A stretch of DNA of 44,906 bases from a virus. Each line of letters opens with the position of its first letter. The first letter of the stretch is position 1. The stretch covers positions 1 through 44,906 of the IMG/VR virus record IMGVR_UViG_3300024518_005171. One strand, written 5' to 3'. Positions 1 to 44,906 of this stretch are shown here, piece after piece. The notes beneath the pieces were generated by a model. The model did not search any database. It had not been told where the DNA came from and worked only from the letters and a program-made list of their open reading frames with translations. Both the position numbers and the translations under genes were made by a program.

Positions 1-812
1 CTGCCAAGAGATGATTGTATAGCTGGGTATTTAGTCTTTTGACGACTCTCTTGTAAGCTAAGAACGTCTCTAATTAAAGCAGGAGGTATATGAGGAATTC
101 CTCCTTCTACAAAAGAAGGCGCGGAAGTCATCTGTCGAACAACTGCAGCAGCTAATACGGGTTCCTTAGAAAGATATGGACTTGCTCTGTGTATAACACC
201 AAACATTTGTCTTGCTCTTGGATCCTCTTTCAGGGTGGGGTCGGCCTTAAGCATTCGTTTGTATTGACGCTCTCGTCCTAATACACGAGTTCCTTCGTAA
301 GCTGAACCTGCTCCATGTGTGATCAATCCTTGCGCACTCCCCACTAAAGCGGCGCCGGCTGCCAGGCTAGCGCCAATCCCGAGTGCTTCCTTTGATTTAA
401 GTCCTTTCAAGGCACTCCAGATACCTTTTAATTTACCGGCGGATGCGATCTTACTAAGGTACAGTTCTCCACTTTTGCCATAGACATCTAAAGAAGTGCT
501 CGACACTTCTTTTTGTTTTCGTAAGAGAACAGATGCGATTTTCTGTGTCTGCTTTATCTCATCTAAATCAAAAGCATATTTTTGGTATTGAGGCATAAGT
601 TTCCTCGGAGTTAATTGCTGCACCTTCTGCTGCGTTATGTTCTTGGCCCTGTCCTTGTGCTTTTTACCTGCATGAGCTACGCCCGCCAGGGTACTTGGCA
701 AGAAGACGCCACCCATAATAGCAGTAACTGGGTGCTTAGCTGCTAACCCCAATGCACCTTTCCCTATGCTACCAACAATACCTGCTGATTTTGGAAAGAC
801 TTCATCTTCCAT
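1..812 (-). CDS. Virion-like protein, C-terminus cut by window edge
   Basis: About 270 residues are visible, reading from an ATG at 812 down to the window edge without a stop, so the C-terminus is missing. The start is fixed by a TGATG junction with the upstream gene, which implies translational coupling. The protein is basic. It has an Ala/Gly-rich hydrophobic stretch near residues 17-45 and another, beginning GIGASLAAGAALVGSAQG, near residues 150-170; these may be membrane segments or packed helices. It contains QKYAF, QKIAS and SKIAS, the K-x-A motif that recurs in other virion-like proteins of this window. I do not recognise the family. Its position with structural genes on the same strand suggests a virion protein, by inference only. 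Confidence 0.75.
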   Translation of the reverse strand, partial: MEDEVFPKSAGIVGSIGKGALGLAAKHPVTAIMGGVFLPSTLAGVAHAGKKHKDRAKNITQQKVQQLTPRKLMPQYQKYAFDLDEIKQTQKIASVLLRKQKEVSSTSLDVYGKSGELYLSKIASAGKLKGIWSALKGLKSKEALGIGASLAAGAALVGSAQGLITHGAGSAYEGTRVLGRERQYKRMLKADPTLKEDPRARQMFGVIHRASPYLSKEPVLAAAVVRQMTSAPSFVEGGIPHIPPALIRDVLSLQESRQKTKYPAIQSSLG

Positions 813-1684
813 CAATTACCCCGAAGCTTATCTCGTAAGGTTCCACTCACACGACGATTCTCATCTTCTAATGCATCTCTAGCTTTGATTGCTCTATGGT
901 ATGCATAAGCAAGTTTCTCATACTTTGCTGCTGCTTTCAAAAGAGGATGATCAGAATCGACAACGACTGCATGAGATAGCTTTTCAAGTTCAACTGATGG
1001 GTTGATTTTTACTCCCTCGGAACGTAGACGATCTGCAGAAGTTTTCATGATCTCCTCAGCAAAGGAAGGAGAATCAACAACATTACAAATAGCCTGAGCT
1101 ATTTGTACAATTCCGTGATCAAATTTCAGATGAGCCTGTTTAACTAGATCATAAAATTCTACGTCCACATCACGCAATGCATATGCGAGCTTATCTGTGC
1201 TATAGCGCATAGTGTCGCTAGCAGCTTTTAGCGTTTCTTTTGTGCTCTCAAGATCTGCGTGTGGGTTTAGTGAAGGGTAGGACCCGCCCTCGGAAGCAAA
1301 GGCTGCTTCTAGATCGGCAGAATCTGGCAACTCGCCTTTGGGCGGGTCCTTTAAATAATCCATATTTGGCGCTTCAATCTCTTCCGCTTTTTCAGAGACC
1401 GACTCAATAACAGAATCTGCGTCGGCAGGAGAAAAGTGTGTATCGCGCTTACCGCCTTCATGAAACATCTCATTCCAAGTAGACTGGTTAGCGGACTCCG
1501 AAATCCTTCGGATTTGATCTTTATTAAGATCCCCCTCCTCACGAACTATCTTTTCTACTGCGCCGGACAAAGAATTCACTTCTCCCCGTGTATACGCACC
1601 AGCTGCTCGTTTACCAAGTAACTTAAGCTGGTCCGATGAACCTCGTCGACGTGGCACATTTGCGAGTTTTTCCAAAAAGTCCAT
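812..1684 (-). CDS. Virion-like protein with EKLA motifs, function unknown
   Basis: This encodes 290 residues starting MDFLEKLANVPRR. The ATG at 1684 is preferred over an upstream in-frame ATG at 1717 because GGAGAG lies at a good distance before it. The protein is charged and predicted mostly helical. The motifs EKLAN, KAAS, DKLAY, KTSA, EKLS and EKLAY are spread along it, and one sits at the extreme N-terminus, as in the genes starting at 7275, 9237 and 21886. No enzymatic domain is visible. It is the first gene of a minus-strand unit and is coupled by TGATG to the next. Upstream, across an 80-base divergent gap, lies a helix-turn-helix gene on the other strand. A scaffold, internal head or tail-associated role is possible, but this is inference. 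Confidence 0.75.
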   Translation of the reverse strand: MDFLEKLANVPRRRGSSDQLKLLGKRAAGAYTRGEVNSLSGAVEKIVREEGDLNKDQIRRISESANQSTWNEMFHEGGKRDTHFSPADADSVIESVSEKAEEIEAPNMDYLKDPPKGELPDSADLEAAFASEGGSYPSLNPHADLESTKETLKAASDTMRYSTDKLAYALRDVDVEFYDLVKQAHLKFDHGIVQIAQAICNVVDSPSFAEEIMKTSADRLRSEGVKINPSVELEKLSHAVVVDSDHPLLKAAAKYEKLAYAYHRAIKARDALEDENRRVSGTLRDKLRGN

Positions 1685-1764
1685 TCTGTTCTCTCCGCAC
1701 TTATGATGTTTTACCACGTCAAGAAGCTAAGTGATGATCCGTTTAACGTGTTATCTTTACTGCG

Positions 1765-2466
1765 ATGCAAGGGTTCCATACCAAGTCAGAAGCCGCCAAT
1801 ATTTTGGGAGTCTCCACGAGGACCGTGGGGAACTATATCCAGAACGGTAAGATACGCAAAATCTATAATCAAGGGCGAGTCTACATCCCACAAGAGGACA
1901 TTGAAGCACTCTACATGAGCAAGACGCAAGACCTCGCTCCAAGTAGAGAGGAATTTAGTCAACTTAAAGAGGATGTGAAGAGGCTAGAAAGAGCGGTTGA
2001 ACTTCTAAAGTCTGGTTTAGGTTTCGGGGCGAGGAAGCCTCAAAAAACAGAGGCAGACCTCTTGATGTTCCGGCATACCATCATGAACGAATTGTCACGA
2101 CCTGGTTGGTCTGCCAAAAAGATGATGGAAATAGCAGATGAACTTGTCTGTATACGAGAAGAAGATATTGAACTTCTATGCAAAACAAAAGGGGATCGTG
2201 CATGGATCCCAATGTTTGACCTTGTGCGCAGAATGCTTCGCTATGTTGAAGCTAACAACTCCTATCCATCGAATGGAATGGATGTCCTTCACTCCAGACT
2301 TCTTACCGCACAAGAAAGAGTGTATGGACTTATATATTCTGCTACGAAATTACCCACAGAACTTCCCTACGACAGGGCAAACGTTCTACTAGATCAAGTA
2401 AAAATAAGACCCGGGGCCATTGAAAAGTTTATAGCAGGATTTATCGCTACAAACGCCCAAAAGTGA
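1765..2466 (+). CDS. Helix-turn-helix DNA-binding protein
   Basis: This encodes 233 residues. Residues 1-50 form a MerR/excisionase-type winged helix-turn-helix: EAANILGVSTRTVGNYIQNG is the helix-turn-helix, followed by a wing-like GRVYIPQEDIEAL. Residues 60-85 look like a short coiled coil, followed by a helical C-terminal domain of about 140 residues that I do not recognise. ATG 1765 is the only possible start, because an in-frame stop lies seven codons upstream. No Shine-Dalgarno is visible, so the transcript may be leaderless or weakly translated. The gene diverges from the minus-strand gene at 1684 and precedes a membrane-protein gene on the same strand. A transcriptional regulator is likely. 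It is not a full excisionase, and no integrase is nearby. Confidence 0.8.
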   Translation: MQGFHTKSEAANILGVSTRTVGNYIQNGKIRKIYNQGRVYIPQEDIEALYMSKTQDLAPSREEFSQLKEDVKRLERAVELLKSGLGFGARKPQKTEADLLMFRHTIMNELSRPGWSAKKMMEIADELVCIREEDIELLCKTKGDRAWIPMFDLVRRMLRYVEANNSYPSNGMDVLHSRLLTAQERVYGLIYSATKLPTELPYDRANVLLDQVKIRPGAIEKFIAGFIATNAQK

Positions 2467-2477
2467 AAATACCCAGG

Positions 2478-2500
2478 TTTTTCCTACATAAGTTGAATGA
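2478..2500 (+). promoter_or_regulatory. Shared upstream element, copy 1
   Basis: This is a 23-base element fitting TTNNTCNNNCATAAG, then five bases, then TGA. It lies 36 bases before the start codon of the gene at 2537. The same pattern occurs at 19035-19057 and 23667-23689, in each case ahead of an isolated plus-strand gene with a strong Shine-Dalgarno. The fixed spacing and orientation suggest a promoter, with CATAAG in the -10-like position. This copy is the most diverged of the three. Its role is inferred. Confidence 0.5.
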
Positions 2501-2536
2501 GGAAGGGAAATGTAACCCCCCTTCTAAGGAGGACTT

Positions 2537-3064
2537 ATGCCTGGTGAGAAAGGTAAAGAATTGACGCCGGCCCAAAAGGGCGCGGTAACGAGGGCGGCCA
2601 ATAAGGCCGCGGGGATTCGAGAAATGATGGTCGAAGCCGTCATGGAGGGCTGTGAAAGGTCCTTCTTACTGGCGGGCGAGGAGGGGATTGTCCTCCCCGA
2701 ATTGTCAGGGATTCCAGAGAGACTGGAGTCCATCGAGAAAAGTTTGGATGAGTTAAAAAATCGCGCCATTGGCGCACAACAACAGAACGGCGCCGTTTCC
2801 GGCGCCGAAGGAGATGAGATGAGCAAGGATGAAAATATAGTGGAAGTAATTGATACGCAGGCAGCCGACAGCTGGCTCCCCGCGCCAATGGCGCAACCGA
2901 AAAGGACCGCCGTTACGGTGGTCGTTGGGATTGTCGTTGGTGTCGTTGGAACAATCAGCTTCGGCTGGTTGTTCAGTGGAAAGAAATCCTCCTCCTCGGA
3001 GGACGTCGCTGACATCGGCGGCGGCGATGTCGAGTTAAGAATCATGGAGGGGGGAGGCCTCTAG
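2537..3064 (+). CDS. Small protein with one C-terminal membrane segment
   Basis: This encodes 175 residues, with a near-perfect AAGGAGG six bases before the ATG. The N-terminal 115 residues are soluble, charged and Ala-rich. Residues 124-147 are a clear membrane helix (TVVVGIVVGVVGTISFGWLF), followed by KKSSSSEDV and a short acidic/glycine tail. The layout suggests an anchored protein with a long cytoplasmic N-terminus. The function is unknown; a holin is unlikely with one central-to-late helix and such a large soluble part. The coding DNA is richer in GC than its neighbours and full of inverted repeats. The shared upstream element precedes it, and a strong terminator follows directly, so it ends the plus-strand transcript. 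Confidence 0.7.
   Translation: MPGEKGKELTPAQKGAVTRAANKAAGIREMMVEAVMEGCERSFLLAGEEGIVLPELSGIPERLESIEKSLDELKNRAIGAQQQNGAVSGAEGDEMSKDENIVEVIDTQAADSWLPAPMAQPKRTAVTVVVGIVVGVVGTISFGWLFSGKKSSSSEDVADIGGGDVELRIMEGGGL
2594..2894. repeat. Cluster of GC-rich inverted repeats
   Basis: Several perfect palindromes fall within one small gene. GCGGCC is paired with GGCCGC across AATAA at 2594-2610. A CGGCGCCG pair around TTTC lies at 2788-2807. GCGCCATTGGCGC at 2763-2775 has its exact reverse complement at 2882-2894, 106 bases apart. The repeats could fold the mRNA or mark a DNA site. They lie just beyond the 3' end of the terminase gene, on the opposite strand. Confidence 0.6.
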
Positions 3065-3070
3065 AGGCCT
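3055..3070. repeat. Perfect 16-bp palindrome over a stop codon
   Basis: AGGCCTCTAGAGGCCT is perfectly self-complementary and spans the TAG stop of the gene ending at 3064. It lies 16 bases upstream of the terminator hairpin. It could be a second mRNA stem or a protein-binding site; the sequence does not decide between them. Confidence 0.6.
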
Positions 3071-3086
3071 ACCTCCGTGGTGGTGG

Positions 3087-3121
3087 GGGTGTATAGTCGG
3101 ATCGACTATACACCCTTTTTT
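3087..3121 (+). terminator. Intrinsic terminator, plus strand
   Basis: A perfect 13-bp stem (GGGTGTATAGTCG with its complement, three-base loop GAT) is followed directly by six T residues. It ends the plus-strand transcript carrying the genes at 1765 and 2537. The last codons of the minus-strand terminase gene, including its stop, lie inside the hairpin. In the minus direction no T-tract follows, so it should act only on plus-strand transcription. Confidence 0.9.
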
Positions 3122-4806
3122 CGCCCTAAACCTGGCGCGTTTAAATCAGGACGTCTTCGCTCAAACTGGGATGCTAAGAGGGCGTAACAGCAAGTATGTA
3201 AGAAGTCATCCGGAACACCTTTGGGGTGATCAAACTTCAACGAACGTGACCTCTCGGAATACTCCGAGTAGACGGCTAAGATATCCATAGCAAAATCTTC
3301 CATCTGATCCCAATTCACAAAAGCAATACCACCAGAAACTGGACCACGTTTAATAAGACTAAAAACATCTTGAAGCACACGGGTCCTATGTGTGATGAAC
3401 TTACACCCGTGCTTATCCCATTTCACCTTTTCTTTCTGCCCATGCGAGTGGTAATAAAGGGCTACTTTATGTGCACCAAACGCTTTCTGTAGTTGTGCAT
3501 TTGAGTAAAAGCCGAAACCCCAGTCACAGCCAATTCTTGTGACACTAAACTTTCTACACCACCGCACTATATCCTTTACGGAGTGGTCTGGGTCGGCCTC
3601 TATTCCTTCGTACTTCTTAGCAAAGAGTAAACGAAACCTTCCTTCGAGATCATAATTCCATATAGAGAGAATCGTGAAGCTCTCACCGCCCGTTCCCCAG
3701 TCAACGCCTGCCCAGGAAGGGGCACTGCAGATACCACTGCTAGGCTCGAGAACAAGGTCATAGTTAGAGATGGCGCAGCGTCTAACCTCTTCATACGTAA
3801 CCGGCTTTGTCCCCTGGTCATACGAACGTGCCATGACCTCATTAGCAAACTTGGGCCGAGGATACCTTTTTCGTTTATCTAAAAGGCCTCGCCACATCCG
3901 AGTAAATATCTCGGAGTTCTCTGCGTTGGCATAGATTACAATCGGCTGGGGTAAGCGAAATCCTTCCCACTCCTGATTCTCTCTGCCAGTGCGTATCCAA
4001 CGAGCCTTCTCTCCCGTTGGGTCTAGTCGGTGCCCGCATCTACCCCCAGATGTATTCTTTATGCATATAAGGCCGGTGGGTCCGATGTTGTCTTCCTCGA
4101 TCGTGGACCATTTGCCACATCCATCACAGCGCACCATCCACTCATTCTGCGTAGAGAACCGGGACCAATAGAACTCAAGTGGATTATCAAAAGTCTTAGG
4201 GGTGCCTGAATAAATTGATATGGGCCCATTCTCTATTTCACAATGGAATAGAGTCTCCTCGATAACAGGAAGGAAATCTGTAACGATATCCTGGAGCTCG
4301 TCTACTCCCAATAAATCAGCGGCAATACCACGAACCCTGTCAGGGTTTTTATAAACGGACCTGAGTAGGATCTTCGATTTGTTCTTCCATCGCTTCGTTT
4401 GAACATTTTGAACCTGTCTATCCCCTCCAGGAACTAACCCTGCAAGTTGTTTGAGAACTGGGCTGTCCTCAATTACAGCTCGTAATCTTTCATCAGAGAA
4501 TTCACGCATTTGCTCGGAAGACGCAGTGACGTACAGTGCCCTAAGATAAGGAATAAGATTTGCCAAAGAGAGATTCATGTTGCCGATCGTCGTGCTTTTT
4601 TCACACTGTCGCCCGAAGATCAGGAGCAACTTTCTTCTCATGTTTCCGTCTGCCTGGGACGTTACCGGCATATTATAAATCGGCCATAGCCACGGACGTT
4701 TGTCTAACGAAAGAGGCTCTCCTTTATGTCGTATAGAAAACTCCGCCATCTCAAGTGGAGTAAGATCTACTGCAGTATTTAAATGTAATGGAATAACTCG
4801 TGCCAA
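3106..4806 (-). CDS. terL: Terminase large subunit (packaging ATPase and nuclease)
   Basis: This 566-residue protein is the DNA-packaging motor and headful or site-specific nuclease that docks on the portal. The N-terminal ATPase shows a Walker A-like GRQCEKST (residues 65-72), a Walker B LLGVDELQD (165-173) and a coupling motif SGTP (200-203). A four-cysteine zinc ribbon (C227, C230, C248, C257) is inserted between ATPase and nuclease. The RNase H-like nuclease has AGVDWG (D369), GCDWG (D428) and DDFLH (D533/D534). The usual second Gly of the Walker A is Glu here. The start is a TTG: an in-frame stop lies two codons upstream and the first ATG is at residue 20. The gene stands alone on the minus strand and overlaps the start of the plus-strand gene at 4800 by seven bases. 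Confidence 0.93.
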   Translation of the reverse strand: MARVIPLHLNTAVDLTPLEMAEFSIRHKGEPLSLDKRPWLWPIYNMPVTSQADGNMRRKLLLIFGRQCEKSTTIGNMNLSLANLIPYLRALYVTASSEQMREFSDERLRAVIEDSPVLKQLAGLVPGGDRQVQNVQTKRWKNKSKILLRSVYKNPDRVRGIAADLLGVDELQDIVTDFLPVIEETLFHCEIENGPISIYSGTPKTFDNPLEFYWSRFSTQNEWMVRCDGCGKWSTIEEDNIGPTGLICIKNTSGGRCGHRLDPTGEKARWIRTGRENQEWEGFRLPQPIVIYANAENSEIFTRMWRGLLDKRKRYPRPKFANEVMARSYDQGTKPVTYEEVRRCAISNYDLVLEPSSGICSAPSWAGVDWGTGGESFTILSIWNYDLEGRFRLLFAKKYEGIEADPDHSVKDIVRWCRKFSVTRIGCDWGFGFYSNAQLQKAFGAHKVALYYHSHGQKEKVKWDKHGCKFITHRTRVLQDVFSLIKRGPVSGGIAFVNWDQMEDFAMDILAVYSEYSERSRSLKFDHPKGVPDDFLHTCCYALLASQFERRRPDLNAPGLGRKKGV

Positions 4807-5186
4807 TTTCTAACCTAGACCTAGATCCTCTACTCCAAACCTTAACAAAAATAAGTCACGGCCGTATTCTTGCTGCAGCTGAAATTATGAGGGAGGGGGA
4901 TATTACCATCGCAAGAATCCCAATTAAATACTTTCATCAAGAGGACAAAACAGACAAGTCAATACGCCGTTTTATCTCTGATTGGATCAAAAGACATTGT
5001 AAGAATACGGCTGTAGATGCCAGGATTGAAAAGTTCCCTCCGGGTATCACATGGGATGACGACGATAACGGTGACCAAACTTTAATCCAGGGCGCGCTTA
5101 AGGTTTCTTGGTGGCCTAAACCCCATGAAACCGAATTTGAACAGTGGAATAGACTTCGTCATACACCAAAGGTTGCAGAATCATAA
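4800..5186 (+). CDS. Hypothetical protein, divergent from terminase
   Basis: This encodes 128 residues from a GTG start, or about 100 from an internal ATG near 4887. No minus-strand gene covers 4807-5158, and the composition is protein-like, with basic (KSIRRFISDWIKRH), acidic (DDDDNGD) and aromatic (KVSWWPKP) stretches, so I accept it as real. No known domain, signal peptide or membrane helix is seen. Its 5' end overlaps the start of terminase head to head by seven bases, and its 3' end overlaps the minus-strand gene at 5159 by 28 bases. The Shine-Dalgarno is weak (GGA). Any promoter must lie inside the terminase gene. The function is unknown. Confidence 0.55.
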   Translation: MPISNLDLDPLLQTLTKISHGRILAAAEIMREGDITIARIPIKYFHQEDKTDKSIRRFISDWIKRHCKNTAVDARIEKFPPGITWDDDDNGDQTLIQGALKVSWWPKPHETEFEQWNRLRHTPKVAES

Positions 5187-5551
5187 GCAACCAAAAATGC
5201 ATCATCCGGCCCGATGGGTGATGGGCCTACCGAAAGACTACTGGCATCATGTGCATTATTCTTTACAGCACGCCACAATCCATTAGCGGTATTCGCATTA
5301 ACGATATTGTTATCTAGGGTAACGTTATTATCATCCGTCTTAACTAGCACCAGAAACGTTGTCGCAGTTGACTCCCCCGATATATAGAAGCGATCACCTA
5401 CAACTACATCTGCAAAACCCCCATTCCCTGTAGAGTCTTGTAAGTTAGGACTAGCGGCCGTGTTTGTTCCTTGAGAGCCGGAAGACACTGGCGTTCCACG
5501 CAGAAAGTCAGCGAGATTCTGCACTCCGGTAATTTTTCTTGTGATAATCAT
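5159..5551 (-). CDS. Small virion-like protein
   Basis: This encodes 130 residues rich in Asn, Thr, Ser, Gly and Val, starting MIITRKITGVQNLADFLRG. The body looks like beta-sandwich or beta-barrel sequence (DRFYISGESTATTFLVLVK), typical of small decoration, connector or tail-tube-type proteins, but I cannot name the family. It is joined to the upstream gene by an ATGA overlap. It is the last gene of the long minus-strand operon that starts with the RNA polymerase at 19012. The assignment as structural rests on context and composition. Confidence 0.7.
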   Translation of the reverse strand: MIITRKITGVQNLADFLRGTPVSSGSQGTNTAASPNLQDSTGNGGFADVVVGDRFYISGESTATTFLVLVKTDDNNVTLDNNIVNANTANGLWRAVKNNAHDASSLSVGPSPIGPDDAFLVAYDSATFGV

Positions 5552-5961
5552 AAGGACTTCCTCACCGCTTGTTCTACGTGCGTGAACACTTCATTCTTTA
5601 GGAATCGGTCACACATCGGATTAGTTGCCCACCCTACCACACGAACGTAGTAAGTCTCACGCGGTTTTGCTTCCTTGTCAGTACTTTCTCCATATCGAAG
5701 AAGTGCCAAGGACTCACGCGGGCTTGTGTACTCTGCTCGGACATCTGCGTCATCGGGCAAAACTGCACGAAAACCATTCTCGAGTGCTTTGCCGAACAAC
5801 TCCGGCTCTGCTCCATCCACAAACCACGTCCCCTGAGAGGGTGGCCAGAAATGGTAAATAATATCATTTCCCTGATCTGCATACTCAACGTCAAAGAATA
5901 CGCATTGCTTTGTATCAAACTTTAACGCCAGCCCATTATCGGGAAGGGAATTTTCGGACAT
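5548..5961 (-). CDS. Probable head-tail connector or tail-completion-type protein
   Basis: This encodes 137 residues starting MSENSLPDNGLALKFD. The sequence alternates beta segments with a compact middle region (WPPSQGTWFVDGAEPELFGKA) and ends in a helix (NEVFTHVEQAVRKSL). That size and fold pattern suit phage neck or tail-terminator proteins, but no diagnostic motif is present, so the call is contextual. It overlaps both neighbours: four bases with the gene downstream and 26 bases with the one upstream, as expected for coupled translation. Confidence 0.6.
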   Translation of the reverse strand: MSENSLPDNGLALKFDTKQCVFFDVEYADQGNDIIYHFWPPSQGTWFVDGAEPELFGKALENGFRAVLPDDADVRAEYTSPRESLALLRYGESTDKEAKPRETYYVRVVGWATNPMCDRFLKNEVFTHVEQAVRKSL

Positions 5962-6805
5962 TGTCGACCTCCTTAAAATCTATATCTATAGGTCCTTCTT
6001 CTAACTCGTCCAGTGATGGAATAGCTCCTGCTCGTTTTACCATACGAAGCTTAAATGCCTGTGCATCTTTTCGCATGGTAGTACTCTCTACCTCTTGTGA
6101 GATCTCCTCTCTACGTTCGGCAGCGACTGCTGCTTGTCGGAATAATGCGGCCAGGCCGATCGCGCGTTGGCCACTACACTCTCCTCCAGATCGTCGAGTA
6201 GCCTGTACTTGCTGATTTGTGAACGCGATAAAATTATCAATGAGCTCCATCTCGTCAACACGTTGACGTAAACCAAGCATTCCATAAGTAGTAGCGATCT
6301 CCCCCGCCAAGGCCGGAAGAAGTTCTTTACGTTCTTCGTTGGCTTCCATAAAATCCCAGAGGCCTCCCTGGGACATCTCGCCAAGATTCCAGTACAGATA
6401 ATAAAAGGTCTCCAGATTCGGTATTGAGGGAACAAGCTTCTCTGGATGCTTCAACAATAACTCGGTCCTGGCGCGTTCTACTACCCCATGAACAGCAACA
6501 AGCGCCTCAAAGTCCTTCCGCACAGTTCCTGCGTGTAAGAACTTGTCCGCCATCCGAACCTGTGGCGTATTCTTCCACGCATCGTGTAGTCCTCGGTCTC
6601 GGAGCCACCTACGAAACGTAACATTCTTGTAATTGTAGTGCGGTTCCCAGCTATTGGGAGGATCTCCTAGTTCTGCCGAGAGTGCCTGGAGTGAGTCCTC
6701 AGTTGGAACCATCAGGTACCTTGCCGTACACGAAGCGGCAATCTCATAAGAGGTAAACCTCTTTGAGAGCAGATACATAAGGTATCTACGGTGTGGGTAC
6801 TCCAT
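5936..6805 (-). CDS. Helical protein in morphogenesis operon, unknown
   Basis: This encodes 289 residues and is almost entirely helical. The N-terminus (YLMYLLSKRFTSYEIAASC) could hold a helix-turn-helix. A low-complexity Ala/Arg/Glu stretch, FRQAAVAAERREEISQEVE, lies near residues 220-240. The 1-base TAATG junction at 6805 fixes the start. A small terminase subunit is conceivable because of the possible DNA-binding N-terminus and the position upstream of terminase. However, terminase is a separate unit and no family motif is visible, so I leave the function open. Confidence 0.65.
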   Translation of the reverse strand: MEYPHRRYLMYLLSKRFTSYEIAASCTARYLMVPTEDSLQALSAELGDPPNSWEPHYNYKNVTFRRWLRDRGLHDAWKNTPQVRMADKFLHAGTVRKDFEALVAVHGVVERARTELLLKHPEKLVPSIPNLETFYYLYWNLGEMSQGGLWDFMEANEERKELLPALAGEIATTYGMLGLRQRVDEMELIDNFIAFTNQQVQATRRSGGECSGQRAIGLAALFRQAAVAAERREEISQEVESTTMRKDAQAFKLRMVKRAGAIPSLDELEEGPIDIDFKEVDNVRKFPSR

Positions 6806-7275
6806 TAAGTTTTCCTCTTAAACCAATTACGGGGATCAACCGTTTCCTTAGTTTTTTTCGTGGCACCAGACACAGCCCCCTCACCGAATTCTTGGCCCGC
6901 CGCACGACTTACTCCCCTCGCCTCTTCGCGCAACGCACTAGATAATGCCTTACGCCACTTGGGTATATTCTTTATAAGACTTCGCGTACCTATTCCTCCG
7001 GCTGTGGCGGCCCCAGCGCCCACAAGAGCCGAAGCCAATAAAGCATCTCTGTTAAGCTTTTTACGCCTTTTAGCGGCAGCAGCAGGAGGCATACGTCCTG
7101 TATAAGCCAGCGCCTGGTTCAGCTGCTTTTGCTTTTTTTGCGACGACTTAACTCCTGCTAACGTCGCTAAAAGAGACGCGGTTCCCAAAGAGCCCCCCAC
7201 AGCTACGGGTGCACTAAGAGCTATCTTCTCTAGCTCATCATAAAAGTATTCAACGGTTGGAATAGACAGATGCAT
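6805..7275 (-). CDS. Small hydrophobic protein with ELEKIA tag
   Basis: This encodes 156 residues starting MHLSIPTVEYFYDELEKIA. Two hydrophobic Ala/Gly-rich segments, near residues 20-45 (VAVGGSLGTASLLATLAG) and 80-98 (ALLASALVGAGAATAGGIG), could be membrane helices. Lys/Arg-rich linkers surround them, and the C-terminus is basic. The N-terminal FYDELEKIA closely resembles FFLELEKIG in the gene starting at 21886, which has the same hydrophobic-basic architecture, so the two may be paralogous in design. TAATG joins it to the next gene and only six bases separate it from the previous one. The function is unknown; a membrane-interacting virion protein is one possibility. Confidence 0.7.
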   Translation of the reverse strand: MHLSIPTVEYFYDELEKIALSAPVAVGGSLGTASLLATLAGVKSSQKKQKQLNQALAYTGRMPPAAAAKRRKKLNRDALLASALVGAGAATAGGIGTRSLIKNIPKWRKALSSALREEARGVSRAAGQEFGEGAVSGATKKTKETVDPRNWFKRKT

Positions 7276-7281
7276 AGCGAC

Positions 7282-9237
7282 CTACTGTATTTTGGACTGC
7301 AAAGAACGTAGACCGTTAATAACCATATTCACCTGAACCATGGCATTTTTGGTCGCGGCCTCTCTCACATCGTCCATCCCGAGGCGGGAAGCTACTAACA
7401 ATTCAGCCAGGCGGCTCGAGGTCTTTTCAAGATCTGGAAGGTAGTCTACATAAATAGCGGTATTTTCTGGTGTAACGAAGCCTAAAGACAAGACAGCATC
7501 TGCTGTCTCTTTATCCATAATCACAGACGCTTCCTTTACTAAATCAACCCGAAGATTCGGAAGAGATCGCAAATGGGAAGCAACCTTGCTCATTGCAGCA
7601 ACTTTTAGATCGTCCTCGGAAACAACGCGACGTGTATGAGCGACCTTTGCCACTCCTTTTCGCGACGCAGTTTTCATTACACTATGAGCTTGCAGATCAG
7701 TCAGCCCCAAAGTCGCCAAAGAAAACTCGGTGTCTACAGAATCCATAGATCTTCCAAACACACTTGCATTGCGTCCCCTAAAAGAAAATGTCGTTCCATC
7801 TGACAGAACATCGATCATGTCAGCCGACGCAATTTTAATGGACTCCAGTTCCTGCGCTTCCTGAGAATCACGAGGAAGTGATATCTGTTCTCCCTTTAAA
7901 GGAACCCACTGGAAAGAGGAGGGGAGTGCTACTTCGTCATCTCCGAGTCTCGCAATCTTCTGGAGCCCCTTCACGAGAGTAATCCTAACAGGAAGCCCAG
8001 TAGACAAGATAGTTCCATGAATATGGGCAACCTTCTCTTTTCCGTCATCAATAGAAGATTTAACGTCTACTCTTATAGGCTCTGTAGCCATCGCCTTGGG
8101 GCCTGACTGGTAAACAAATACGCCACGACCCCTAGGAGGTACATCCTCGAGGTGAACGTCTTCAACGAAGACGCCCGCCACCTTCTCTTGCAAAGCGTGA
8201 GACGTGCCAGATGAAAAAATCTGTAGGTCTAGAGGTCGCTCGTCAAAACTAATCATTCTAGGGATAACAACCCCTTCAATTTGTTTCCCGCCGGCCCATA
8301 CACGATACACGCCAGTTCTGTTAGCTTCCTGCGCAACCTTTTCCGTTAAGTTCCCATGAACGACGGGATCTACTGTTACGGTCAGAATTCCGTTCTCTTG
8401 TAGCTTCTCAAAGGATTCTTCCGACAGCATCTTTTGTGCAGTGAACCTACTCACAAAAGACTCTTGTGGTCGATAGCACTTATGATTAGCAGTCTTAACC
8501 TGGAACCCCGTTCCTTTAGAGATAAACTGAACGGCTGTAGGCTTTGTGATAGACCTACGGTAGCCTTGCATAGCAGCTGCAGTTTTTTCTTTCACGGTCA
8601 GAATACACTCTGCAGCTTCTTTAAGATGCCCACGAGTTAAAAACGCATGGCGAAGAGCGGCATCATCAAGCAAAGCACCCTTAAATGACTCCACATCTTC
8701 ATCTCTAAATGTAGGGGAGACTGCTTCCAACAGAGTGGGACGCACAGAGGCAGATTTATTAATACTCCCGCTTCTCCAATACTGGTCATCCGCAGGAGGA
8801 CGTAATTGTCCCGCCAAGGGGACCGAACCAAATCCACCTTTAGGTGCAGGTCCTTTAAATGTGTCAGGACGGAAAAGGATTTCTTCTACCTTTTCCTCAT
8901 CCATAGGATACGCAAGCTTCTCATACATATAAGTGTCTAGAGGAGAAAGATCGCGGCTCCGTATAATCAGCGGCACCGATAAGATACGCTTCTGTTCAGC
9001 CGCGGCGCTTTTCTTCATCTGCGCCGGGTAGATAACCATCTTACCTACCGCGTACCCCCTTGCTGAGTCTACGTTCTCGAGGTCAACTTCAACCTCATGC
9101 GATTTCAGCCATGGAAGCTGTTTATATGCATTTTTAATGATCTCGACTGGCCAAATATCTACATCATCCTCAAGGCGAGAACCGGCTGCAGTTTTTTCGA
9201 AGGATATCTTAGCTGCCTGAAAAAGTGGTTGTTCCAT
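7282..9237 (-). CDS. Large virion-like protein dense in K-x-A motifs
   Basis: This encodes 651 residues starting MEQPLFQAAKISFEKTAAG, with a Shine-Dalgarno GGAAG seven bases before the ATG. No known enzymatic motif is visible. Its striking feature is nearly twenty short motifs of the type (E/V/L)K-(T/V/I/L)-A spread along the chain, such as FEKTA, YEKLA, TEKVA, QEKVA, KEKVA, LQKIA, MKTAS and MSKVAS. The regions between them look like ordinary mixed alpha/beta sequence. It lies between baseplate-like and connector-like genes in the morphogenesis operon, so a structural, scaffold or internal virion protein is likely. If the motifs are protease sites, the protein would be cut into many peptides, as phage core proteins are. 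That last point is inference. Confidence 0.75.
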   Translation of the reverse strand: MEQPLFQAAKISFEKTAAGSRLEDDVDIWPVEIIKNAYKQLPWLKSHEVEVDLENVDSARGYAVGKMVIYPAQMKKSAAAEQKRILSVPLIIRSRDLSPLDTYMYEKLAYPMDEEKVEEILFRPDTFKGPAPKGGFGSVPLAGQLRPPADDQYWRSGSINKSASVRPTLLEAVSPTFRDEDVESFKGALLDDAALRHAFLTRGHLKEAAECILTVKEKTAAAMQGYRRSITKPTAVQFISKGTGFQVKTANHKCYRPQESFVSRFTAQKMLSEESFEKLQENGILTVTVDPVVHGNLTEKVAQEANRTGVYRVWAGGKQIEGVVIPRMISFDERPLDLQIFSSGTSHALQEKVAGVFVEDVHLEDVPPRGRGVFVYQSGPKAMATEPIRVDVKSSIDDGKEKVAHIHGTILSTGLPVRITLVKGLQKIARLGDDEVALPSSFQWVPLKGEQISLPRDSQEAQELESIKIASADMIDVLSDGTTFSFRGRNASVFGRSMDSVDTEFSLATLGLTDLQAHSVMKTASRKGVAKVAHTRRVVSEDDLKVAAMSKVASHLRSLPNLRVDLVKEASVIMDKETADAVLSLGFVTPENTAIYVDYLPDLEKTSSRLAELLVASRLGMDDVREAATKNAMVQVNMVINGLRSLQSKIQ

Positions 9238-9246
9238 TCTTACTTC

Positions 9247-10476
9247 CTACGGGAAAAGGTCGTCATATTGGTCTTTAAGGTTTTGTGCACGAACAGTCAC
9301 ATCAGATGTAAGAGTATCGATTTGCAAACCACAAAACTGCAGGAACGAATCTAATGCATTTTGAGGGTCTGATGCAGTTGCTATAGCAACTGCCCCCGCT
9401 ACAATACCACGGGTACCGAATGCTGGCCCGGGAGGAGAAGATCCGTCATCATAAAGAGTGGCGCTAATTGCGCGTTTAATAAAGGTATCAAAGCCGCCAG
9501 TTTGTGCAGGAAGCAAAAGAATATAAGCCCCTGTAAAGAAGTCTAGTACGTCAATGATCGTCTCTAGAATAACTTCTATTCGCTGAACTGCGTCTGTTAA
9601 TACCTCTGTCTTACGTCTTAAAAGATCTGCCAGTCTAGAAACTACCTCGGCAGACGAGGGCGCGGTTTTCAGTCCATCTGTAATCTGCTTAAGCACGGCA
9701 AATATATCTCCTAAGGAGGGGATTAAACTTGCTAGGGGAATAGAGATCCATTTGGGGTAAGCACCCCTTGTAGGAATAAAGACCGTAAAATCAAAAGTAT
9801 CCTGGGGAGCCAACCCTGTAGATTGCTGAATGCCTGCTAATATCTCTTCAGCAGTAGTACCTAAACTATCTCTAGAGAAGGGAGACATCATAGTAGGGCC
9901 TAGTCTAGAGACTGCTTTAAGACCCTCTGTAGCACTACCAAAAATATCGGTCTCTAGAAGATTTGAAAAATCAGAGAAGTCTGCAAAAGTCTTATAGATA
10001 CTTTTCAGGCTAGAGATATCCCCGCTCTCTGTTACCCCATTAAGAAAAATAACCCCTGAAACAGACGTACTATCATCTGTTATGGGGCGAAAAGGATCAG
10101 AGGGATCTTTTGCAGACGATGCTACCTCCATAAGCCAGCCTTCTAATCCAGTGCCTTGCCAGGGAAGAGCTCCGCTCTTATCGAAATCTTTAAATTCCCA
10201 CTCTGGGTTCCAGTGAACATTCGTGTGAACTGTAAACGCTACGTTATTTTCTAGTAAGTCGAGGATAGCAGTCTGCAGCGTCTTAACTGCACTATCTAAA
10301 GTTGATTTAATAGCATTTACACCATCCACAATAAGCCGTGAAACTACTTTCAACGCAGTGGCTACTACCCCTAAAAAATCAGAGAGAGTCTGAACTACGT
10401 CGGAAGAAACTCCAACTAACGTAGTTACTTGATCAAAGTTTACCTCTGATCCTAGTCTAACCCAGCTATCCGCCAT
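9247..10476 (-). CDS. Baseplate or tail-associated structural protein, tentative
   Basis: This encodes 409 residues starting MADSWVRLGSEVNFDQVTT. The first 85 residues and residues 255-320 are long amphipathic Val/Leu/Ala-rich helical regions (TLSDFLGVVATALKVVSRL and RKTEVLTDAVQRIEVILET). The middle and end contain aromatic and glycine-rich beta-type sequence. It is downstream of the spike gene and overlaps a 56-residue coiled-coil gene by 11 bases. A tail-end assembly role is suggested by its place after the spike. It is too short for a typical tape measure, although the helical stretches would fit one. No family is recognised. Confidence 0.65.
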   Translation of the reverse strand: MADSWVRLGSEVNFDQVTTLVGVSSDVVQTLSDFLGVVATALKVVSRLIVDGVNAIKSTLDSAVKTLQTAILDLLENNVAFTVHTNVHWNPEWEFKDFDKSGALPWQGTGLEGWLMEVASSAKDPSDPFRPITDDSTSVSGVIFLNGVTESGDISSLKSIYKTFADFSDFSNLLETDIFGSATEGLKAVSRLGPTMMSPFSRDSLGTTAEEILAGIQQSTGLAPQDTFDFTVFIPTRGAYPKWISIPLASLIPSLGDIFAVLKQITDGLKTAPSSAEVVSRLADLLRRKTEVLTDAVQRIEVILETIIDVLDFFTGAYILLLPAQTGGFDTFIKRAISATLYDDGSSPPGPAFGTRGIVAGAVAIATASDPQNALDSFLQFCGLQIDTLTSDVTVRAQNLKDQYDDLFP

Positions 10477-10636
10477 TCTTTGCCTCTAAGTCTGCTGCAT
10501 ATTTTCGTAGGTCCGCCTCTTGAGCCTTTACGTCATTTATCTGACGAAGAATGTCTTTTTTGAGCTTTTTAAGATCCTCTTGGAGCGCACGAATAGGCGC
10601 ATCATCCGGAATCTGTGCTTTGGTCCATCCACTCAT
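10466..10636 (-). CDS. Small coiled-coil protein (56 aa)
   Basis: A 56-residue reading frame starts MSGWTKAQIPDD and ends LEAKNGG. The ATG at 10636 overlaps the stop of the upstream gene as ATGA, with AGCGGAGGA as Shine-Dalgarno. The 3' end overlaps the next gene by 11 bases, so the frame fills the only gap in this part of the operon. Residues 17-50 form an uninterrupted charged helix with heptad-like Leu/Ile spacing (ALQEDLKKLKKDILRQINDV). It is probably a small assembly or tail chaperone-type protein; this is inferred from size and context. Confidence 0.75.
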   Translation of the reverse strand: MSGWTKAQIPDDAPIRALQEDLKKLKKDILRQINDVKAQEADLRKYAADLEAKNGG

Positions 10637-11313
10637 AAGAATCCTCCGCTATTAGAGACACCCGTAATCGGGGCAGGAACTGTAGTGGTTCCAGTGTAAA
10701 CTACTTCGGCTGAAATGGAAGCAATCCCCTTTGCCAAGGCTTCCGCATACACGGGAAGCTGATCTCCTAATGTTTGATTAAGGGGCTGCCCTGGAATATC
10801 GTCCCTACAAAACACCCCTGTAGCCTGAAACGCAACAGGAAGGGCAGTATTTAAAAGACCCAATGCGGCGCTTTCTAGACTAACATTGGCAACAGGATTT
10901 ACTACTCCAATGCCCGTTCCCATAGTAAGGTTTTCTGCCATCATAAGAATAGCGGACTGCGAGAAGATGCGTAAGGGAGCTACTATAAAAGAAACAGCAA
11001 CTCCATTTGCTTCTTTCCCCTTCCATCCCTGTGTTTGAAGAAAGTAATTCTTCGCTAATCCCGTATTAAAAGAAAAAGATGCGGGAGTCGGGACACCTGG
11101 CACATCGGCAGTACCTGCCCCGATATCATTTATTACGAGCTGACCTAATGTCTCAATGAGCCCTGTACACAACGCACTTATAAACTTCTCGGACGGGTTA
11201 TGAGGAGAAACCCCAGTGTCAGAATTAGTACGCGTAACGCCCGCGGAGTCTGGGTAACGAGATAAGTGGTCTGCATAAACAGCGCTAGAAAGAGCAACAG
11301 CATCGAGAGGCAT
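10633..11313 (-). CDS. Tail or baseplate structural protein, unknown family
   Basis: This encodes 226 residues starting MPLDAVALSSAVYADHLSR. It is rich in small and hydrophobic residues, with an N-terminal helical region and later Ala/Gly/Val-rich segments. It lies directly after the gp5-like spike gene, whose stop coincides with this start region, and before the small coiled-coil gene, to which it is coupled. No catalytic motif, signal peptide or clear membrane helix is seen. A baseplate component is plausible from gene order only. Confidence 0.65.
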   Translation of the reverse strand: MPLDAVALSSAVYADHLSRYPDSAGVTRTNSDTGVSPHNPSEKFISALCTGLIETLGQLVINDIGAGTADVPGVPTPASFSFNTGLAKNYFLQTQGWKGKEANGVAVSFIVAPLRIFSQSAILMMAENLTMGTGIGVVNPVANVSLESAALGLLNTALPVAFQATGVFCRDDIPGQPLNQTLGDQLPVYAEALAKGIASISAEVVYTGTTTVPAPITGVSNSGGFL

Positions 11314-12836
11314 TACGTCGGGTCCGGTATAAAAACAGGAGGGATCGCAGCAGGACCAGGAACCCCTCCAGCAGCGACAGAGGTACTACCCAAAAGAGGG
11401 ATACCGGTAACAAAATCTACGGGATGAGTCAGTGTTGTAATTACAGCCCCTCCTGCCGGAGGACCGATAGAAACAGACCCCTTTTGATCTAGAATAATGC
11501 TCCCGGCTTTAGTAGATATCTTAATCCCTGTGCCATTTACTTCCATCGTGGTAGCATTTGCTGTTTTCACTAGGACAGTGCCGCTCGGCTTCAATAAGAC
11601 CTCTGTAGGCGAACTAGACGCTACCCCTCCCGAGGTGAAGCGGGCCTTCCCTAGTTTGTTGTGTATCTGCAATAGACCCTGTGTAACAGACAGATTTGCG
11701 CCCGTGCCGTCTGCCTGGGAGTTAGCCACCTCAACCGTCCAAGTCCCCCCTACTACCGAAGTATCGCCAAAAGTAGTGCTGACGTGTCTATCATCTCCGA
11801 TTTCCTGGGTAACAGCACCCGTTACCGACTCCAGTTGAGAGCCACTTATAGTGCGTTTTTCCTCTCCTTTAATTTCCTTCTCAAGAGACCCTATTACTTT
11901 CGTTACCTTACCCGTAACCTTATAGGTCTCATTGCCTCCTACCTCTATAGACCGCTCACCCGTCACTTTTAACGTGTCACTTTGGCTGATAGTGACGGAA
12001 CGATTACCGTAGTTTGCCTTGTATAAACCTAAAACTTCCTCTGTAAGACTACTGCTATTTTCATGGCGACTGCCGTTTACCGCCGAGATTACATTGCCAT
12101 GAGCATATGTTTGTGCATTACCGTCCTTATCAATCCACACTCGATAGCGTTTGTTTATAAGAACTCGGGCAACTATCTTCCCCAGTAAAGCCCCCGCTAC
12201 CCGATCATCATCCTCTTCGGCAATCCGTCCTAAGCCCACATCGATAATGGGGTCTTCTTCGGCAAACTCTTTAACTTGTAAGCGCAGCTCAACGGGAGAC
12301 TTATCTGTTCCGTGAGAGTCATCCTCTCGCCTAGACCGAAAGGAAAACTTACCTCCTGTAGTGTCCAACGTATAGTTTTCCACTAGGTCTATGATTGAGT
12401 TTGCGATCGGTATGTAAAGACGTTGTGCGTTTTGTGTCGCGCCAATCTCTATAACCCCTCCCTTTCTTAATATGATAAAGTTCCCTTCGGATGACGAGAG
12501 GACCTGGTCTCCCTCATTAACGACTGGACGATTCATACGATAGTCATTTGGGTCCTCCGAATCGTCTCCCGCATCAGTTTGTTTAGGTACCGGAGCGGCC
12601 CCTAAAATAAACGGCGTCCGGGCTGAGGAAGGCTTCATTAACCAGACAACTGTATTCACTTCCGGCTGCCAATACATTCCGCCGCCGGATGAGTTTAGGT
12701 ACATGGGCATGGCCGCTATCCCATCGTGAACCCCTCCCTGTAGGTCAACTACAGTGCAGGTATACTTTACTTTGTCCACCGAGGTAATGCGTCCTTTAAG
12801 GACTTTGACATTGCCGTCTCGAGAATAGATTGCCAT
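11313..12836 (-). CDS. gp5/VgrG-like baseplate spike protein
   Basis: This encodes 507 residues starting MAIYSRDGNVKVLKGRITS. The start at 12836 is chosen over an in-frame ATG 18 bases upstream because it forms a TGATG junction with the RNA polymerase stop. The N-terminal 100 residues look like the OB-fold of gp5/gpV spikes (GRITSVDKVKYTCTVVDLQG, then W-rich VNTVVWLMKPSS). After residue 270 a beta-helix begins, with repeated V-x-G/I-x-G units (TLKVTGERSIEVGGNETYKV, then VTGKVTKVIGSLEKEIKG), as in T4 gp5. The C-terminus is Pro/Gly-rich (PGPAAIPPVFIPDP), suitable for a tip. It would form the membrane-puncturing device, which favours a contractile tail. No lysozyme domain is seen. Confidence 0.8.
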   Translation of the reverse strand: MAIYSRDGNVKVLKGRITSVDKVKYTCTVVDLQGGVHDGIAAMPMYLNSSGGGMYWQPEVNTVVWLMKPSSARTPFILGAAPVPKQTDAGDDSEDPNDYRMNRPVVNEGDQVLSSSEGNFIILRKGGVIEIGATQNAQRLYIPIANSIIDLVENYTLDTTGGKFSFRSRREDDSHGTDKSPVELRLQVKEFAEEDPIIDVGLGRIAEEDDDRVAGALLGKIVARVLINKRYRVWIDKDGNAQTYAHGNVISAVNGSRHENSSSLTEEVLGLYKANYGNRSVTISQSDTLKVTGERSIEVGGNETYKVTGKVTKVIGSLEKEIKGEEKRTISGSQLESVTGAVTQEIGDDRHVSTTFGDTSVVGGTWTVEVANSQADGTGANLSVTQGLLQIHNKLGKARFTSGGVASSSPTEVLLKPSGTVLVKTANATTMEVNGTGIKISTKAGSIILDQKGSVSIGPPAGGAVITTLTHPVDFVTGIPLLGSTSVAAGGVPGPAAIPPVFIPDPT

Positions 12837-15800
12837 CAGTACTGCCCCTTCCACTCCGGGCCAAGGGCTTTCTTACCACGACCAAATTCAGTTGCTTTAG
12901 CGATACCAGGAATCGGGTGAAATCCATGGATATTACTACTCCACCCCTCCCGTGCCGCCTGTGTAAGGGTACTACTCAATCGCTGGAAGTTCAGGCGAGC
13001 TATCCAGTCCTCCTGCATTTCCAGTGGAAGGATGTCAACTCCCTTTAAAACAGGTGTATGAAGGACGGGAGGCCCCTTTGTTTTCTTATTCCACCCCTTC
13101 ACTACGGACGTGGGTCGCATATCTCCTATAATCCAATCTGGGTGCGTTCCCGGATCATCTATATGCGTGACGTTTGTTAATGACTTCACTACTACCTCAA
13201 CATTCCTGCGTCTTACAGGGACCGCGGTAGATAAGACGCGTTGAAGTTCTGACGCAATATAATCTTGTACTGATTCTATGCCCTTAAGGGGTAGCAAATC
13301 GCGCGGGTCTATAACTCCATTAGAAAGAGGCTCTCCTTTGTCTACAGTATCTCGTAGCTTTACAGTTCTCTTCTGATTTCCTGGTACATAGTGGGTCACT
13401 TTATTGATGGTGACGTATTCCCCTCCTTGAGGGGCTCTTTGTACCTTAGAAACTACGCCACCTGTTAACGCTAGTGGAGCTGCGTCTTTCACTGTTTTGG
13501 GTAAGCGGAGAACGTTTCTAAGGCGCTCAAAAGTACCCTGACTCTTCGCACCAAGGCCTTTGGCCAGGCCTCCCGTGTGGAAGACGTTCATACTAAGCTG
13601 GGTAGCCGGCTCGCCAATAGACTGCCCTGCCATGATTCCTACATTATCGCCAATAGAATGGTCAGACCCTCCCGAAGCTAATCCCATACAGGTTTTACAC
13701 ACTCCATGGTCAGACTCGCACCTAAGAGGGGAACGAACAAATAAACGTTTCCTTTTAGCTCCCTTCGCCGCGGCTAACATATTGGGTGTTACCAAAGAGC
13801 CTGCTTTGTAGGAAGCTCCCGCTAGCCGAGCTCCCTTTGCTAGTTTTCGGTCGGTGATGTCTGCATTGTCTACGTCCAACCAGATGCCCCCGGACGTCTT
13901 ACAGTCCTTTTCCGTCACAAGCATATTCATGGTCGAATTCATGATTTGCTTGGACAAGTAGCCAGGATCACGAACTCCTTGGACCTTTTGGATAGTACCT
14001 TTCCTCGCACCGTGTAGTGATGTCCAATAAGACGCTATATCCATCCCTTCGGAGTAAGACCGAGGAATGAGGTAAGGAACTACTCGATCCTTAGCATCCA
14101 TCACCAGAACGGGAGAGCTGACAATCTGTTTTAACTGAACAGGCTTTCCTCTAGACCCAGAGGTGACCATACGAGAAATATTTGTAGGGTTCTTCTGTAA
14201 GTGTTCATTATTGAGCCTGTCTAACTCTGCATTGACCATCTGGAATATTTTAACAATCTTGGCATCTTTGGTTTTTTGCGTGAAACGCGTGTTCTTTCTT
14301 ATAGCAGACGCCCTTTCCTCAGCCTTCTGCATCAAACCATCCCGAACACTCTTATTGATAACAGAAAAGTCGTCGAGCCCAATAGAAAACCCCAGATCGG
14401 TACTGTAAGTATTTCCGATATCTTTAAGAGGATTAACTACCTCTCCAAAGGACTTAGGATGCTTCTTTGCGACGTAGGTTAGAACTTTTTTAACGTATGC
14501 CTTGTCAAATACCCTCATCTTATTGACCGAACGTTTTCCCGTCTCCTGTAGTTCCTTCGGCAACACGGCTTCTAATTTTAAACGGCCGGCTGTTGTCTCT
14601 GTATTGCCGATCTTTACGATGTCGGTATTCTTAATGTCACCGCGACGAGCTGCAGCCAATACATCGGAAGCCCCCTTGTATACCTTATTTGTCTTCTTAC
14701 CCGGTAACGAGAGAAGATAAAGCCCCAAAAGAGACTCATGGCCCGGCATATACATGACGGCGCCGGTCGTCGGATTAAATAAGTTATTGCTCGGAAATAG
14801 CTTTGTTGCCTCTTTCACCGCCTTTTCTCTAATGGGAAGATACACAGCCATAGCGTCCCCATCAAAATCAGCATTGTAGCCCCCGGTTACAAGAGGATGG
14901 ATCTCGATCGCTTTCCCTTTTACAAGACGAGGTTTAAAGGCCATTATATTAAACTTATGGAGTGCTGGGTCGCGCTTTAGGAAGATAGGACGGTCTCCCA
15001 TTGCCCTAGTAAGGGCTTTCTCTGCTACAGGAGATCTCTCTGTTACTTCATCTCCTGCGTCTAGCATTTTGTAACCCTGCCGAACAAGTTCACGCTCAAT
15101 GAAAGGACGATATATAGACCATGCCATCTCTTCGGGTAAACCAAGCTCGTCTATCCCCATTCGAGGCTCGGGAGTAATAATGGAACGTCCACTAAAATCC
15201 TGCCTACGCTTTAAAAGCCGCTTTTGAAAATAGCCATGCTTGGCTCCTCCTGTACTATCTCCATGCACAGGATTTCTTGTCTTGCCTGAAATGATATCCA
15301 AAATTCCCTTATAGCCACCTGCCTCTTTCCGCGTAAGGCTACCCCCAAGGCCCGTTAATGCCTTAAGCCCGTCATAAAGCTCTCCCCGCAATTCGGCTAG
15401 ATGCTTATCGGTTATGCCCAAGCCTTTCGTGGTAGTTAGCGCCTCATTAACTGCCGCCAAATCCTTATAAAGACCGTTCAAGTCATTACTAGATAAGCTT
15501 CCCCCTTCTTTAGCAATAAGGGGCCTAAAGATAGGAGGAAGAACCGGAACAGATTTCATCATATAAACAGTCGGCGCTAAATCATTTTTATCGAGTGCCT
15601 TTAAAATACGTAAGCGTGCATGAAGTCGCGGACGTCCCGATTTTGATGCAGTAGAAAGTTTAGTTTCTACCTCGGCGATCTCCTTCTTCACATCAACGGA
15701 TTTCAACATACTTTCAATAGCTGCACCACCTCTCTTACCATTGACTTCTACCTCTCCCTTCACAATATTTTTGTAGCGAGATGCAGTAACTCCCAAGAGT

Positions 15801-18800
15801 TTCTTAATAGCGTCTTCAAAAAGAGGATTAGGCATACTTTCTGCGAGTTTAAAATGCGCCCACTTACGTCCGTCCATGCCGCCAGTAATCTTTTCATCAA
15901 ATAAGCCTCCTGGGATAGGCTTATTATCTTTCCCCCGTATGACGAGTCCTGGGTCTTTAAGTTCTCCCGAAGATAGCGTCTGTACTTGATTCTCCGTAAA
16001 GGGGACAAGCATTAAATGGTTGCCCTCCTTCTTCACATTCACTCTCATCGCGTTTAGGTAGTTTAAGAACTTGTCGTATGCGAATGGAACTTTAGGCGGG
16101 GGAAGAGGCGTCCCCTCTCGAATAGCATCCCAGAGGTCCTCATTTCTACCAGACTTGTACGCAAACATCTCGTGTAGATTCTCACGAGCTCCGTGGGCCA
16201 GCATGGCATAAAGACCCAATTCCCCAAGGGTCTGCCCTCCATGAGGAGCCCCGCCCGCTGGAGAATGATTAACGTCGTAATGCGACCCAGGTCCGCCTGT
16301 TCCGGACCTGGCCGAGACCTTCTTACCTACTTGGTGCTTTAGCTTTAGAATATATTGCTGGCCCACGAGAACCTTTTGACCATAAGGTTTCTCCGTTGTC
16401 GGATTAATCAATACATCTTTGTCTTGTAATCCTGCCGCTTTAAGCTCCCCCTTTAAGGACTCTAGATAATCTTTCCCTGGCTCAAAGTTCCGCACTTTGT
16501 ATACCTTGCCCCTCTCCGCAGCTATCTTTCCTGCGACAGTTTCAAGGATCTGGCCGAGGTTAATACGTCCAGGAACTCCGAGTGGATTCATAAGAACGTC
16601 TACATGGTCCCTATCTTCTCCCTCTTTCAACGAATAAGGCATTTGAGACGTCGGAATAATGCGAGTAATAACCCCCTTATTTCCGTGACGGCCTACAATC
16701 TTATCTCCTATCTGAGCGGCTTCCTTCGTCTTAACATTTACAACGACGTCACTGCCGCGTTTATATACATCCGTGACAATACCCTTCGTTGGTTTGTCCC
16801 AACGAATCGCAGCGTCTGAAAATTTAATTGGGCGCCCTCGCCGAAAGGCATTGATTTGCTTACGGAACTTCGACTCGGAGGGTTTTCGAACAGCAAGAAT
16901 AAGGGGGTCACCTTCGCTCACCTCCGCCCCGATCTTAATCACCCCATCGCTTCCAATCTTATCGATTTGGCCTTTTATGAATTCGTAAGGGCGTTGCGAT
17001 AGATACTTTCCCTTTCCTATATGAGTATCCAAGTTCTCTTCGAGGTCTTTCTCATATAAGTGAAGAGACGTCAGCTTCTTGGCGGCGTCGTCAGAAATAA
17101 CAATACCATCTTCAAAGTTATACCCATGAAAGGGCATATATGCAGTCTTAAGATTGGTTCCGAGAGCCAACTTTCCTTCGCGCGTAAAGGTTGAATCAGC
17201 CAAAAGCTGCCCCTTCTTTACTCGATCTCCTACCTTAACCTTCACCTCGGAGTCATAAAGAGTGTGACCCTTAAGAGGAAAGTCCCTATAAAACTGAACC
17301 TCGTGCTTCTTTCTACCTGACTTAATCACAACGGCGTCATGCTTAATCTCTACGACTTTTCCTTCGATAGGTGCCGTGGCCGATGCATACTTCCCTAAAA
17401 TCTCCTCAAACGACTTTTCCTGGTCTGTCTTTACTTGGACTAAAGGGGCTTCTCGATTCTCTAGCGGAACGGCCTGCTCTTGCTGACGCGCAGCTGTCAT
17501 GGCTCGATTGCCCTGATTATTTTGAAGGAAAGGTATTAGGTTAGACGCTACGCCAAAAAGGGCCCTAGGGCTGGGAATCACATACTCAACCTCGGAGGGA
17601 GGTACATGTACAATCTCACCTCCCCTGGTCGCCTTGATTAAATCCCCTCTTGGTGAGAACTTCTTATCCTTTCTGTCATATTGATCTGGGAAGGCTACGG
17701 TAGCTTCTGACATCTCCTCCGGTGTCAACCTAATACGCTCACCCGTAGAAGGGCGTTGAACAAGAGAGACAAGAGTATTTCCTTTCTTCCTTACTCCAAG
17801 GGGGAATGCCAATGAAACGCCAGTCTTCTCTCCCTCGGGCGTATGTATGGGGTCTAAAAAACCCAAATGAGAGGGATTAATAAGCTTCGCATCCTGGCTA
17901 ATCGCGTGCGGAGATTTAATGCCCCCCTGCTCACCCATGATTGTGGTCTTAGACCTTCCGGCTAATATCTCAAGGGGGTTTACCTGTTCCGGTTGCGTTA
18001 CAAGAGACGTCTGAAAAAAGCTATTGATCACCTTATCAAACTCATCACGATTTACAACGTTTCGAACCGACCTCTTGCTGTCAATCCTGCGTAGAATTCT
18101 ACGCTTGACTGCCGAAGCTGCCTTCCGCAGTCTACCGTCTAAAAGGTCTTCAAATGAGTGAACACTTTGGTAGGTCAGTGCGTTCTTATCATCTGCCTCC
18201 TTAACTCCGCGTGAGATATCAAGAAGATTGGACGTCGACTGCAAAAGAGCAGAGGGAGTAACAGATGAGTAGGCCTTTCCGAGAGTTCTTTTTGTCGTAT
18301 CTTCGCGTAGTTGCGTAGCCTTTAAAAGGTCCCCGAATAAGGAAGCATGCTCTTCTGGAGATGCCGGTTTTTTACCGTGAACGGCCTTATAGAATCGAGT
18401 ATACGCCTGGTCCTTACCGAGCCGTTGCTTATTTTTCTTTAAAACCTCGGCTCCCCACCGCTTCTCAAGGTCGCTGTCGCTTACTCCCGCGCCTCGCAAG
18501 AGATGGTAAACGGGAATCTCGGAGTTCTTATGACGTAGGTAGAAAATCCCCTCTTCTGGCTTTAGGTTGAGAGAGAAGGTACGCCCGCCAGCGAGTTGGT
18601 TTGGATTAGCTAAATTAAAGTCGGCCAGCAGCTCCCCATTTCGGGCGACTCTATGGTAGACACCAGACTTCAGCCGCAGCTGGTTTAGTGTCTGATATTC
18701 ATTTCCCTTAATGATATACCCATATCGCTTTGTCATTTTCGGAAGATGCATCAAAAGAATACGCTTTCTATCGATCTCCTTGCCGTCTCTCTCTAAGCCT

Positions 18801-19012
18801 AAGTCCGCGTACACAGGCACGGCCCAGGTAGTTTTACGCTTCATAGCGTTTCTCTGGGAACGCAAGTCGTTTACGTCTAACTTGTCGTCTACGCTAACTC
18901 CGTGCAACACCAACCGAGACTTCTTACTGCCTACAGGAAAGTAGTCCTTTACAGTTCCCTCAATCTTCTTTTTGAGCGTTTCAAACTGATCTTGGGGGGT
19001 AGTTAGCAGCAT
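12836..19012 (-). CDS. rpoBC: Fused beta-beta' multisubunit-type RNA polymerase
   Basis: This single 2058-residue chain carries both large subunits of bacterial-type RNA polymerase. The beta part has YIIKGNEYQTLNQL (99-112), the rifampicin-pocket region (341-365), HTPEGEKTG (390-398), GYNFEDG (630-636), GRHGNKGV (774-781), NPLGVPGRINLGQILET (809-825) and GGQTLGELGLYAML (925-938). Beta-prime begins near residue 1000 and shows QDFSGRSIITPEPRMGIDEL (1271-1290), the catalytic NADFDGD (1380-1386), SLHGARKG (1665-1672), the second zinc site (C1704, C1765, C1772, C1775) and the trigger-loop region IMAGQSIGEPATQLSMNVF (1793-1811). The first beta-prime zinc site is absent. At 2058 residues it is much shorter than E. 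coli beta plus beta-prime (about 2750). It heads the morphogenesis operon and is coupled to the spike gene; the Shine-Dalgarno is weak. No alpha, omega or sigma gene is visible. Confidence 0.97.
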   Translation of the reverse strand: MLLTTPQDQFETLKKKIEGTVKDYFPVGSKKSRLVLHGVSVDDKLDVNDLRSQRNAMKRKTTWAVPVYADLGLERDGKEIDRKRILLMHLPKMTKRYGYIIKGNEYQTLNQLRLKSGVYHRVARNGELLADFNLANPNQLAGGRTFSLNLKPEEGIFYLRHKNSEIPVYHLLRGAGVSDSDLEKRWGAEVLKKNKQRLGKDQAYTRFYKAVHGKKPASPEEHASLFGDLLKATQLREDTTKRTLGKAYSSVTPSALLQSTSNLLDISRGVKEADDKNALTYQSVHSFEDLLDGRLRKAASAVKRRILRRIDSKRSVRNVVNRDEFDKVINSFFQTSLVTQPEQVNPLEILAGRSKTTIMGEQGGIKSPHAISQDAKLINPSHLGFLDPIHTPEGEKTGVSLAFPLGVRKKGNTLVSLVQRPSTGERIRLTPEEMSEATVAFPDQYDRKDKKFSPRGDLIKATRGGEIVHVPPSEVEYVIPSPRALFGVASNLIPFLQNNQGNRAMTAARQQEQAVPLENREAPLVQVKTDQEKSFEEILGKYASATAPIEGKVVEIKHDAVVIKSGRKKHEVQFYRDFPLKGHTLYDSEVKVKVGDRVKKGQLLADSTFTREGKLALGTNLKTAYMPFHGYNFEDGIVISDDAAKKLTSLHLYEKDLEENLDTHIGKGKYLSQRPYEFIKGQIDKIGSDGVIKIGAEVSEGDPLILAVRKPSESKFRKQINAFRRGRPIKFSDAAIRWDKPTKGIVTDVYKRGSDVVVNVKTKEAAQIGDKIVGRHGNKGVITRIIPTSQMPYSLKEGEDRDHVDVLMNPLGVPGRINLGQILETVAGKIAAERGKVYKVRNFEPGKDYLESLKGELKAAGLQDKDVLINPTTEKPYGQKVLVGQQYILKLKHQVGKKVSARSGTGGPGSHYDVNHSPAGGAPHGGQTLGELGLYAMLAHGARENLHEMFAYKSGRNEDLWDAIREGTPLPPPKVPFAYDKFLNYLNAMRVNVKKEGNHLMLVPFTENQVQTLSSGELKDPGLVIRGKDNKPIPGGLFDEKITGGMDGRKWAHFKLAESMPNPLFEDAIKKLLGVTASRYKNIVKGEVEVNGKRGGAAIESMLKSVDVKKEIAEVETKLSTASKSGRPRLHARLRILKALDKNDLAPTVYMMKSVPVLPPIFRPLIAKEGGSLSSNDLNGLYKDLAAVNEALTTTKGLGITDKHLAELRGELYDGLKALTGLGGSLTRKEAGGYKGILDIISGKTRNPVHGDSTGGAKHGYFQKRLLKRRQDFSGRSIITPEPRMGIDELGLPEEMAWSIYRPFIERELVRQGYKMLDAGDEVTERSPVAEKALTRAMGDRPIFLKRDPALHKFNIMAFKPRLVKGKAIEIHPLVTGGYNADFDGDAMAVYLPIREKAVKEATKLFPSNNLFNPTTGAVMYMPGHESLLGLYLLSLPGKKTNKVYKGASDVLAAARRGDIKNTDIVKIGNTETTAGRLKLEAVLPKELQETGKRSVNKMRVFDKAYVKKVLTYVAKKHPKSFGEVVNPLKDIGNTYSTDLGFSIGLDDFSVINKSVRDGLMQKAEERASAIRKNTRFTQKTKDAKIVKIFQMVNAELDRLNNEHLQKNPTNISRMVTSGSRGKPVQLKQIVSSPVLVMDAKDRVVPYLIPRSYSEGMDIASYWTSLHGARKGTIQKVQGVRDPGYLSKQIMNSTMNMLVTEKDCKTSGGIWLDVDNADITDRKLAKGARLAGASYKAGSLVTPNMLAAAKGAKRKRLFVRSPLRCESDHGVCKTCMGLASGGSDHSIGDNVGIMAGQSIGEPATQLSMNVFHTGGLAKGLGAKSQGTFERLRNVLRLPKTVKDAAPLALTGGVVSKVQRAPQGGEYVTINKVTHYVPGNQKRTVKLRDTVDKGEPLSNGVIDPRDLLPLKGIESVQDYIASELQRVLSTAVPVRRRNVEVVVKSLTNVTHIDDPGTHPDWIIGDMRPTSVVKGWNKKTKGPPVLHTPVLKGVDILPLEMQEDWIARLNFQRLSSTLTQAAREGWSSNIHGFHPIPGIAKATEFGRGKKALGPEWKGQY

Positions 19013-19034
19013 ATGTGTACCAAGAAACCTTTAG

Positions 19035-19057
19035 TTATTCTCGCATAAGGAGAGTGA
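19035..19057 (+). promoter_or_regulatory. Shared upstream element, copy 2
   Basis: This copy matches TTNNTCNNNCATAAG, five bases, TGA and lies 30 bases before the GTG at 19088. A second CATAAGG occurs 29 bases further on (19073-19079) and merges with the Shine-Dalgarno. Thirteen consecutive bases, TCTCGCATAAGGA at 19039-19051, are identical to those at 23671-23683. The element sits in the divergent gap before the RNA polymerase gene, so a bidirectional role cannot be excluded. Confidence 0.55.
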
Positions 19058-19087
19058 CGGTAATCATCATCTCATAAGGAGGTCACC

Positions 19088-19174
19088 GTGAGTAAAAGTG
19101 TCGATAAGGACCTTGAAGATTCCTTGTTTCCCAAGAAGGTCCAACCCCCCAGTAAAAAGGAGAATAAAAAATAA
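19088..19174 (+). CDS. Charged micro-ORF (28 aa)
   Basis: A 28-codon frame starts at GTG with a perfect AAGGAGG six bases upstream and reads VSKSVDKDLEDSLFPKKV to a lysine-rich end. It is preceded by the shared upstream element and followed by a TAATG overlap with a second micro-ORF. The combination of promoter-like element, strong ribosome site and coupling argues that it is translated. No function is recognisable. It could be a small protein in its own right or a leader peptide for the membrane peptide after it. Confidence 0.5.
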   Translation: MSKSVDKDLEDSLFPKKVQPPSKKENKK

Positions 19175-19239
19175 TGATTTGGATACTCGTTGCAATTAGT
19201 GCCCTACACGGGGTTTTAATAGGAATTTTGGACGCCTAA
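19174..19239 (+). CDS. Membrane micro-peptide (21 aa)
   Basis: A 21-residue frame starts in the TAATG at the end of the preceding micro-ORF. Almost the whole peptide is one hydrophobic helix (MIWILVAISALHGVLIGIL) ending in Asp-Ala, so it would be a single membrane-spanning peptide. A potential Shine-Dalgarno, AAGGAG, lies 12 bases upstream within the first ORF. The stop overlaps the end of the minus-strand portal gene by four bases. Possible roles include a holin modulator, antiholin or membrane-protein partner. None of these is shown by the sequence. Confidence 0.5.
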   Translation: MIWILVAISALHGVLIGILDA

Positions 19240-21131
19240 ATTACAGCATCACTTCTTCTAGGAGGTCTTTGCTCGGGCAGGGGTTCCTGCTCGAGCGCCC
19301 TCTTAACAGTTAACTTTTGCCGGATCAGGTCGTGTAGATGAGGATTTTGCGTATGCATCTTACTTAAAACAACGTCCTGTTCCTGTGGAGCCATGCCGCC
19401 CAATTTTTTCGCCCAAGCATCCGCAAGATCAATAACGTTCACATGCGGCACTCCTGCTACATCCTCTACGCCCTGAGGGGGAGGTGCGGGAGGCTGACCG
19501 GGAGGCGGAGGCGCCCCCGCAGATCCCATCTGGTCCTGCTGCATTCGCTCTTGAGCCTCTCTCATTCGCTCCTGAGCCCTTATCTGAAAGCTGGTAGAAA
19601 CCTCTTGAGCTTCTCCTTGAATCGCCGTCTTGTACAGCGTGTCTAGTTTCTGTACCTCTAAATTACGGCGCATCTCCTGCTCGATAATTTTAAGCTCCTG
19701 GAGTGAGTCCTTATCAAATTCAGAGAGAAGGGTTTTATCAGAAACCTTATTCATCTGGTTAAGAGATAGCAGGAGCTGCTTAGTCTGAACATCATCAGCC
19801 ATCTTAAACGACCTCATATGCACAGAGATGGACTCCCAGTTCATAAACCGAGCCACGTTAGGGATTAAAAAGTCGCGCAGAAAATGTTCGTGGAGGTCTC
19901 TATAGGTCATAAACTGATTCTCGAGCATCCGGAGAGAAACACTTGAGCCGCTCCAAGAAAGACCACCAAATACGAACTCCTGAGGAACCCCCATGCCCGC
20001 GATGATGTGCTCTGACCAAGCTCTAATCTCATTTGTAAGCATTAGAGCTCGTCCATCTCCGCCAATACGTTGATGCCCTACAGGTAATGGAAGAATGGGT
20101 TTGTAGTTAGGGTCCCACTTCCACTTCACAATCTCTGCTTCAATACGCCGCTTCCAATCAGATAGATTGACGGTCAAATATGGGTTAGCCGTTTGGTCTA
20201 CTGATGCAGGGTAGATGATATCTAACGGTACCAGGTGTTCAAGCATTACGGCTTCTTGGGCCTTCTTCATAACTTGCAGGTAGAAACTATCTTTAAGTGC
20301 TGGGAGAATCAGGGGGTAACCCCATCCTTCGTCATTTGCACTCAAAGATGGCGTGGGCGCCTTAAAGTGAAACACGTTGTCCTTGTGCAAAACTACGGGC
20401 CGTCGTACTTTCATAGCACGCATAAAGTGATCTGGGAGTTCCTCTAAGTACCTAAGTTTCTTGGAGAGCACCTTCTTTCGAACTTTCGCTGGAACGTTAT
20501 ACGCAAACTCTTTCTGTTGCGTAATCGGGTTAAAATCTATCTCTAGGTCCTGAGGATTCCACCGGATCAGCTTAATGTCACGATAAGATCTATAGTATTC
20601 ATCTTTGACTTTGGCGGCGCCGTTATGCCCGCACTTTGGGCACATAAGAACATACTGAAAGTTCTTGAATTGCCACGCCTTCTTATACTCAAGACGCTTA
20701 ATCCTCTCTTGATAGCCACACTTACACTGCAGATATTTATGGAAAGGGAACATTATAGAAACCACACAATTCCCATATCCGTAGTAATCTAGGCCAGCCT
20801 CTAGCTGAAACCTACCAATACTCAAAACACGAAAAAGAAGGTCTTCCCATCGGTCTTTATTTTTTCTGAATCCCTCGGGAGGCTCTTCCTCAATAATGAT
20901 GTCTGTAATTGGATAAGACGCCATTTTCTTGGTAACAGCACTTACCAGAGGATTCACCAGCATATGATACCGACACCAGCGAAACAAATGTTTCACGGTG
21001 GTAGGCAGATTCATTTGCGCAACATCCCACCAGGCGGAGGGATAACGGAACGTATTGTTTGCCCCGTCCTTATTTGTACGAGGTCCCGAAAATCGACTGC
21101 CGCCGCCGCCAGTGAAGCTACCAAATGCCAT
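19236..21131 (-). CDS. Portal protein with inserted zinc ribbon
   Basis: This encodes 631 residues forming the predicted dodecameric portal through which DNA enters the head and on which terminase docks. The portal-type core includes PVVLHKDNVFHFKAPTPSLS, EGWGYPLILPALKDSFYLQV, ILPLPVGHQRIGGDGRALM and the VPQEFVFGGLSWSGSSVSLR segment (about residues 387-406), typical of large phage portals. A CKCG...CPKCG zinc ribbon (C136, C138, C164, C167) is inserted in the N-terminal third. The end is helical, then Pro-rich (GAPPPPGQPPAPPPQG) and acidic/basic. It is coupled by TAATG to the upstream gene at 21131 and ends the minus-strand unit that starts at 23636. Confidence 0.88.
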   Translation of the reverse strand: MAFGSFTGGGGSRFSGPRTNKDGANNTFRYPSAWWDVAQMNLPTTVKHLFRWCRYHMLVNPLVSAVTKKMASYPITDIIIEEEPPEGFRKNKDRWEDLLFRVLSIGRFQLEAGLDYYGYGNCVVSIMFPFHKYLQCKCGYQERIKRLEYKKAWQFKNFQYVLMCPKCGHNGAAKVKDEYYRSYRDIKLIRWNPQDLEIDFNPITQQKEFAYNVPAKVRKKVLSKKLRYLEELPDHFMRAMKVRRPVVLHKDNVFHFKAPTPSLSANDEGWGYPLILPALKDSFYLQVMKKAQEAVMLEHLVPLDIIYPASVDQTANPYLTVNLSDWKRRIEAEIVKWKWDPNYKPILPLPVGHQRIGGDGRALMLTNEIRAWSEHIIAGMGVPQEFVFGGLSWSGSSVSLRMLENQFMTYRDLHEHFLRDFLIPNVARFMNWESISVHMRSFKMADDVQTKQLLLSLNQMNKVSDKTLLSEFDKDSLQELKIIEQEMRRNLEVQKLDTLYKTAIQGEAQEVSTSFQIRAQERMREAQERMQQDQMGSAGAPPPPGQPPAPPPQGVEDVAGVPHVNVIDLADAWAKKLGGMAPQEQDVVLSKMHTQNPHLHDLIRQKLTVKRALEQEPLPEQRPPRRSDAVI

Positions 21132-21886
21132 TATGAACTCCTCTCACGCCGCGTTTTGATCCGAAAGGCTTTTTTAGCACGTCTAAGTTCCTTCTTCCGA
21201 ACTTTCATCTCCTTGCGAGGAATGCCCTTGCCCGTAATACCTCTATGCCATTCATATTGCGTTATATTCTTTGCTACATGAGGAGCTGCCGCCATAGCGG
21301 CGCCCGTCAATGCCGTAATGGCCGCGGCCTTTCCTCGTTTAAGTGCTGGTTTTTTAAGCCTTTTGAGAACCTCCTTAACCCCCTTCTCATGAATTTCTCG
21401 GCGCAATTCTGGGCTTAGGGCTCCCATCTCCTTTGGCAAATTCTTGGCCACGTCTCGGACGGATTTAGGGCCCCTGGGCCCGTGACGCGTCTTCCGCACA
21501 ACGCCCTTTATCAATGACCTTTTCCATGTAGCAGGAATACCGCTAACTGCGCTAACGTCCTCCGAGAGACTCTTCACTAACTTACCGCGGCCTTTCTTAG
21601 AGACGGCCGTCAAGGGAGACTTTCCTAGTACAAGACCAGATGCAAGACCTCCTATGGCGCCAATACCTACTACTTTTGGCACTTTATGTAAGTACGCAAG
21701 ACGTCTATCATTTTCACCTGTTTTCTTATCATAAATACCGAGGTCTCTCGGGGCTGCCTTAAGACCAATCTCTACCGAGCTTCCCGAGTGGGGGAATCGT
21801 TTCACAGGGCTTTCTGCTCCCCAGGCATCTCTACGAGCAGCAGCTCCTATCTTCTCCAACTCTAAAAAGAACTCTTCATAAATCAT
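21131..21886 (-). CDS. Basic, hydrophobic virion-like protein with ELEKIG tag
   Basis: This encodes 251 residues starting MIYEEFFLELEKIGAAARRD. It is very basic, with long Lys/Arg-rich runs at the end (KEMKVRKKELRRAKKAFRIK). Two Ala/Gly-rich hydrophobic segments lie near residues 70-92 (VVGIGAIGGLASGLVLG) and 185-205 (AAAITALTGAAMAAAPHVA). The N-terminal tag and the architecture match the 156-residue gene at 6805-7275. It is coupled to the gene before it by ATGA and to the portal by TAATG. A DNA-contacting or membrane-interacting virion component would fit the charge and hydrophobic segments, but the family is unknown. Confidence 0.7.
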   Translation of the reverse strand: MIYEEFFLELEKIGAAARRDAWGAESPVKRFPHSGSSVEIGLKAAPRDLGIYDKKTGENDRRLAYLHKVPKVVGIGAIGGLASGLVLGKSPLTAVSKKGRGKLVKSLSEDVSAVSGIPATWKRSLIKGVVRKTRHGPRGPKSVRDVAKNLPKEMGALSPELRREIHEKGVKEVLKRLKKPALKRGKAAAITALTGAAMAAAPHVAKNITQYEWHRGITGKGIPRKEMKVRKKELRRAKKAFRIKTRRERSS

Positions 21887-22527
21887 AATAGTTCCTTCTG
21901 CTTCGCTACTTGGGCATTGTACTCTTCAAGAGCCTTCCGTACGCTAAGTACATTGTTTACTTGAACCTCAAGCGAGTTCCGCGGGCTTTTAATGTAACTT
22001 GTTTCCTTCTTTAAAAGGTCAGCTACCCCCTCGATATCCATCTTAATATTTTTGCGTGCATAGTAGGTATCTAGATCTTTGCGTGCAATAGACAGAGGCG
22101 GCTCCAGATACCACAATCCGTCATTAAGACACGCTGCTGCTATATACCCCTTTACCTCTTCGGAATATTCATGCGCGTCAAAAGCGGCTGCTACCGTTAG
22201 CGCAATAGCCATGTCTTCCGATTCGGGGGGCTGCACATAGCTGAAGATTGTAGGGACGCCCACCGCAGCTGCGCATATCTTCTCAAAGACTTCCCACTCA
22301 GTCCAAAATAGATCATTCGCGTGTAAAACGCGTAATGCCTGAATACGTTCCCACGTAGTGTCTCCGACAGTGCCAAAGTCGTCTGTAAGCTCCTCTTGCA
22401 ACGAATTAGCATCCCAAAGCAAATACTCGGGGCCGTACTTATTTAAGAGTATCCGACTCAGAGTGACCATGTGCAAGCCGGTCTCATCGTCCAAAAGACC
22501 GGCAGTTCGGAGAAGTGGAGATGCCAT
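21883..22527 (-). CDS. Virion-like protein upstream of portal, unknown
   Basis: This encodes 214 residues starting MASPLLRTAGLLDDETGLHM. It is acidic and mostly helical, with long helices in the first half (RILLNKYGPEYLLWDANSLQ) and a predicted coiled coil at the end (VNNVLSVRKALEEYNAQVAK). No active-site motif or membrane helix is seen. It shares a one-base junction at 22527 with the upstream gene and a four-base overlap with the downstream one. Its place two genes before the portal suggests a head or neck role, by context only. Confidence 0.7.
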   Translation of the reverse strand: MASPLLRTAGLLDDETGLHMVTLSRILLNKYGPEYLLWDANSLQEELTDDFGTVGDTTWERIQALRVLHANDLFWTEWEVFEKICAAAVGVPTIFSYVQPPESEDMAIALTVAAAFDAHEYSEEVKGYIAAACLNDGLWYLEPPLSIARKDLDTYYARKNIKMDIEGVADLLKKETSYIKSPRNSLEVQVNNVLSVRKALEEYNAQVAKQKELL

Positions 22528-23636
22528 TAGTTACCTACCGATGCCCCTGCAAATGTGTCTGACGCCAGACGCATGAGTATTTGCTTCTCGGGTCTAGGCA
22601 TCGCCTTAAATTGTGCAACAGGGTTCTTCGCAAACTGGCGGGCAAAGTCTCCCCCAAAATGCATCTGCAAAGTATCCATACCCCTAGTAGCTAAAGCGCC
22701 AAGTTCCTGTTCAGTCACAGAGTCAGACCCTACAGTTAAATCGGGGTCTCGTTCGGACGCCGTCTTCTCGGAAGGAATCCCAAAGGTTGAGTACCAAGGG
22801 TCTGGAACTGACTGATCCCACATTGTATCAAGTCCATACTTTGTGTCAAAAGCAACCAAGGTATCCACAAACTCGGTGGGGCTTTTCTCTGGGATCATCT
22901 TTGCTAACTTGGTAAGGTCGGCATAGGCTGAATCCTCTGCACCTGCCCCCACTAGATGGTGATTCCGTATGTCTAGATAGCCTTGAATAGACGGATTGTA
23001 CTCCATGCTAGCGTGTCGACGTAAATCCGTAGAAAGAGGTAGGCCTACTCTATTGGCCACGCTCGCTACCTTAACCGCATACTCTCTCCGCTCTCGTGGA
23101 GAAAAGCTCCCATGATTTTGTGAGAAGTATAAGTCGGCCGTCTTAACAGCTGCTGCGCTATCCAATGGATAGTATTTAGAGCCATCCGCTCTTTCTAACG
23201 CATAGTCCGCTGCTTCGGGTCGTTTACGCACGACTGGAGAAACCGTAAGATCGTCTACATAAACACAGTTTGATTCTGCATTTGAACCCGTGGCTAGCTT
23301 CTCTAAAAGCTGTGTTGTCTCCAAGCCAAACGCCTGGCATGCAGCCAAGAGGTTAGCAGCAGCGGTTTTTTGCGCCTCTGGAGGAAGATCCTGATGGGTA
23401 TTGTGAAAGTATAGGGCAGACAGAAAGGTATGTCCCGGATCTGCTGTCGCGTACTTCTTAAGCTCCTTTCCGTTGTTAAGAAGGACCAGTGCAAACATGT
23501 TCGCAGGGCTGTCTTGCGAGATAGATGAGCTTGCCTCCTTAACGATAGAGGGGATCTCTTCAAGAGATGGGTAGTACCTTTTCAACAGATTTCCGTTGTC
23601 GTCAAAAAAGTCAAATGTGCCGGTTTCAAAGTTCAT
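22527..23636 (-). CDS. Virion-like protein with repeated K-x-A motifs
   Basis: This encodes 369 residues starting MNFETGTFDFFDDNGN. ATG 23636 is chosen because GGAG lies six bases upstream of it, whereas a longer in-frame start at 23738 would run through the divergent promoter region. The motifs VKEASS, KKYATA, QKTAAA, EKLAT, VKTAD, VKVAS, TKLAK and SEKTAS are spread along the chain. A central segment (KYYPLDSAAAVKTADLYFSQ, then FSPRERREYAVKVASVANR) looks like a compact helical domain. No enzyme motif is seen. It is the first gene of the portal operon, a common place for head or scaffold genes, but it does not resemble a major capsid protein to me. Confidence 0.75.
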   Translation of the reverse strand: MNFETGTFDFFDDNGNLLKRYYPSLEEIPSIVKEASSSISQDSPANMFALVLLNNGKELKKYATADPGHTFLSALYFHNTHQDLPPEAQKTAAANLLAACQAFGLETTQLLEKLATGSNAESNCVYVDDLTVSPVVRKRPEAADYALERADGSKYYPLDSAAAVKTADLYFSQNHGSFSPRERREYAVKVASVANRVGLPLSTDLRRHASMEYNPSIQGYLDIRNHHLVGAGAEDSAYADLTKLAKMIPEKSPTEFVDTLVAFDTKYGLDTMWDQSVPDPWYSTFGIPSEKTASERDPDLTVGSDSVTEQELGALATRGMDTLQMHFGGDFARQFAKNPVAQFKAMPRPEKQILMRLASDTFAGASVGN

Positions 23637-23666
23637 TCTTGTCTCCACCGTATGTTTAAAGCGGAT

Positions 23667-23689
23667 TTTATCTCGCATAAGGAAGATGA
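23667..23689 (+). promoter_or_regulatory. Shared upstream element, copy 3
   Basis: This copy fits TTNNTCNNNCATAAG, five bases, TGA and lies 35 bases before the ATG at 23725. It shares a 13-base identity (TCTCGCATAAGGA) with the copy near 19040. It lies in the divergent gap between this gene and the minus-strand gene starting at 23636. Confidence 0.55.
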
Positions 23690-23724
23690 ATCGCCAACCC
23701 CGGTTTACGCCAAGGAGTAGCTGC

Positions 23725-24234
23725 ATGAGTTTGTACAAAGAATTGGGACGTCCCGCAAGGGATAGGGAAGAAGAGTCCCCTTATAGTTTCTCTGGAACGC
23801 AGGAAAGAAGCAATCCAGAGAGAGGAAAGTTTCGTGTTCGTTCCGCAGAAACGAGAGAAAGAAGTTCGTCCTCTCGTAGAGCTAGTCACGATACTACTAG
23901 AAGACATCGAACCAGAGAAAGTAGACACCCGTCGGATAGAAGAGAGGATTTTGACCGGCCCAGGGCAGGAAATACTGATCGCTTTGACCGGCCTCCCGCT
24001 CATCCTAAACCGACCCATCATGGGGCGAACGTCCAAAATACGCAAGAATGGCATGCTCCTACAGTCAAACATGTTCTTATTGACTTGAGCCTTCGCTGTG
24101 TTGAGGTGGCGATCCCCGCGGTAATTGGAGCTATAGCCAGCGAAATTGGCTACTACTTCAAGTATCGACGTTTTTATCCAACTGAAAGTGTCCACTACCA
24201 CCACCCAGAACCTCCTTCTAGGAGACAACGTTAA
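23725..24234 (+). CDS. Arg/Ser-rich protein with C-terminal membrane helix
   Basis: This encodes 169 residues starting MSLYKELGRPARDREEE, with AAGGAG seven bases before the ATG. Residues 15-100 are low-complexity and rich in Arg, Ser, Glu, Pro and His (RERSSSSRRASHDTTRR), probably disordered. Residues 115-140 form a hydrophobic helix (LRCVEVAIPAVIGAIASEIG), followed by a short Tyr/His/Pro-rich tail. The overall plan, a soluble N-terminus with a late single membrane helix, matches the gene at 2537, and both follow the same upstream element. The 3' end overlaps the convergent gene at 24218 by 17 bases. An 84-codon frame lies inside it in another phase. The function is unknown. Confidence 0.65.
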   Translation: MSLYKELGRPARDREEESPYSFSGTQERSNPERGKFRVRSAETRERSSSSRRASHDTTRRHRTRESRHPSDRREDFDRPRAGNTDRFDRPPAHPKPTHHGANVQNTQEWHAPTVKHVLIDLSLRCVEVAIPAVIGAIASEIGYYFKYRRFYPTESVHYHHPEPPSRRQR

Positions 24235-24445
24235 GCCAAGCTTCCCGAGCCTCCAAGTAAGTTCGAGAATACATTTCAAGGACTGCAGACGCTCTAACGA
24301 GTTCTTCCGAATTTAGCCCCTCATTCATACTGATCTTCGCCTGACATAAATCGTGCAGAACCTGAACAAGCTGTATCGCCATGTCCAACTTATCGACCAA
24401 TGTTTCGTCTTGCCACGCATTGGCAGATGATTCTTCCATGAACAT
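24218..24445 (-). CDS. Small helical protein
   Basis: This encodes 75 residues starting MFMEESSANAWQDETL. The start at 24445 has GGGG seven bases upstream and is preferred to a longer start at 24466. The sequence is helical and acidic (LDMAIQLVQVLHDLCQAK, then ELVRASAVLEMYSRTYLEAR), suggesting a two-helix hairpin. It stands alone on the minus strand between a membrane-protein gene and the replication block, and diverges from the first XRE regulator. The function is unknown. Confidence 0.6.
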   Translation of the reverse strand: MFMEESSANAWQDETLVDKLDMAIQLVQVLHDLCQAKISMNEGLNSEELVRASAVLEMYSRTYLEAREAWLNVVS

Positions 24446-24475
24446 GTTATATCCCCAATACGGCAATTAGTAAAG

Positions 24476-24504
24476 TTGCTGAATTGGAAACTTCATGATA
24501 AAAA
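24476..24504 (+). promoter_or_regulatory. Possible sigma-70-like promoter for regulator operon
   Basis: TTGCTG at 24476-24481 and TAAAAA at 24499-24504 are separated by 17 bases, about 20 bases before the Shine-Dalgarno (AGGAAAGG) of the gene at 24527. The match to consensus is moderate (three and four of six bases). The position ahead of the long plus-strand block supports it. Confidence 0.35.
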
Positions 24505-24526
24505 GACCCAAAGACTAGGAAAGGCA

Positions 24527-24778
24527 ATGTCACAGACACTCGGCGAGCTGTTAAAAAATTTAAGAGTAGCGCAAGGGTGGAAGTTACAGGATGTCGTTGC
24601 CCAGTTCGGGGAAAGAGGCTGGTCCACATCAACCTCCGCAGTTTCCAGATTCGAGAATAATCACAGAACTCCATCAATAGAATACCTAAGTCAGCTGTTA
24701 GAATTATATGAAGCGGACGCGTCCACCCGTGCATTGGCTACACGACTTCCAGTAGAAAAAGTCGAGAGTGCCCCATGA
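24527..24778 (+). CDS. XRE-family helix-turn-helix regulator 1
   Basis: This encodes 83 residues starting MSQTLGELLKNLRVAQGWKL, with AGGAAAGG as ribosome site; a longer start at 24476 overlaps the likely promoter and is less likely. It is a Cro/C1-type helix-turn-helix: LGELLKNLRVAQGWKLQDVV, a short insertion, then STSAVSRFENNHRTPSIEYL as recognition helix and the characteristic following turn. There is no further domain, so it is a minimal repressor-type protein. It overlaps the next regulator by ATGA. Its place at the head of the 16 kb DNA-metabolism block suggests control of early or middle transcription. Confidence 0.88.
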   Translation: MSQTLGELLKNLRVAQGWKLQDVVAQFGERGWSTSTSAVSRFENNHRTPSIEYLSQLLELYEADASTRALATRLPVEKVESAP

Positions 24779-25161
24779 AACTAGGACGAATTATTAGCAA
24801 AGCGCGACAAGAAAATCCGCGATTTAAAACAAAGAAATCATTAGCAGAAGCTGTAGGCGTATCTCTGGAATACATAAGAAAAATAGAATCTGGGGACTCT
24901 AGGCCCTCTGGTCGAATCTTGGAGGCGATTATCTCCGAGCTCGATATGTCTGAAAAACTAGAAAAGCGTTGCTGGAAATTGCTGGCAGAGCGTCAGTTAG
25001 ATCCTATTACACGGCGACATGTGCGCCTGGATGGCACAACCAATGGTATAGGCCCTCTTGCAGCTAGGTTTGCTGCAGAATGGGTACAACAGTACTACGA
25101 CATCTCGGAAGAGGATTGCAAGATTCTCAGGGAGGAGATTGTTCAAAAACTAAGGAAGTAA
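24775..25161 (+). CDS. XRE-family helix-turn-helix regulator 2
   Basis: This encodes 128 residues. The N-terminal 60 residues are a Cro/C1-type domain (IISKARQENPRFKTKKSLAE, then VGVSLEYIRKIESGDSRPSG). The C-terminal half (LDPITRRHVRLDGTTNGIGP, then a helical end) is not a family I recognise and could mediate dimerisation. It is coupled by ATGA to the first regulator and lies two bases before the SF2 helicase gene. The two neighbours share little beyond the fold, so a recent duplication is unlikely. Confidence 0.85.
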   Translation: MKLGRIISKARQENPRFKTKKSLAEAVGVSLEYIRKIESGDSRPSGRILEAIISELDMSEKLEKRCWKLLAERQLDPITRRHVRLDGTTNGIGPLAARFAAEWVQQYYDISEEDCKILREEIVQKLRK

Positions 25162-25162
25162 A

Positions 25163-26518
25163 ATGCGCTTTAAAACGCTTTCGCCTCACAAGGGGTATAG
25201 AAGAGATTATCTCTGGCTACCCAAACTTCATATCAACAACCTGGCGGGCGTTAAGGCGTCATTAACCTTTCCTATCGCCAACAAAGCCTCGATACATTCC
25301 TGGAATGAAACAGAGCATCATCTGGTCGTTCCGCGTGAGTTCATACCTTTCCAGGATTATAAAGATCTTACCTTCGAGATAGAAAATGCCACTTTCAATT
25401 TCCCTAAATTAGACGGCCTTACCCTTAAATACAATCTTCGAGGTCCAATTCAAAGAATTGGATATAAAAGCCTGGTAGAAAAAGGAAGCGGTGTACTATC
25501 TCTAGCATGTGGTAGAGGAAAAACGGTAGTGGCCTTGCATGCGTGGGCCGCTTCTGCAATGCCTTGCCTTGTGGTAGTTGACACCAAGAACCTCCTGTAC
25601 CAATGGATTGAGAGGATCGAAGAGCATACCAACATAAAGAAAGACGAAATAGGGATAATAGGCGACGGAAAACAGGATTGGGAACATCCCATTACCGTTG
25701 CCAGCATTCGCACACTAGCAGGAAGGGCGCGGGACTTCTCACTACCGGACGAGTTCGACAGCCACTTTGGGGTATCCATATATGATGAAGTACACCATCT
25801 AGGCGCTCCCTACTTCAATCAAACAGCTGCGGTTTGCAGAGGGCTTCGCTGGGGGCTTTCTGCGACACACGAGAGAGATGATGGACTTGACAATCTATAC
25901 AAATATCACATTGGTCCGGTGGTTTACGAAAACCTAAAACAGGACCTTATTCCCGAGTGCTTCTTCATACAAACAGGTGTACAAATCTTCCCGAGCGAGC
26001 TCCGTAAGCTTGAGGTTAGAGGAGATATAAACTTTCAGCGCCTATCCCGGTGGCTTTCGGAGTGTAAGTCCAGGAATGAACTAATCTTCTCCTATCTAGA
26101 CCGCTGTCGTGAGGAGAAAAGAAAGGTTTTGGTGCTGTCTCATGTAGTTGACCACGTAAAGCACCTATGGGAACAGAATTCTAAACACCTACCCAGCGGA
26201 CTTATCTACGGAGACGTGCCGGGAGAAAAGAGGTCTGCCCAACTCAATGACTTCGACATGGTGTTTGCTACCACGCAGTTGGCGAAAGAAGCGTTAGATA
26301 GAAAGGACCTAGACACTATTGTCGTAGCTCTCCCCTTCCGAAAACGGGGAGTACTTCAACAAGTTATCGGCAGAATCCAGCGAGAGATGGCAGGTAAGAA
26401 AACCCCACTCGTCATTGTATTCGAAGATGAGTCCATAAGAACAACGAGTAACCAGTGTAGGTCTCTAAGAGCCTACTTAACTGAAATGGAATACCCCTGG
26501 AAGTTGGTGGAGGATTAA
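25163..26518 (+). CDS. SF2 DNA helicase (UvsW/RadD-like)
   Basis: This encodes 451 residues. It is a superfamily 2 DEAD/DEAH-type ATPase: motif I ACGRGKT (115-121), motif Ia VVVDTKNLLYQW, motif II DEVHH (208-212), motif III GLSAT (231-235), and in the second RecA fold FATTQLAKEALD, then the motif VI region QQVIGRIQRE. An N-terminal extension of about 95 residues precedes motif I. Phage enzymes of this type (T4 UvsW is the model) remodel replication forks and branched recombination intermediates. It starts two bases after the regulator gene with AAGGAAG as ribosome site, and is followed by the glycosylase with a TAATG junction, in keeping with a repair/recombination role. Confidence 0.9.
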   Translation: MRFKTLSPHKGYRRDYLWLPKLHINNLAGVKASLTFPIANKASIHSWNETEHHLVVPREFIPFQDYKDLTFEIENATFNFPKLDGLTLKYNLRGPIQRIGYKSLVEKGSGVLSLACGRGKTVVALHAWAASAMPCLVVVDTKNLLYQWIERIEEHTNIKKDEIGIIGDGKQDWEHPITVASIRTLAGRARDFSLPDEFDSHFGVSIYDEVHHLGAPYFNQTAAVCRGLRWGLSATHERDDGLDNLYKYHIGPVVYENLKQDLIPECFFIQTGVQIFPSELRKLEVRGDINFQRLSRWLSECKSRNELIFSYLDRCREEKRKVLVLSHVVDHVKHLWEQNSKHLPSGLIYGDVPGEKRSAQLNDFDMVFATTQLAKEALDRKDLDTIVVALPFRKRGVLQQVIGRIQREMAGKKTPLVIVFEDESIRTTSNQCRSLRAYLTEMEYPWKLVED

Positions 26519-27219
26519 TGGACGCGGAAAGCAAATGGAATGCCCTGGAAGAACTTTCCAGCAGTTTTAGTGACTGTACAATGTGTGGGCTATGCGACCC
26601 AAAAGGACGGGAGAGAAGAAACGTCGTGTTCGGATCTGGTGACCCGAATGCATCCATTCTTATTGTAGGTGAGGCGCCCGGCGAGAGAGAAGACGAGATA
26701 GGTGACCCCTTTGTAGGCCAGGCAGGTGTCTTACTAGACAAGTATCTAAAATCCTTCTGCGCGGACAGAGATGACGTGTTTCTATGCAACGTAGTCTGCT
26801 GCCGTCCCACCGAAGAGCACGACCCGCGAAAGAATAGAAAGCCGTCAAAGGCGGAGATACTCGCATGTAGGGAAAGACTAGATAGGACAATTGAAATAGT
26901 CGATCCTTATATCGTCGTACTCTTGGGCAGCGTAGCTATGAAAACGCTAACCAAAACTACGCGTGGAATCACCACGATCGCAAAAACTAAAGACCCTACC
27001 CGACTTACCTGTACAACAGAGGGCATATTCGGAGAAGTAAAAAGGCCCGCCATAGCCACGTTTCACCCTTCCTACTTACTGCGAAACGATTCAATGGCGG
27101 AAGGCAGTGACCTCCATATGACCTACCTAGCATTTCAAAGAGCCTTTAGATTGGCTGATTCCTTTAAGAAAATCTACGAAGGAATAGAGATCCCCTACAG
27201 AGGAGAAGACGATGAGTAA
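26518..27219 (+). CDS. Family 4-type uracil-DNA glycosylase
   Basis: This encodes 233 residues. The N-terminal half carries GEAPGEREDEIGDPFVGQAG (51-70), the uracil-pocket and water-activating motif of family 4/5-type glycosylases, then NVVCCRP (91-97). The C-terminal active-site loop is HPSYLLR (183-189). Four cysteines in the spacing expected for a 4Fe-4S cluster (C20, C23, C95, C117) support family 4. The enzyme would remove uracil from DNA and start base-excision repair. The C-terminal 35 residues are a charged tail. It sits between the SF2 helicase and a coiled-coil gene in the replication block. Genome DNA is therefore not expected to be uracil-substituted. Confidence 0.92.
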   Translation: MDAESKWNALEELSSSFSDCTMCGLCDPKGRERRNVVFGSGDPNASILIVGEAPGEREDEIGDPFVGQAGVLLDKYLKSFCADRDDVFLCNVVCCRPTEEHDPRKNRKPSKAEILACRERLDRTIEIVDPYIVVLLGSVAMKTLTKTTRGITTIAKTKDPTRLTCTTEGIFGEVKRPAIATFHPSYLLRNDSMAEGSDLHMTYLAFQRAFRLADSFKKIYEGIEIPYRGEDDE

Positions 27220-27784
27220 AGAAACTATACAAACAGCAGTGGACGAACTGAGCTGCCTATATGACTCTAGACGGGAACTAGACGGAATGTTGAGAGAAGA
27301 GGCGGCTACGACATTCGAGCAAATAGAGAAAATCAATACACGTCGACAAGAGGACCAGGACAAAATTGAATTTTTGAGGGCACAAATTGAAGAGACTCAC
27401 CTCGAAATATCTAATGATCTAGAAGACGTACGACAAAAAATTACCGCTAAAGTGAAGGAGCTAAAGCGCGCATGTCAGGGCCTATCAATGAAGGAAGCCC
27501 AAGTCACTACCAACTTTCAAAGTGAAGACGATAAGCTCAAAATAACGGTCAAGAGAGTATCCATTATTACCTCGTATAAGGCCCAAGCGTTGCTTACGGA
27601 AATGCCTGATCTCAGAACCATGTGCTTGGATGGCGATAGCCTCATTCAAGAGGTCGTTAATCCTGACATTCTAGAGCGCCTTATCACCAAGGGGCTGGTC
27701 GATGCTGACGCAGTAAACAAGCACCGTATCCAAGCAAAGAAAACAACGGCAGCTGTCCTTATTAAGGAGATTACAGATGAATAG
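27212..27784 (+). CDS. Coiled-coil protein, Gam/Gp157-like architecture
   Basis: This encodes 190 residues. Residues 10-90 are a long coiled coil (LDGMLREEAATTFEQIEKIN, then DLEDVRQKITAKVKELKRAC). Residues 105-190 form a small alpha/beta domain (KLKITVKRVSIITSYKAQAL, ending IQAKKTTAAVLIKEITDE). This coiled-coil-plus-beta layout resembles Mu Gam and Gp157-type phage proteins, which protect DNA ends or act in recombination. The resemblance is in layout only; I see no diagnostic sequence match. It overlaps both neighbours by eight bases inside the replication operon. Confidence 0.6.
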   Translation: MSKETIQTAVDELSCLYDSRRELDGMLREEAATTFEQIEKINTRRQEDQDKIEFLRAQIEETHLEISNDLEDVRQKITAKVKELKRACQGLSMKEAQVTTNFQSEDDKLKITVKRVSIITSYKAQALLTEMPDLRTMCLDGDSLIQEVVNPDILERLITKGLVDADAVNKHRIQAKKTTAAVLIKEITDE

Positions 27785-28148
27785 ACACCCACAACGAGTA
27801 AGAAAAGCCGGCAAGGTTAATGGACTAGTAACGGCAAAGAGAAAAGCGGTAGAGGGGAAAGAGGAACTAGACGAAGAGATAGCCTCTCAACGAACAATAT
27901 TCCCTGATCCCGACACGCTCCCAGAACACCCCGCGTACGTAGGAGTCTCCGTGAGTGTGGGGACAAAAACAAAATGGGCTTCCGAGTCTATCGATGCAGC
28001 CGCCTGGTGTACTTTACCCAGCGGTACGCATGCTGACGAAATACAGGAGACCTATGCAACCGCTAGGGAGATTGCACTAGAAGAGTGCAACAACTCACTT
28101 AACGCAGCAATAAAGAAGTTTTTCCCCGAGATGGGAGAGAAAGAATGA
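27777..28148 (+). CDS. Hypothetical protein in replication operon
   Basis: This encodes 123 residues. A basic N-terminus (NRHPQRVRKAGKVNGLVTAK) is followed by an acidic linker and a compact domain (VSVSVGTKTKWASESIDAAA, then helices to the end). No known motif, membrane helix or metal site is visible. It overlaps the coiled-coil gene by eight bases and the next gene by ATGA, so the three are likely made together. The function is unknown; a recombination accessory protein is possible from context. Confidence 0.7.
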   Translation: MNRHPQRVRKAGKVNGLVTAKRKAVEGKEELDEEIASQRTIFPDPDTLPEHPAYVGVSVSVGTKTKWASESIDAAAWCTLPSGTHADEIQETYATAREIALEECNNSLNAAIKKFFPEMGEKE

Positions 28149-28492
28149 CTAAGAAACTAGACATAAAGAACCTAGGATTTGATCGCCTAAGAATTGGAGA
28201 GATCCGCATAACGGACATCGGAGTTAATCCTAGAACAGTCGCCAAGTTCGCTTTTATGGATGAGCAGGGACACACGTTTGGACAATCGATGCTTTGGACA
28301 TGGAGCCCTCGCAGCTTGGCTCTCTTGAAAGACTTGGTAGAGTCAGTAGAAATTGACTGCTGCACTACTCTCTGCAGAGTTCCAGAGGCCCCAGAGGACT
28401 TAAGTGGGCGCACTGACAACGCATTTCTCCACGACGCTCCAGAGTCCGAGGGAGGATGGGATGATGCAGAGGATGACATGCATATGGGGTAA
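28145..28492 (+). CDS. Small protein with acidic tail in replication operon
   Basis: This encodes 115 residues starting MTKKLDIKNLGFDRLRIGEI. The first 80 residues look like a small beta-rich domain. The last 30 are strongly acidic (APESEGGWDDAEDDMHMG). An acidic C-terminal tail after a beta domain is common in single-stranded DNA-binding proteins, where it recruits partners, but the OB-fold is not evident and the domain is short. It ends the first part of the plus-strand block, before the promoter-containing gap at 28493-28624. Confidence 0.65.
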   Translation: MTKKLDIKNLGFDRLRIGEIRITDIGVNPRTVAKFAFMDEQGHTFGQSMLWTWSPRSLALLKDLVESVEIDCCTTLCRVPEAPEDLSGRTDNAFLHDAPESEGGWDDAEDDMHMG

Positions 28493-28513
28493 GTCAGGAA
28501 ATTCACAAAGAGA

Positions 28514-28542
28514 TTGACCTCTGAGCGCATCCATCATACTGT
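28514..28542 (+). promoter_or_regulatory. Sigma-70-like promoter for replication genes
   Basis: TTGACC (28514-28519) and TACTGT (28537-28542) are exactly 17 bases apart, matching five and four of the six consensus bases. They lie in the only sizeable gap of the plus-strand block, about 80 bases before the helicase start. The leader between them holds an inverted repeat and the Shine-Dalgarno CGGAGG. Confidence 0.55.
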
Positions 28543-28577
28543 GGAAAAACTGACACTCAACAAACCCAATTTATGTG

Positions 28578-28594
28578 CTTTGTAGGCTACAAAG
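28578..28594. repeat. Inverted repeat in leader (possible operator)
   Basis: CTTTGTAG and CTACAAAG are perfect complements around a single central G. The repeat lies 36 bases downstream of the -10 hexamer and 30 bases before the helicase start. With only a one-base centre it is more likely a protein-binding site, for example for one of the helix-turn-helix proteins, than an RNA hairpin. Confidence 0.5.
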
Positions 28595-28624
28595 TACCGC
28601 GTAGTAGTACGCACGGAGGATGGC

Positions 28625-29959
28625 ATGAACTATGATCTGGCACTAATAGCGGCAGTGCTAGAGACCAAAGACTTTAATGATGCGATTAAGACCGGAGCGT
28701 CGGCAGATATTCTCGAAGGAGATGCCCAAATCCATTGGGATGTTCTGTCGGCTCACTACGAGCAGTTTCACGAAGTTCCATCTCTTGCTCACTTTAAGAC
28801 ACTCTCTCCCTCATACGAACACGAACTGCCGACCGATTCAATTGAAGCGATCGTGCATGAATTAAAGACGATGAAGTTAGGTAACGATATAGATCGTGCC
28901 ATTCATCGTTTAGCCGAGGTCAACTCGGCAGACCCTTGGGAAGCAAAGAAAGCCTTTGTAGACTCCGCTGATCGTATAAACGTACGAAATCAACGGGGAA
29001 ATACCGATCATGTAGTTGGCGCCGACAAAGAAAAAGTCATGGAACTTCTAAGACGGATTCGCAGCGGCGAGGGACTACTGGGACATAGATGGCCGTGGGA
29101 CTACTTTAATCAAGAAACTCCTGGGATTGTCCCAGGGAACATCATCTATATGTATGGGAGACAAAAGAGTCGTAAAACGTTCATACTACTGTACATGGCC
29201 CTCTACTTCGCCTCGCAAGGGCTAAGAGTTCTATTCTTCACAAGAGAGATGTCAGCAGACGAGCTCAAGCTCAGAGCGTACGCCCTCGCATGCCAGTTCA
29301 ATTTTGGAGAATTCCTGAAGGGTCAAATCTCAACGGAAGCTACAGAGATACTGGGCGAAGTAATGGACGAACTAGCAGCGTCTAACCGTTTCATTATCAC
29401 CGACCAGGCCGATGGCATAGCAGGATATAAGGCTAAGGTGGAGGAGATCAAACCACACATAGTCATCCATGACTATTTCAAGGCGCTTGCAGATGACATG
29501 ATGGGAGATAACTCCCGAAACGAGCATAGGTATGTAGCTCGCACAGTAGACTTATTATGCGACTACCATACAAAATCAGCGAAGGTGCCCCTAATCATGT
29601 GCGGGCATGCCAATCGCGAGGGAGCGAAGACCAATGGAAAAAGCTCCACGGAACATGCCTGGAGTGACCACATCACACGAAGAGTGGACATGGCCATTCG
29701 CGTAATGTGCAGCGAAGAGGAAAACAAAATTGCGCTGGTCATAAATGAGGGCCGAAACATTCGGAAGCATATGTCTATCACAGTGGACGGCAGTCTCTGT
29801 GATGGCTTTGGTACCCAGCTAGAAACTCATACAGACTGGCTAGATGGAATGGAAGACATGAAAGAGCAAGAACAAGCAAGCAAGAAACGCAACAATAAAG
29901 GCGAACAAGCAAAATTTAGCGTCAAAGATTTCAGCAAGAAACGGTTTAGGAGTAGGTAA
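28625..29959 (+). CDS. Replicative DNA helicase, DnaB-like
   Basis: This encodes 444 residues. A small helical N-terminal domain (residues 1-100) resembles the DnaB N-terminal domain, and a RecA-like core follows. The core has GNIIYMYGRQKSRKTFILLY (171-190) at the P-loop position, VLFFTREMSADELKLR as the next DnaB-type motif, a Walker B-like HIVIHDYFKAL (278-288) and GHANREG after a beta strand. The P-loop reads GRQKSRKT instead of G-x4-GKT, with Arg in place of the second Gly. The C-terminus is basic. It would unwind DNA at the fork, and is joined by TAATG to the primase gene, a classic pairing. The gene begins a transcription unit with its own promoter and CGGAGG ribosome site. Confidence 0.88.
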   Translation: MNYDLALIAAVLETKDFNDAIKTGASADILEGDAQIHWDVLSAHYEQFHEVPSLAHFKTLSPSYEHELPTDSIEAIVHELKTMKLGNDIDRAIHRLAEVNSADPWEAKKAFVDSADRINVRNQRGNTDHVVGADKEKVMELLRRIRSGEGLLGHRWPWDYFNQETPGIVPGNIIYMYGRQKSRKTFILLYMALYFASQGLRVLFFTREMSADELKLRAYALACQFNFGEFLKGQISTEATEILGEVMDELAASNRFIITDQADGIAGYKAKVEEIKPHIVIHDYFKALADDMMGDNSRNEHRYVARTVDLLCDYHTKSAKVPLIMCGHANREGAKTNGKSSTEHAWSDHITRRVDMAIRVMCSEEENKIALVINEGRNIRKHMSITVDGSLCDGFGTQLETHTDWLDGMEDMKEQEQASKKRNNKGEQAKFSVKDFSKKRFRSR

Positions 29960-31008
29960 TGGAGGCGCAGGTACGTCGGGTCGCCGACAAATACCTGCAG
30001 AACGTGAGGGTAACGGGAGAAGATAACCTAAGAGCTGATTGTCCTCTCTGTGATAGACAAAGAACCTTTGTGGTTAGCATGAGCGAGGGAGTTTGGCATT
30101 GTTTCAAATGCCTTAAGGGTGGTACGCTTATCTGGCTCCTCAAATCACTAGGCCTCACGCATAAGCAGGTAGAACGATTCAGAAAGGAAATAGGACTTGC
30201 GCCACCGCTCCCTCTTGGACTGAAAAAGAGACTAGAGATGAAGCGCAGGGTAGTTCAGGAAATACCTGAATACATCCTAGCAGCCTATAAAAGTCCAGTT
30301 CCCTCGCTGGAAAAAGTAGGGTTTACACCTGAAACTTTGGCTACCTATGAGGTAGGATACGATAAACAGAACAAGCGCATAACGTTTCCTATACGAGACT
30401 ACCTAGGAAGGCTTATTGCAATCAGCGGAAGGTCCGAGAATGATTCCACATTTCCACGGTATAAGGTATATGATTCAGACCCCCAAAAAGGCGGTGAGCT
30501 GGAGGGGATAGTCCAAAATTATCTCCCCCGAAATCGGGACCATCTATACGGGTACAACACAGTGTTTCCGTATAGATTTTATAACCCCGACACACAGGGA
30601 CCCATAATTGTGGTGGAAGGCTTTAAGGGATGCTTATGGCTCAAGCAATTAGGGTTTGCCCATACAGTCGCGCTTATGGGGTACTCCATGACGCAAAAAC
30701 AACGAGGACTGCTCGGAAAACTACGAGGTCCTTACTACATAATGCTCGACCATGAGCCAGGAAAATCCTTTCCGGACAAATTTGGGAGGTGCGCCGCAGT
30801 AAAAATATCAGAGCGGCTGTCAAAGCTGGGCAGAACTTATCTCTGCCTATACCCGGGATTCGACGACTCTAATCCCTACGCAAATAAAAAGGAAGGTACC
30901 AGTCCAGATGACCTGGATTACTCCGAAGTTCAAGCAATGATCACTAACGCAAAAACCACAGCACAATTAGCTGCAAGACTCACAAACAATAGATGGAGCC
31001 GACAATGA
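29959..31008 (+). CDS. DnaG-type primase with zinc finger and TOPRIM domain
   Basis: This encodes 349 residues. The N-terminal zinc finger (C28, C31, C48, C51, with H47 adjacent) would recognise template DNA. The catalytic TOPRIM region has IIVVEGFKGCLWLKQLGF and YYIMLDHEPG as its acidic motifs, preceded by a DnaG-like RNA-polymerase subdomain (GVGYDK-type ITFPIRDYLGRLIAISGR). There is no helicase fusion; the helicase is the separate gene just upstream. The protein is shorter than cellular DnaG (about 580 residues) because it lacks the helicase-binding C-terminal domain. ATGA coupling to the next gene suggests stoichiometric production with the Cys-rich protein. Confidence 0.9.
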   Translation: MEAQVRRVADKYLQNVRVTGEDNLRADCPLCDRQRTFVVSMSEGVWHCFKCLKGGTLIWLLKSLGLTHKQVERFRKEIGLAPPLPLGLKKRLEMKRRVVQEIPEYILAAYKSPVPSLEKVGFTPETLATYEVGYDKQNKRITFPIRDYLGRLIAISGRSENDSTFPRYKVYDSDPQKGGELEGIVQNYLPRNRDHLYGYNTVFPYRFYNPDTQGPIIVVEGFKGCLWLKQLGFAHTVALMGYSMTQKQRGLLGKLRGPYYIMLDHEPGKSFPDKFGRCAAVKISERLSKLGRTYLCLYPGFDDSNPYANKKEGTSPDDLDYSEVQAMITNAKTTAQLAARLTNNRWSRQ

Positions 31009-32174
31009 GCCTAAACGCATTTAGACGAACCCTTAACCGCAGTCAAAGCACGAAACCTCCCACCGGGCGGGGGCCTTCTAGGCAACCGTGGGCACTTAAA
31101 CAGTTCTCAATGGATATAGGAGAACCCCCAGCAAAACTACGGGTTATCGCTCCTGGTCCAGATGGATTTTTCTGCTCCAATTCACACTTTGTAGGACGTA
31201 ATCGAAGATGCACACAGGATATCTTCGGAGGTAAGTGCGTCTATTGCCATGAGCAAGCCCGCGCCAAAGATAAACAAACTGCTCGAGACTTGAATAAGCG
31301 CTTCAAGTACACTCTTGAAGTAATTGACTTCCGCTATCACCACATTGTGGAGGAAGAAGTCAAAGGGGCCATGCGCAATGTACTCAAGCGATGCGCGTCA
31401 GATGATGTAGATCCAAAGTTCAAACGTGGCCGCGGATGTAAATATTGCTCCTCCTCAAAAGCTTCCGAAGCAGAACGACATGGGCCCGCTAGAAAAAGGT
31501 GGGAACTTAGCAGTAAGGGCTTTGAAACAGTAAGTAATCTCAATCGAGAACTCGCGGGACATGCAACCGCAGACGGCGAGGTTTACGATGCATACACGGT
31601 TGGATTCGAATGTGCAGAGTGTAGTGACCAATGCGATATCGAATTAGAGGGCGAACCTGTCCCTTTCGATGAAAAAGCACTTGCGAAAATTGAACCCGAT
31701 GATGTCGAAGCATGGGCAAATAGAGAGTACAAATGCGCCTGTGGATTCACCGCACTCCCTAAAGAGACGTGGATAGCAGTCAACGGGGATGATGAAGAAA
31801 TCCCGGGGGCAGAACGTCTTGGTATCTTCGAAAAATCAATCAGAGTCGACGTTAATGGCGAAAAGGGCAGAGACGGAAAACAGTATCGTACCTACCACAC
31901 CAGCGATAACAAAGACTTTGATATATGTCCTATCGACGTAGAGCTAGAAGACTATGTCAATCAAGATGAGATAGAAACTCTGATGAGGCCGATAAGCTTT
32001 GAGAATATCTATCGACCTGTTTGGGATATCAAACAAGAAGATCACGTAAATCAAGAAGAGTACATTCAGTCCGTTCTAGACGCACAGGCTGAGGTACTAA
32101 AAATCGAAAACCCGTACAAACCAGACGGCTCTCCGAAAGGAAGTACGTTCGGTGGTTTCCGCACACGGAGGTAG
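31005..32174 (+). CDS. Cysteine-rich zinc-binding replication protein (possible SSB)
   Basis: This encodes 389 residues from the ATG at 31005, which forms an ATGA junction with the primase; an ATG 12 bases upstream gives a longer form. Thirteen cysteines occur, many in zinc-type pairs: CVYC, CKYC, CAECSDQC and CACG. The N-terminus is basic, and the C-terminal region is acidic and ends FGGFRTRR. A position between primase and polymerase and a zinc-containing body recall T4 gp32-type single-strand binding proteins, but no OB-fold signature can be read directly. It might instead be a primase or helicase loader. The function is inferred from context. Confidence 0.7.
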   Translation: MSLNAFRRTLNRSQSTKPPTGRGPSRQPWALKQFSMDIGEPPAKLRVIAPGPDGFFCSNSHFVGRNRRCTQDIFGGKCVYCHEQARAKDKQTARDLNKRFKYTLEVIDFRYHHIVEEEVKGAMRNVLKRCASDDVDPKFKRGRGCKYCSSSKASEAERHGPARKRWELSSKGFETVSNLNRELAGHATADGEVYDAYTVGFECAECSDQCDIELEGEPVPFDEKALAKIEPDDVEAWANREYKCACGFTALPKETWIAVNGDDEEIPGAERLGIFEKSIRVDVNGEKGRDGKQYRTYHTSDNKDFDICPIDVELEDYVNQDEIETLMRPISFENIYRPVWDIKQEDHVNQEEYIQSVLDAQAEVLKIENPYKPDGSPKGSTFGGFRTRR

Positions 32175-32184
32175 GCCCTAGTGG

Positions 32185-32204
32185 CCCCCTCCGTTGTGAG
32201 GGGG
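32185..32204 (+). promoter_or_regulatory. Hairpin just upstream of a ribosome site
   Basis: CCCCCTC and GAGGGGG form a perfect 7-bp GC stem with a six-base loop. It ends three bases before the Shine-Dalgarno GGAGG (32208-32212) of the gene at 32218. No T-tract follows, so it is not a terminator. It may stabilise the mRNA end or modulate translation. Confidence 0.5.
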
Positions 32205-32217
32205 TCCGGAGGACCTA

Positions 32218-33321
32218 ATGTCAATTCTAAATATAAATTCTGCTACGCAAAAAGTTCTAGGAAATGCTGCTATGTCAATCGACGGAGACACCGTATACCT
32301 ACAAAGCACTGATAAGGCATGGAATTTAGCTCTCGCCGGCGGATCTCTCGATCTCCCCGACCAAATACTAGACCTTCTAGAGGAGTTCCCCCGTGTAGAC
32401 TGGAAAATATTAAATGCGCGGACCATCGACGTAGAGGTAGGAAAGTTTGCCCCCGAAAGAGGTAGAGCGTTCCTCCCTATTGAAATACCCAACACATGGT
32501 CATACGTAGGGACACGTACCGCGGCTGAATACTTGGAGAAGCGTTTAGGCTGCTTAACGGAGGACGGGATAAATATTAACGCGCGTATACGAAACGCGGA
32601 CTTGCGAGTCTATTATGGCGTTGATCCTGACCACGCAGCTAGACGAGAAAACCATCACGCAATACCTCGAGGACAACAAAAGTCCTATGCATTTTATGTG
32701 GGCGAGAGGGTCCTATCAATAGATGCCAATTTGGCTAATACATTCATAGAACTTGGTATGGATCTTAATGCCCCATTCGAAGGGGCCAACGATGCACCCC
32801 CCTATGTAGGAGTCCTAGGAGATTCCGGGAGCGCAACAGTCTACGGTATTCTGACGCCCACCAAGCGCAGCGGAATAGTCAAAGATGCTTACCACAGGAA
32901 AATATTCGGCGATGCAGCCGAGGTCAGTTGGGTGTCAGAGCAAACAGCCTGGCGTCAATTAAAAGATGCTCACTTATATGCTCCTCCCATTAATTTAGAG
33001 AGCATAGAGACATTCCTAGACGCGCTACAGGCACACAGAATCCAGTTTGCAATCGGTGCTCTCCGCTGGGGGGGTATCGAGGACGAAGAAATCCTTCGGG
33101 TTATGAGAGACGCAGCTGAGAAAGCATTGGTAGACACACATCAAGGACTCTTGGAAGAGATTAAAACCCTACATAATCTGACCAGACGCCCCCTTGAATG
33201 GGAAGTAAAGCGTCTCTGCGAAAAAATGGAATCACTTCAAGACGCCTTAGGAAATGAACTAGACCTTGGGCTACTTCCAAAGCTCGTACAGAAAGCCGGG
33301 AGACCAATATGCGCTTCGTAA
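32218..33321 (+). CDS. Unknown protein between SSB-like and polymerase genes
   Basis: This encodes 367 residues, with a strong GGAGG five bases before the ATG. It overlaps the DNA polymerase gene by 13 bases. The N-terminal 100 residues look beta-rich (AMSIDGDTVYLQSTDKAWNL), the middle has an exposed-loop region rich in Asp, Pro and Gly, and the last 100 residues are helical (RRPLEWEVKRLCEKMESLQD). I recognise no catalytic motif. Being coupled to the polymerase, it is a candidate polymerase accessory, clamp-like or nuclease-partner protein, but this rests only on gene order. Confidence 0.75.
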   Translation: MSILNINSATQKVLGNAAMSIDGDTVYLQSTDKAWNLALAGGSLDLPDQILDLLEEFPRVDWKILNARTIDVEVGKFAPERGRAFLPIEIPNTWSYVGTRTAAEYLEKRLGCLTEDGININARIRNADLRVYYGVDPDHAARRENHHAIPRGQQKSYAFYVGERVLSIDANLANTFIELGMDLNAPFEGANDAPPYVGVLGDSGSATVYGILTPTKRSGIVKDAYHRKIFGDAAEVSWVSEQTAWRQLKDAHLYAPPINLESIETFLDALQAHRIQFAIGALRWGGIEDEEILRVMRDAAEKALVDTHQGLLEEIKTLHNLTRRPLEWEVKRLCEKMESLQDALGNELDLGLLPKLVQKAGRPICAS

Positions 33322-35165
33322 TTATGCCTTCTACTCCAACCTATGTTCACGATCAGGCCATGATTGAACAAACGATACGCAGGTGTCAGGATTCAAAACT
33401 CCTGGGAGTAGATACAGAAACACTAGGTAAAAAATACACCAATATGACAGACCAGATAGTCGTTTTGGGCCTATCTCCAGACGATGAATCTCGCTACATG
33501 ATCCCACGAAAATACCTTCAACATTTTAAGTGTATCCTTGAAGATGAAACCATCCCAAAGGCCCTTACAAACATAAAATTTGACGCGCATCGTTTCGCGA
33601 ATGCAGGGATTTCATTAAAAGGCGCATGGGCCGACACTGTAGTTTTAGACTTCTTACTAGACGAGGACACCAGAGAAAACAAGCATGGACTTAAGCCGTG
33701 TGCTCAGGATTATCTGGGTCTTCCAATGGCTGAATACAAAGAGTTATTCGGAAATGACGATATCAGCCAGATACAGCCCGGTCACCCTAAGTGGAAACAG
33801 TTCCTAGATTACTCCACACTCGACCCTTGGGCATCTAGAAAGGTAGCGATCTACTTACTAGAAAAGCTCGCGGAGATACGCCTATGGCATGACCGAGAAA
33901 TTACGCTTGCCGACCACTATTGGGAGGTAGAGGAGCCACAACTAAAGTGTCTCTATGCGATGGAAAGAAGAGGAGTACGGGTAGATGCCCAGCACCTAAT
34001 CTCTGTAGGGCAGCGGCTCGAAGTTGAAATGAACGATATTGCGGCAAAGCTTAATGCTGCAGTAGGGCGTCCCATTAATCCCGATAGCCCTCAACAAATA
34101 GGGGCATACCTATTTGACACCATTGGCTTAAGCCCGATGGGCTATACAGACACAGGAAGACCAAAAACAGACCAAAACACTCTCTCTTACTTTGCCAAGA
34201 AAGGGGTAGAGGAATGCGCACTAGTACTCGCCTACAAAAAGGCATCCAAGATGAAGGGTACATACTGCAAGGGGCTTCTAAAACTAATCCACACTGACGG
34301 GAAAGTTCATACTACCTATAGTCCTACTAAAGTCACTGGACGATTAGGATCACAAAAGCCTAATCTCCAAAACGTCCCTCGCCCAGACTGGGATAGGCAT
34401 AACATTAGAGAAGCGTTTATCCCCGACGAAGGGCACGTATTCATCGTAGCTGACTACTCCCAACTGGAAATGCGTGTGTTAGCCGAGGCGGCCAGTGAGC
34501 ACTCAATGATAGAGGCAATCCGTAATGGGCTAGATATGCACTGTTTTACCGCTTCTATGATGTTTGATACTTCCTACGAAGAGATGTATCAAAAAGCAAA
34601 AGTAGAAGGAGATCCTGCCTGGGGTGCTAAACGTTCGGCTGCCAAAGCAATCGGCTTCGGTCTTGTCTATGGCAAAACTGCCTACGGACTATCCGCGGAC
34701 TTAAAAATAAGTCGGGAAGAGGCAGAGGAATTCATAGAGAAATTCTTCAATGCGTTCCCGGGCGTCCGTACGTACATCACGTCATATATCAAAGCGGCCA
34801 AGCGATTTGGTTACGTTCAAACTATCCAAGGCAGGTTCCGGAGGCTGTCTAAAATAGGTAGTCCGAACCCTCGGGTAAGAGCTCATGCAGAACGCCAGGC
34901 CATAAACGCGCCCATCCAGGGCAGCGCGGCCGACATTGTAAAGAATGCGATGATCAAGATCTCGGTAGACGGCGAACTTGAGCATCTAGGGTTTCGTCTA
35001 CTAATGCAAGTTCACGATGAACTTATAGGTCAATGCCCAAAAGAAACTGCTCAAGAGTGCGCCGAGATCATCAAGCACTACATGGAGAATCCATTCTTAG
35101 ATCCCCTATCTGTGCCCCTCGTCACAGAACCCAAAATTGTATCGAACTGGAAGGAAGGAAAATGA
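33309..35165 (+). CDS. Family A DNA polymerase with 3'-5' exonuclease
   Basis: This 618-residue protein is the replicative polymerase. The DEDDy proofreading domain shows DTE (35-37), NIKFDAH (D92) and YSTLD (Y168, D172). The polymerase domain has motif A VADYSQLEMR (D382), motif B RSAAKAIGFGLVYG (R442, K446, F450, Y454) and motif C QVHDE (H569, D570, E571). F450 aligns with Phe762 of E. coli Pol I. There is no 5'-3' exonuclease domain, as in T7-like and other phage enzymes. ATG 33309 is preferred because GGGAG lies seven bases upstream; a second ATG follows five codons later. It overlaps genes on both sides and so sits within one operon with RecA. Confidence 0.96.
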   Translation: MRFVIMPSTPTYVHDQAMIEQTIRRCQDSKLLGVDTETLGKKYTNMTDQIVVLGLSPDDESRYMIPRKYLQHFKCILEDETIPKALTNIKFDAHRFANAGISLKGAWADTVVLDFLLDEDTRENKHGLKPCAQDYLGLPMAEYKELFGNDDISQIQPGHPKWKQFLDYSTLDPWASRKVAIYLLEKLAEIRLWHDREITLADHYWEVEEPQLKCLYAMERRGVRVDAQHLISVGQRLEVEMNDIAAKLNAAVGRPINPDSPQQIGAYLFDTIGLSPMGYTDTGRPKTDQNTLSYFAKKGVEECALVLAYKKASKMKGTYCKGLLKLIHTDGKVHTTYSPTKVTGRLGSQKPNLQNVPRPDWDRHNIREAFIPDEGHVFIVADYSQLEMRVLAEAASEHSMIEAIRNGLDMHCFTASMMFDTSYEEMYQKAKVEGDPAWGAKRSAAKAIGFGLVYGKTAYGLSADLKISREEAEEFIEKFFNAFPGVRTYITSYIKAAKRFGYVQTIQGRFRRLSKIGSPNPRVRAHAERQAINAPIQGSAADIVKNAMIKISVDGELEHLGFRLLMQVHDELIGQCPKETAQECAEIIKHYMENPFLDPLSVPLVTEPKIVSNWKEGK

Positions 35166-35299
35166 AATCCAAGAAAGAAACAGCAAAAGAAGAGCCGATG
35201 ATGGAAAAACGCGCAGTCGTACAGACCCAAGCAGAAAAGAAAGCCCATGACAAAGAAGCAAAAAAACACGGGCAGGTATCTACGGGAGGAAAGCAATGA
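35162..35299 (+). CDS. Small Lys/Glu-rich protein (45 aa)
   Basis: A 45-residue frame starts [20 protein letters not shown]. Its ATG overlaps the polymerase stop as ATGA, with AAGGAAGGAA immediately upstream, and its stop overlaps the RecA start in the same way. It therefore fills the gap between these genes precisely. The composition is highly charged (Lys, Glu, Gln, Ala), probably one helix or disordered. It may be a small partner of the polymerase or RecA. No family is recognised. Confidence 0.7.
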
Positions 35300-36318
35300 G
35301 CCGGAAAAAGAAAACCTCTGCTGCTGACCTACGAGCAAAGCGAGAGGAAACTATAGCATCTATTGTTGCTAGAACTCGGACTGCGTACGGAGAGGACTCC
35401 TTAGGTACCCTAGAAGGAAAACATGCACTAAAGAGCCACAATGACGGGGCCATATCTACTGGGTCAATTGGGATAGACAAGATACTTGGCGGCGGTCTTC
35501 CAAGAGGACGGATCATAGAAATATATGGGCAGTACGGAGGAGGTAAGACAACTCTCGCATTGCATGTAATCTCCGAGTGCCAAAAGTCAGGTGGAATTGC
35601 TGCATTTATCGATGCAGAGCATTCATTGGATCCCGTGTATGCGGCCGCATTAGGGGTTAACCTGTCAGAACTACTGTTAGCGCAGCCCGAAAGCGGTGAG
35701 CAAGCACTGCAGCTGCTAAAGACACTTGTGTCCTCGGGAGATGTGCAACTTGTTATTGTAGACTCCGTGGCGGCATTAGTACCTCAAGCGGAGCTCGCTG
35801 GAGATATCGGCGACACACACGTAGGATTACAGGCGCGTCTTATGAGTCAGGCCCTTCGCATTCTCACTGCAGAGGTCCAGAGCACCAACACCTGCGTCGT
35901 ATTTATAAATCAGTTGCGCTCAAAGATTGGAGTGCGCTTTGGCAGCCCTGAAACTACCCCAGGAGGTAATGCACTAAAGTTCTACTCGTCTGTTCGAATC
36001 GATATTCGACGTATCGGAGCTCTCAAGAAAGGGGACGTGGATATCGGAAATCGTGTCCGTGTAAAGGTTATGAAGAACAAGGTAGCTCCGCCCTTCCGCA
36101 AGTGCGAAATAGACCTCGTATTCGGTGTGGGAATCTGTAAGGGATCAGAGCTGCTCGACTATGGAGTGGTTCAAGGGATCATAAACAAAAAGGGAGCATG
36201 GTACAGCTTGGCTACTGGAGAGAAACTAGGTCAGGGGAGGGCTCCCGTGATTAAGCAGCTCCTTACATATCCAAAAGTGGTCGATGAAATACGAGAAAAA
36301 GCCATGAGTGACTCATGA
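35296..36318 (+). CDS. recA: RecA recombinase
   Basis: This 340-residue protein closely follows bacterial RecA. It has the P-loop GQYGGGKTT (78-86, in place of the usual GPESSGKTT), [10 protein letters not shown] with catalytic Glu108, Walker [13 protein letters not shown], the loop 1 region [20 protein letters not shown], the filament/L2 region [20 protein letters not shown], and [17 protein letters not shown]. The acidic C-terminal tail of cellular RecA is absent. It would pair homologous strands during recombination-dependent replication and repair. Phages usually carry UvsX-type proteins, so this full bacterial-type RecA suggests acquisition from a host. It is ATGA-coupled to genes on both sides. 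Confidence 0.97.
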
Positions 36319-36938
36319 TTGAGGGGCCTTACTCTGACGTACAATGTCGTAAATGCGGAGAGACTGGCATTGTACGTATTGGTCGCCGACTCAAAAACGG
36401 TCAATACAAAGTAAAGGACTTTATACAACACAAACCAGACTGTGCAAACGTGGGTACCTCGTCGCAACCTAGGCACTTACGAAAGAAGGGATGGCGACCC
36501 CAAGAAAAGCGAGCCAACAAACTAGTTGGCGCTAGAGCAACTCCCGCTTCGGGGGCACTTAATCAAGATGGGGATGGCAGAGAATTTCATGGCTGGCGCG
36601 TCGAAGCCAAACAAACCACAAAAGCCTCATACACACTTACTCAAAATGTATGGCAAAAGCTGACGTACGGCGCGCTTAGCAACGGAGAAGAACCACTTCT
36701 ACACGTGGAGAGTAGATCTGGTCACTCTACAGAGAGAAGAGTGGTCATTCTAGCTCCTATGTATGAAGCACTCCAAGGAACCCCCTCCTCGATAAAGTCG
36801 ATGGGAAGAGTCAGCACCACTCACAGAATTGGCGGCTATGGAGCGGGACCGTTCAAAGTTGAACTAGACCCACCTGGCGTCGAAATGGACGAAGGATATT
36901 TTCGCCGCTTAAAGGAAGAATACGATGGAAATAGTTGA
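36315..36938 (+). CDS. Zinc-finger plus PD-(D/E)XK-type nuclease, possible resolvase
   Basis: This encodes 207 residues. The N-terminus has a C-x2-C...H-x3-C zinc site (C11, C14, H39, C43). A nuclease-like core follows: [16 protein letters not shown], with D85/D87 and the E-x-K pair E97 and K99, then [14 protein letters not shown], in the order of PD-(D/E)XK enzymes such as archaeal Hjc-type junction resolvases. The C-terminus is a charged tail. It is ATGA-coupled to RecA and precedes the Cas4/RecB-type nuclease, so a role in branched-DNA processing is likely. The exact substrate is inferred. Confidence 0.65.
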
Positions 36939-38250
36939 TAAAGTCTATGAGAGTCTGCAAGAAAATATAGGGAACCCGAAGGAGATCTGGGTCGAAGACT
37001 TGATCTCAGTAGGCTGCGGGTATCGTCACTGGCTTACTTCACAGGAAGGTAAAAATCTTACGCCAAAGGAACTCTTACTAAAGGAAGTATCTTCTAATAT
37101 GAAGGCAATGGTACGCGGTTACCTTGCAGACTGTTTCCCCGAGTTTCGCCAAGGAGCAACAAAGATACTGGGGTATCCGGTCCATGCGGACATCATAGGA
37201 AAAATAGGAAATACTCTTATAGAGGTTGTTCCCGTCTCTACCTATGAGTTTAAAACAGGAAATCTGCCTAAAAGAGTCCGGATGGCGACAGCAGTTAAAG
37301 CTCATTTGTGGTGGGCCAAAGATGCCTATGTGATCCTCATTGATAGGGATAAACAAGATTGGGCTTCGTGGAAGCTATCCGGAGACTTCTCTGAAATAGG
37401 TAATCTAGTCGAAAAAGAAGCTGCGTTTATCGCGGGTTTATACACCGAAGAGTCTGCAAAGATAGGTACTGCAGACGTAAACACCTGCCGCCGCTGCCCC
37501 TTCAATGGTAGATGTCTAGCGGATAAAGTGGATTCTCCTGCCCCTTACCCCGATACAACTATATCTTCTATCGACCCGTGGATTACTCGTGAACTTGACA
37601 AGTATCTCTATGACCTAAACAAACGAGGAAGGTCGTTCATCTCGGGAAGAATAAGCCCTTCTCACTTCTCTATTACAGAGTGCGATAGATCGGTAGCATA
37701 TGGACTTTTAAAGACCCGCGAGAAGCCCAGCATTGGGGCCAAGCTCCGTCGTATCTTCGATACAGGGCACGCAGTCCACGACGTTATTCAAACCGCGTTG
37801 GCGTGGGCGTTCCCTGCGTTTCAAGCAGAGGTTCGTATGAAGATGCCCGAGTATAGAATTAGCGGAAGCTGTGATGGAGTACTAGACGATGACGGATTTG
37901 AAATCAAGAGCATCGGCAGTAAGGGGTTTGATACCCTAACAAAGATTAAGAAAGACCATAACAAACAAGCAACCCTTTACGGAATTGGGCTGCAACTTAA
38001 ACAAATGAATTATCTATATGTAAATAAAGAAACGGCGGACATACAGTCGTTTAAAGGGCCGCCAGACAGGCAGCTTTGGCATCAAATGGCCGATCGTGCC
38101 GAAAACATCATAAAAACCGTAGACTCTGATGAACTACCTCCGAAGTTGGAAGGGAAAGAATGGGCGTGCAAAAAATGCGGATACGCATGGAAATGCCGAC
38201 CGGAGCTTATAGGAGTCACACGAAAGTTTAGAATTAGGGGGCAAGCATGA
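36925..38250 (+). CDS. Tandem Cas4/RecB-type nuclease, one half inactive
   Basis: This 441-residue protein has two PD-(D/E)XK modules in a row. The C-terminal half is complete: SGSCDGVL (D317), FEIKS (E326, K328), NKQATLY (Q348, Y352) and iron-sulfur cysteines C253 plus C415, C418 and C424. The N-terminal half repeats the plan with C31 and C188, C191, C197 in the same C-x2-C-x5-C spacing and HADIIG...LIEVVPV, but Val replaces the catalytic Lys and the Q-x3-Y motif is lost. It therefore looks like a pseudo-nuclease domain fused to an active one. Cas4/AddB-type enzymes resect DNA ends, which fits the neighbouring RecA and resolvase genes. It starts inside the upstream gene (14-base overlap). 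Confidence 0.85.
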   Translation: MEIVDKVYESLQENIGNPKEIWVEDLISVGCGYRHWLTSQEGKNLTPKELLLKEVSSNMKAMVRGYLADCFPEFRQGATKILGYPVHADIIGKIGNTLIEVVPVSTYEFKTGNLPKRVRMATAVKAHLWWAKDAYVILIDRDKQDWASWKLSGDFSEIGNLVEKEAAFIAGLYTEESAKIGTADVNTCRRCPFNGRCLADKVDSPAPYPDTTISSIDPWITRELDKYLYDLNKRGRSFISGRISPSHFSITECDRSVAYGLLKTREKPSIGAKLRRIFDTGHAVHDVIQTALAWAFPAFQAEVRMKMPEYRISGSCDGVLDDDGFEIKSIGSKGFDTLTKIKKDHNKQATLYGIGLQLKQMNYLYVNKETADIQSFKGPPDRQLWHQMADRAENIIKTVDSDELPPKLEGKEWACKKCGYAWKCRPELIGVTRKFRIRGQA

Positions 38251-38888
38251 GTAGATTTCCTGTTCCAAAAAGCATTGATATCGATGAGATTCTGGAAAAC
38301 TATGGAGGTATTGCAGACAAAGTAGAAGAGGAACTGTGGAAACGCGGTATTGGCGAAACATTACCTGCGCCCTCATGCCCTAGAGACCTAGACGCTCTGA
38401 TAGAGTACAACTCCCTTCCAGATGGCTCACACGGGGAGCCTCTTATGCCAGAGGACTTAACGATACTCTCTGATGCAGCTACGGGTCAGTACTTTTCCTT
38501 GTTTACCCATTGGGCTAATTACCTTCAGTCTGAAACTACCAGAGAGAAGGGGCGCCTGGACGTCCTGACGCAGACACAAAAGGTTTTATCAGCAGCTCTC
38601 AGGGTCTGGTACAAAGAGGAGGTAGGCCTATCAGCTAATCTGTCAGACGATAAAGTAATTACTGATGACAGGTGGCTAGAGGTCAATCATCTAGTGACAA
38701 AATCATCTCTTCTCTATAAGGAGCTAAATTGCCGTTATGAGCAAATGAAGCGAATTCTCAACAATATCAGTAGAGAGCAAACACGTAGAGCAGAGGAAGT
38801 AGAACGCTCCCGACACTCCCCAGACGGGAGAGACCCCTCCTGGAACCGCGGGAGTAAAAAGTCACGGTTTAGGACAAGAGGTCGATAA
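38247..38888 (+). CDS. Hypothetical helical protein in recombination cluster
   Basis: This encodes 213 residues starting MSRFPVPKSIDIDEILENYG. It is predicted helical throughout, with a central region (FSLFTHWANYLQSETTREKG) and a basic, Arg-rich C-terminus (GSKKSRFRTRGR). No catalytic or metal motif is visible. It is ATGA-coupled to the nuclease gene and joined by TAATG to the RusA gene, so it probably acts with them. A recombination mediator or loader is possible; this is inference. Confidence 0.7.
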   Translation: MSRFPVPKSIDIDEILENYGGIADKVEEELWKRGIGETLPAPSCPRDLDALIEYNSLPDGSHGEPLMPEDLTILSDAATGQYFSLFTHWANYLQSETTREKGRLDVLTQTQKVLSAALRVWYKEEVGLSANLSDDKVITDDRWLEVNHLVTKSSLLYKELNCRYEQMKRILNNISREQTRRAEEVERSRHSPDGRDPSWNRGSKKSRFRTRGR

Positions 38889-39364
38889 TGGAATCAATCT
38901 CATTTCGATTTCCCAAGCTGCCCGTATCAGTAAATCGTCTGTACATATACCGAGGAGGTAGGAAAATCCTATCGCCTGCAGGTAGGGCGTATCGAAATGA
39001 GTTCATCTCCAAATGCGGGGGGATTAGCCAAGCGGAATTAATGCGATTTAGCGCGAATAAGGAAAGTGCGTATCAAATTCACATCTGGTACTACATACCA
39101 TTTGAACGTCTTTACAACATTCGTTACGGATCGGATAAACGTGTAGCTTCTCCCTTTGCAGACATCGATGTAGACAATATGGCGAAGCTCATTATCGACT
39201 GTATCGCACGCCTGGTCGGCATACGCGACAAAAACAACTTCACTGTATGCCTCCACAAGAGAGAGGCTCAAGCTAATGAGGAAGTAATCGCAAAGCTTCT
39301 ACCGATAAATTTAGAGGATGACCCCTATCCAATAGAACACATACAAGGAGGATCCAATGGCTAG
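38888..39364 (+). CDS. rusA: RusA-type Holliday junction resolvase
   Basis: This encodes 158 residues. The RusA fold is shown by FPKLPVSVNRLYIYRGGRKI at the N-terminus, the acidic cluster ADIDVDNMAKLIIDC (D94, D96, D104) and GIRDKNNF (D114). These Asp residues form the metal-binding site that cleaves four-way junctions symmetrically. The length is slightly above E. coli RusA (120 residues). It overlaps the next gene by eight bases. In the phage it would resolve branched DNA before packaging. Confidence 0.88.
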   Translation: MESISFRFPKLPVSVNRLYIYRGGRKILSPAGRAYRNEFISKCGGISQAELMRFSANKESAYQIHIWYYIPFERLYNIRYGSDKRVASPFADIDVDNMAKLIIDCIARLVGIRDKNNFTVCLHKREAQANEEVIAKLLPINLEDDPYPIEHIQGGSNG

Positions 39365-39704
39365 AAAAAAGGAGAAGGAAATAGACGTCCTCCGACTTCC
39401 CGAATGCAGCAAAACCGAGCTCGTACAGCTCGCACATAGAATTGGATTGCCTAGCATAAATAAGGGAATGCTCGAAGATGACATAGTATCCGCTATCCTC
39501 GGAGAAGAGGTAGCAATTAACGACGGAATTGAAGATGTACGAGGCCGCGTATACAACTACGTGAAGGCCCACCAAACTTCTCTTCTAACAACAAAAATGG
39601 ATTGCGATGCATACTGCCCAAACTGCCCGCAAGACAAAATGATTTCTTGTTTCACGGTCAATGAAGACCTCATAGAAAATTACGAAAGAAAAAGGAGTGA
39701 GTAA
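39357..39704 (+). CDS. Small SAP-like protein with cysteine cluster
   Basis: This encodes 115 residues. An N-terminal helix-extended-helix module (CSKTELVQLAHRIGLPSINK, residues 17-36) resembles SAP-type DNA-binding motifs. The C-terminal third has four cysteines (CDAYCPNC and a later C), a possible metal site. The module recurs at the end of the following gene. It overlaps RusA by eight bases and is joined by TAATG to that next gene. A DNA-associated role is likely. Confidence 0.65.
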   Translation: MARKKEKEIDVLRLPECSKTELVQLAHRIGLPSINKGMLEDDIVSAILGEEVAINDGIEDVRGRVYNYVKAHQTSLLTTKMDCDAYCPNCPQDKMISCFTVNEDLIENYERKRSE

Positions 39705-40756
39705 TGATTGATGCAAATACCCCCGTTGAGGAAGTCGGAAATAGTCGCGCAAAGATTGTGTGCCTAGCACAAAAAGTCTTTGATAAGACAGAAACACAGG
39801 CGGTGCGTGCCTTTAGTCAGTTCCGAACAAAGTCAGATATTGCCGAGGTTATCGAAGCCAAGAGAAACAACATCTTTGACTTCGGTATCTGTATACGAAA
39901 AACGGCGCCAAACTCCTTCATGTGGCCGGCTGCAGATGTTGTACTCAATTGCATCCAGAAGGCTAAAAACGGGGAAATAGACGAAATCGATCTAGAAAAC
40001 CTAGGGCTAGAAGAAACCGATTTGGAGAAACTGCTTATGAATGAATCTGCGACCAAAAAGAAAGCTCCCGTAAAACGACGAGGACGTAAAAAGAATAGTA
40101 AAGCAGATCCTATTGAATCTCCTGTCGAAGAGGTGCGTGCAGCAGAGCAACCGGAAGAGGATGTCAGTGTAGAGGAAAACAACGGAAACCTTGAGGCAAG
40201 CCTGGAGAATGCGTTCACAACGCTAGACAGTCGGATTGAAAAGAATTCCGATGCTATGCATGCGAAATTCGACGCCCTGCACACAAAAGTCGATGCTCTA
40301 TTCCTCGCGCTTAAAGGGATGATTGGTATTGTAGAAACCACTCATAGAAATACTCTTGCACTAGCGGCAAGGCAAAAAGACTTCGCAGACGGGGTCTCAT
40401 ACGTACTCTTACAGAGCGAGGCCGAGACAGAAACAGATATTCATCAGATCCCAGATGACGCTCTCAATGATGTAAGAGAGGCCTATGGACAAACTCCGTT
40501 GGAAGTTCCCGCAGACAGCGAAACAAACATCCAAGCACAAGAGCCAGAGTCCCCTATTGAGGAGGAAGTAGTCGAAGACGCCCCCGCGGACAATGGAGGA
40601 GACAATATAGTTTTCTACACTAAAGAGCAGCTGACCAAAATGGATCGAGATGAGATCGTCGCAATTGCCGAAAGAATTGGAGTGGCTAACTCCAATAAGG
40701 TTCCCTACACAGGGGTTCTAATTCGAAAGATTATCAATCTACAGGTGCAAGAGTAG
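39704..40756 (+). CDS. Acidic, modular protein with AT-hook-like and SAP-like motifs
   Basis: This encodes 350 residues, the last gene of the plus-strand block. The N-terminal 110 residues are helical; a basic AT-hook-like stretch, PVKRRGRKKNSK, lies near 122-133. It is followed by an acidic linker, a coiled coil (about 165-210, LDSRIEKNSDAMHAKFDALH), a second acidic linker (ESPIEEEVVEDAPADNGG) and a C-terminal SAP-like module (RDEIVAIAERIGVANSNK) similar to that in the preceding gene. It may bridge DNA and other proteins. The function is unknown. A strong terminator follows 30 bases after the stop. Confidence 0.7.
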   Translation: MIDANTPVEEVGNSRAKIVCLAQKVFDKTETQAVRAFSQFRTKSDIAEVIEAKRNNIFDFGICIRKTAPNSFMWPAADVVLNCIQKAKNGEIDEIDLENLGLEETDLEKLLMNESATKKKAPVKRRGRKKNSKADPIESPVEEVRAAEQPEEDVSVEENNGNLEASLENAFTTLDSRIEKNSDAMHAKFDALHTKVDALFLALKGMIGIVETTHRNTLALAARQKDFADGVSYVLLQSEAETETDIHQIPDDALNDVREAYGQTPLEVPADSETNIQAQEPESPIEEEVVEDAPADNGGDNIVFYTKEQLTKMDRDEIVAIAERIGVANSNKVPYTGVLIRKIINLQVQE

Positions 40757-40785
40757 CCACAATACAGATGCAAGAGTAGCCACAA
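40746..40785 (+). repeat. Tandem repeat over a stop codon
   Basis: The 17-base unit TGCAAGAGTAGCCACAA occurs at 40746-40762 and again at 40769-40785, a period of 23 bases. The first copy contains the TAG stop (40754-40756) of the gene before it. It looks like a recent slippage duplication between the stop and the terminator. Confidence 0.7.
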
Positions 40786-40826
40786 GACCGGGGAGTAGAA
40801 TACGCGCTATTCCCCGGTCTTCTTTT
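40786..40826 (+). terminator. Intrinsic terminator between convergent genes
   Basis: GACCGGGGA (40786-40794) pairs with TCCCCGGTC (40811-40819), the stem continuing imperfectly inward, and TTCTTTTT follows. It ends the plus-strand replication block. The minus-strand gene starting at 41238 has its stop inside the hairpin loop; there the bases after the stem are not T-rich, so the terminator works mainly in the plus direction. Confidence 0.85.
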
Positions 40827-41238
40827 TCCGGCTAGTCGTCTTCTTTTTAACCGCTTTCTTTTTTCCTGCTCCCTCTCTCCGAATTCTATTTTCCATTGCC
40901 TTTTTCATAATGGGCATCAGAAGATCATTCGGCAAGGTAAGCAGTCCGTGTATCAGATCCTGTATCGCAGGGTCTTGTTTCTCCCAAAGGCGGCCAAACT
41001 TTTCCGCGGCCTCTGCCTGGTCTTGTCGTAACTTCTTCGCAGATGTCTGTGCGCTAGATAACGTGCGCCGACTCTTCTTTACGAAAGACTCTTTCTTAAA
41101 ATCATAAAGACTCTCGCCAGGAACGAATGTCTCCTGGGCCTCAATAATGACTTGTGCACTGGCGTCAGAAATCCCAAGAGTACCCATTGTTCGAATAAGT
41201 ACTTCTCCTGTTTTCTTTTCTACGAGATATCTAAACAT
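40807..41238 (-). CDS. Small basic protein after tail-fibre genes
   Basis: This encodes 143 residues starting MFRYLVEKKTGEVLIRTMGT. The first 60 residues look like a small alpha/beta domain. The middle is helical (KKLRQDQAEAAEKFGRLWEK), and the last 25 residues are almost all Lys/Arg with Thr/Ser (KKKAVKKKTTSRKKKTGE). It overlaps the upstream fibre gene by eight bases, which suggests a chaperone or small tail component, but no family is recognised. It ends inside the terminator hairpin of the convergent replication block. Confidence 0.65.
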   Translation of the reverse strand: MFRYLVEKKTGEVLIRTMGTLGISDASAQVIIEAQETFVPGESLYDFKKESFVKKSRRTLSSAQTSAKKLRQDQAEAAEKFGRLWEKQDPAIQDLIHGLLTLPNDLLMPIMKKAMENRIRREGAGKKKAVKKKTTSRKKKTGE

Positions 41239-42571
41239 GGAACACCACTAAAGTATATGACTGTGTCTGTAGGCTTAATCCCACCGGAACAAGAGAAGTA
41301 GAACTGCCAGACATAATGATACTTCCTGCATTCTCTGTGATATGCAAACTATGCCCTCCTCCTGTGTTGATATTTGACCAGAGCACATTCCCCGTGGAAG
41401 CAGTAGCGGCAAAGACTATAGCCCCCTTGATAAGTCCCGCTATACCGTGAGCAAATGAAGTGGCTCCGCCAGCAGAAAAAACACCGGTGTACTCAGTCCA
41501 CTGCAAAGGCGCAGGAGTAGTAGGAGTAAATAGCCCCGTGCCAGTATTCATCGTCCCAAAGGCTATCCCTGCGACGCCTGGGCCATACACTCCATTACCA
41601 CCTGCAAATAAAACACCGAAATTAGGTGCACTTTTACTATAGAAAATAAGGTCGTCGCCCAGTACTTTAAGTCCCCAACCAAGCGCGATAGCAGGAGTTT
41701 CTGCAATGCTAACGAGGCCACTCGCATCCACTGTAAAGTTAATATTTCCGGGGTTTTGCCCTATCTGCAATTCATCTGTCGCAGTCGGCCACCCTGGAGA
41801 TACTGTATTAACTATCACCTCTGGTCCGTGAACTTGCGTATCCACAGTCTGACCGCCGTCGTAAGCCCCCTGTAGAGTTGACACGCCGGGAGGGCCCTGG
41901 CCACCCACAACGTTATAGAATGTGATCGTTTCACCACCGGCCGCAAACGCGGCATCGGTAAGAATCGTATTGGACAAATCCCCAACTGCCCCGACTTCTG
42001 CGTAGAAGTCCCCCGTTGGAATACCTGCACGTAAGCGGAGCGACGCGCCCCCGGCGGCGGGGCCGACATATACCGCGAGTTGATTACTTCCTACAATATA
42101 GTCAAAGGGTACCGTATAGCCAATAGCACCGCTTCCCGCTACGGTATCTCGATCGGACGATCCGAACAAACCGCCGAGGGACTTCACCTCGCCGTCCCCG
42201 ATAACTGTTCCGTCCGCTACATAAAATCGATCATCCGCTCCTCGGGCACCCAAATATAGACGGTCATCATCATCATTAGTAACGCTGGACAGAGGGAGTA
42301 CCGTCAAAGTAACGACACCCGCAGATGCCCGGTCAAGGACTATGTAGATGCCGTCCCCCGTATTTATGATATTGCCGATGACTCCCGCGACAATAGTAAA
42401 TGTTCCAAGTCCCCCCACAGTCACGTTGATAGTATCGCTCCATGTAAGAAACGAGGTTCCTGCATTCCACGCCCAAAGACCTCCATCGGATAAAAACGTA
42501 TTTCTATCCTGACGTGAAACAGTTTGAGAGCCTAGGTCTTTCCCTTGATTTCTATTAATTCCTCCTGCCAT
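41231..42571 (-). CDS. Tail-fibre-like protein A
   Basis: This encodes 446 residues rich in Gly, Val, Thr, Asn and Asp, with almost no Cys and few Lys, typical of trimeric beta-structured fibres. Residues 17-135 form a module (FLSDGGLWAWNAGTSFLTWS to DRFYVADGTVIGDGEVKSLG) that also occurs twice in the next gene upstream. The C-terminal 150 residues are a different Gly/Ser-rich beta region, possibly the receptor-binding head. The start is fixed by a TAATG junction with the upstream gene. It would take part in host recognition or the tail tip. Confidence 0.8.
   Translation of the reverse strand: MAGGINRNQGKDLGSQTVSRQDRNTFLSDGGLWAWNAGTSFLTWSDTINVTVGGLGTFTIVAGVIGNIINTGDGIYIVLDRASAGVVTLTVLPLSSVTNDDDDRLYLGARGADDRFYVADGTVIGDGEVKSLGGLFGSSDRDTVAGSGAIGYTVPFDYIVGSNQLAVYVGPAAGGASLRLRAGIPTGDFYAEVGAVGDLSNTILTDAAFAAGGETITFYNVVGGQGPPGVSTLQGAYDGGQTVDTQVHGPEVIVNTVSPGWPTATDELQIGQNPGNINFTVDASGLVSIAETPAIALGWGLKVLGDDLIFYSKSAPNFGVLFAGGNGVYGPGVAGIAFGTMNTGTGLFTPTTPAPLQWTEYTGVFSAGGATSFAHGIAGLIKGAIVFAATASTGNVLWSNINTGGGHSLHITENAGSIIMSGSSTSLVPVGLSLQTQSYTLVVFHV
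42167..42523 (-). repeat. Fibre module, copy 1 (in fibre protein A)
   Basis: This codes for the module with DGGLWAWNAGTSFLTWSD at its start, IYIVLDRA in the middle and RGADDRFYVADGTVIGDGE at its end. The copies are similar in protein sequence, not in DNA, so they are old duplications. Confidence 0.75.
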
Positions 42572-44906
42572 TACCAGTCTCCCATACTATCTGCTGCCGT
42601 CATACGGCCCTCCGAATAGCCCACAACTACGGCACTATCAAAATTCGCGTAAGTGGAGTCCAAAGAGATTTCAAATGCCCGATCTCCTCCAACCGCACTA
42701 GACTCGGAGAGGTTTACCTCAATTTCAAGAGTTATGCGCCCAGTTGTGGCGCCCGTTCCGGGACCCGTAAAAGTATAGCTACGGCTACTCGATGAGTTAA
42801 TTTGCCGGGTACCCATCCCGAAAGAAACGGCACCCGCAGCGGTAGTGGTTACTAATGTAAGTTTAATTCTTACTCGAGTAACTCCTGTGGCAGGAAGGCT
42901 AATGGAACTCAGTGACCCCAGCTGAACTGTTTCGTACGACCCAGTGGCCTTGCCCGCAAAGTCGGCAGTAACGTCCAAAAAGTCACCAGATAATGAGACC
43001 CAATTACCCTCTTTTGTGAAAAACTCAAAGTCGTTTCCAGTTGTTTTATAAACACTAGATAGGAATTTATAATCAGAGTCGTTTGGGTGAGACCCGTAAG
43101 AAGCCATTGTCGGGGGAGTTTGATCAAACACTAACTCGGGCTGGCCTCCCACCAGTCCGCCGGGCCCGAGATAAAGGTACTTCCAGGCATCGCTGCCGCC
43201 AAGACCATCAGGACCTATATCAAATGTATTGGCTTCTATATGAGCATTTCCGGCCTCAAAAGAAGTGCCACGCTGCCTATAAATCACTCCGTTGGAACGA
43301 AGGACCCCTCCCGCAGTCCGGACTATCGGGGCAGAGCCACCTCCGGACGCGTCCGTGTCAAAGCACCAAATCAAATCAAAACCGTGTATAAAGTCGGAAT
43401 CATTTAGTGTTGCAATCGTATTAGTAGCACTAGGGTCTTGCATCCCTGCAAACGCATCTGACTGGTCTGCATCCACGTCATCCAGGTCTACTAAATTCTC
43501 TACATCATTATTAAAAACAAACTCATCTGCTGTAGTACTATTATCCAGTGTGATCTTAGTGCCGCCACGCAACTTTAGTACGCCCGTTCTAGCGACAGCG
43601 GCCCCGTCAGGATCCTCCAAGCTCGCCACCCCTGCAGTAACGCTCGCGGCAATAACGACAGAGTTGTTCCCCAGATTTTCCGTAAGCGTTATATTCGCAC
43701 CCTGCTCTAGTTTGACGTCACCTTCTAATGCAGTGCCTCCTAGTCGTCCTACAGACTCAACGGGACTAGGTCCCTTACCTTGGAGACCTACAAAGGTCTC
43801 CAGATGGTCCGTAGCCGCTGGCCAAGTAAAAGGGGGACTATGAGATGCTGCAGGGTGGAAAAGCGGCTCTGCGACGGCCTGGCCGTCTGCAAGCCATATA
43901 ATAGTATTGCCGGTACCGTCTCCAGTATCTTGTTCGACGTATTCATCATCTACATTCAGCGCGCCGCCTACTAGTCCCCCAGCTCCTGGGTAAGTGCCTC
44001 CACCCCAATGAGCCTCGGAACCCTTGGCCTTGACGCCGTTACGATACACCATCAGAGATCCCGTTCCCACGACGTAGGAACGTGCAGGGAAAGTACCTCC
44101 CTCGGTTAAGTCGGTGACCTGTGTTCCCGTCCCATCTTCATAGTAGAAGAATTGTACTCCAGATTGAAGTCCTCCTAGAAGGACGCTATCCCCATCAGAG
44201 AGTGCGGTGCCATCTGCCAGATAGATGCGATCATCGGCCCCTCGGATAGCTAAAACGTACCGGTCATCCGCATAAGGAGAAGTACCTCCAGGAACAGCGC
44301 CAGAGATTGTAAGCGTTCCACTAATGTCGATAGTAGCTGCGCCGGGTGTGCGGTCTAGGTCTACATAGATAAGATTATTAGGGGGCACAACTGCACTGTT
44401 CGCCAATATAGTATTATCGCCAGTAGCCGTTGCCACCTCAATAAAGAAGTCATCTGCCCAAGTTAATGTAGAAGTTCCGGCGTCCCATGTAATGATTCCG
44501 CCATCGGTCAAGCGAATCATTGAGTTTTGAATCAGATTCTCATGGACAGTAGTTAGCTCATCCTGTTGTCCGTATTGTGTATCTGTATAGCCATTATTTA
44601 TGATCGACTCTCCGTCGAGAATACGCCTCCCATCCCAAAGAATCAAATCATTTCCGTCTCTATAAGCCAGAACCAAAAAATCTAGTCGATCAGCGTTACC
44701 GGTAAGTAAGGTCAGGAAGTTAGCAAATGTATCTGTGGCTATACTGCCGACTATACTGGCCCCGCTTGTCGTACGATCTACTTGAGCGTAAAGAACGTCT
44801 CCGCTAGCTGCGATAGCGAAATTGGCAGCTGTTATTACATTATTGGACGCGCCGGCGATTGTGTTTGCAAAGTTAATAACTATGGTAGATGTCCAAAAGA
44901 TTCCTA
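42571..44906 (-). CDS. Tail-fibre-like protein B, N-terminus beyond window
   Basis: The frame is open from the window edge to 42571 (about 778 residues visible), so the gene starts outside the window; a TTG at 44676 gives a shorter reading but is internal. Two copies of the fibre module are present: an edge copy ending GNDLILWDGRRILDGES, and a second with LTDGGIITWDAGTSTLTWAD to GADDRIYLADGTALSDGD. After them come a long Gly/Thr-rich beta region and a C-terminal domain (YETVQLGSLSSISLPATGVT to AVVVGYSEGRM) that looks like a jelly-roll. It is joined by TAATG to fibre protein A. A tail fibre or large baseplate adhesin is the likely role. Confidence 0.8.
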   Translation of the reverse strand, partial: GIFWTSTIVINFANTIAGASNNVITAANFAIAASGDVLYAQVDRTTSGASIVGSIATDTFANFLTLLTGNADRLDFLVLAYRDGNDLILWDGRRILDGESIINNGYTDTQYGQQDELTTVHENLIQNSMIRLTDGGIITWDAGTSTLTWADDFFIEVATATGDNTILANSAVVPPNNLIYVDLDRTPGAATIDISGTLTISGAVPGGTSPYADDRYVLAIRGADDRIYLADGTALSDGDSVLLGGLQSGVQFFYYEDGTGTQVTDLTEGGTFPARSYVVGTGSLMVYRNGVKAKGSEAHWGGGTYPGAGGLVGGALNVDDEYVEQDTGDGTGNTIIWLADGQAVAEPLFHPAASHSPPFTWPAATDHLETFVGLQGKGPSPVESVGRLGGTALEGDVKLEQGANITLTENLGNNSVVIAASVTAGVASLEDPDGAAVARTGVLKLRGGTKITLDNSTTADEFVFNNDVENLVDLDDVDADQSDAFAGMQDPSATNTIATLNDSDFIHGFDLIWCFDTDASGGGSAPIVRTAGGVLRSNGVIYRQRGTSFEAGNAHIEANTFDIGPDGLGGSDAWKYLYLGPGGLVGGQPELVFDQTPPTMASYGSHPNDSDYKFLSSVYKTTGNDFEFFTKEGNWVSLSGDFLDVTADFAGKATGSYETVQLGSLSSISLPATGVTRVRIKLTLVTTTAAGAVSFGMGTRQINSSSSRSYTFTGPGTGATTGRITLEIEVNLSESSAVGGDRAFEISLDSTYANFDSAVVVGYSEGRMTAADSMGDW
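44167..44535 (-). repeat. Fibre module, copy 2 (in fibre protein B)
   Basis: This codes for DGGIITWDAGTSTLTWAD, IYVDLDRT and RGADDRIYLADGTALSDGD. It is the closest match to copy 1 in the neighbouring gene. Confidence 0.75.
44601..44906 (-). repeat. Fibre module, copy 3 (cut by window edge)
   Basis: This codes for a more diverged copy: TSTIVINFANTIAG, LYAQVDRT and AYRDGNDLILWDGRRILDGE line up with the same positions of copies 1 and 2. Its beginning is outside the window. Confidence 0.6.

Follow-up and report, generated by a model that had tools for sequence, protein, structure and literature searches.

Herpesvirus assemblins (S21 proteases) cleave at sites with Ala at P1, Ser at P1' and an aliphatic residue at P3. 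In phage T4, the head protease gp21 cleaves after L/I-x-E and also removes the capsid-targeting sequence, ten residues long, found at the N-terminus of internal proteins (PMC9026906). In the phiKZ-like phage SPN3US, protease gp245 cleaves after A-x-E, preferably where P1' is Ser; its own C-terminal propeptide is cut, and propeptides are cut at several places (PMC10052503).

The window analysed here is a 44.9-kb IMG/VR virus fragment, in which head and tail genes lie mainly on the minus strand and the plus strand carries the replication genes (Table 1). A 651-residue protein (A651) and other head-associated proteins encoded in it contain many copies of the motif Lys-x-Ala (K-x-A), which is read here as the recognition and cleavage site, with Lys at P3 and Ala at P1, of the phage's own putative prohead serine protease (probability about 0.87). 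This reading is well supported because a near-identical contig encodes a protease of the gp21 fold immediately past the edge of the window, the motif is placed in the major capsid protein (MCP) and at the borders of the protease, its flanks form a subsite-like logo, and a matrix trained on other proteins recovers sites in held-out families.

The proposed system resembles that of T4, in which gp21 acts on gp23, gp22, gp67 and IPI-III, in the protease fold (by model comparison), in a short P3-P1 code, in short N-terminal targeting-like segments, and in the predicted substrates, these being the MCP N-terminus, the protease borders, and scaffold and internal proteins; it differs in the code itself, which is K-x-A with Ser or Ala at P1' rather than that of gp21. 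With SPN3US gp245 it shares a P3-x-P1 code, a preference for Ser at P1' and, here as predictions, an auto-cleavage site beside the protease domain and multiple propeptide cuts, but P3 is Lys and P1 is Ala here, and the genome is of another type, with a fused beta-beta' RNA polymerase. Assemblin is similar in fold (Z about 5-7) and in P1 and P1'; it differs in its aliphatic P3, where Lys is found here, and it comes from a eukaryotic virus and has no sequence relationship to the present protease. The literature searched contained nothing on virion proteins of phages Arash or D69 or on a K-x-A code, which is not proof of absence elsewhere. Since the geometry is that of known systems and none of the papers searched gave K-x-A as a code, this would be a new code within a known kind of system.

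Lys-x-Ala in the 651-residue protein and its neighbours

A sequence-only reading of the window had noted close to twenty such motifs in A651; 20 were counted, against 4.2 in composition-preserving shuffles, and 0/500 shuffles reached 20, so that Lys and Ala content alone does not explain the excess. The sub-form [E/Q]K[ITVLM]A occurs 7 times (0.11 in shuffles). Codons at the motif are mixed, with Lys as 10 AAA and 10 AAG and Ala in all four of its forms, and in the remaining five frames of the gene 0-3 K-x-A were counted; the excess is therefore a protein-level signal, and a DNA-level cause, such as a repeat or a packaging or recombination signal, was ruled out on the same grounds.

The same reading had claimed that the motif recurs in three further proteins. 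This held for the 369-residue head-associated protein B369 (8 vs 2.2 in shuffles, 0/500) and the 290-residue head-cluster protein C290 (7 vs 2.6, p about 0.02, with the ORF counted as 812-1717); for the partial protein D271 the excess was weak taken alone (6 vs 3.1, p about 0.07). The DNA enzymes had been described as sparse in K-x-A, correctly in the sense that they are not enriched (DNA polymerase, 7 vs 3.8; RecA-like protein, 3 vs 2.2; primase, 0 vs 1.3). For the RNA polymerase fusion, the count was only mildly above chance (21 vs 13.6).

Homologues of A651 were found in 10 related contigs at identities down to ~21%, each with 9-19 K-x-A where 3-5 were expected. Many motif positions differ among them, and 11 of 42 site clusters occur in one sequence only; such turnover would be typical of short linear motifs selected for number rather than place. 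No known family was matched in PHROGs or Pfam, nor was any known internal protein family. Direct tblastn matches to A651 in cultivated phages were not obtained, and the links to these run via the RNA polymerase, the protease and the 290-residue protein. Arash gp218, annotated as a structural protein, is a weak and distant homologue, linked via contig L013 (E 7e-4). The structure model of A651 is modest (pLDDT 68, pTM 0.40), so that assignments of sites to loops are tentative. Searches with the model returned one viral homologue without a function; PDB matches fell mostly on the C-terminal helices, with Z at most 7.4, and were not interpretable.

Candidate cut sites were scored with a position-specific scoring matrix (PSSM) trained on 286 K-x-A sites from other head-protein families of other phages, the 651- and 369-residue families and the window's phage being left out. 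Ten sites were recovered in A651 (0.3 expected), spaced in most cases 50-85 residues apart, and three in B369 (0.14 expected). The homologues of A651 yielded 1-12 sites each (8-12 in each of four close relatives, 1-4 where the relationship is distant), Arash gp218 yielded 3, and members of the B369 family yielded 1-6 in 8/8 contigs tested; replication proteins gave single matches at most. In A651, 7 of the 10 scored sites lie in loops of the model and the other ten K-x-A mostly in helices or strands, a split that was noticed post hoc. It counts against the protease reading that about half of the 20 motifs combine a predicted helix or strand with a poor extended-motif score, and that good sites are fewer in distant homologues; about 4 of the motifs are expected by chance.

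Table 1. Window features and predicted cut sites (arrow, predicted scissile bond; residues numbered within the protein)
Feature	Position	Strand	PSSM score	Remarks
D271, partial head-cluster protein	3..815	minus		6 K-x-A; gene continues beyond the window
D271 site SKIA↓S	444..452	minus	9.9
D271 site QKIA↓S	534..542	minus	9.2
C290, head-cluster protein, 290 aa	812..1684	minus		7 K-x-A; Arash gp220, a structural protein, is a homologue
C290 site VKQA↓H	1133..1141	minus	10.9
C290 site MDFLEKLA↓N	1661..1669	minus	11.0	N-terminal
Terminase	3106-4806			matches large terminase subunit of Salmonella phage Arash and Bacillus phages
156-aa protein	6805..7275	minus		N-terminal targeting-like segment YFYDELEKIA↓LSA, from sequence
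156-aa protein site EKIA↓L	7219..7227	minus	9.8	N-terminal, residue 17
A651, predicted internal head protein and multi-site substrate, 651 aa	7282..9237	minus		20 K-x-A; ATG start
A651 site VKEA↓S	7528..7536	minus	12.5	residues 568-570
A651 site SKVA↓S	7579..7587	minus	11.8	residues 551-553
A651 site IKIA↓S	7828..7836	minus	11.0	residues 468-470; loop
A651 site EKVA↓H	8026..8034	minus	9.1	residues 402-404; loop
A651 site EKVA↓G	8176..8184	minus	10.6	residues 352-354; loop
A651 site EKVA↓Q	8332..8340	minus	9.9	residues 300-302; loop
A651 site EKTA↓A	8578..8586	minus	9.7	residues 218-220
A651 site NKSA↓S	8749..8757	minus	10.2	residues 161-163; low-confidence model loop
A651 site KKSA↓A	9004..9012	minus	9.8	residues 76-78
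A651 site FEKTA↓A	9187..9195	minus	11.8	residues 15-17; near N-terminus; site 1
RNA polymerase, beta-beta' fused, 2058 aa	12836-19012	minus		one ORF
Portal-like protein	19236-21131
B369, head-associated protein, 369 aa	22527..23636	minus		8 K-x-A
B369 site EKTA↓S	22758..22766	minus	11.3	residues 291-293
B369 site QKTA↓A	23361..23369	minus	10.1	residues 90-92
B369 site VKEA↓S	23532..23540	minus	10.1	residues 33-35

Conservation of the individual A651 sites is uneven. At FEKTA↓A, the Glu-Lys pair is conserved in the family and K-x-A is present in 4/4 close relatives; SKVA↓S has a counterpart within 2 columns in 9/10 homologues, and VKEA↓S is kept in 8/10. The nearest homologues of C290, among the matches listed, likewise carry an N-terminal K-x-A.

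A variant compatible with the protease reading is that A651 stays folded and is cut at only one or a few sites (the N-terminal FEKTA↓A and the 551/568 pair), the other motifs being inert. Long conserved blocks run through divergent homologues, only 3 of the window sites are widely common to both homologue clades, good sites drop to 1-4 in distant homologues, and most cleaved head proteins of SPN3US lose N-terminal propeptides only (PMC10052503). We nevertheless consider limited cutting rather unlikely, since ten good sites where 0.3 are expected would need a selective reason, as would the 8-12 of close relatives, whose positions differ in part.

The head protease, the major capsid protein and the motif profile

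A prohead protease was found outside the window. Contig L069 is 97.6-98.4% identical to the window over the overlap and extends past window base 1 into head genes, in the order C290, D271, protease, acidic proteins, decoration-like protein and MCP. This places the protease gene within the head cluster and upstream of that for the MCP, and the order is equivalent in Arash gp220-226. Several of the L069 proteins are acidic and scaffold-like, with 3-6 K-x-A each, and the decoration-like protein has none.

A PHROG "head maturation protease" profile was matched by 14/31 members of the protease family and also by Arash gp222. The AlphaFold model has an ordered domain at about residues 36-245, with pLDDT<50 at residues 24-35 and 246-274. 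Its best structural match was T4 gp21 (5jbl; Z 10.0, 142 aligned residues, 2.9 A), and ranks 2-23 were held by herpesvirus capsid proteases only, at the Z range given above. Foldseek alone returned no significant PDB match, the gp21 match being from a second aligner, and no sequence match to solved structures was found. By model comparison, the protease encoded beyond the window edge is of the T4 gp21/herpes assemblin fold. H131, H132, E157 and S188 are invariant in 74/74 homologues, a pattern consistent with a Ser/His enzyme.

K-x-A marks both edges of this domain. At the N-side border Lys is present in 74/74 homologues and Ala in 71/74, and at the C-side border K-x-A occupies the exact column in 67/74 and lies nearby in 73/74. 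Both border sites fall in the stretches of pLDDT<50, linkers modelled as disordered. Over all homologues, 52 K-x-A occur in 14,104 domain residues vs 582 in 30,247 flanking residues, a per-residue frequency ~5x lower inside the domain.

In the MCP, K-x-A occupies one homologous slot about 25-30 residues from the start in 66 of 67 distinct sequences (median identity 54%, minimum 23%). The Ala column is invariant (66/66), and P2 and P1' vary. Because the segment around the slot is itself generally conserved, conservation of the slot alone could be structural. The sole exception is the L069 copy (L069:11436-12398), in which the N-terminal segment is not in frame and a stop is found 22 codons upstream of the ATG; the loss is probably an assembly or sequencing frameshift. 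The phage G MCP structure (6wkk) was considered as evidence of a cut and was uninformative, the gene (282 aa) and the chain (280 aa) being almost equal in length.

An unbiased scan of all residue-pair patterns with gaps of 1-6 was run on 67 head-cluster proteins vs 556 other proteins of the same phages. K-x-A was the top-ranked pattern in the head-cluster set (506 vs 184 expected, z 23.7) and was near chance in the others (902 vs 814). Enrichment in the head-cluster set was limited to Lys at P3 and Ala at P1, with none for Arg at P3 or for Ser or Gly at P1, and Glu at P1 after a P3 Lys was depleted (69 vs 127). Codes of the T4 type (L-x-E/I-x-E) were not among the 15 most enriched patterns in these proteins, in which K-x-A dominates, and codes of the phiKZ/SPN3US type (A/S-x-E) were missing from the most-enriched list, P1 being Ala. 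The flanking residues give the logo [M/L/I]-E-K-[T/V/I]-A↓[S/A], with Gln also at P2 and information confined mainly to P5-P1'. Ser, followed by Ala, is preferred at P1' (Ser 4.0x), Glu is favoured at P4 (3.6x), and Pro is reduced to about 0.1-0.2x at P4, P2 and P1'. In shape, this profile matches the subsite logo of a protease.

The sequence-only reading had offered a maturation-protease site or a docking motif. The protease half is supported by the fold, the placement, the logo and the matrix, and the proposed code differs from those of the T4 and phiKZ types. Docking would make K-x-A a multivalent motif, left uncut, by which internal head proteins are tethered to one shared partner such as the scaffold, the MCP or the protease, and would accommodate several copies per protein, their positional turnover and their occurrence at protein N-termini; in the capsid-targeting sequences of T4, a targeting segment does adjoin a cut site (PMC9026906). 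It leaves unexplained the motif exactly at both protease-domain borders and its depletion within the domain, the preference for Ser/Ala at P1' with exclusion of Pro, and the single fixed slot in the MCP, and is regarded as highly unlikely. That K-x-A merely reflects amino-acid composition or amphipathic helices rich in Lys and Ala, to which the Ala and Lys in these proteins and the several sites in predicted helices might point, is extremely improbable, being contradicted by the per-protein shuffles, by the choice of Lys over Arg and of Ala over Ser or Gly, by the loop sites that a PSSM trained on other families also finds, and by the other proteins of the same phages, which have no excess.

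Inserted domains were seen in some protease genes. In L048:11321-14272 and L014:18201-20747, inteins (Hint/LAGLIDADG) directly follow an invariant Ser-Met-Gly/Ala, presumably the active-site serine motif. The L128 protease gene has a different insertion, an inorganic-pyrophosphatase-like domain (PF18823).

Predicted processing of the prohead

On the protease reading, cleavage would follow Ala, with Met/Leu/Ile at P5, Glu at P4, Lys at P3, Thr/Val/Ile/Gln at P2, Ala at P1 and Ser/Ala at P1'. The protease would be assembled into the prohead and free itself by cuts before and after its own domain, remove an N-terminal segment of ~25-30 residues from the MCP, and make many cuts in the acidic scaffold-like proteins and in the internal ones, all before DNA is packaged. 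A651 would be an internal prohead protein with a scaffold or cargo role, of the core or ejected type, cut many times, the ~10 good sites giving domain-sized fragments of roughly 50-85 residues. The N-terminal segments ending in FEKTA↓A in A651, MDFLEKLA↓N in the 290-residue protein and YFYDELEKIA↓L in the 156-residue protein resemble T4 capsid-targeting propeptides.

The K-x-A code is most likely common to a large, mostly uncultivated phage group. A more elaborate proposal, unlikely in its entirety, is that A651 is a head-internal polyprotein, i.e. a folded multidomain precursor whose loops are cut every 50-85 residues by a Lys-x-Ala-specific gp21-like protease into small domains that stay in the head or are injected with the DNA, under a code that a large group of uncultivated phages, marked by the fused beta-beta' RNA polymerase, has in common.

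If correct, the K-x-A code would allow "dark" genes for head-internal proteins to be recognised by their sequence in hundreds of uncultivated phages, and the propeptide ends and mature proteins to be predicted likewise. The comparison suggests that the P3/P1 pocket of the gp21-type fold has switched specificity among L-x-E, A-x-E, aliphatic-x-A and now K-x-A. The evolution of capsid-protease specificity is thereby made testable in cultivated relatives, namely Salmonella phage Arash and Vibrio phages D69/D148/D181.

Cultivated relatives and the fused RNA polymerase

The Arash record labels many products "structural protein". Taken together, these are not enriched in K-x-A (151 vs 137), which narrows the signal to head proteins: an excess was seen only in the head cluster (gp220, 10 vs 3.0; gp222, 7 vs 3.2; gp223, 8 vs 2.9; gp225, 7 vs 1.9) and in gp242. 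The Arash MCP, gp226, has KEA↓G at residues 27-29, within VKEA↓GAAM. The structural protein gp242 (L068:29466-30335) is encoded outside the main head cluster and has 8 K-x-A vs 3.5 expected, with 4 high-scoring sites; it is predicted from its motifs to be a head-internal substrate. Relatives of gp242 were not detectable among the contigs examined.

Sequence homologues of the protease domain were found in actinophages (Bxz1-like phages and Rhodococcus phage E3) and in Bacillus phage G. The head proteins of the Bxz1-like mycobacteriophage ErnieJ have a weak excess of K-x-A (30 vs 16.5) and those of E3 none (9 vs 8). The MCPs of both phages (L150:16681-17682 and L151:15091-16092) share a K-L-A at about residue 46, and cultivated actinophages of this kind may therefore use the code as well.

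The fused RNA polymerase ORF of the window is placed between the genes for the portal-like protein and a baseplate-hub-like protein. It has relatives in IMG/VR at 29-67% identity, and Arash has an RNA polymerase annotation on each of two separate genes, gp206 and gp216. The ORF is enlarged to 2.8-3.6 thousand residues in the relatives L020:6443-17215, L015:9986-18289, L011 and L016; in L020 it includes an intein-splicing domain and LAGLIDADG domains of two kinds.

Follow-up and report, generated by a model that had tools for sequence, protein, structure and literature searches.

To our knowledge, all cellular multisubunit RNA polymerases assemble on an alpha-type platform. A phage gene in which the beta and beta' subunits run on in one reading frame therefore raises the question of what would hold such an enzyme together, and what would direct it to promoters. 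The gene considered here lies on a 44,906-base viral fragment from IMG/VR, the whole of which was analysed and is referred to below as the window. Its other genes include those for a terminase, a portal protein, a baseplate hub or spike-like protein, a DnaB-type helicase, a primase, a family-A DNA polymerase and an XPB-like helicase; terminase, portal, baseplate and replication genes on one record identify it as that of a tailed phage (Table 1). Scans of the window for tRNA genes and Rfam families found nothing.

The fused gene and its anatomy

The polymerase gene is a single ATG-to-stop open reading frame, and the plus-strand reading of the same interval is full of stops. A preliminary description of this DNA had proposed a compact single-chain beta-beta' polymerase in a phage, encoded by one unbroken frame of 2058 codons with beta motifs followed by beta' motifs. 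The complete open reading frame, the order of the Pfam domains and the tailed-phage genes on the record all bear this proposal out, and every motif that it quoted is found in the translation: GYNFEDG (residues 630-636), GRHGNKG (774-780) and NPLGVPGRINLGQILET (809-825) on the beta side, and NADFDGD, zinc site 2 (C1704, C1765, C1772 and C1775) and GQSIGEP on the beta' side. Along the chain, Pfam domains occur in the order Rpb2_3, Rpb2_6, Rpb2_7 and then Rpb1_1, 2, 3, 4 and 5, with E-values of 4e-58 for Rpb2_6, 1e-26 for Rpb1_2 and 5e-25 for Rpb1_5, and with the Rpb2_7, Rpb1_1 and Rpb1_3 matches scoring under their Pfam cut-offs. The NCBIfam models TIGR02013 and TIGR02386 both match the single 2058-residue chain, and its closest relatives in the PDB are bacterial beta' chains (E ~1e-169).

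Table 1. Features of the window discussed in the text
Feature	Position	Strand	Remarks
Terminase large subunit	3106..4806	-	phrog_675 1.6e-42; GpA_ATPase
Baseplate hub / spike-like gene	11313..12854	-	phrog_430 2.9e-6; Gp5_trimer_C under cut-off
Fused beta-beta' RNA polymerase gene	12836..19012	-	2058 aa
beta' part	12836..16021	-	~residues 998-2058; Pfam Rpb1_1 to Rpb1_5 and alignment with E. coli RpoC
Catalytic NADFDGD	14855..14875	-	residues 1380-1386; near-invariant in alignment
beta' clamp helices, sigma-binding coiled coil	15338..15445	-	~residues 1190-1225, retained; E. coli alignment
Fusion junction	15983..16033	-	residues ~994-1010; beta C-terminal '...LNAMRVNVKKEG' to beta' 'NHLMLVPF...'
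beta part	16022..19012	-	~residues 1-997; Pfam Rpb2_3/6/7 and alignment with E. coli RpoB
Promoter-like element CTTATGCGAGAATA, 14 bp	19036..19049	-	~36 nt upstream of polymerase start codon
Portal protein gene	19236..21131	-	directly upstream of polymerase gene; homolog of Arash portal gp204
Second copy of element, CTTATGCGAGATAA	23668..23681	-	upstream of likely true start of first structural-operon gene

Alignment with the E. coli subunits indicates how the two halves meet. The beta C-terminus (E. coli ...SLGINIELED) is continued immediately by beta' from about residue 18 on; there is no linker, and the first ~17 residues of beta' are gone. The N-terminal zinc-binding domain of beta' (E. 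coli ~67-98) is deleted as well, in 10 of 10 aligned phage sequences. Zinc site 2, the bridge/trigger region and the catalytic NADFDGD are kept, and one relative (L012) is without the zinc-2 cysteines. Also retained are the beta' clamp helices, which are the sigma-binding site in bacteria; the segment that follows them is somewhat shortened relative to E. coli, and the flap tip is present in altered form. Rpb2_6, Rpb2_7 and the beta C-terminal 'GGQ..GELGLYAMLAHGA' region are still clearly bacterial-like. The rifampicin-contact positions (E. coli D516, H526 and S531) are changed in the alignment, from which phage transcription is predicted to be insensitive to the drug.

The gene sits among structural genes. 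In the window, the baseplate hub or spike-like gene overlaps the stop codon of the polymerase gene, and the portal gene lies upstream of it, as it does in L002, L005, L006, L009, L012, L013, L016 and the isolates D181, D69 and Arash, in some phages with one or two small open reading frames between the pair. The portal genes of the relatives match PHROG portal families. The top Foldseek matches of the portal model are likewise phage portals, and serve as support only because the model is of low confidence (pLDDT 58).

Distribution, phylogeny and relation to known polymerases

A scan of IMG/VR with the fused polymerase returned 20 relatives. The entire fusion is present in one open reading frame in L002, L004, L005, L006, L007, L009, L010 and L012 (30-68% identity) and, with in-frame inserts, in L011/L015, L016, L020 and L013; in L003 and L008 the polymerase is cut by the contig ends, with the junction spanned. 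The preliminary description had warned of an assembly join or a missed stop near residue 990-1000. None was found when looked for, and the recurrence of the same fusion in independent contigs rules such an artefact out.

In part of the clade the chain is shorter. Beta and the first part of beta' are still fused in L014, L017-L019, Salmonella phage Arash and Vibrio phage D69, in all of which the chain stops near window residue 1470, just past the catalytic barrel; Vibrio phage D181 has this frame too, interrupted by a homing-endonuclease gene. A separate gene encodes the remainder of beta' in Arash (gp216), D69/D181 and G012; G015 gives weaker matches to it, and in the incomplete records G016 and G017 it was looked for without success. 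The simplest history suggested by these sequences would be that beta and beta' fused once, in the common ancestor of the clade, and that a split inside beta' came later. In L014 and L017-L019 an InPase domain (E ~1e-50) stands at the start of the polymerase chain; the chains of L017/L018 further contain LysM and phage tail lysozyme domains, in the order InPase-LysM-lysozyme-RNAP. The window's own fused polymerase is without any extra domain.

Phylogenetic analysis separated these polymerases from those of bacteria. In a tree of 22 phage and 26 bacterial rows, a branch with an SH-aLRT of 100 has all the phage polymerases on one side, and an LG+C20 mixture-model tree with fewer long branches (18 phage and 16 bacterial rows) gave the same separation (SH-aLRT 100). 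A beta' tree with 14 bacterial rows also included phages with separate subunits (Carin-5, GN1, RHph_Y65 and Vibrio 1.031.O); here the fused rows form one group (100), and the separate-subunit phages fall elsewhere, on long branches. These trees cover bacterial and phage rows, without archaeal, eukaryotic, published mReC (see below), Helicobacter or Wolbachia sequences, and do not address the root. They rule out a recent fusion of bacterial origin, since the phage group lies outside all bacteria sampled; placement inside a bacterial clade, which the preliminary description had raised as the other threat to its reading, was thus not what we observed. Its contrast between phiKZ-like phages and marine Caudovirales can be kept only in a refined form, as the fused clade also stands apart from phages with separate beta and beta' genes in the beta' tree.

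Other candidate sources and relatives were also considered. A scan of genome contigs found cellular polymerases only, with at most ~31% identity to the fused polymerase, and among those found the lineage shows special similarity to no single bacterial polymerase. A bacterial fusion met by chance, in Candidatus Jorgensenbacteria (L072), nests in Patescibacteria and is independent of the phage fusion. Several 'phage' records with rpoB/rpoC of bacterial type were taken as bacterial, on the basis of their place in the trees (for those included) and of their neighbour genes. These are Acinetobacter phage MD-2021a, whose rpoB/rpoC have ribosomal protein genes as neighbours, the Salmonella contigs AFYI/AGRM, and wastewater contigs assigned to Enterococcus, Staphylococcus and Listeria.

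The lineage shares several properties with the multi-subunit RNAP-encoding Caudovirales (mReC), which are described in the main text of Weinheimer and Aylward 2020 (PMC7481178) as tailed-phage contigs, many of them from IMG/VR, with beta and beta' subunits that can be aligned with cellular ones and form a clade apart from cellular polymerases. Here too, beta and beta' are recognised by cellular-type profiles (TIGR02013, TIGR02386 and Pfam), with NADFDGD matching the NADxDGD motif, and the phage clade is distinct from the 26, 16 and 14 bacterial rows of the three trees (SH-aLRT 100). That main text, however, describes no beta-beta' fusion in mReC and mentions fusion for crAssphage only, and alpha and sigma do not appear in it by those names (PMC7481178). 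It reports 8 major capsid proteins detected in 97 contigs, 8/8 of them PF07068 (PMC7481178), whereas searches of the window and of 17 further fused-lineage records gave no PF07068 (the mReC capsid marker PF07068 / VOG11186). The family does occur in Cobetia phage Carin-5 and Rhizobium phage RHph_Y65, in both of which the subunits are unfused. For the mReC terminase marker (PF03237 / VOG01069), PF03237 has no match in the window, exceeds its cut-off only in Arash and is weak in eight other records. A firm assignment to mReC was rejected because the PF07068 capsid feature failed, the comparison being with the main text of that study.

The Helicobacter and Wolbachia fusions (PRK09603 and PRK14844) have the same beta-then-beta' order in one chain and are among the best full-length NCBIfam matches, with PRK09603, the Helicobacter beta/beta' fusion, the best of all (1.8e-176). 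The score, however, is 589 bits against a cut-off of 5372, the phage chain has 2058 residues rather than roughly 2840-2890 and has lost the beta' zinc-binding domain, and the phage polymerase falls outside the bacteria sampled in our trees, in which those two genera are not represented. Polymerases of phiKZ/AR9-type jumbo phages are likewise of cellular descent and without alpha or omega, but they consist of four or five polypeptides without a recognisable sigma (PMC7598289), whereas the catalytic subunits here lie in one 2058-residue open reading frame rather than over several genes, and the relatives encode a sigma70-family protein. P23-45 gp96/gp64 and gp66 of the crAss-like phage phi14:2 also combine both catalytic barrels in a single chain, and gp96 is a virion protein (PMC10770324). 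Those enzymes are highly diverged and minimal, whereas the fused polymerase has a nearly complete set of bacterial domains, among them flap, clamp helices, trigger loop and zinc site 2. On these comparisons, the fused polymerase would be expected to work most like an alpha-less phage polymerase such as the phiKZ nvRNAP, but joined into one chain and with a sigma in its lineage. A literature search, with most subscription papers and bioRxiv outside its scope, found no prior description of a phage rpoB-rpoC fusion of such architecture.

Alpha, omega, sigma and promoter-like elements

The preliminary description had found no alpha, omega or sigma in the window. For alpha and omega, this absence extends to the relatives: PF01000 and PF01192 gave no match at E-values up to 1 in 22 records (the window and 21 more), with control genomes positive, and the alpha dimerisation domain PF01193 gave none in 11 records, although an alpha diverged past the reach of these profiles would escape. 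For sigma, the statement turned out to be wrong for the lineage, as a sigma70-family protein is encoded by almost every longer relative (74-187 kb). A protein of 239-250 residues with matches to sigma70 region 3 or region 4 is shared by G002, G006, G007 and G008, and NCBIfam sigma models match it down to 1.6e-10. A profile made from five members matches 11 of 24 records, with further members in G013, Arash, D69/D181, G012 and G015. It is positive in every fused-lineage record of at least 74 kb, with G016 (120 kb) having a longer sigma only, and has no match in records of 63 kb or less. The sigma missing from the window is best read as a truncation, the 44.9-kb record being a fragment.

When 50,697 phage records were searched by tblastn, the sigma was recovered only from Arash, D69, D181 and D148, isolates that also carry a fused-lineage polymerase, and from one 4.4-kb fecal contig. 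An AlphaFold model of the protein (pLDDT 74) aligns end to end with the sigma factors of solved holoenzymes. In the phage of L013, a different sigma70 gene directly follows the polymerase gene. The Arash protein found by the profile is annotated as a sigma factor. A helix-turn-helix protein of the window (24775-25161) was excluded from the sigma count, its region-4 match being weak and its HTH_3 match much stronger.

A gap of ~220-360 nt precedes the polymerase gene in close relatives. In 6 of 6 close genomes, this gap contains CTTATGC, then two bases that vary and GA, at 36-40 nt from the polymerase start codon. A 12-mer from this region of the window recurs with at most 2 mismatches in 5/5 other upstream regions; 100 Markov-shuffled sets reach at most 3. 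Ahead of what is likely the true start of the first structural gene, the element occurs again in the window, L002, L006 and G006; the weight matrix used to locate it had been trained on the very sites that it recovered. A second sub-clade has CTTATACC before the polymerase gene, the structural operon and, in some members, the terminase. G013 contains 27 copies of CTTATACC compared with 6.1 expected, and the 21 copies in intergenic gaps have T at +24 in 19 cases and at +25 in 18, columns that played no part in finding them. We regard the CTTATGCGAGAATA and CTTATACC elements as putative promoters.

Models for the fused polymerase

We lean toward a model in which one polypeptide, the product of this gene, comprises the complete catalytic core of an RNA polymerase of cellular type, and in which this fused core is without alpha and omega throughout the lineage, acts with a phage sigma on late promoters and is possibly packaged in virions; this judgement applies to the several parts taken together. 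The beta-beta' fusion would take over the job of the alpha dimer in holding both large subunits together. The phage sigma70-family protein, which co-occurs with the polymerase, would bind to it by docking on the retained beta' clamp helices and would choose the promoters. The resulting holoenzyme would read CTTATGCGAGAATA as a phage-specific element, and the presence of this element before both the structural operon and the polymerase gene suggests that the enzyme is a late gene product, which drives its own synthesis as well as late genes. Packaging of the enzyme in the virion, and its injection, may come in addition, a step for which we consider the case about evenly balanced. The location between portal and baseplate genes, and the InPase and tail lysozyme domains in the chain of a distant branch, suggest such packaging, and Iyer et al. 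inferred that InPase domains of this kind are probably packaged in virions (PMC5512222). More tentatively, the lineage may possess a complete two-part transcription system, consisting of a dedicated sigma70-family factor that serves a promoter class of its own and an alpha- and omega-free single-chain core that travels in the virion. If so, this would rank among the smallest sigma-dependent polymerases of cellular type.

Some of the same observations would also fit other arrangements. Phage alpha and omega would be equally missing (PF01000/PF01192 in 22 records, PF01193 in 11) from a hybrid enzyme, in which the fused core assembles on the host alpha dimer and omega and the fusion is a convenience, not a replacement; the bacterial-like state of Rpb2_6, Rpb2_7 and the beta C-terminal region is in keeping with this. 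We consider such a hybrid unlikely, however, given the lack of special similarity to any one bacterial polymerase (at most ~31% identity among those found) and the ability of phiKZ-type and P23-45 phage polymerases to function without alpha (PMC7598289, PMC10770324). The phage sigma could instead redirect the host polymerase. In one version of this idea, the fused polymerase is injected with the virion and reads early promoters alone, while the phage sigma sends the host enzyme to late promoters. The position of the gene next to the portal within the structural operon, the InPase, LysM and lysozyme domains joined to the polymerase in L014 and L017-L019, and the precedent of the single-chain gp96 of P23-45 (PMC10770324) all agree with an injected enzyme. 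A restriction to early genes nevertheless seems rather improbable to us: the sigma family co-occurs with the fused-lineage polymerase and not with other phages, sigma and polymerase genes are adjacent in the phage of L013, and the beta' clamp helices are retained.

Maturation proteases are common in tailed phages, and the sequence is compatible with a frame that is cut after translation into beta and beta' to give a conventional working enzyme. This polyprotein reading is very improbable, however, as the junction has neither a linker nor an obvious cleavage site, and the join persists even in relatives whose beta' is split at another place, near residue 1470.

In summary, the fused enzyme is most likely a late polymerase that works as a single chain under the direction of a sigma factor, in a distinct lineage of phages. 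A natural one-chain core that retains nearly all the working parts of the bacterial enzyme and has its own sigma would let one test directly whether covalent fusion replaces alpha and omega, and the existence of isolated relatives, namely Salmonella phage Arash (recorded host Typhimurium ATCC 14028) and Vibrio phages D69/D181, makes such tests practical.

Inserts, interruptions and fusions in RNA polymerase genes

Within the RNA polymerase ORFs of several IMG/VR relatives (L011/L015, L013, L016, L020 and L017-L019), we observed in-frame inserts that have intein-like borders, contain LAGLIDADG or Intein_splicing domains and occupy conserved sites. They reach a maximum of four per gene in L020, where the parts around zinc site 2 and around the trigger loop hold two of them. 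In Vibrio phage D181 (L022), a homing-endonuclease gene breaks the beta-beta'N frame, the counterpart of which in Vibrio phage D69 is one intact ORF; the interruption is probably a self-splicing intron.

Extra domains are also joined to the polymerase. L014, L019 and L017/L018 carry InPase (pyrophosphatase) and RNA polymerase in one chain, and that of L017/L018 additionally includes LysM and phage tail lysozyme. Among bacteria, Candidatus Jorgensenbacteria (L072) has a beta-beta' fusion, and beta and beta' are separate overlapping frames in the related L079.

Further promoter-like copies in a longer phage record

Three additional copies of the promoter-like element are present in G006, each followed directly by a GC-rich inverted repeat, an arrangement that looks as if very short RNAs were driven from these copies.

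A shared N-terminal peptide

Coordinates of the features discussed
Feature	Location	Remarks
Cas4-type exonuclease domain protein	window 36925-38250	within replication gene block; PHROG 1706, 1.1e-30
N-terminal peptide F-x(1-4)-L-x-K-I/L-A	window 6805-7275 and 21131-21886	also genes of G006, G007 (longer phage records), L004, L006 (IMG/VR relatives)
Promoter-like copies	G006 104107, 105151, 105713	
D181 frame interruption	L022 7447-8395	
InPase-RNA polymerase chain	L017/L018 8150-15436	
Bacterial beta-beta' fusion	L072 8656-14661	

A short peptide (for example, FYDELEKIA) recurs at the N-termini of small, otherwise unrelated proteins. The sigma70-family protein of phage record G013 begins with FLNFCGIEKVA, which resembles it loosely. 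The peptide itself was found 11 times, against 0.08 expected from shuffled N-termini, and is a candidate packaging or targeting signal.
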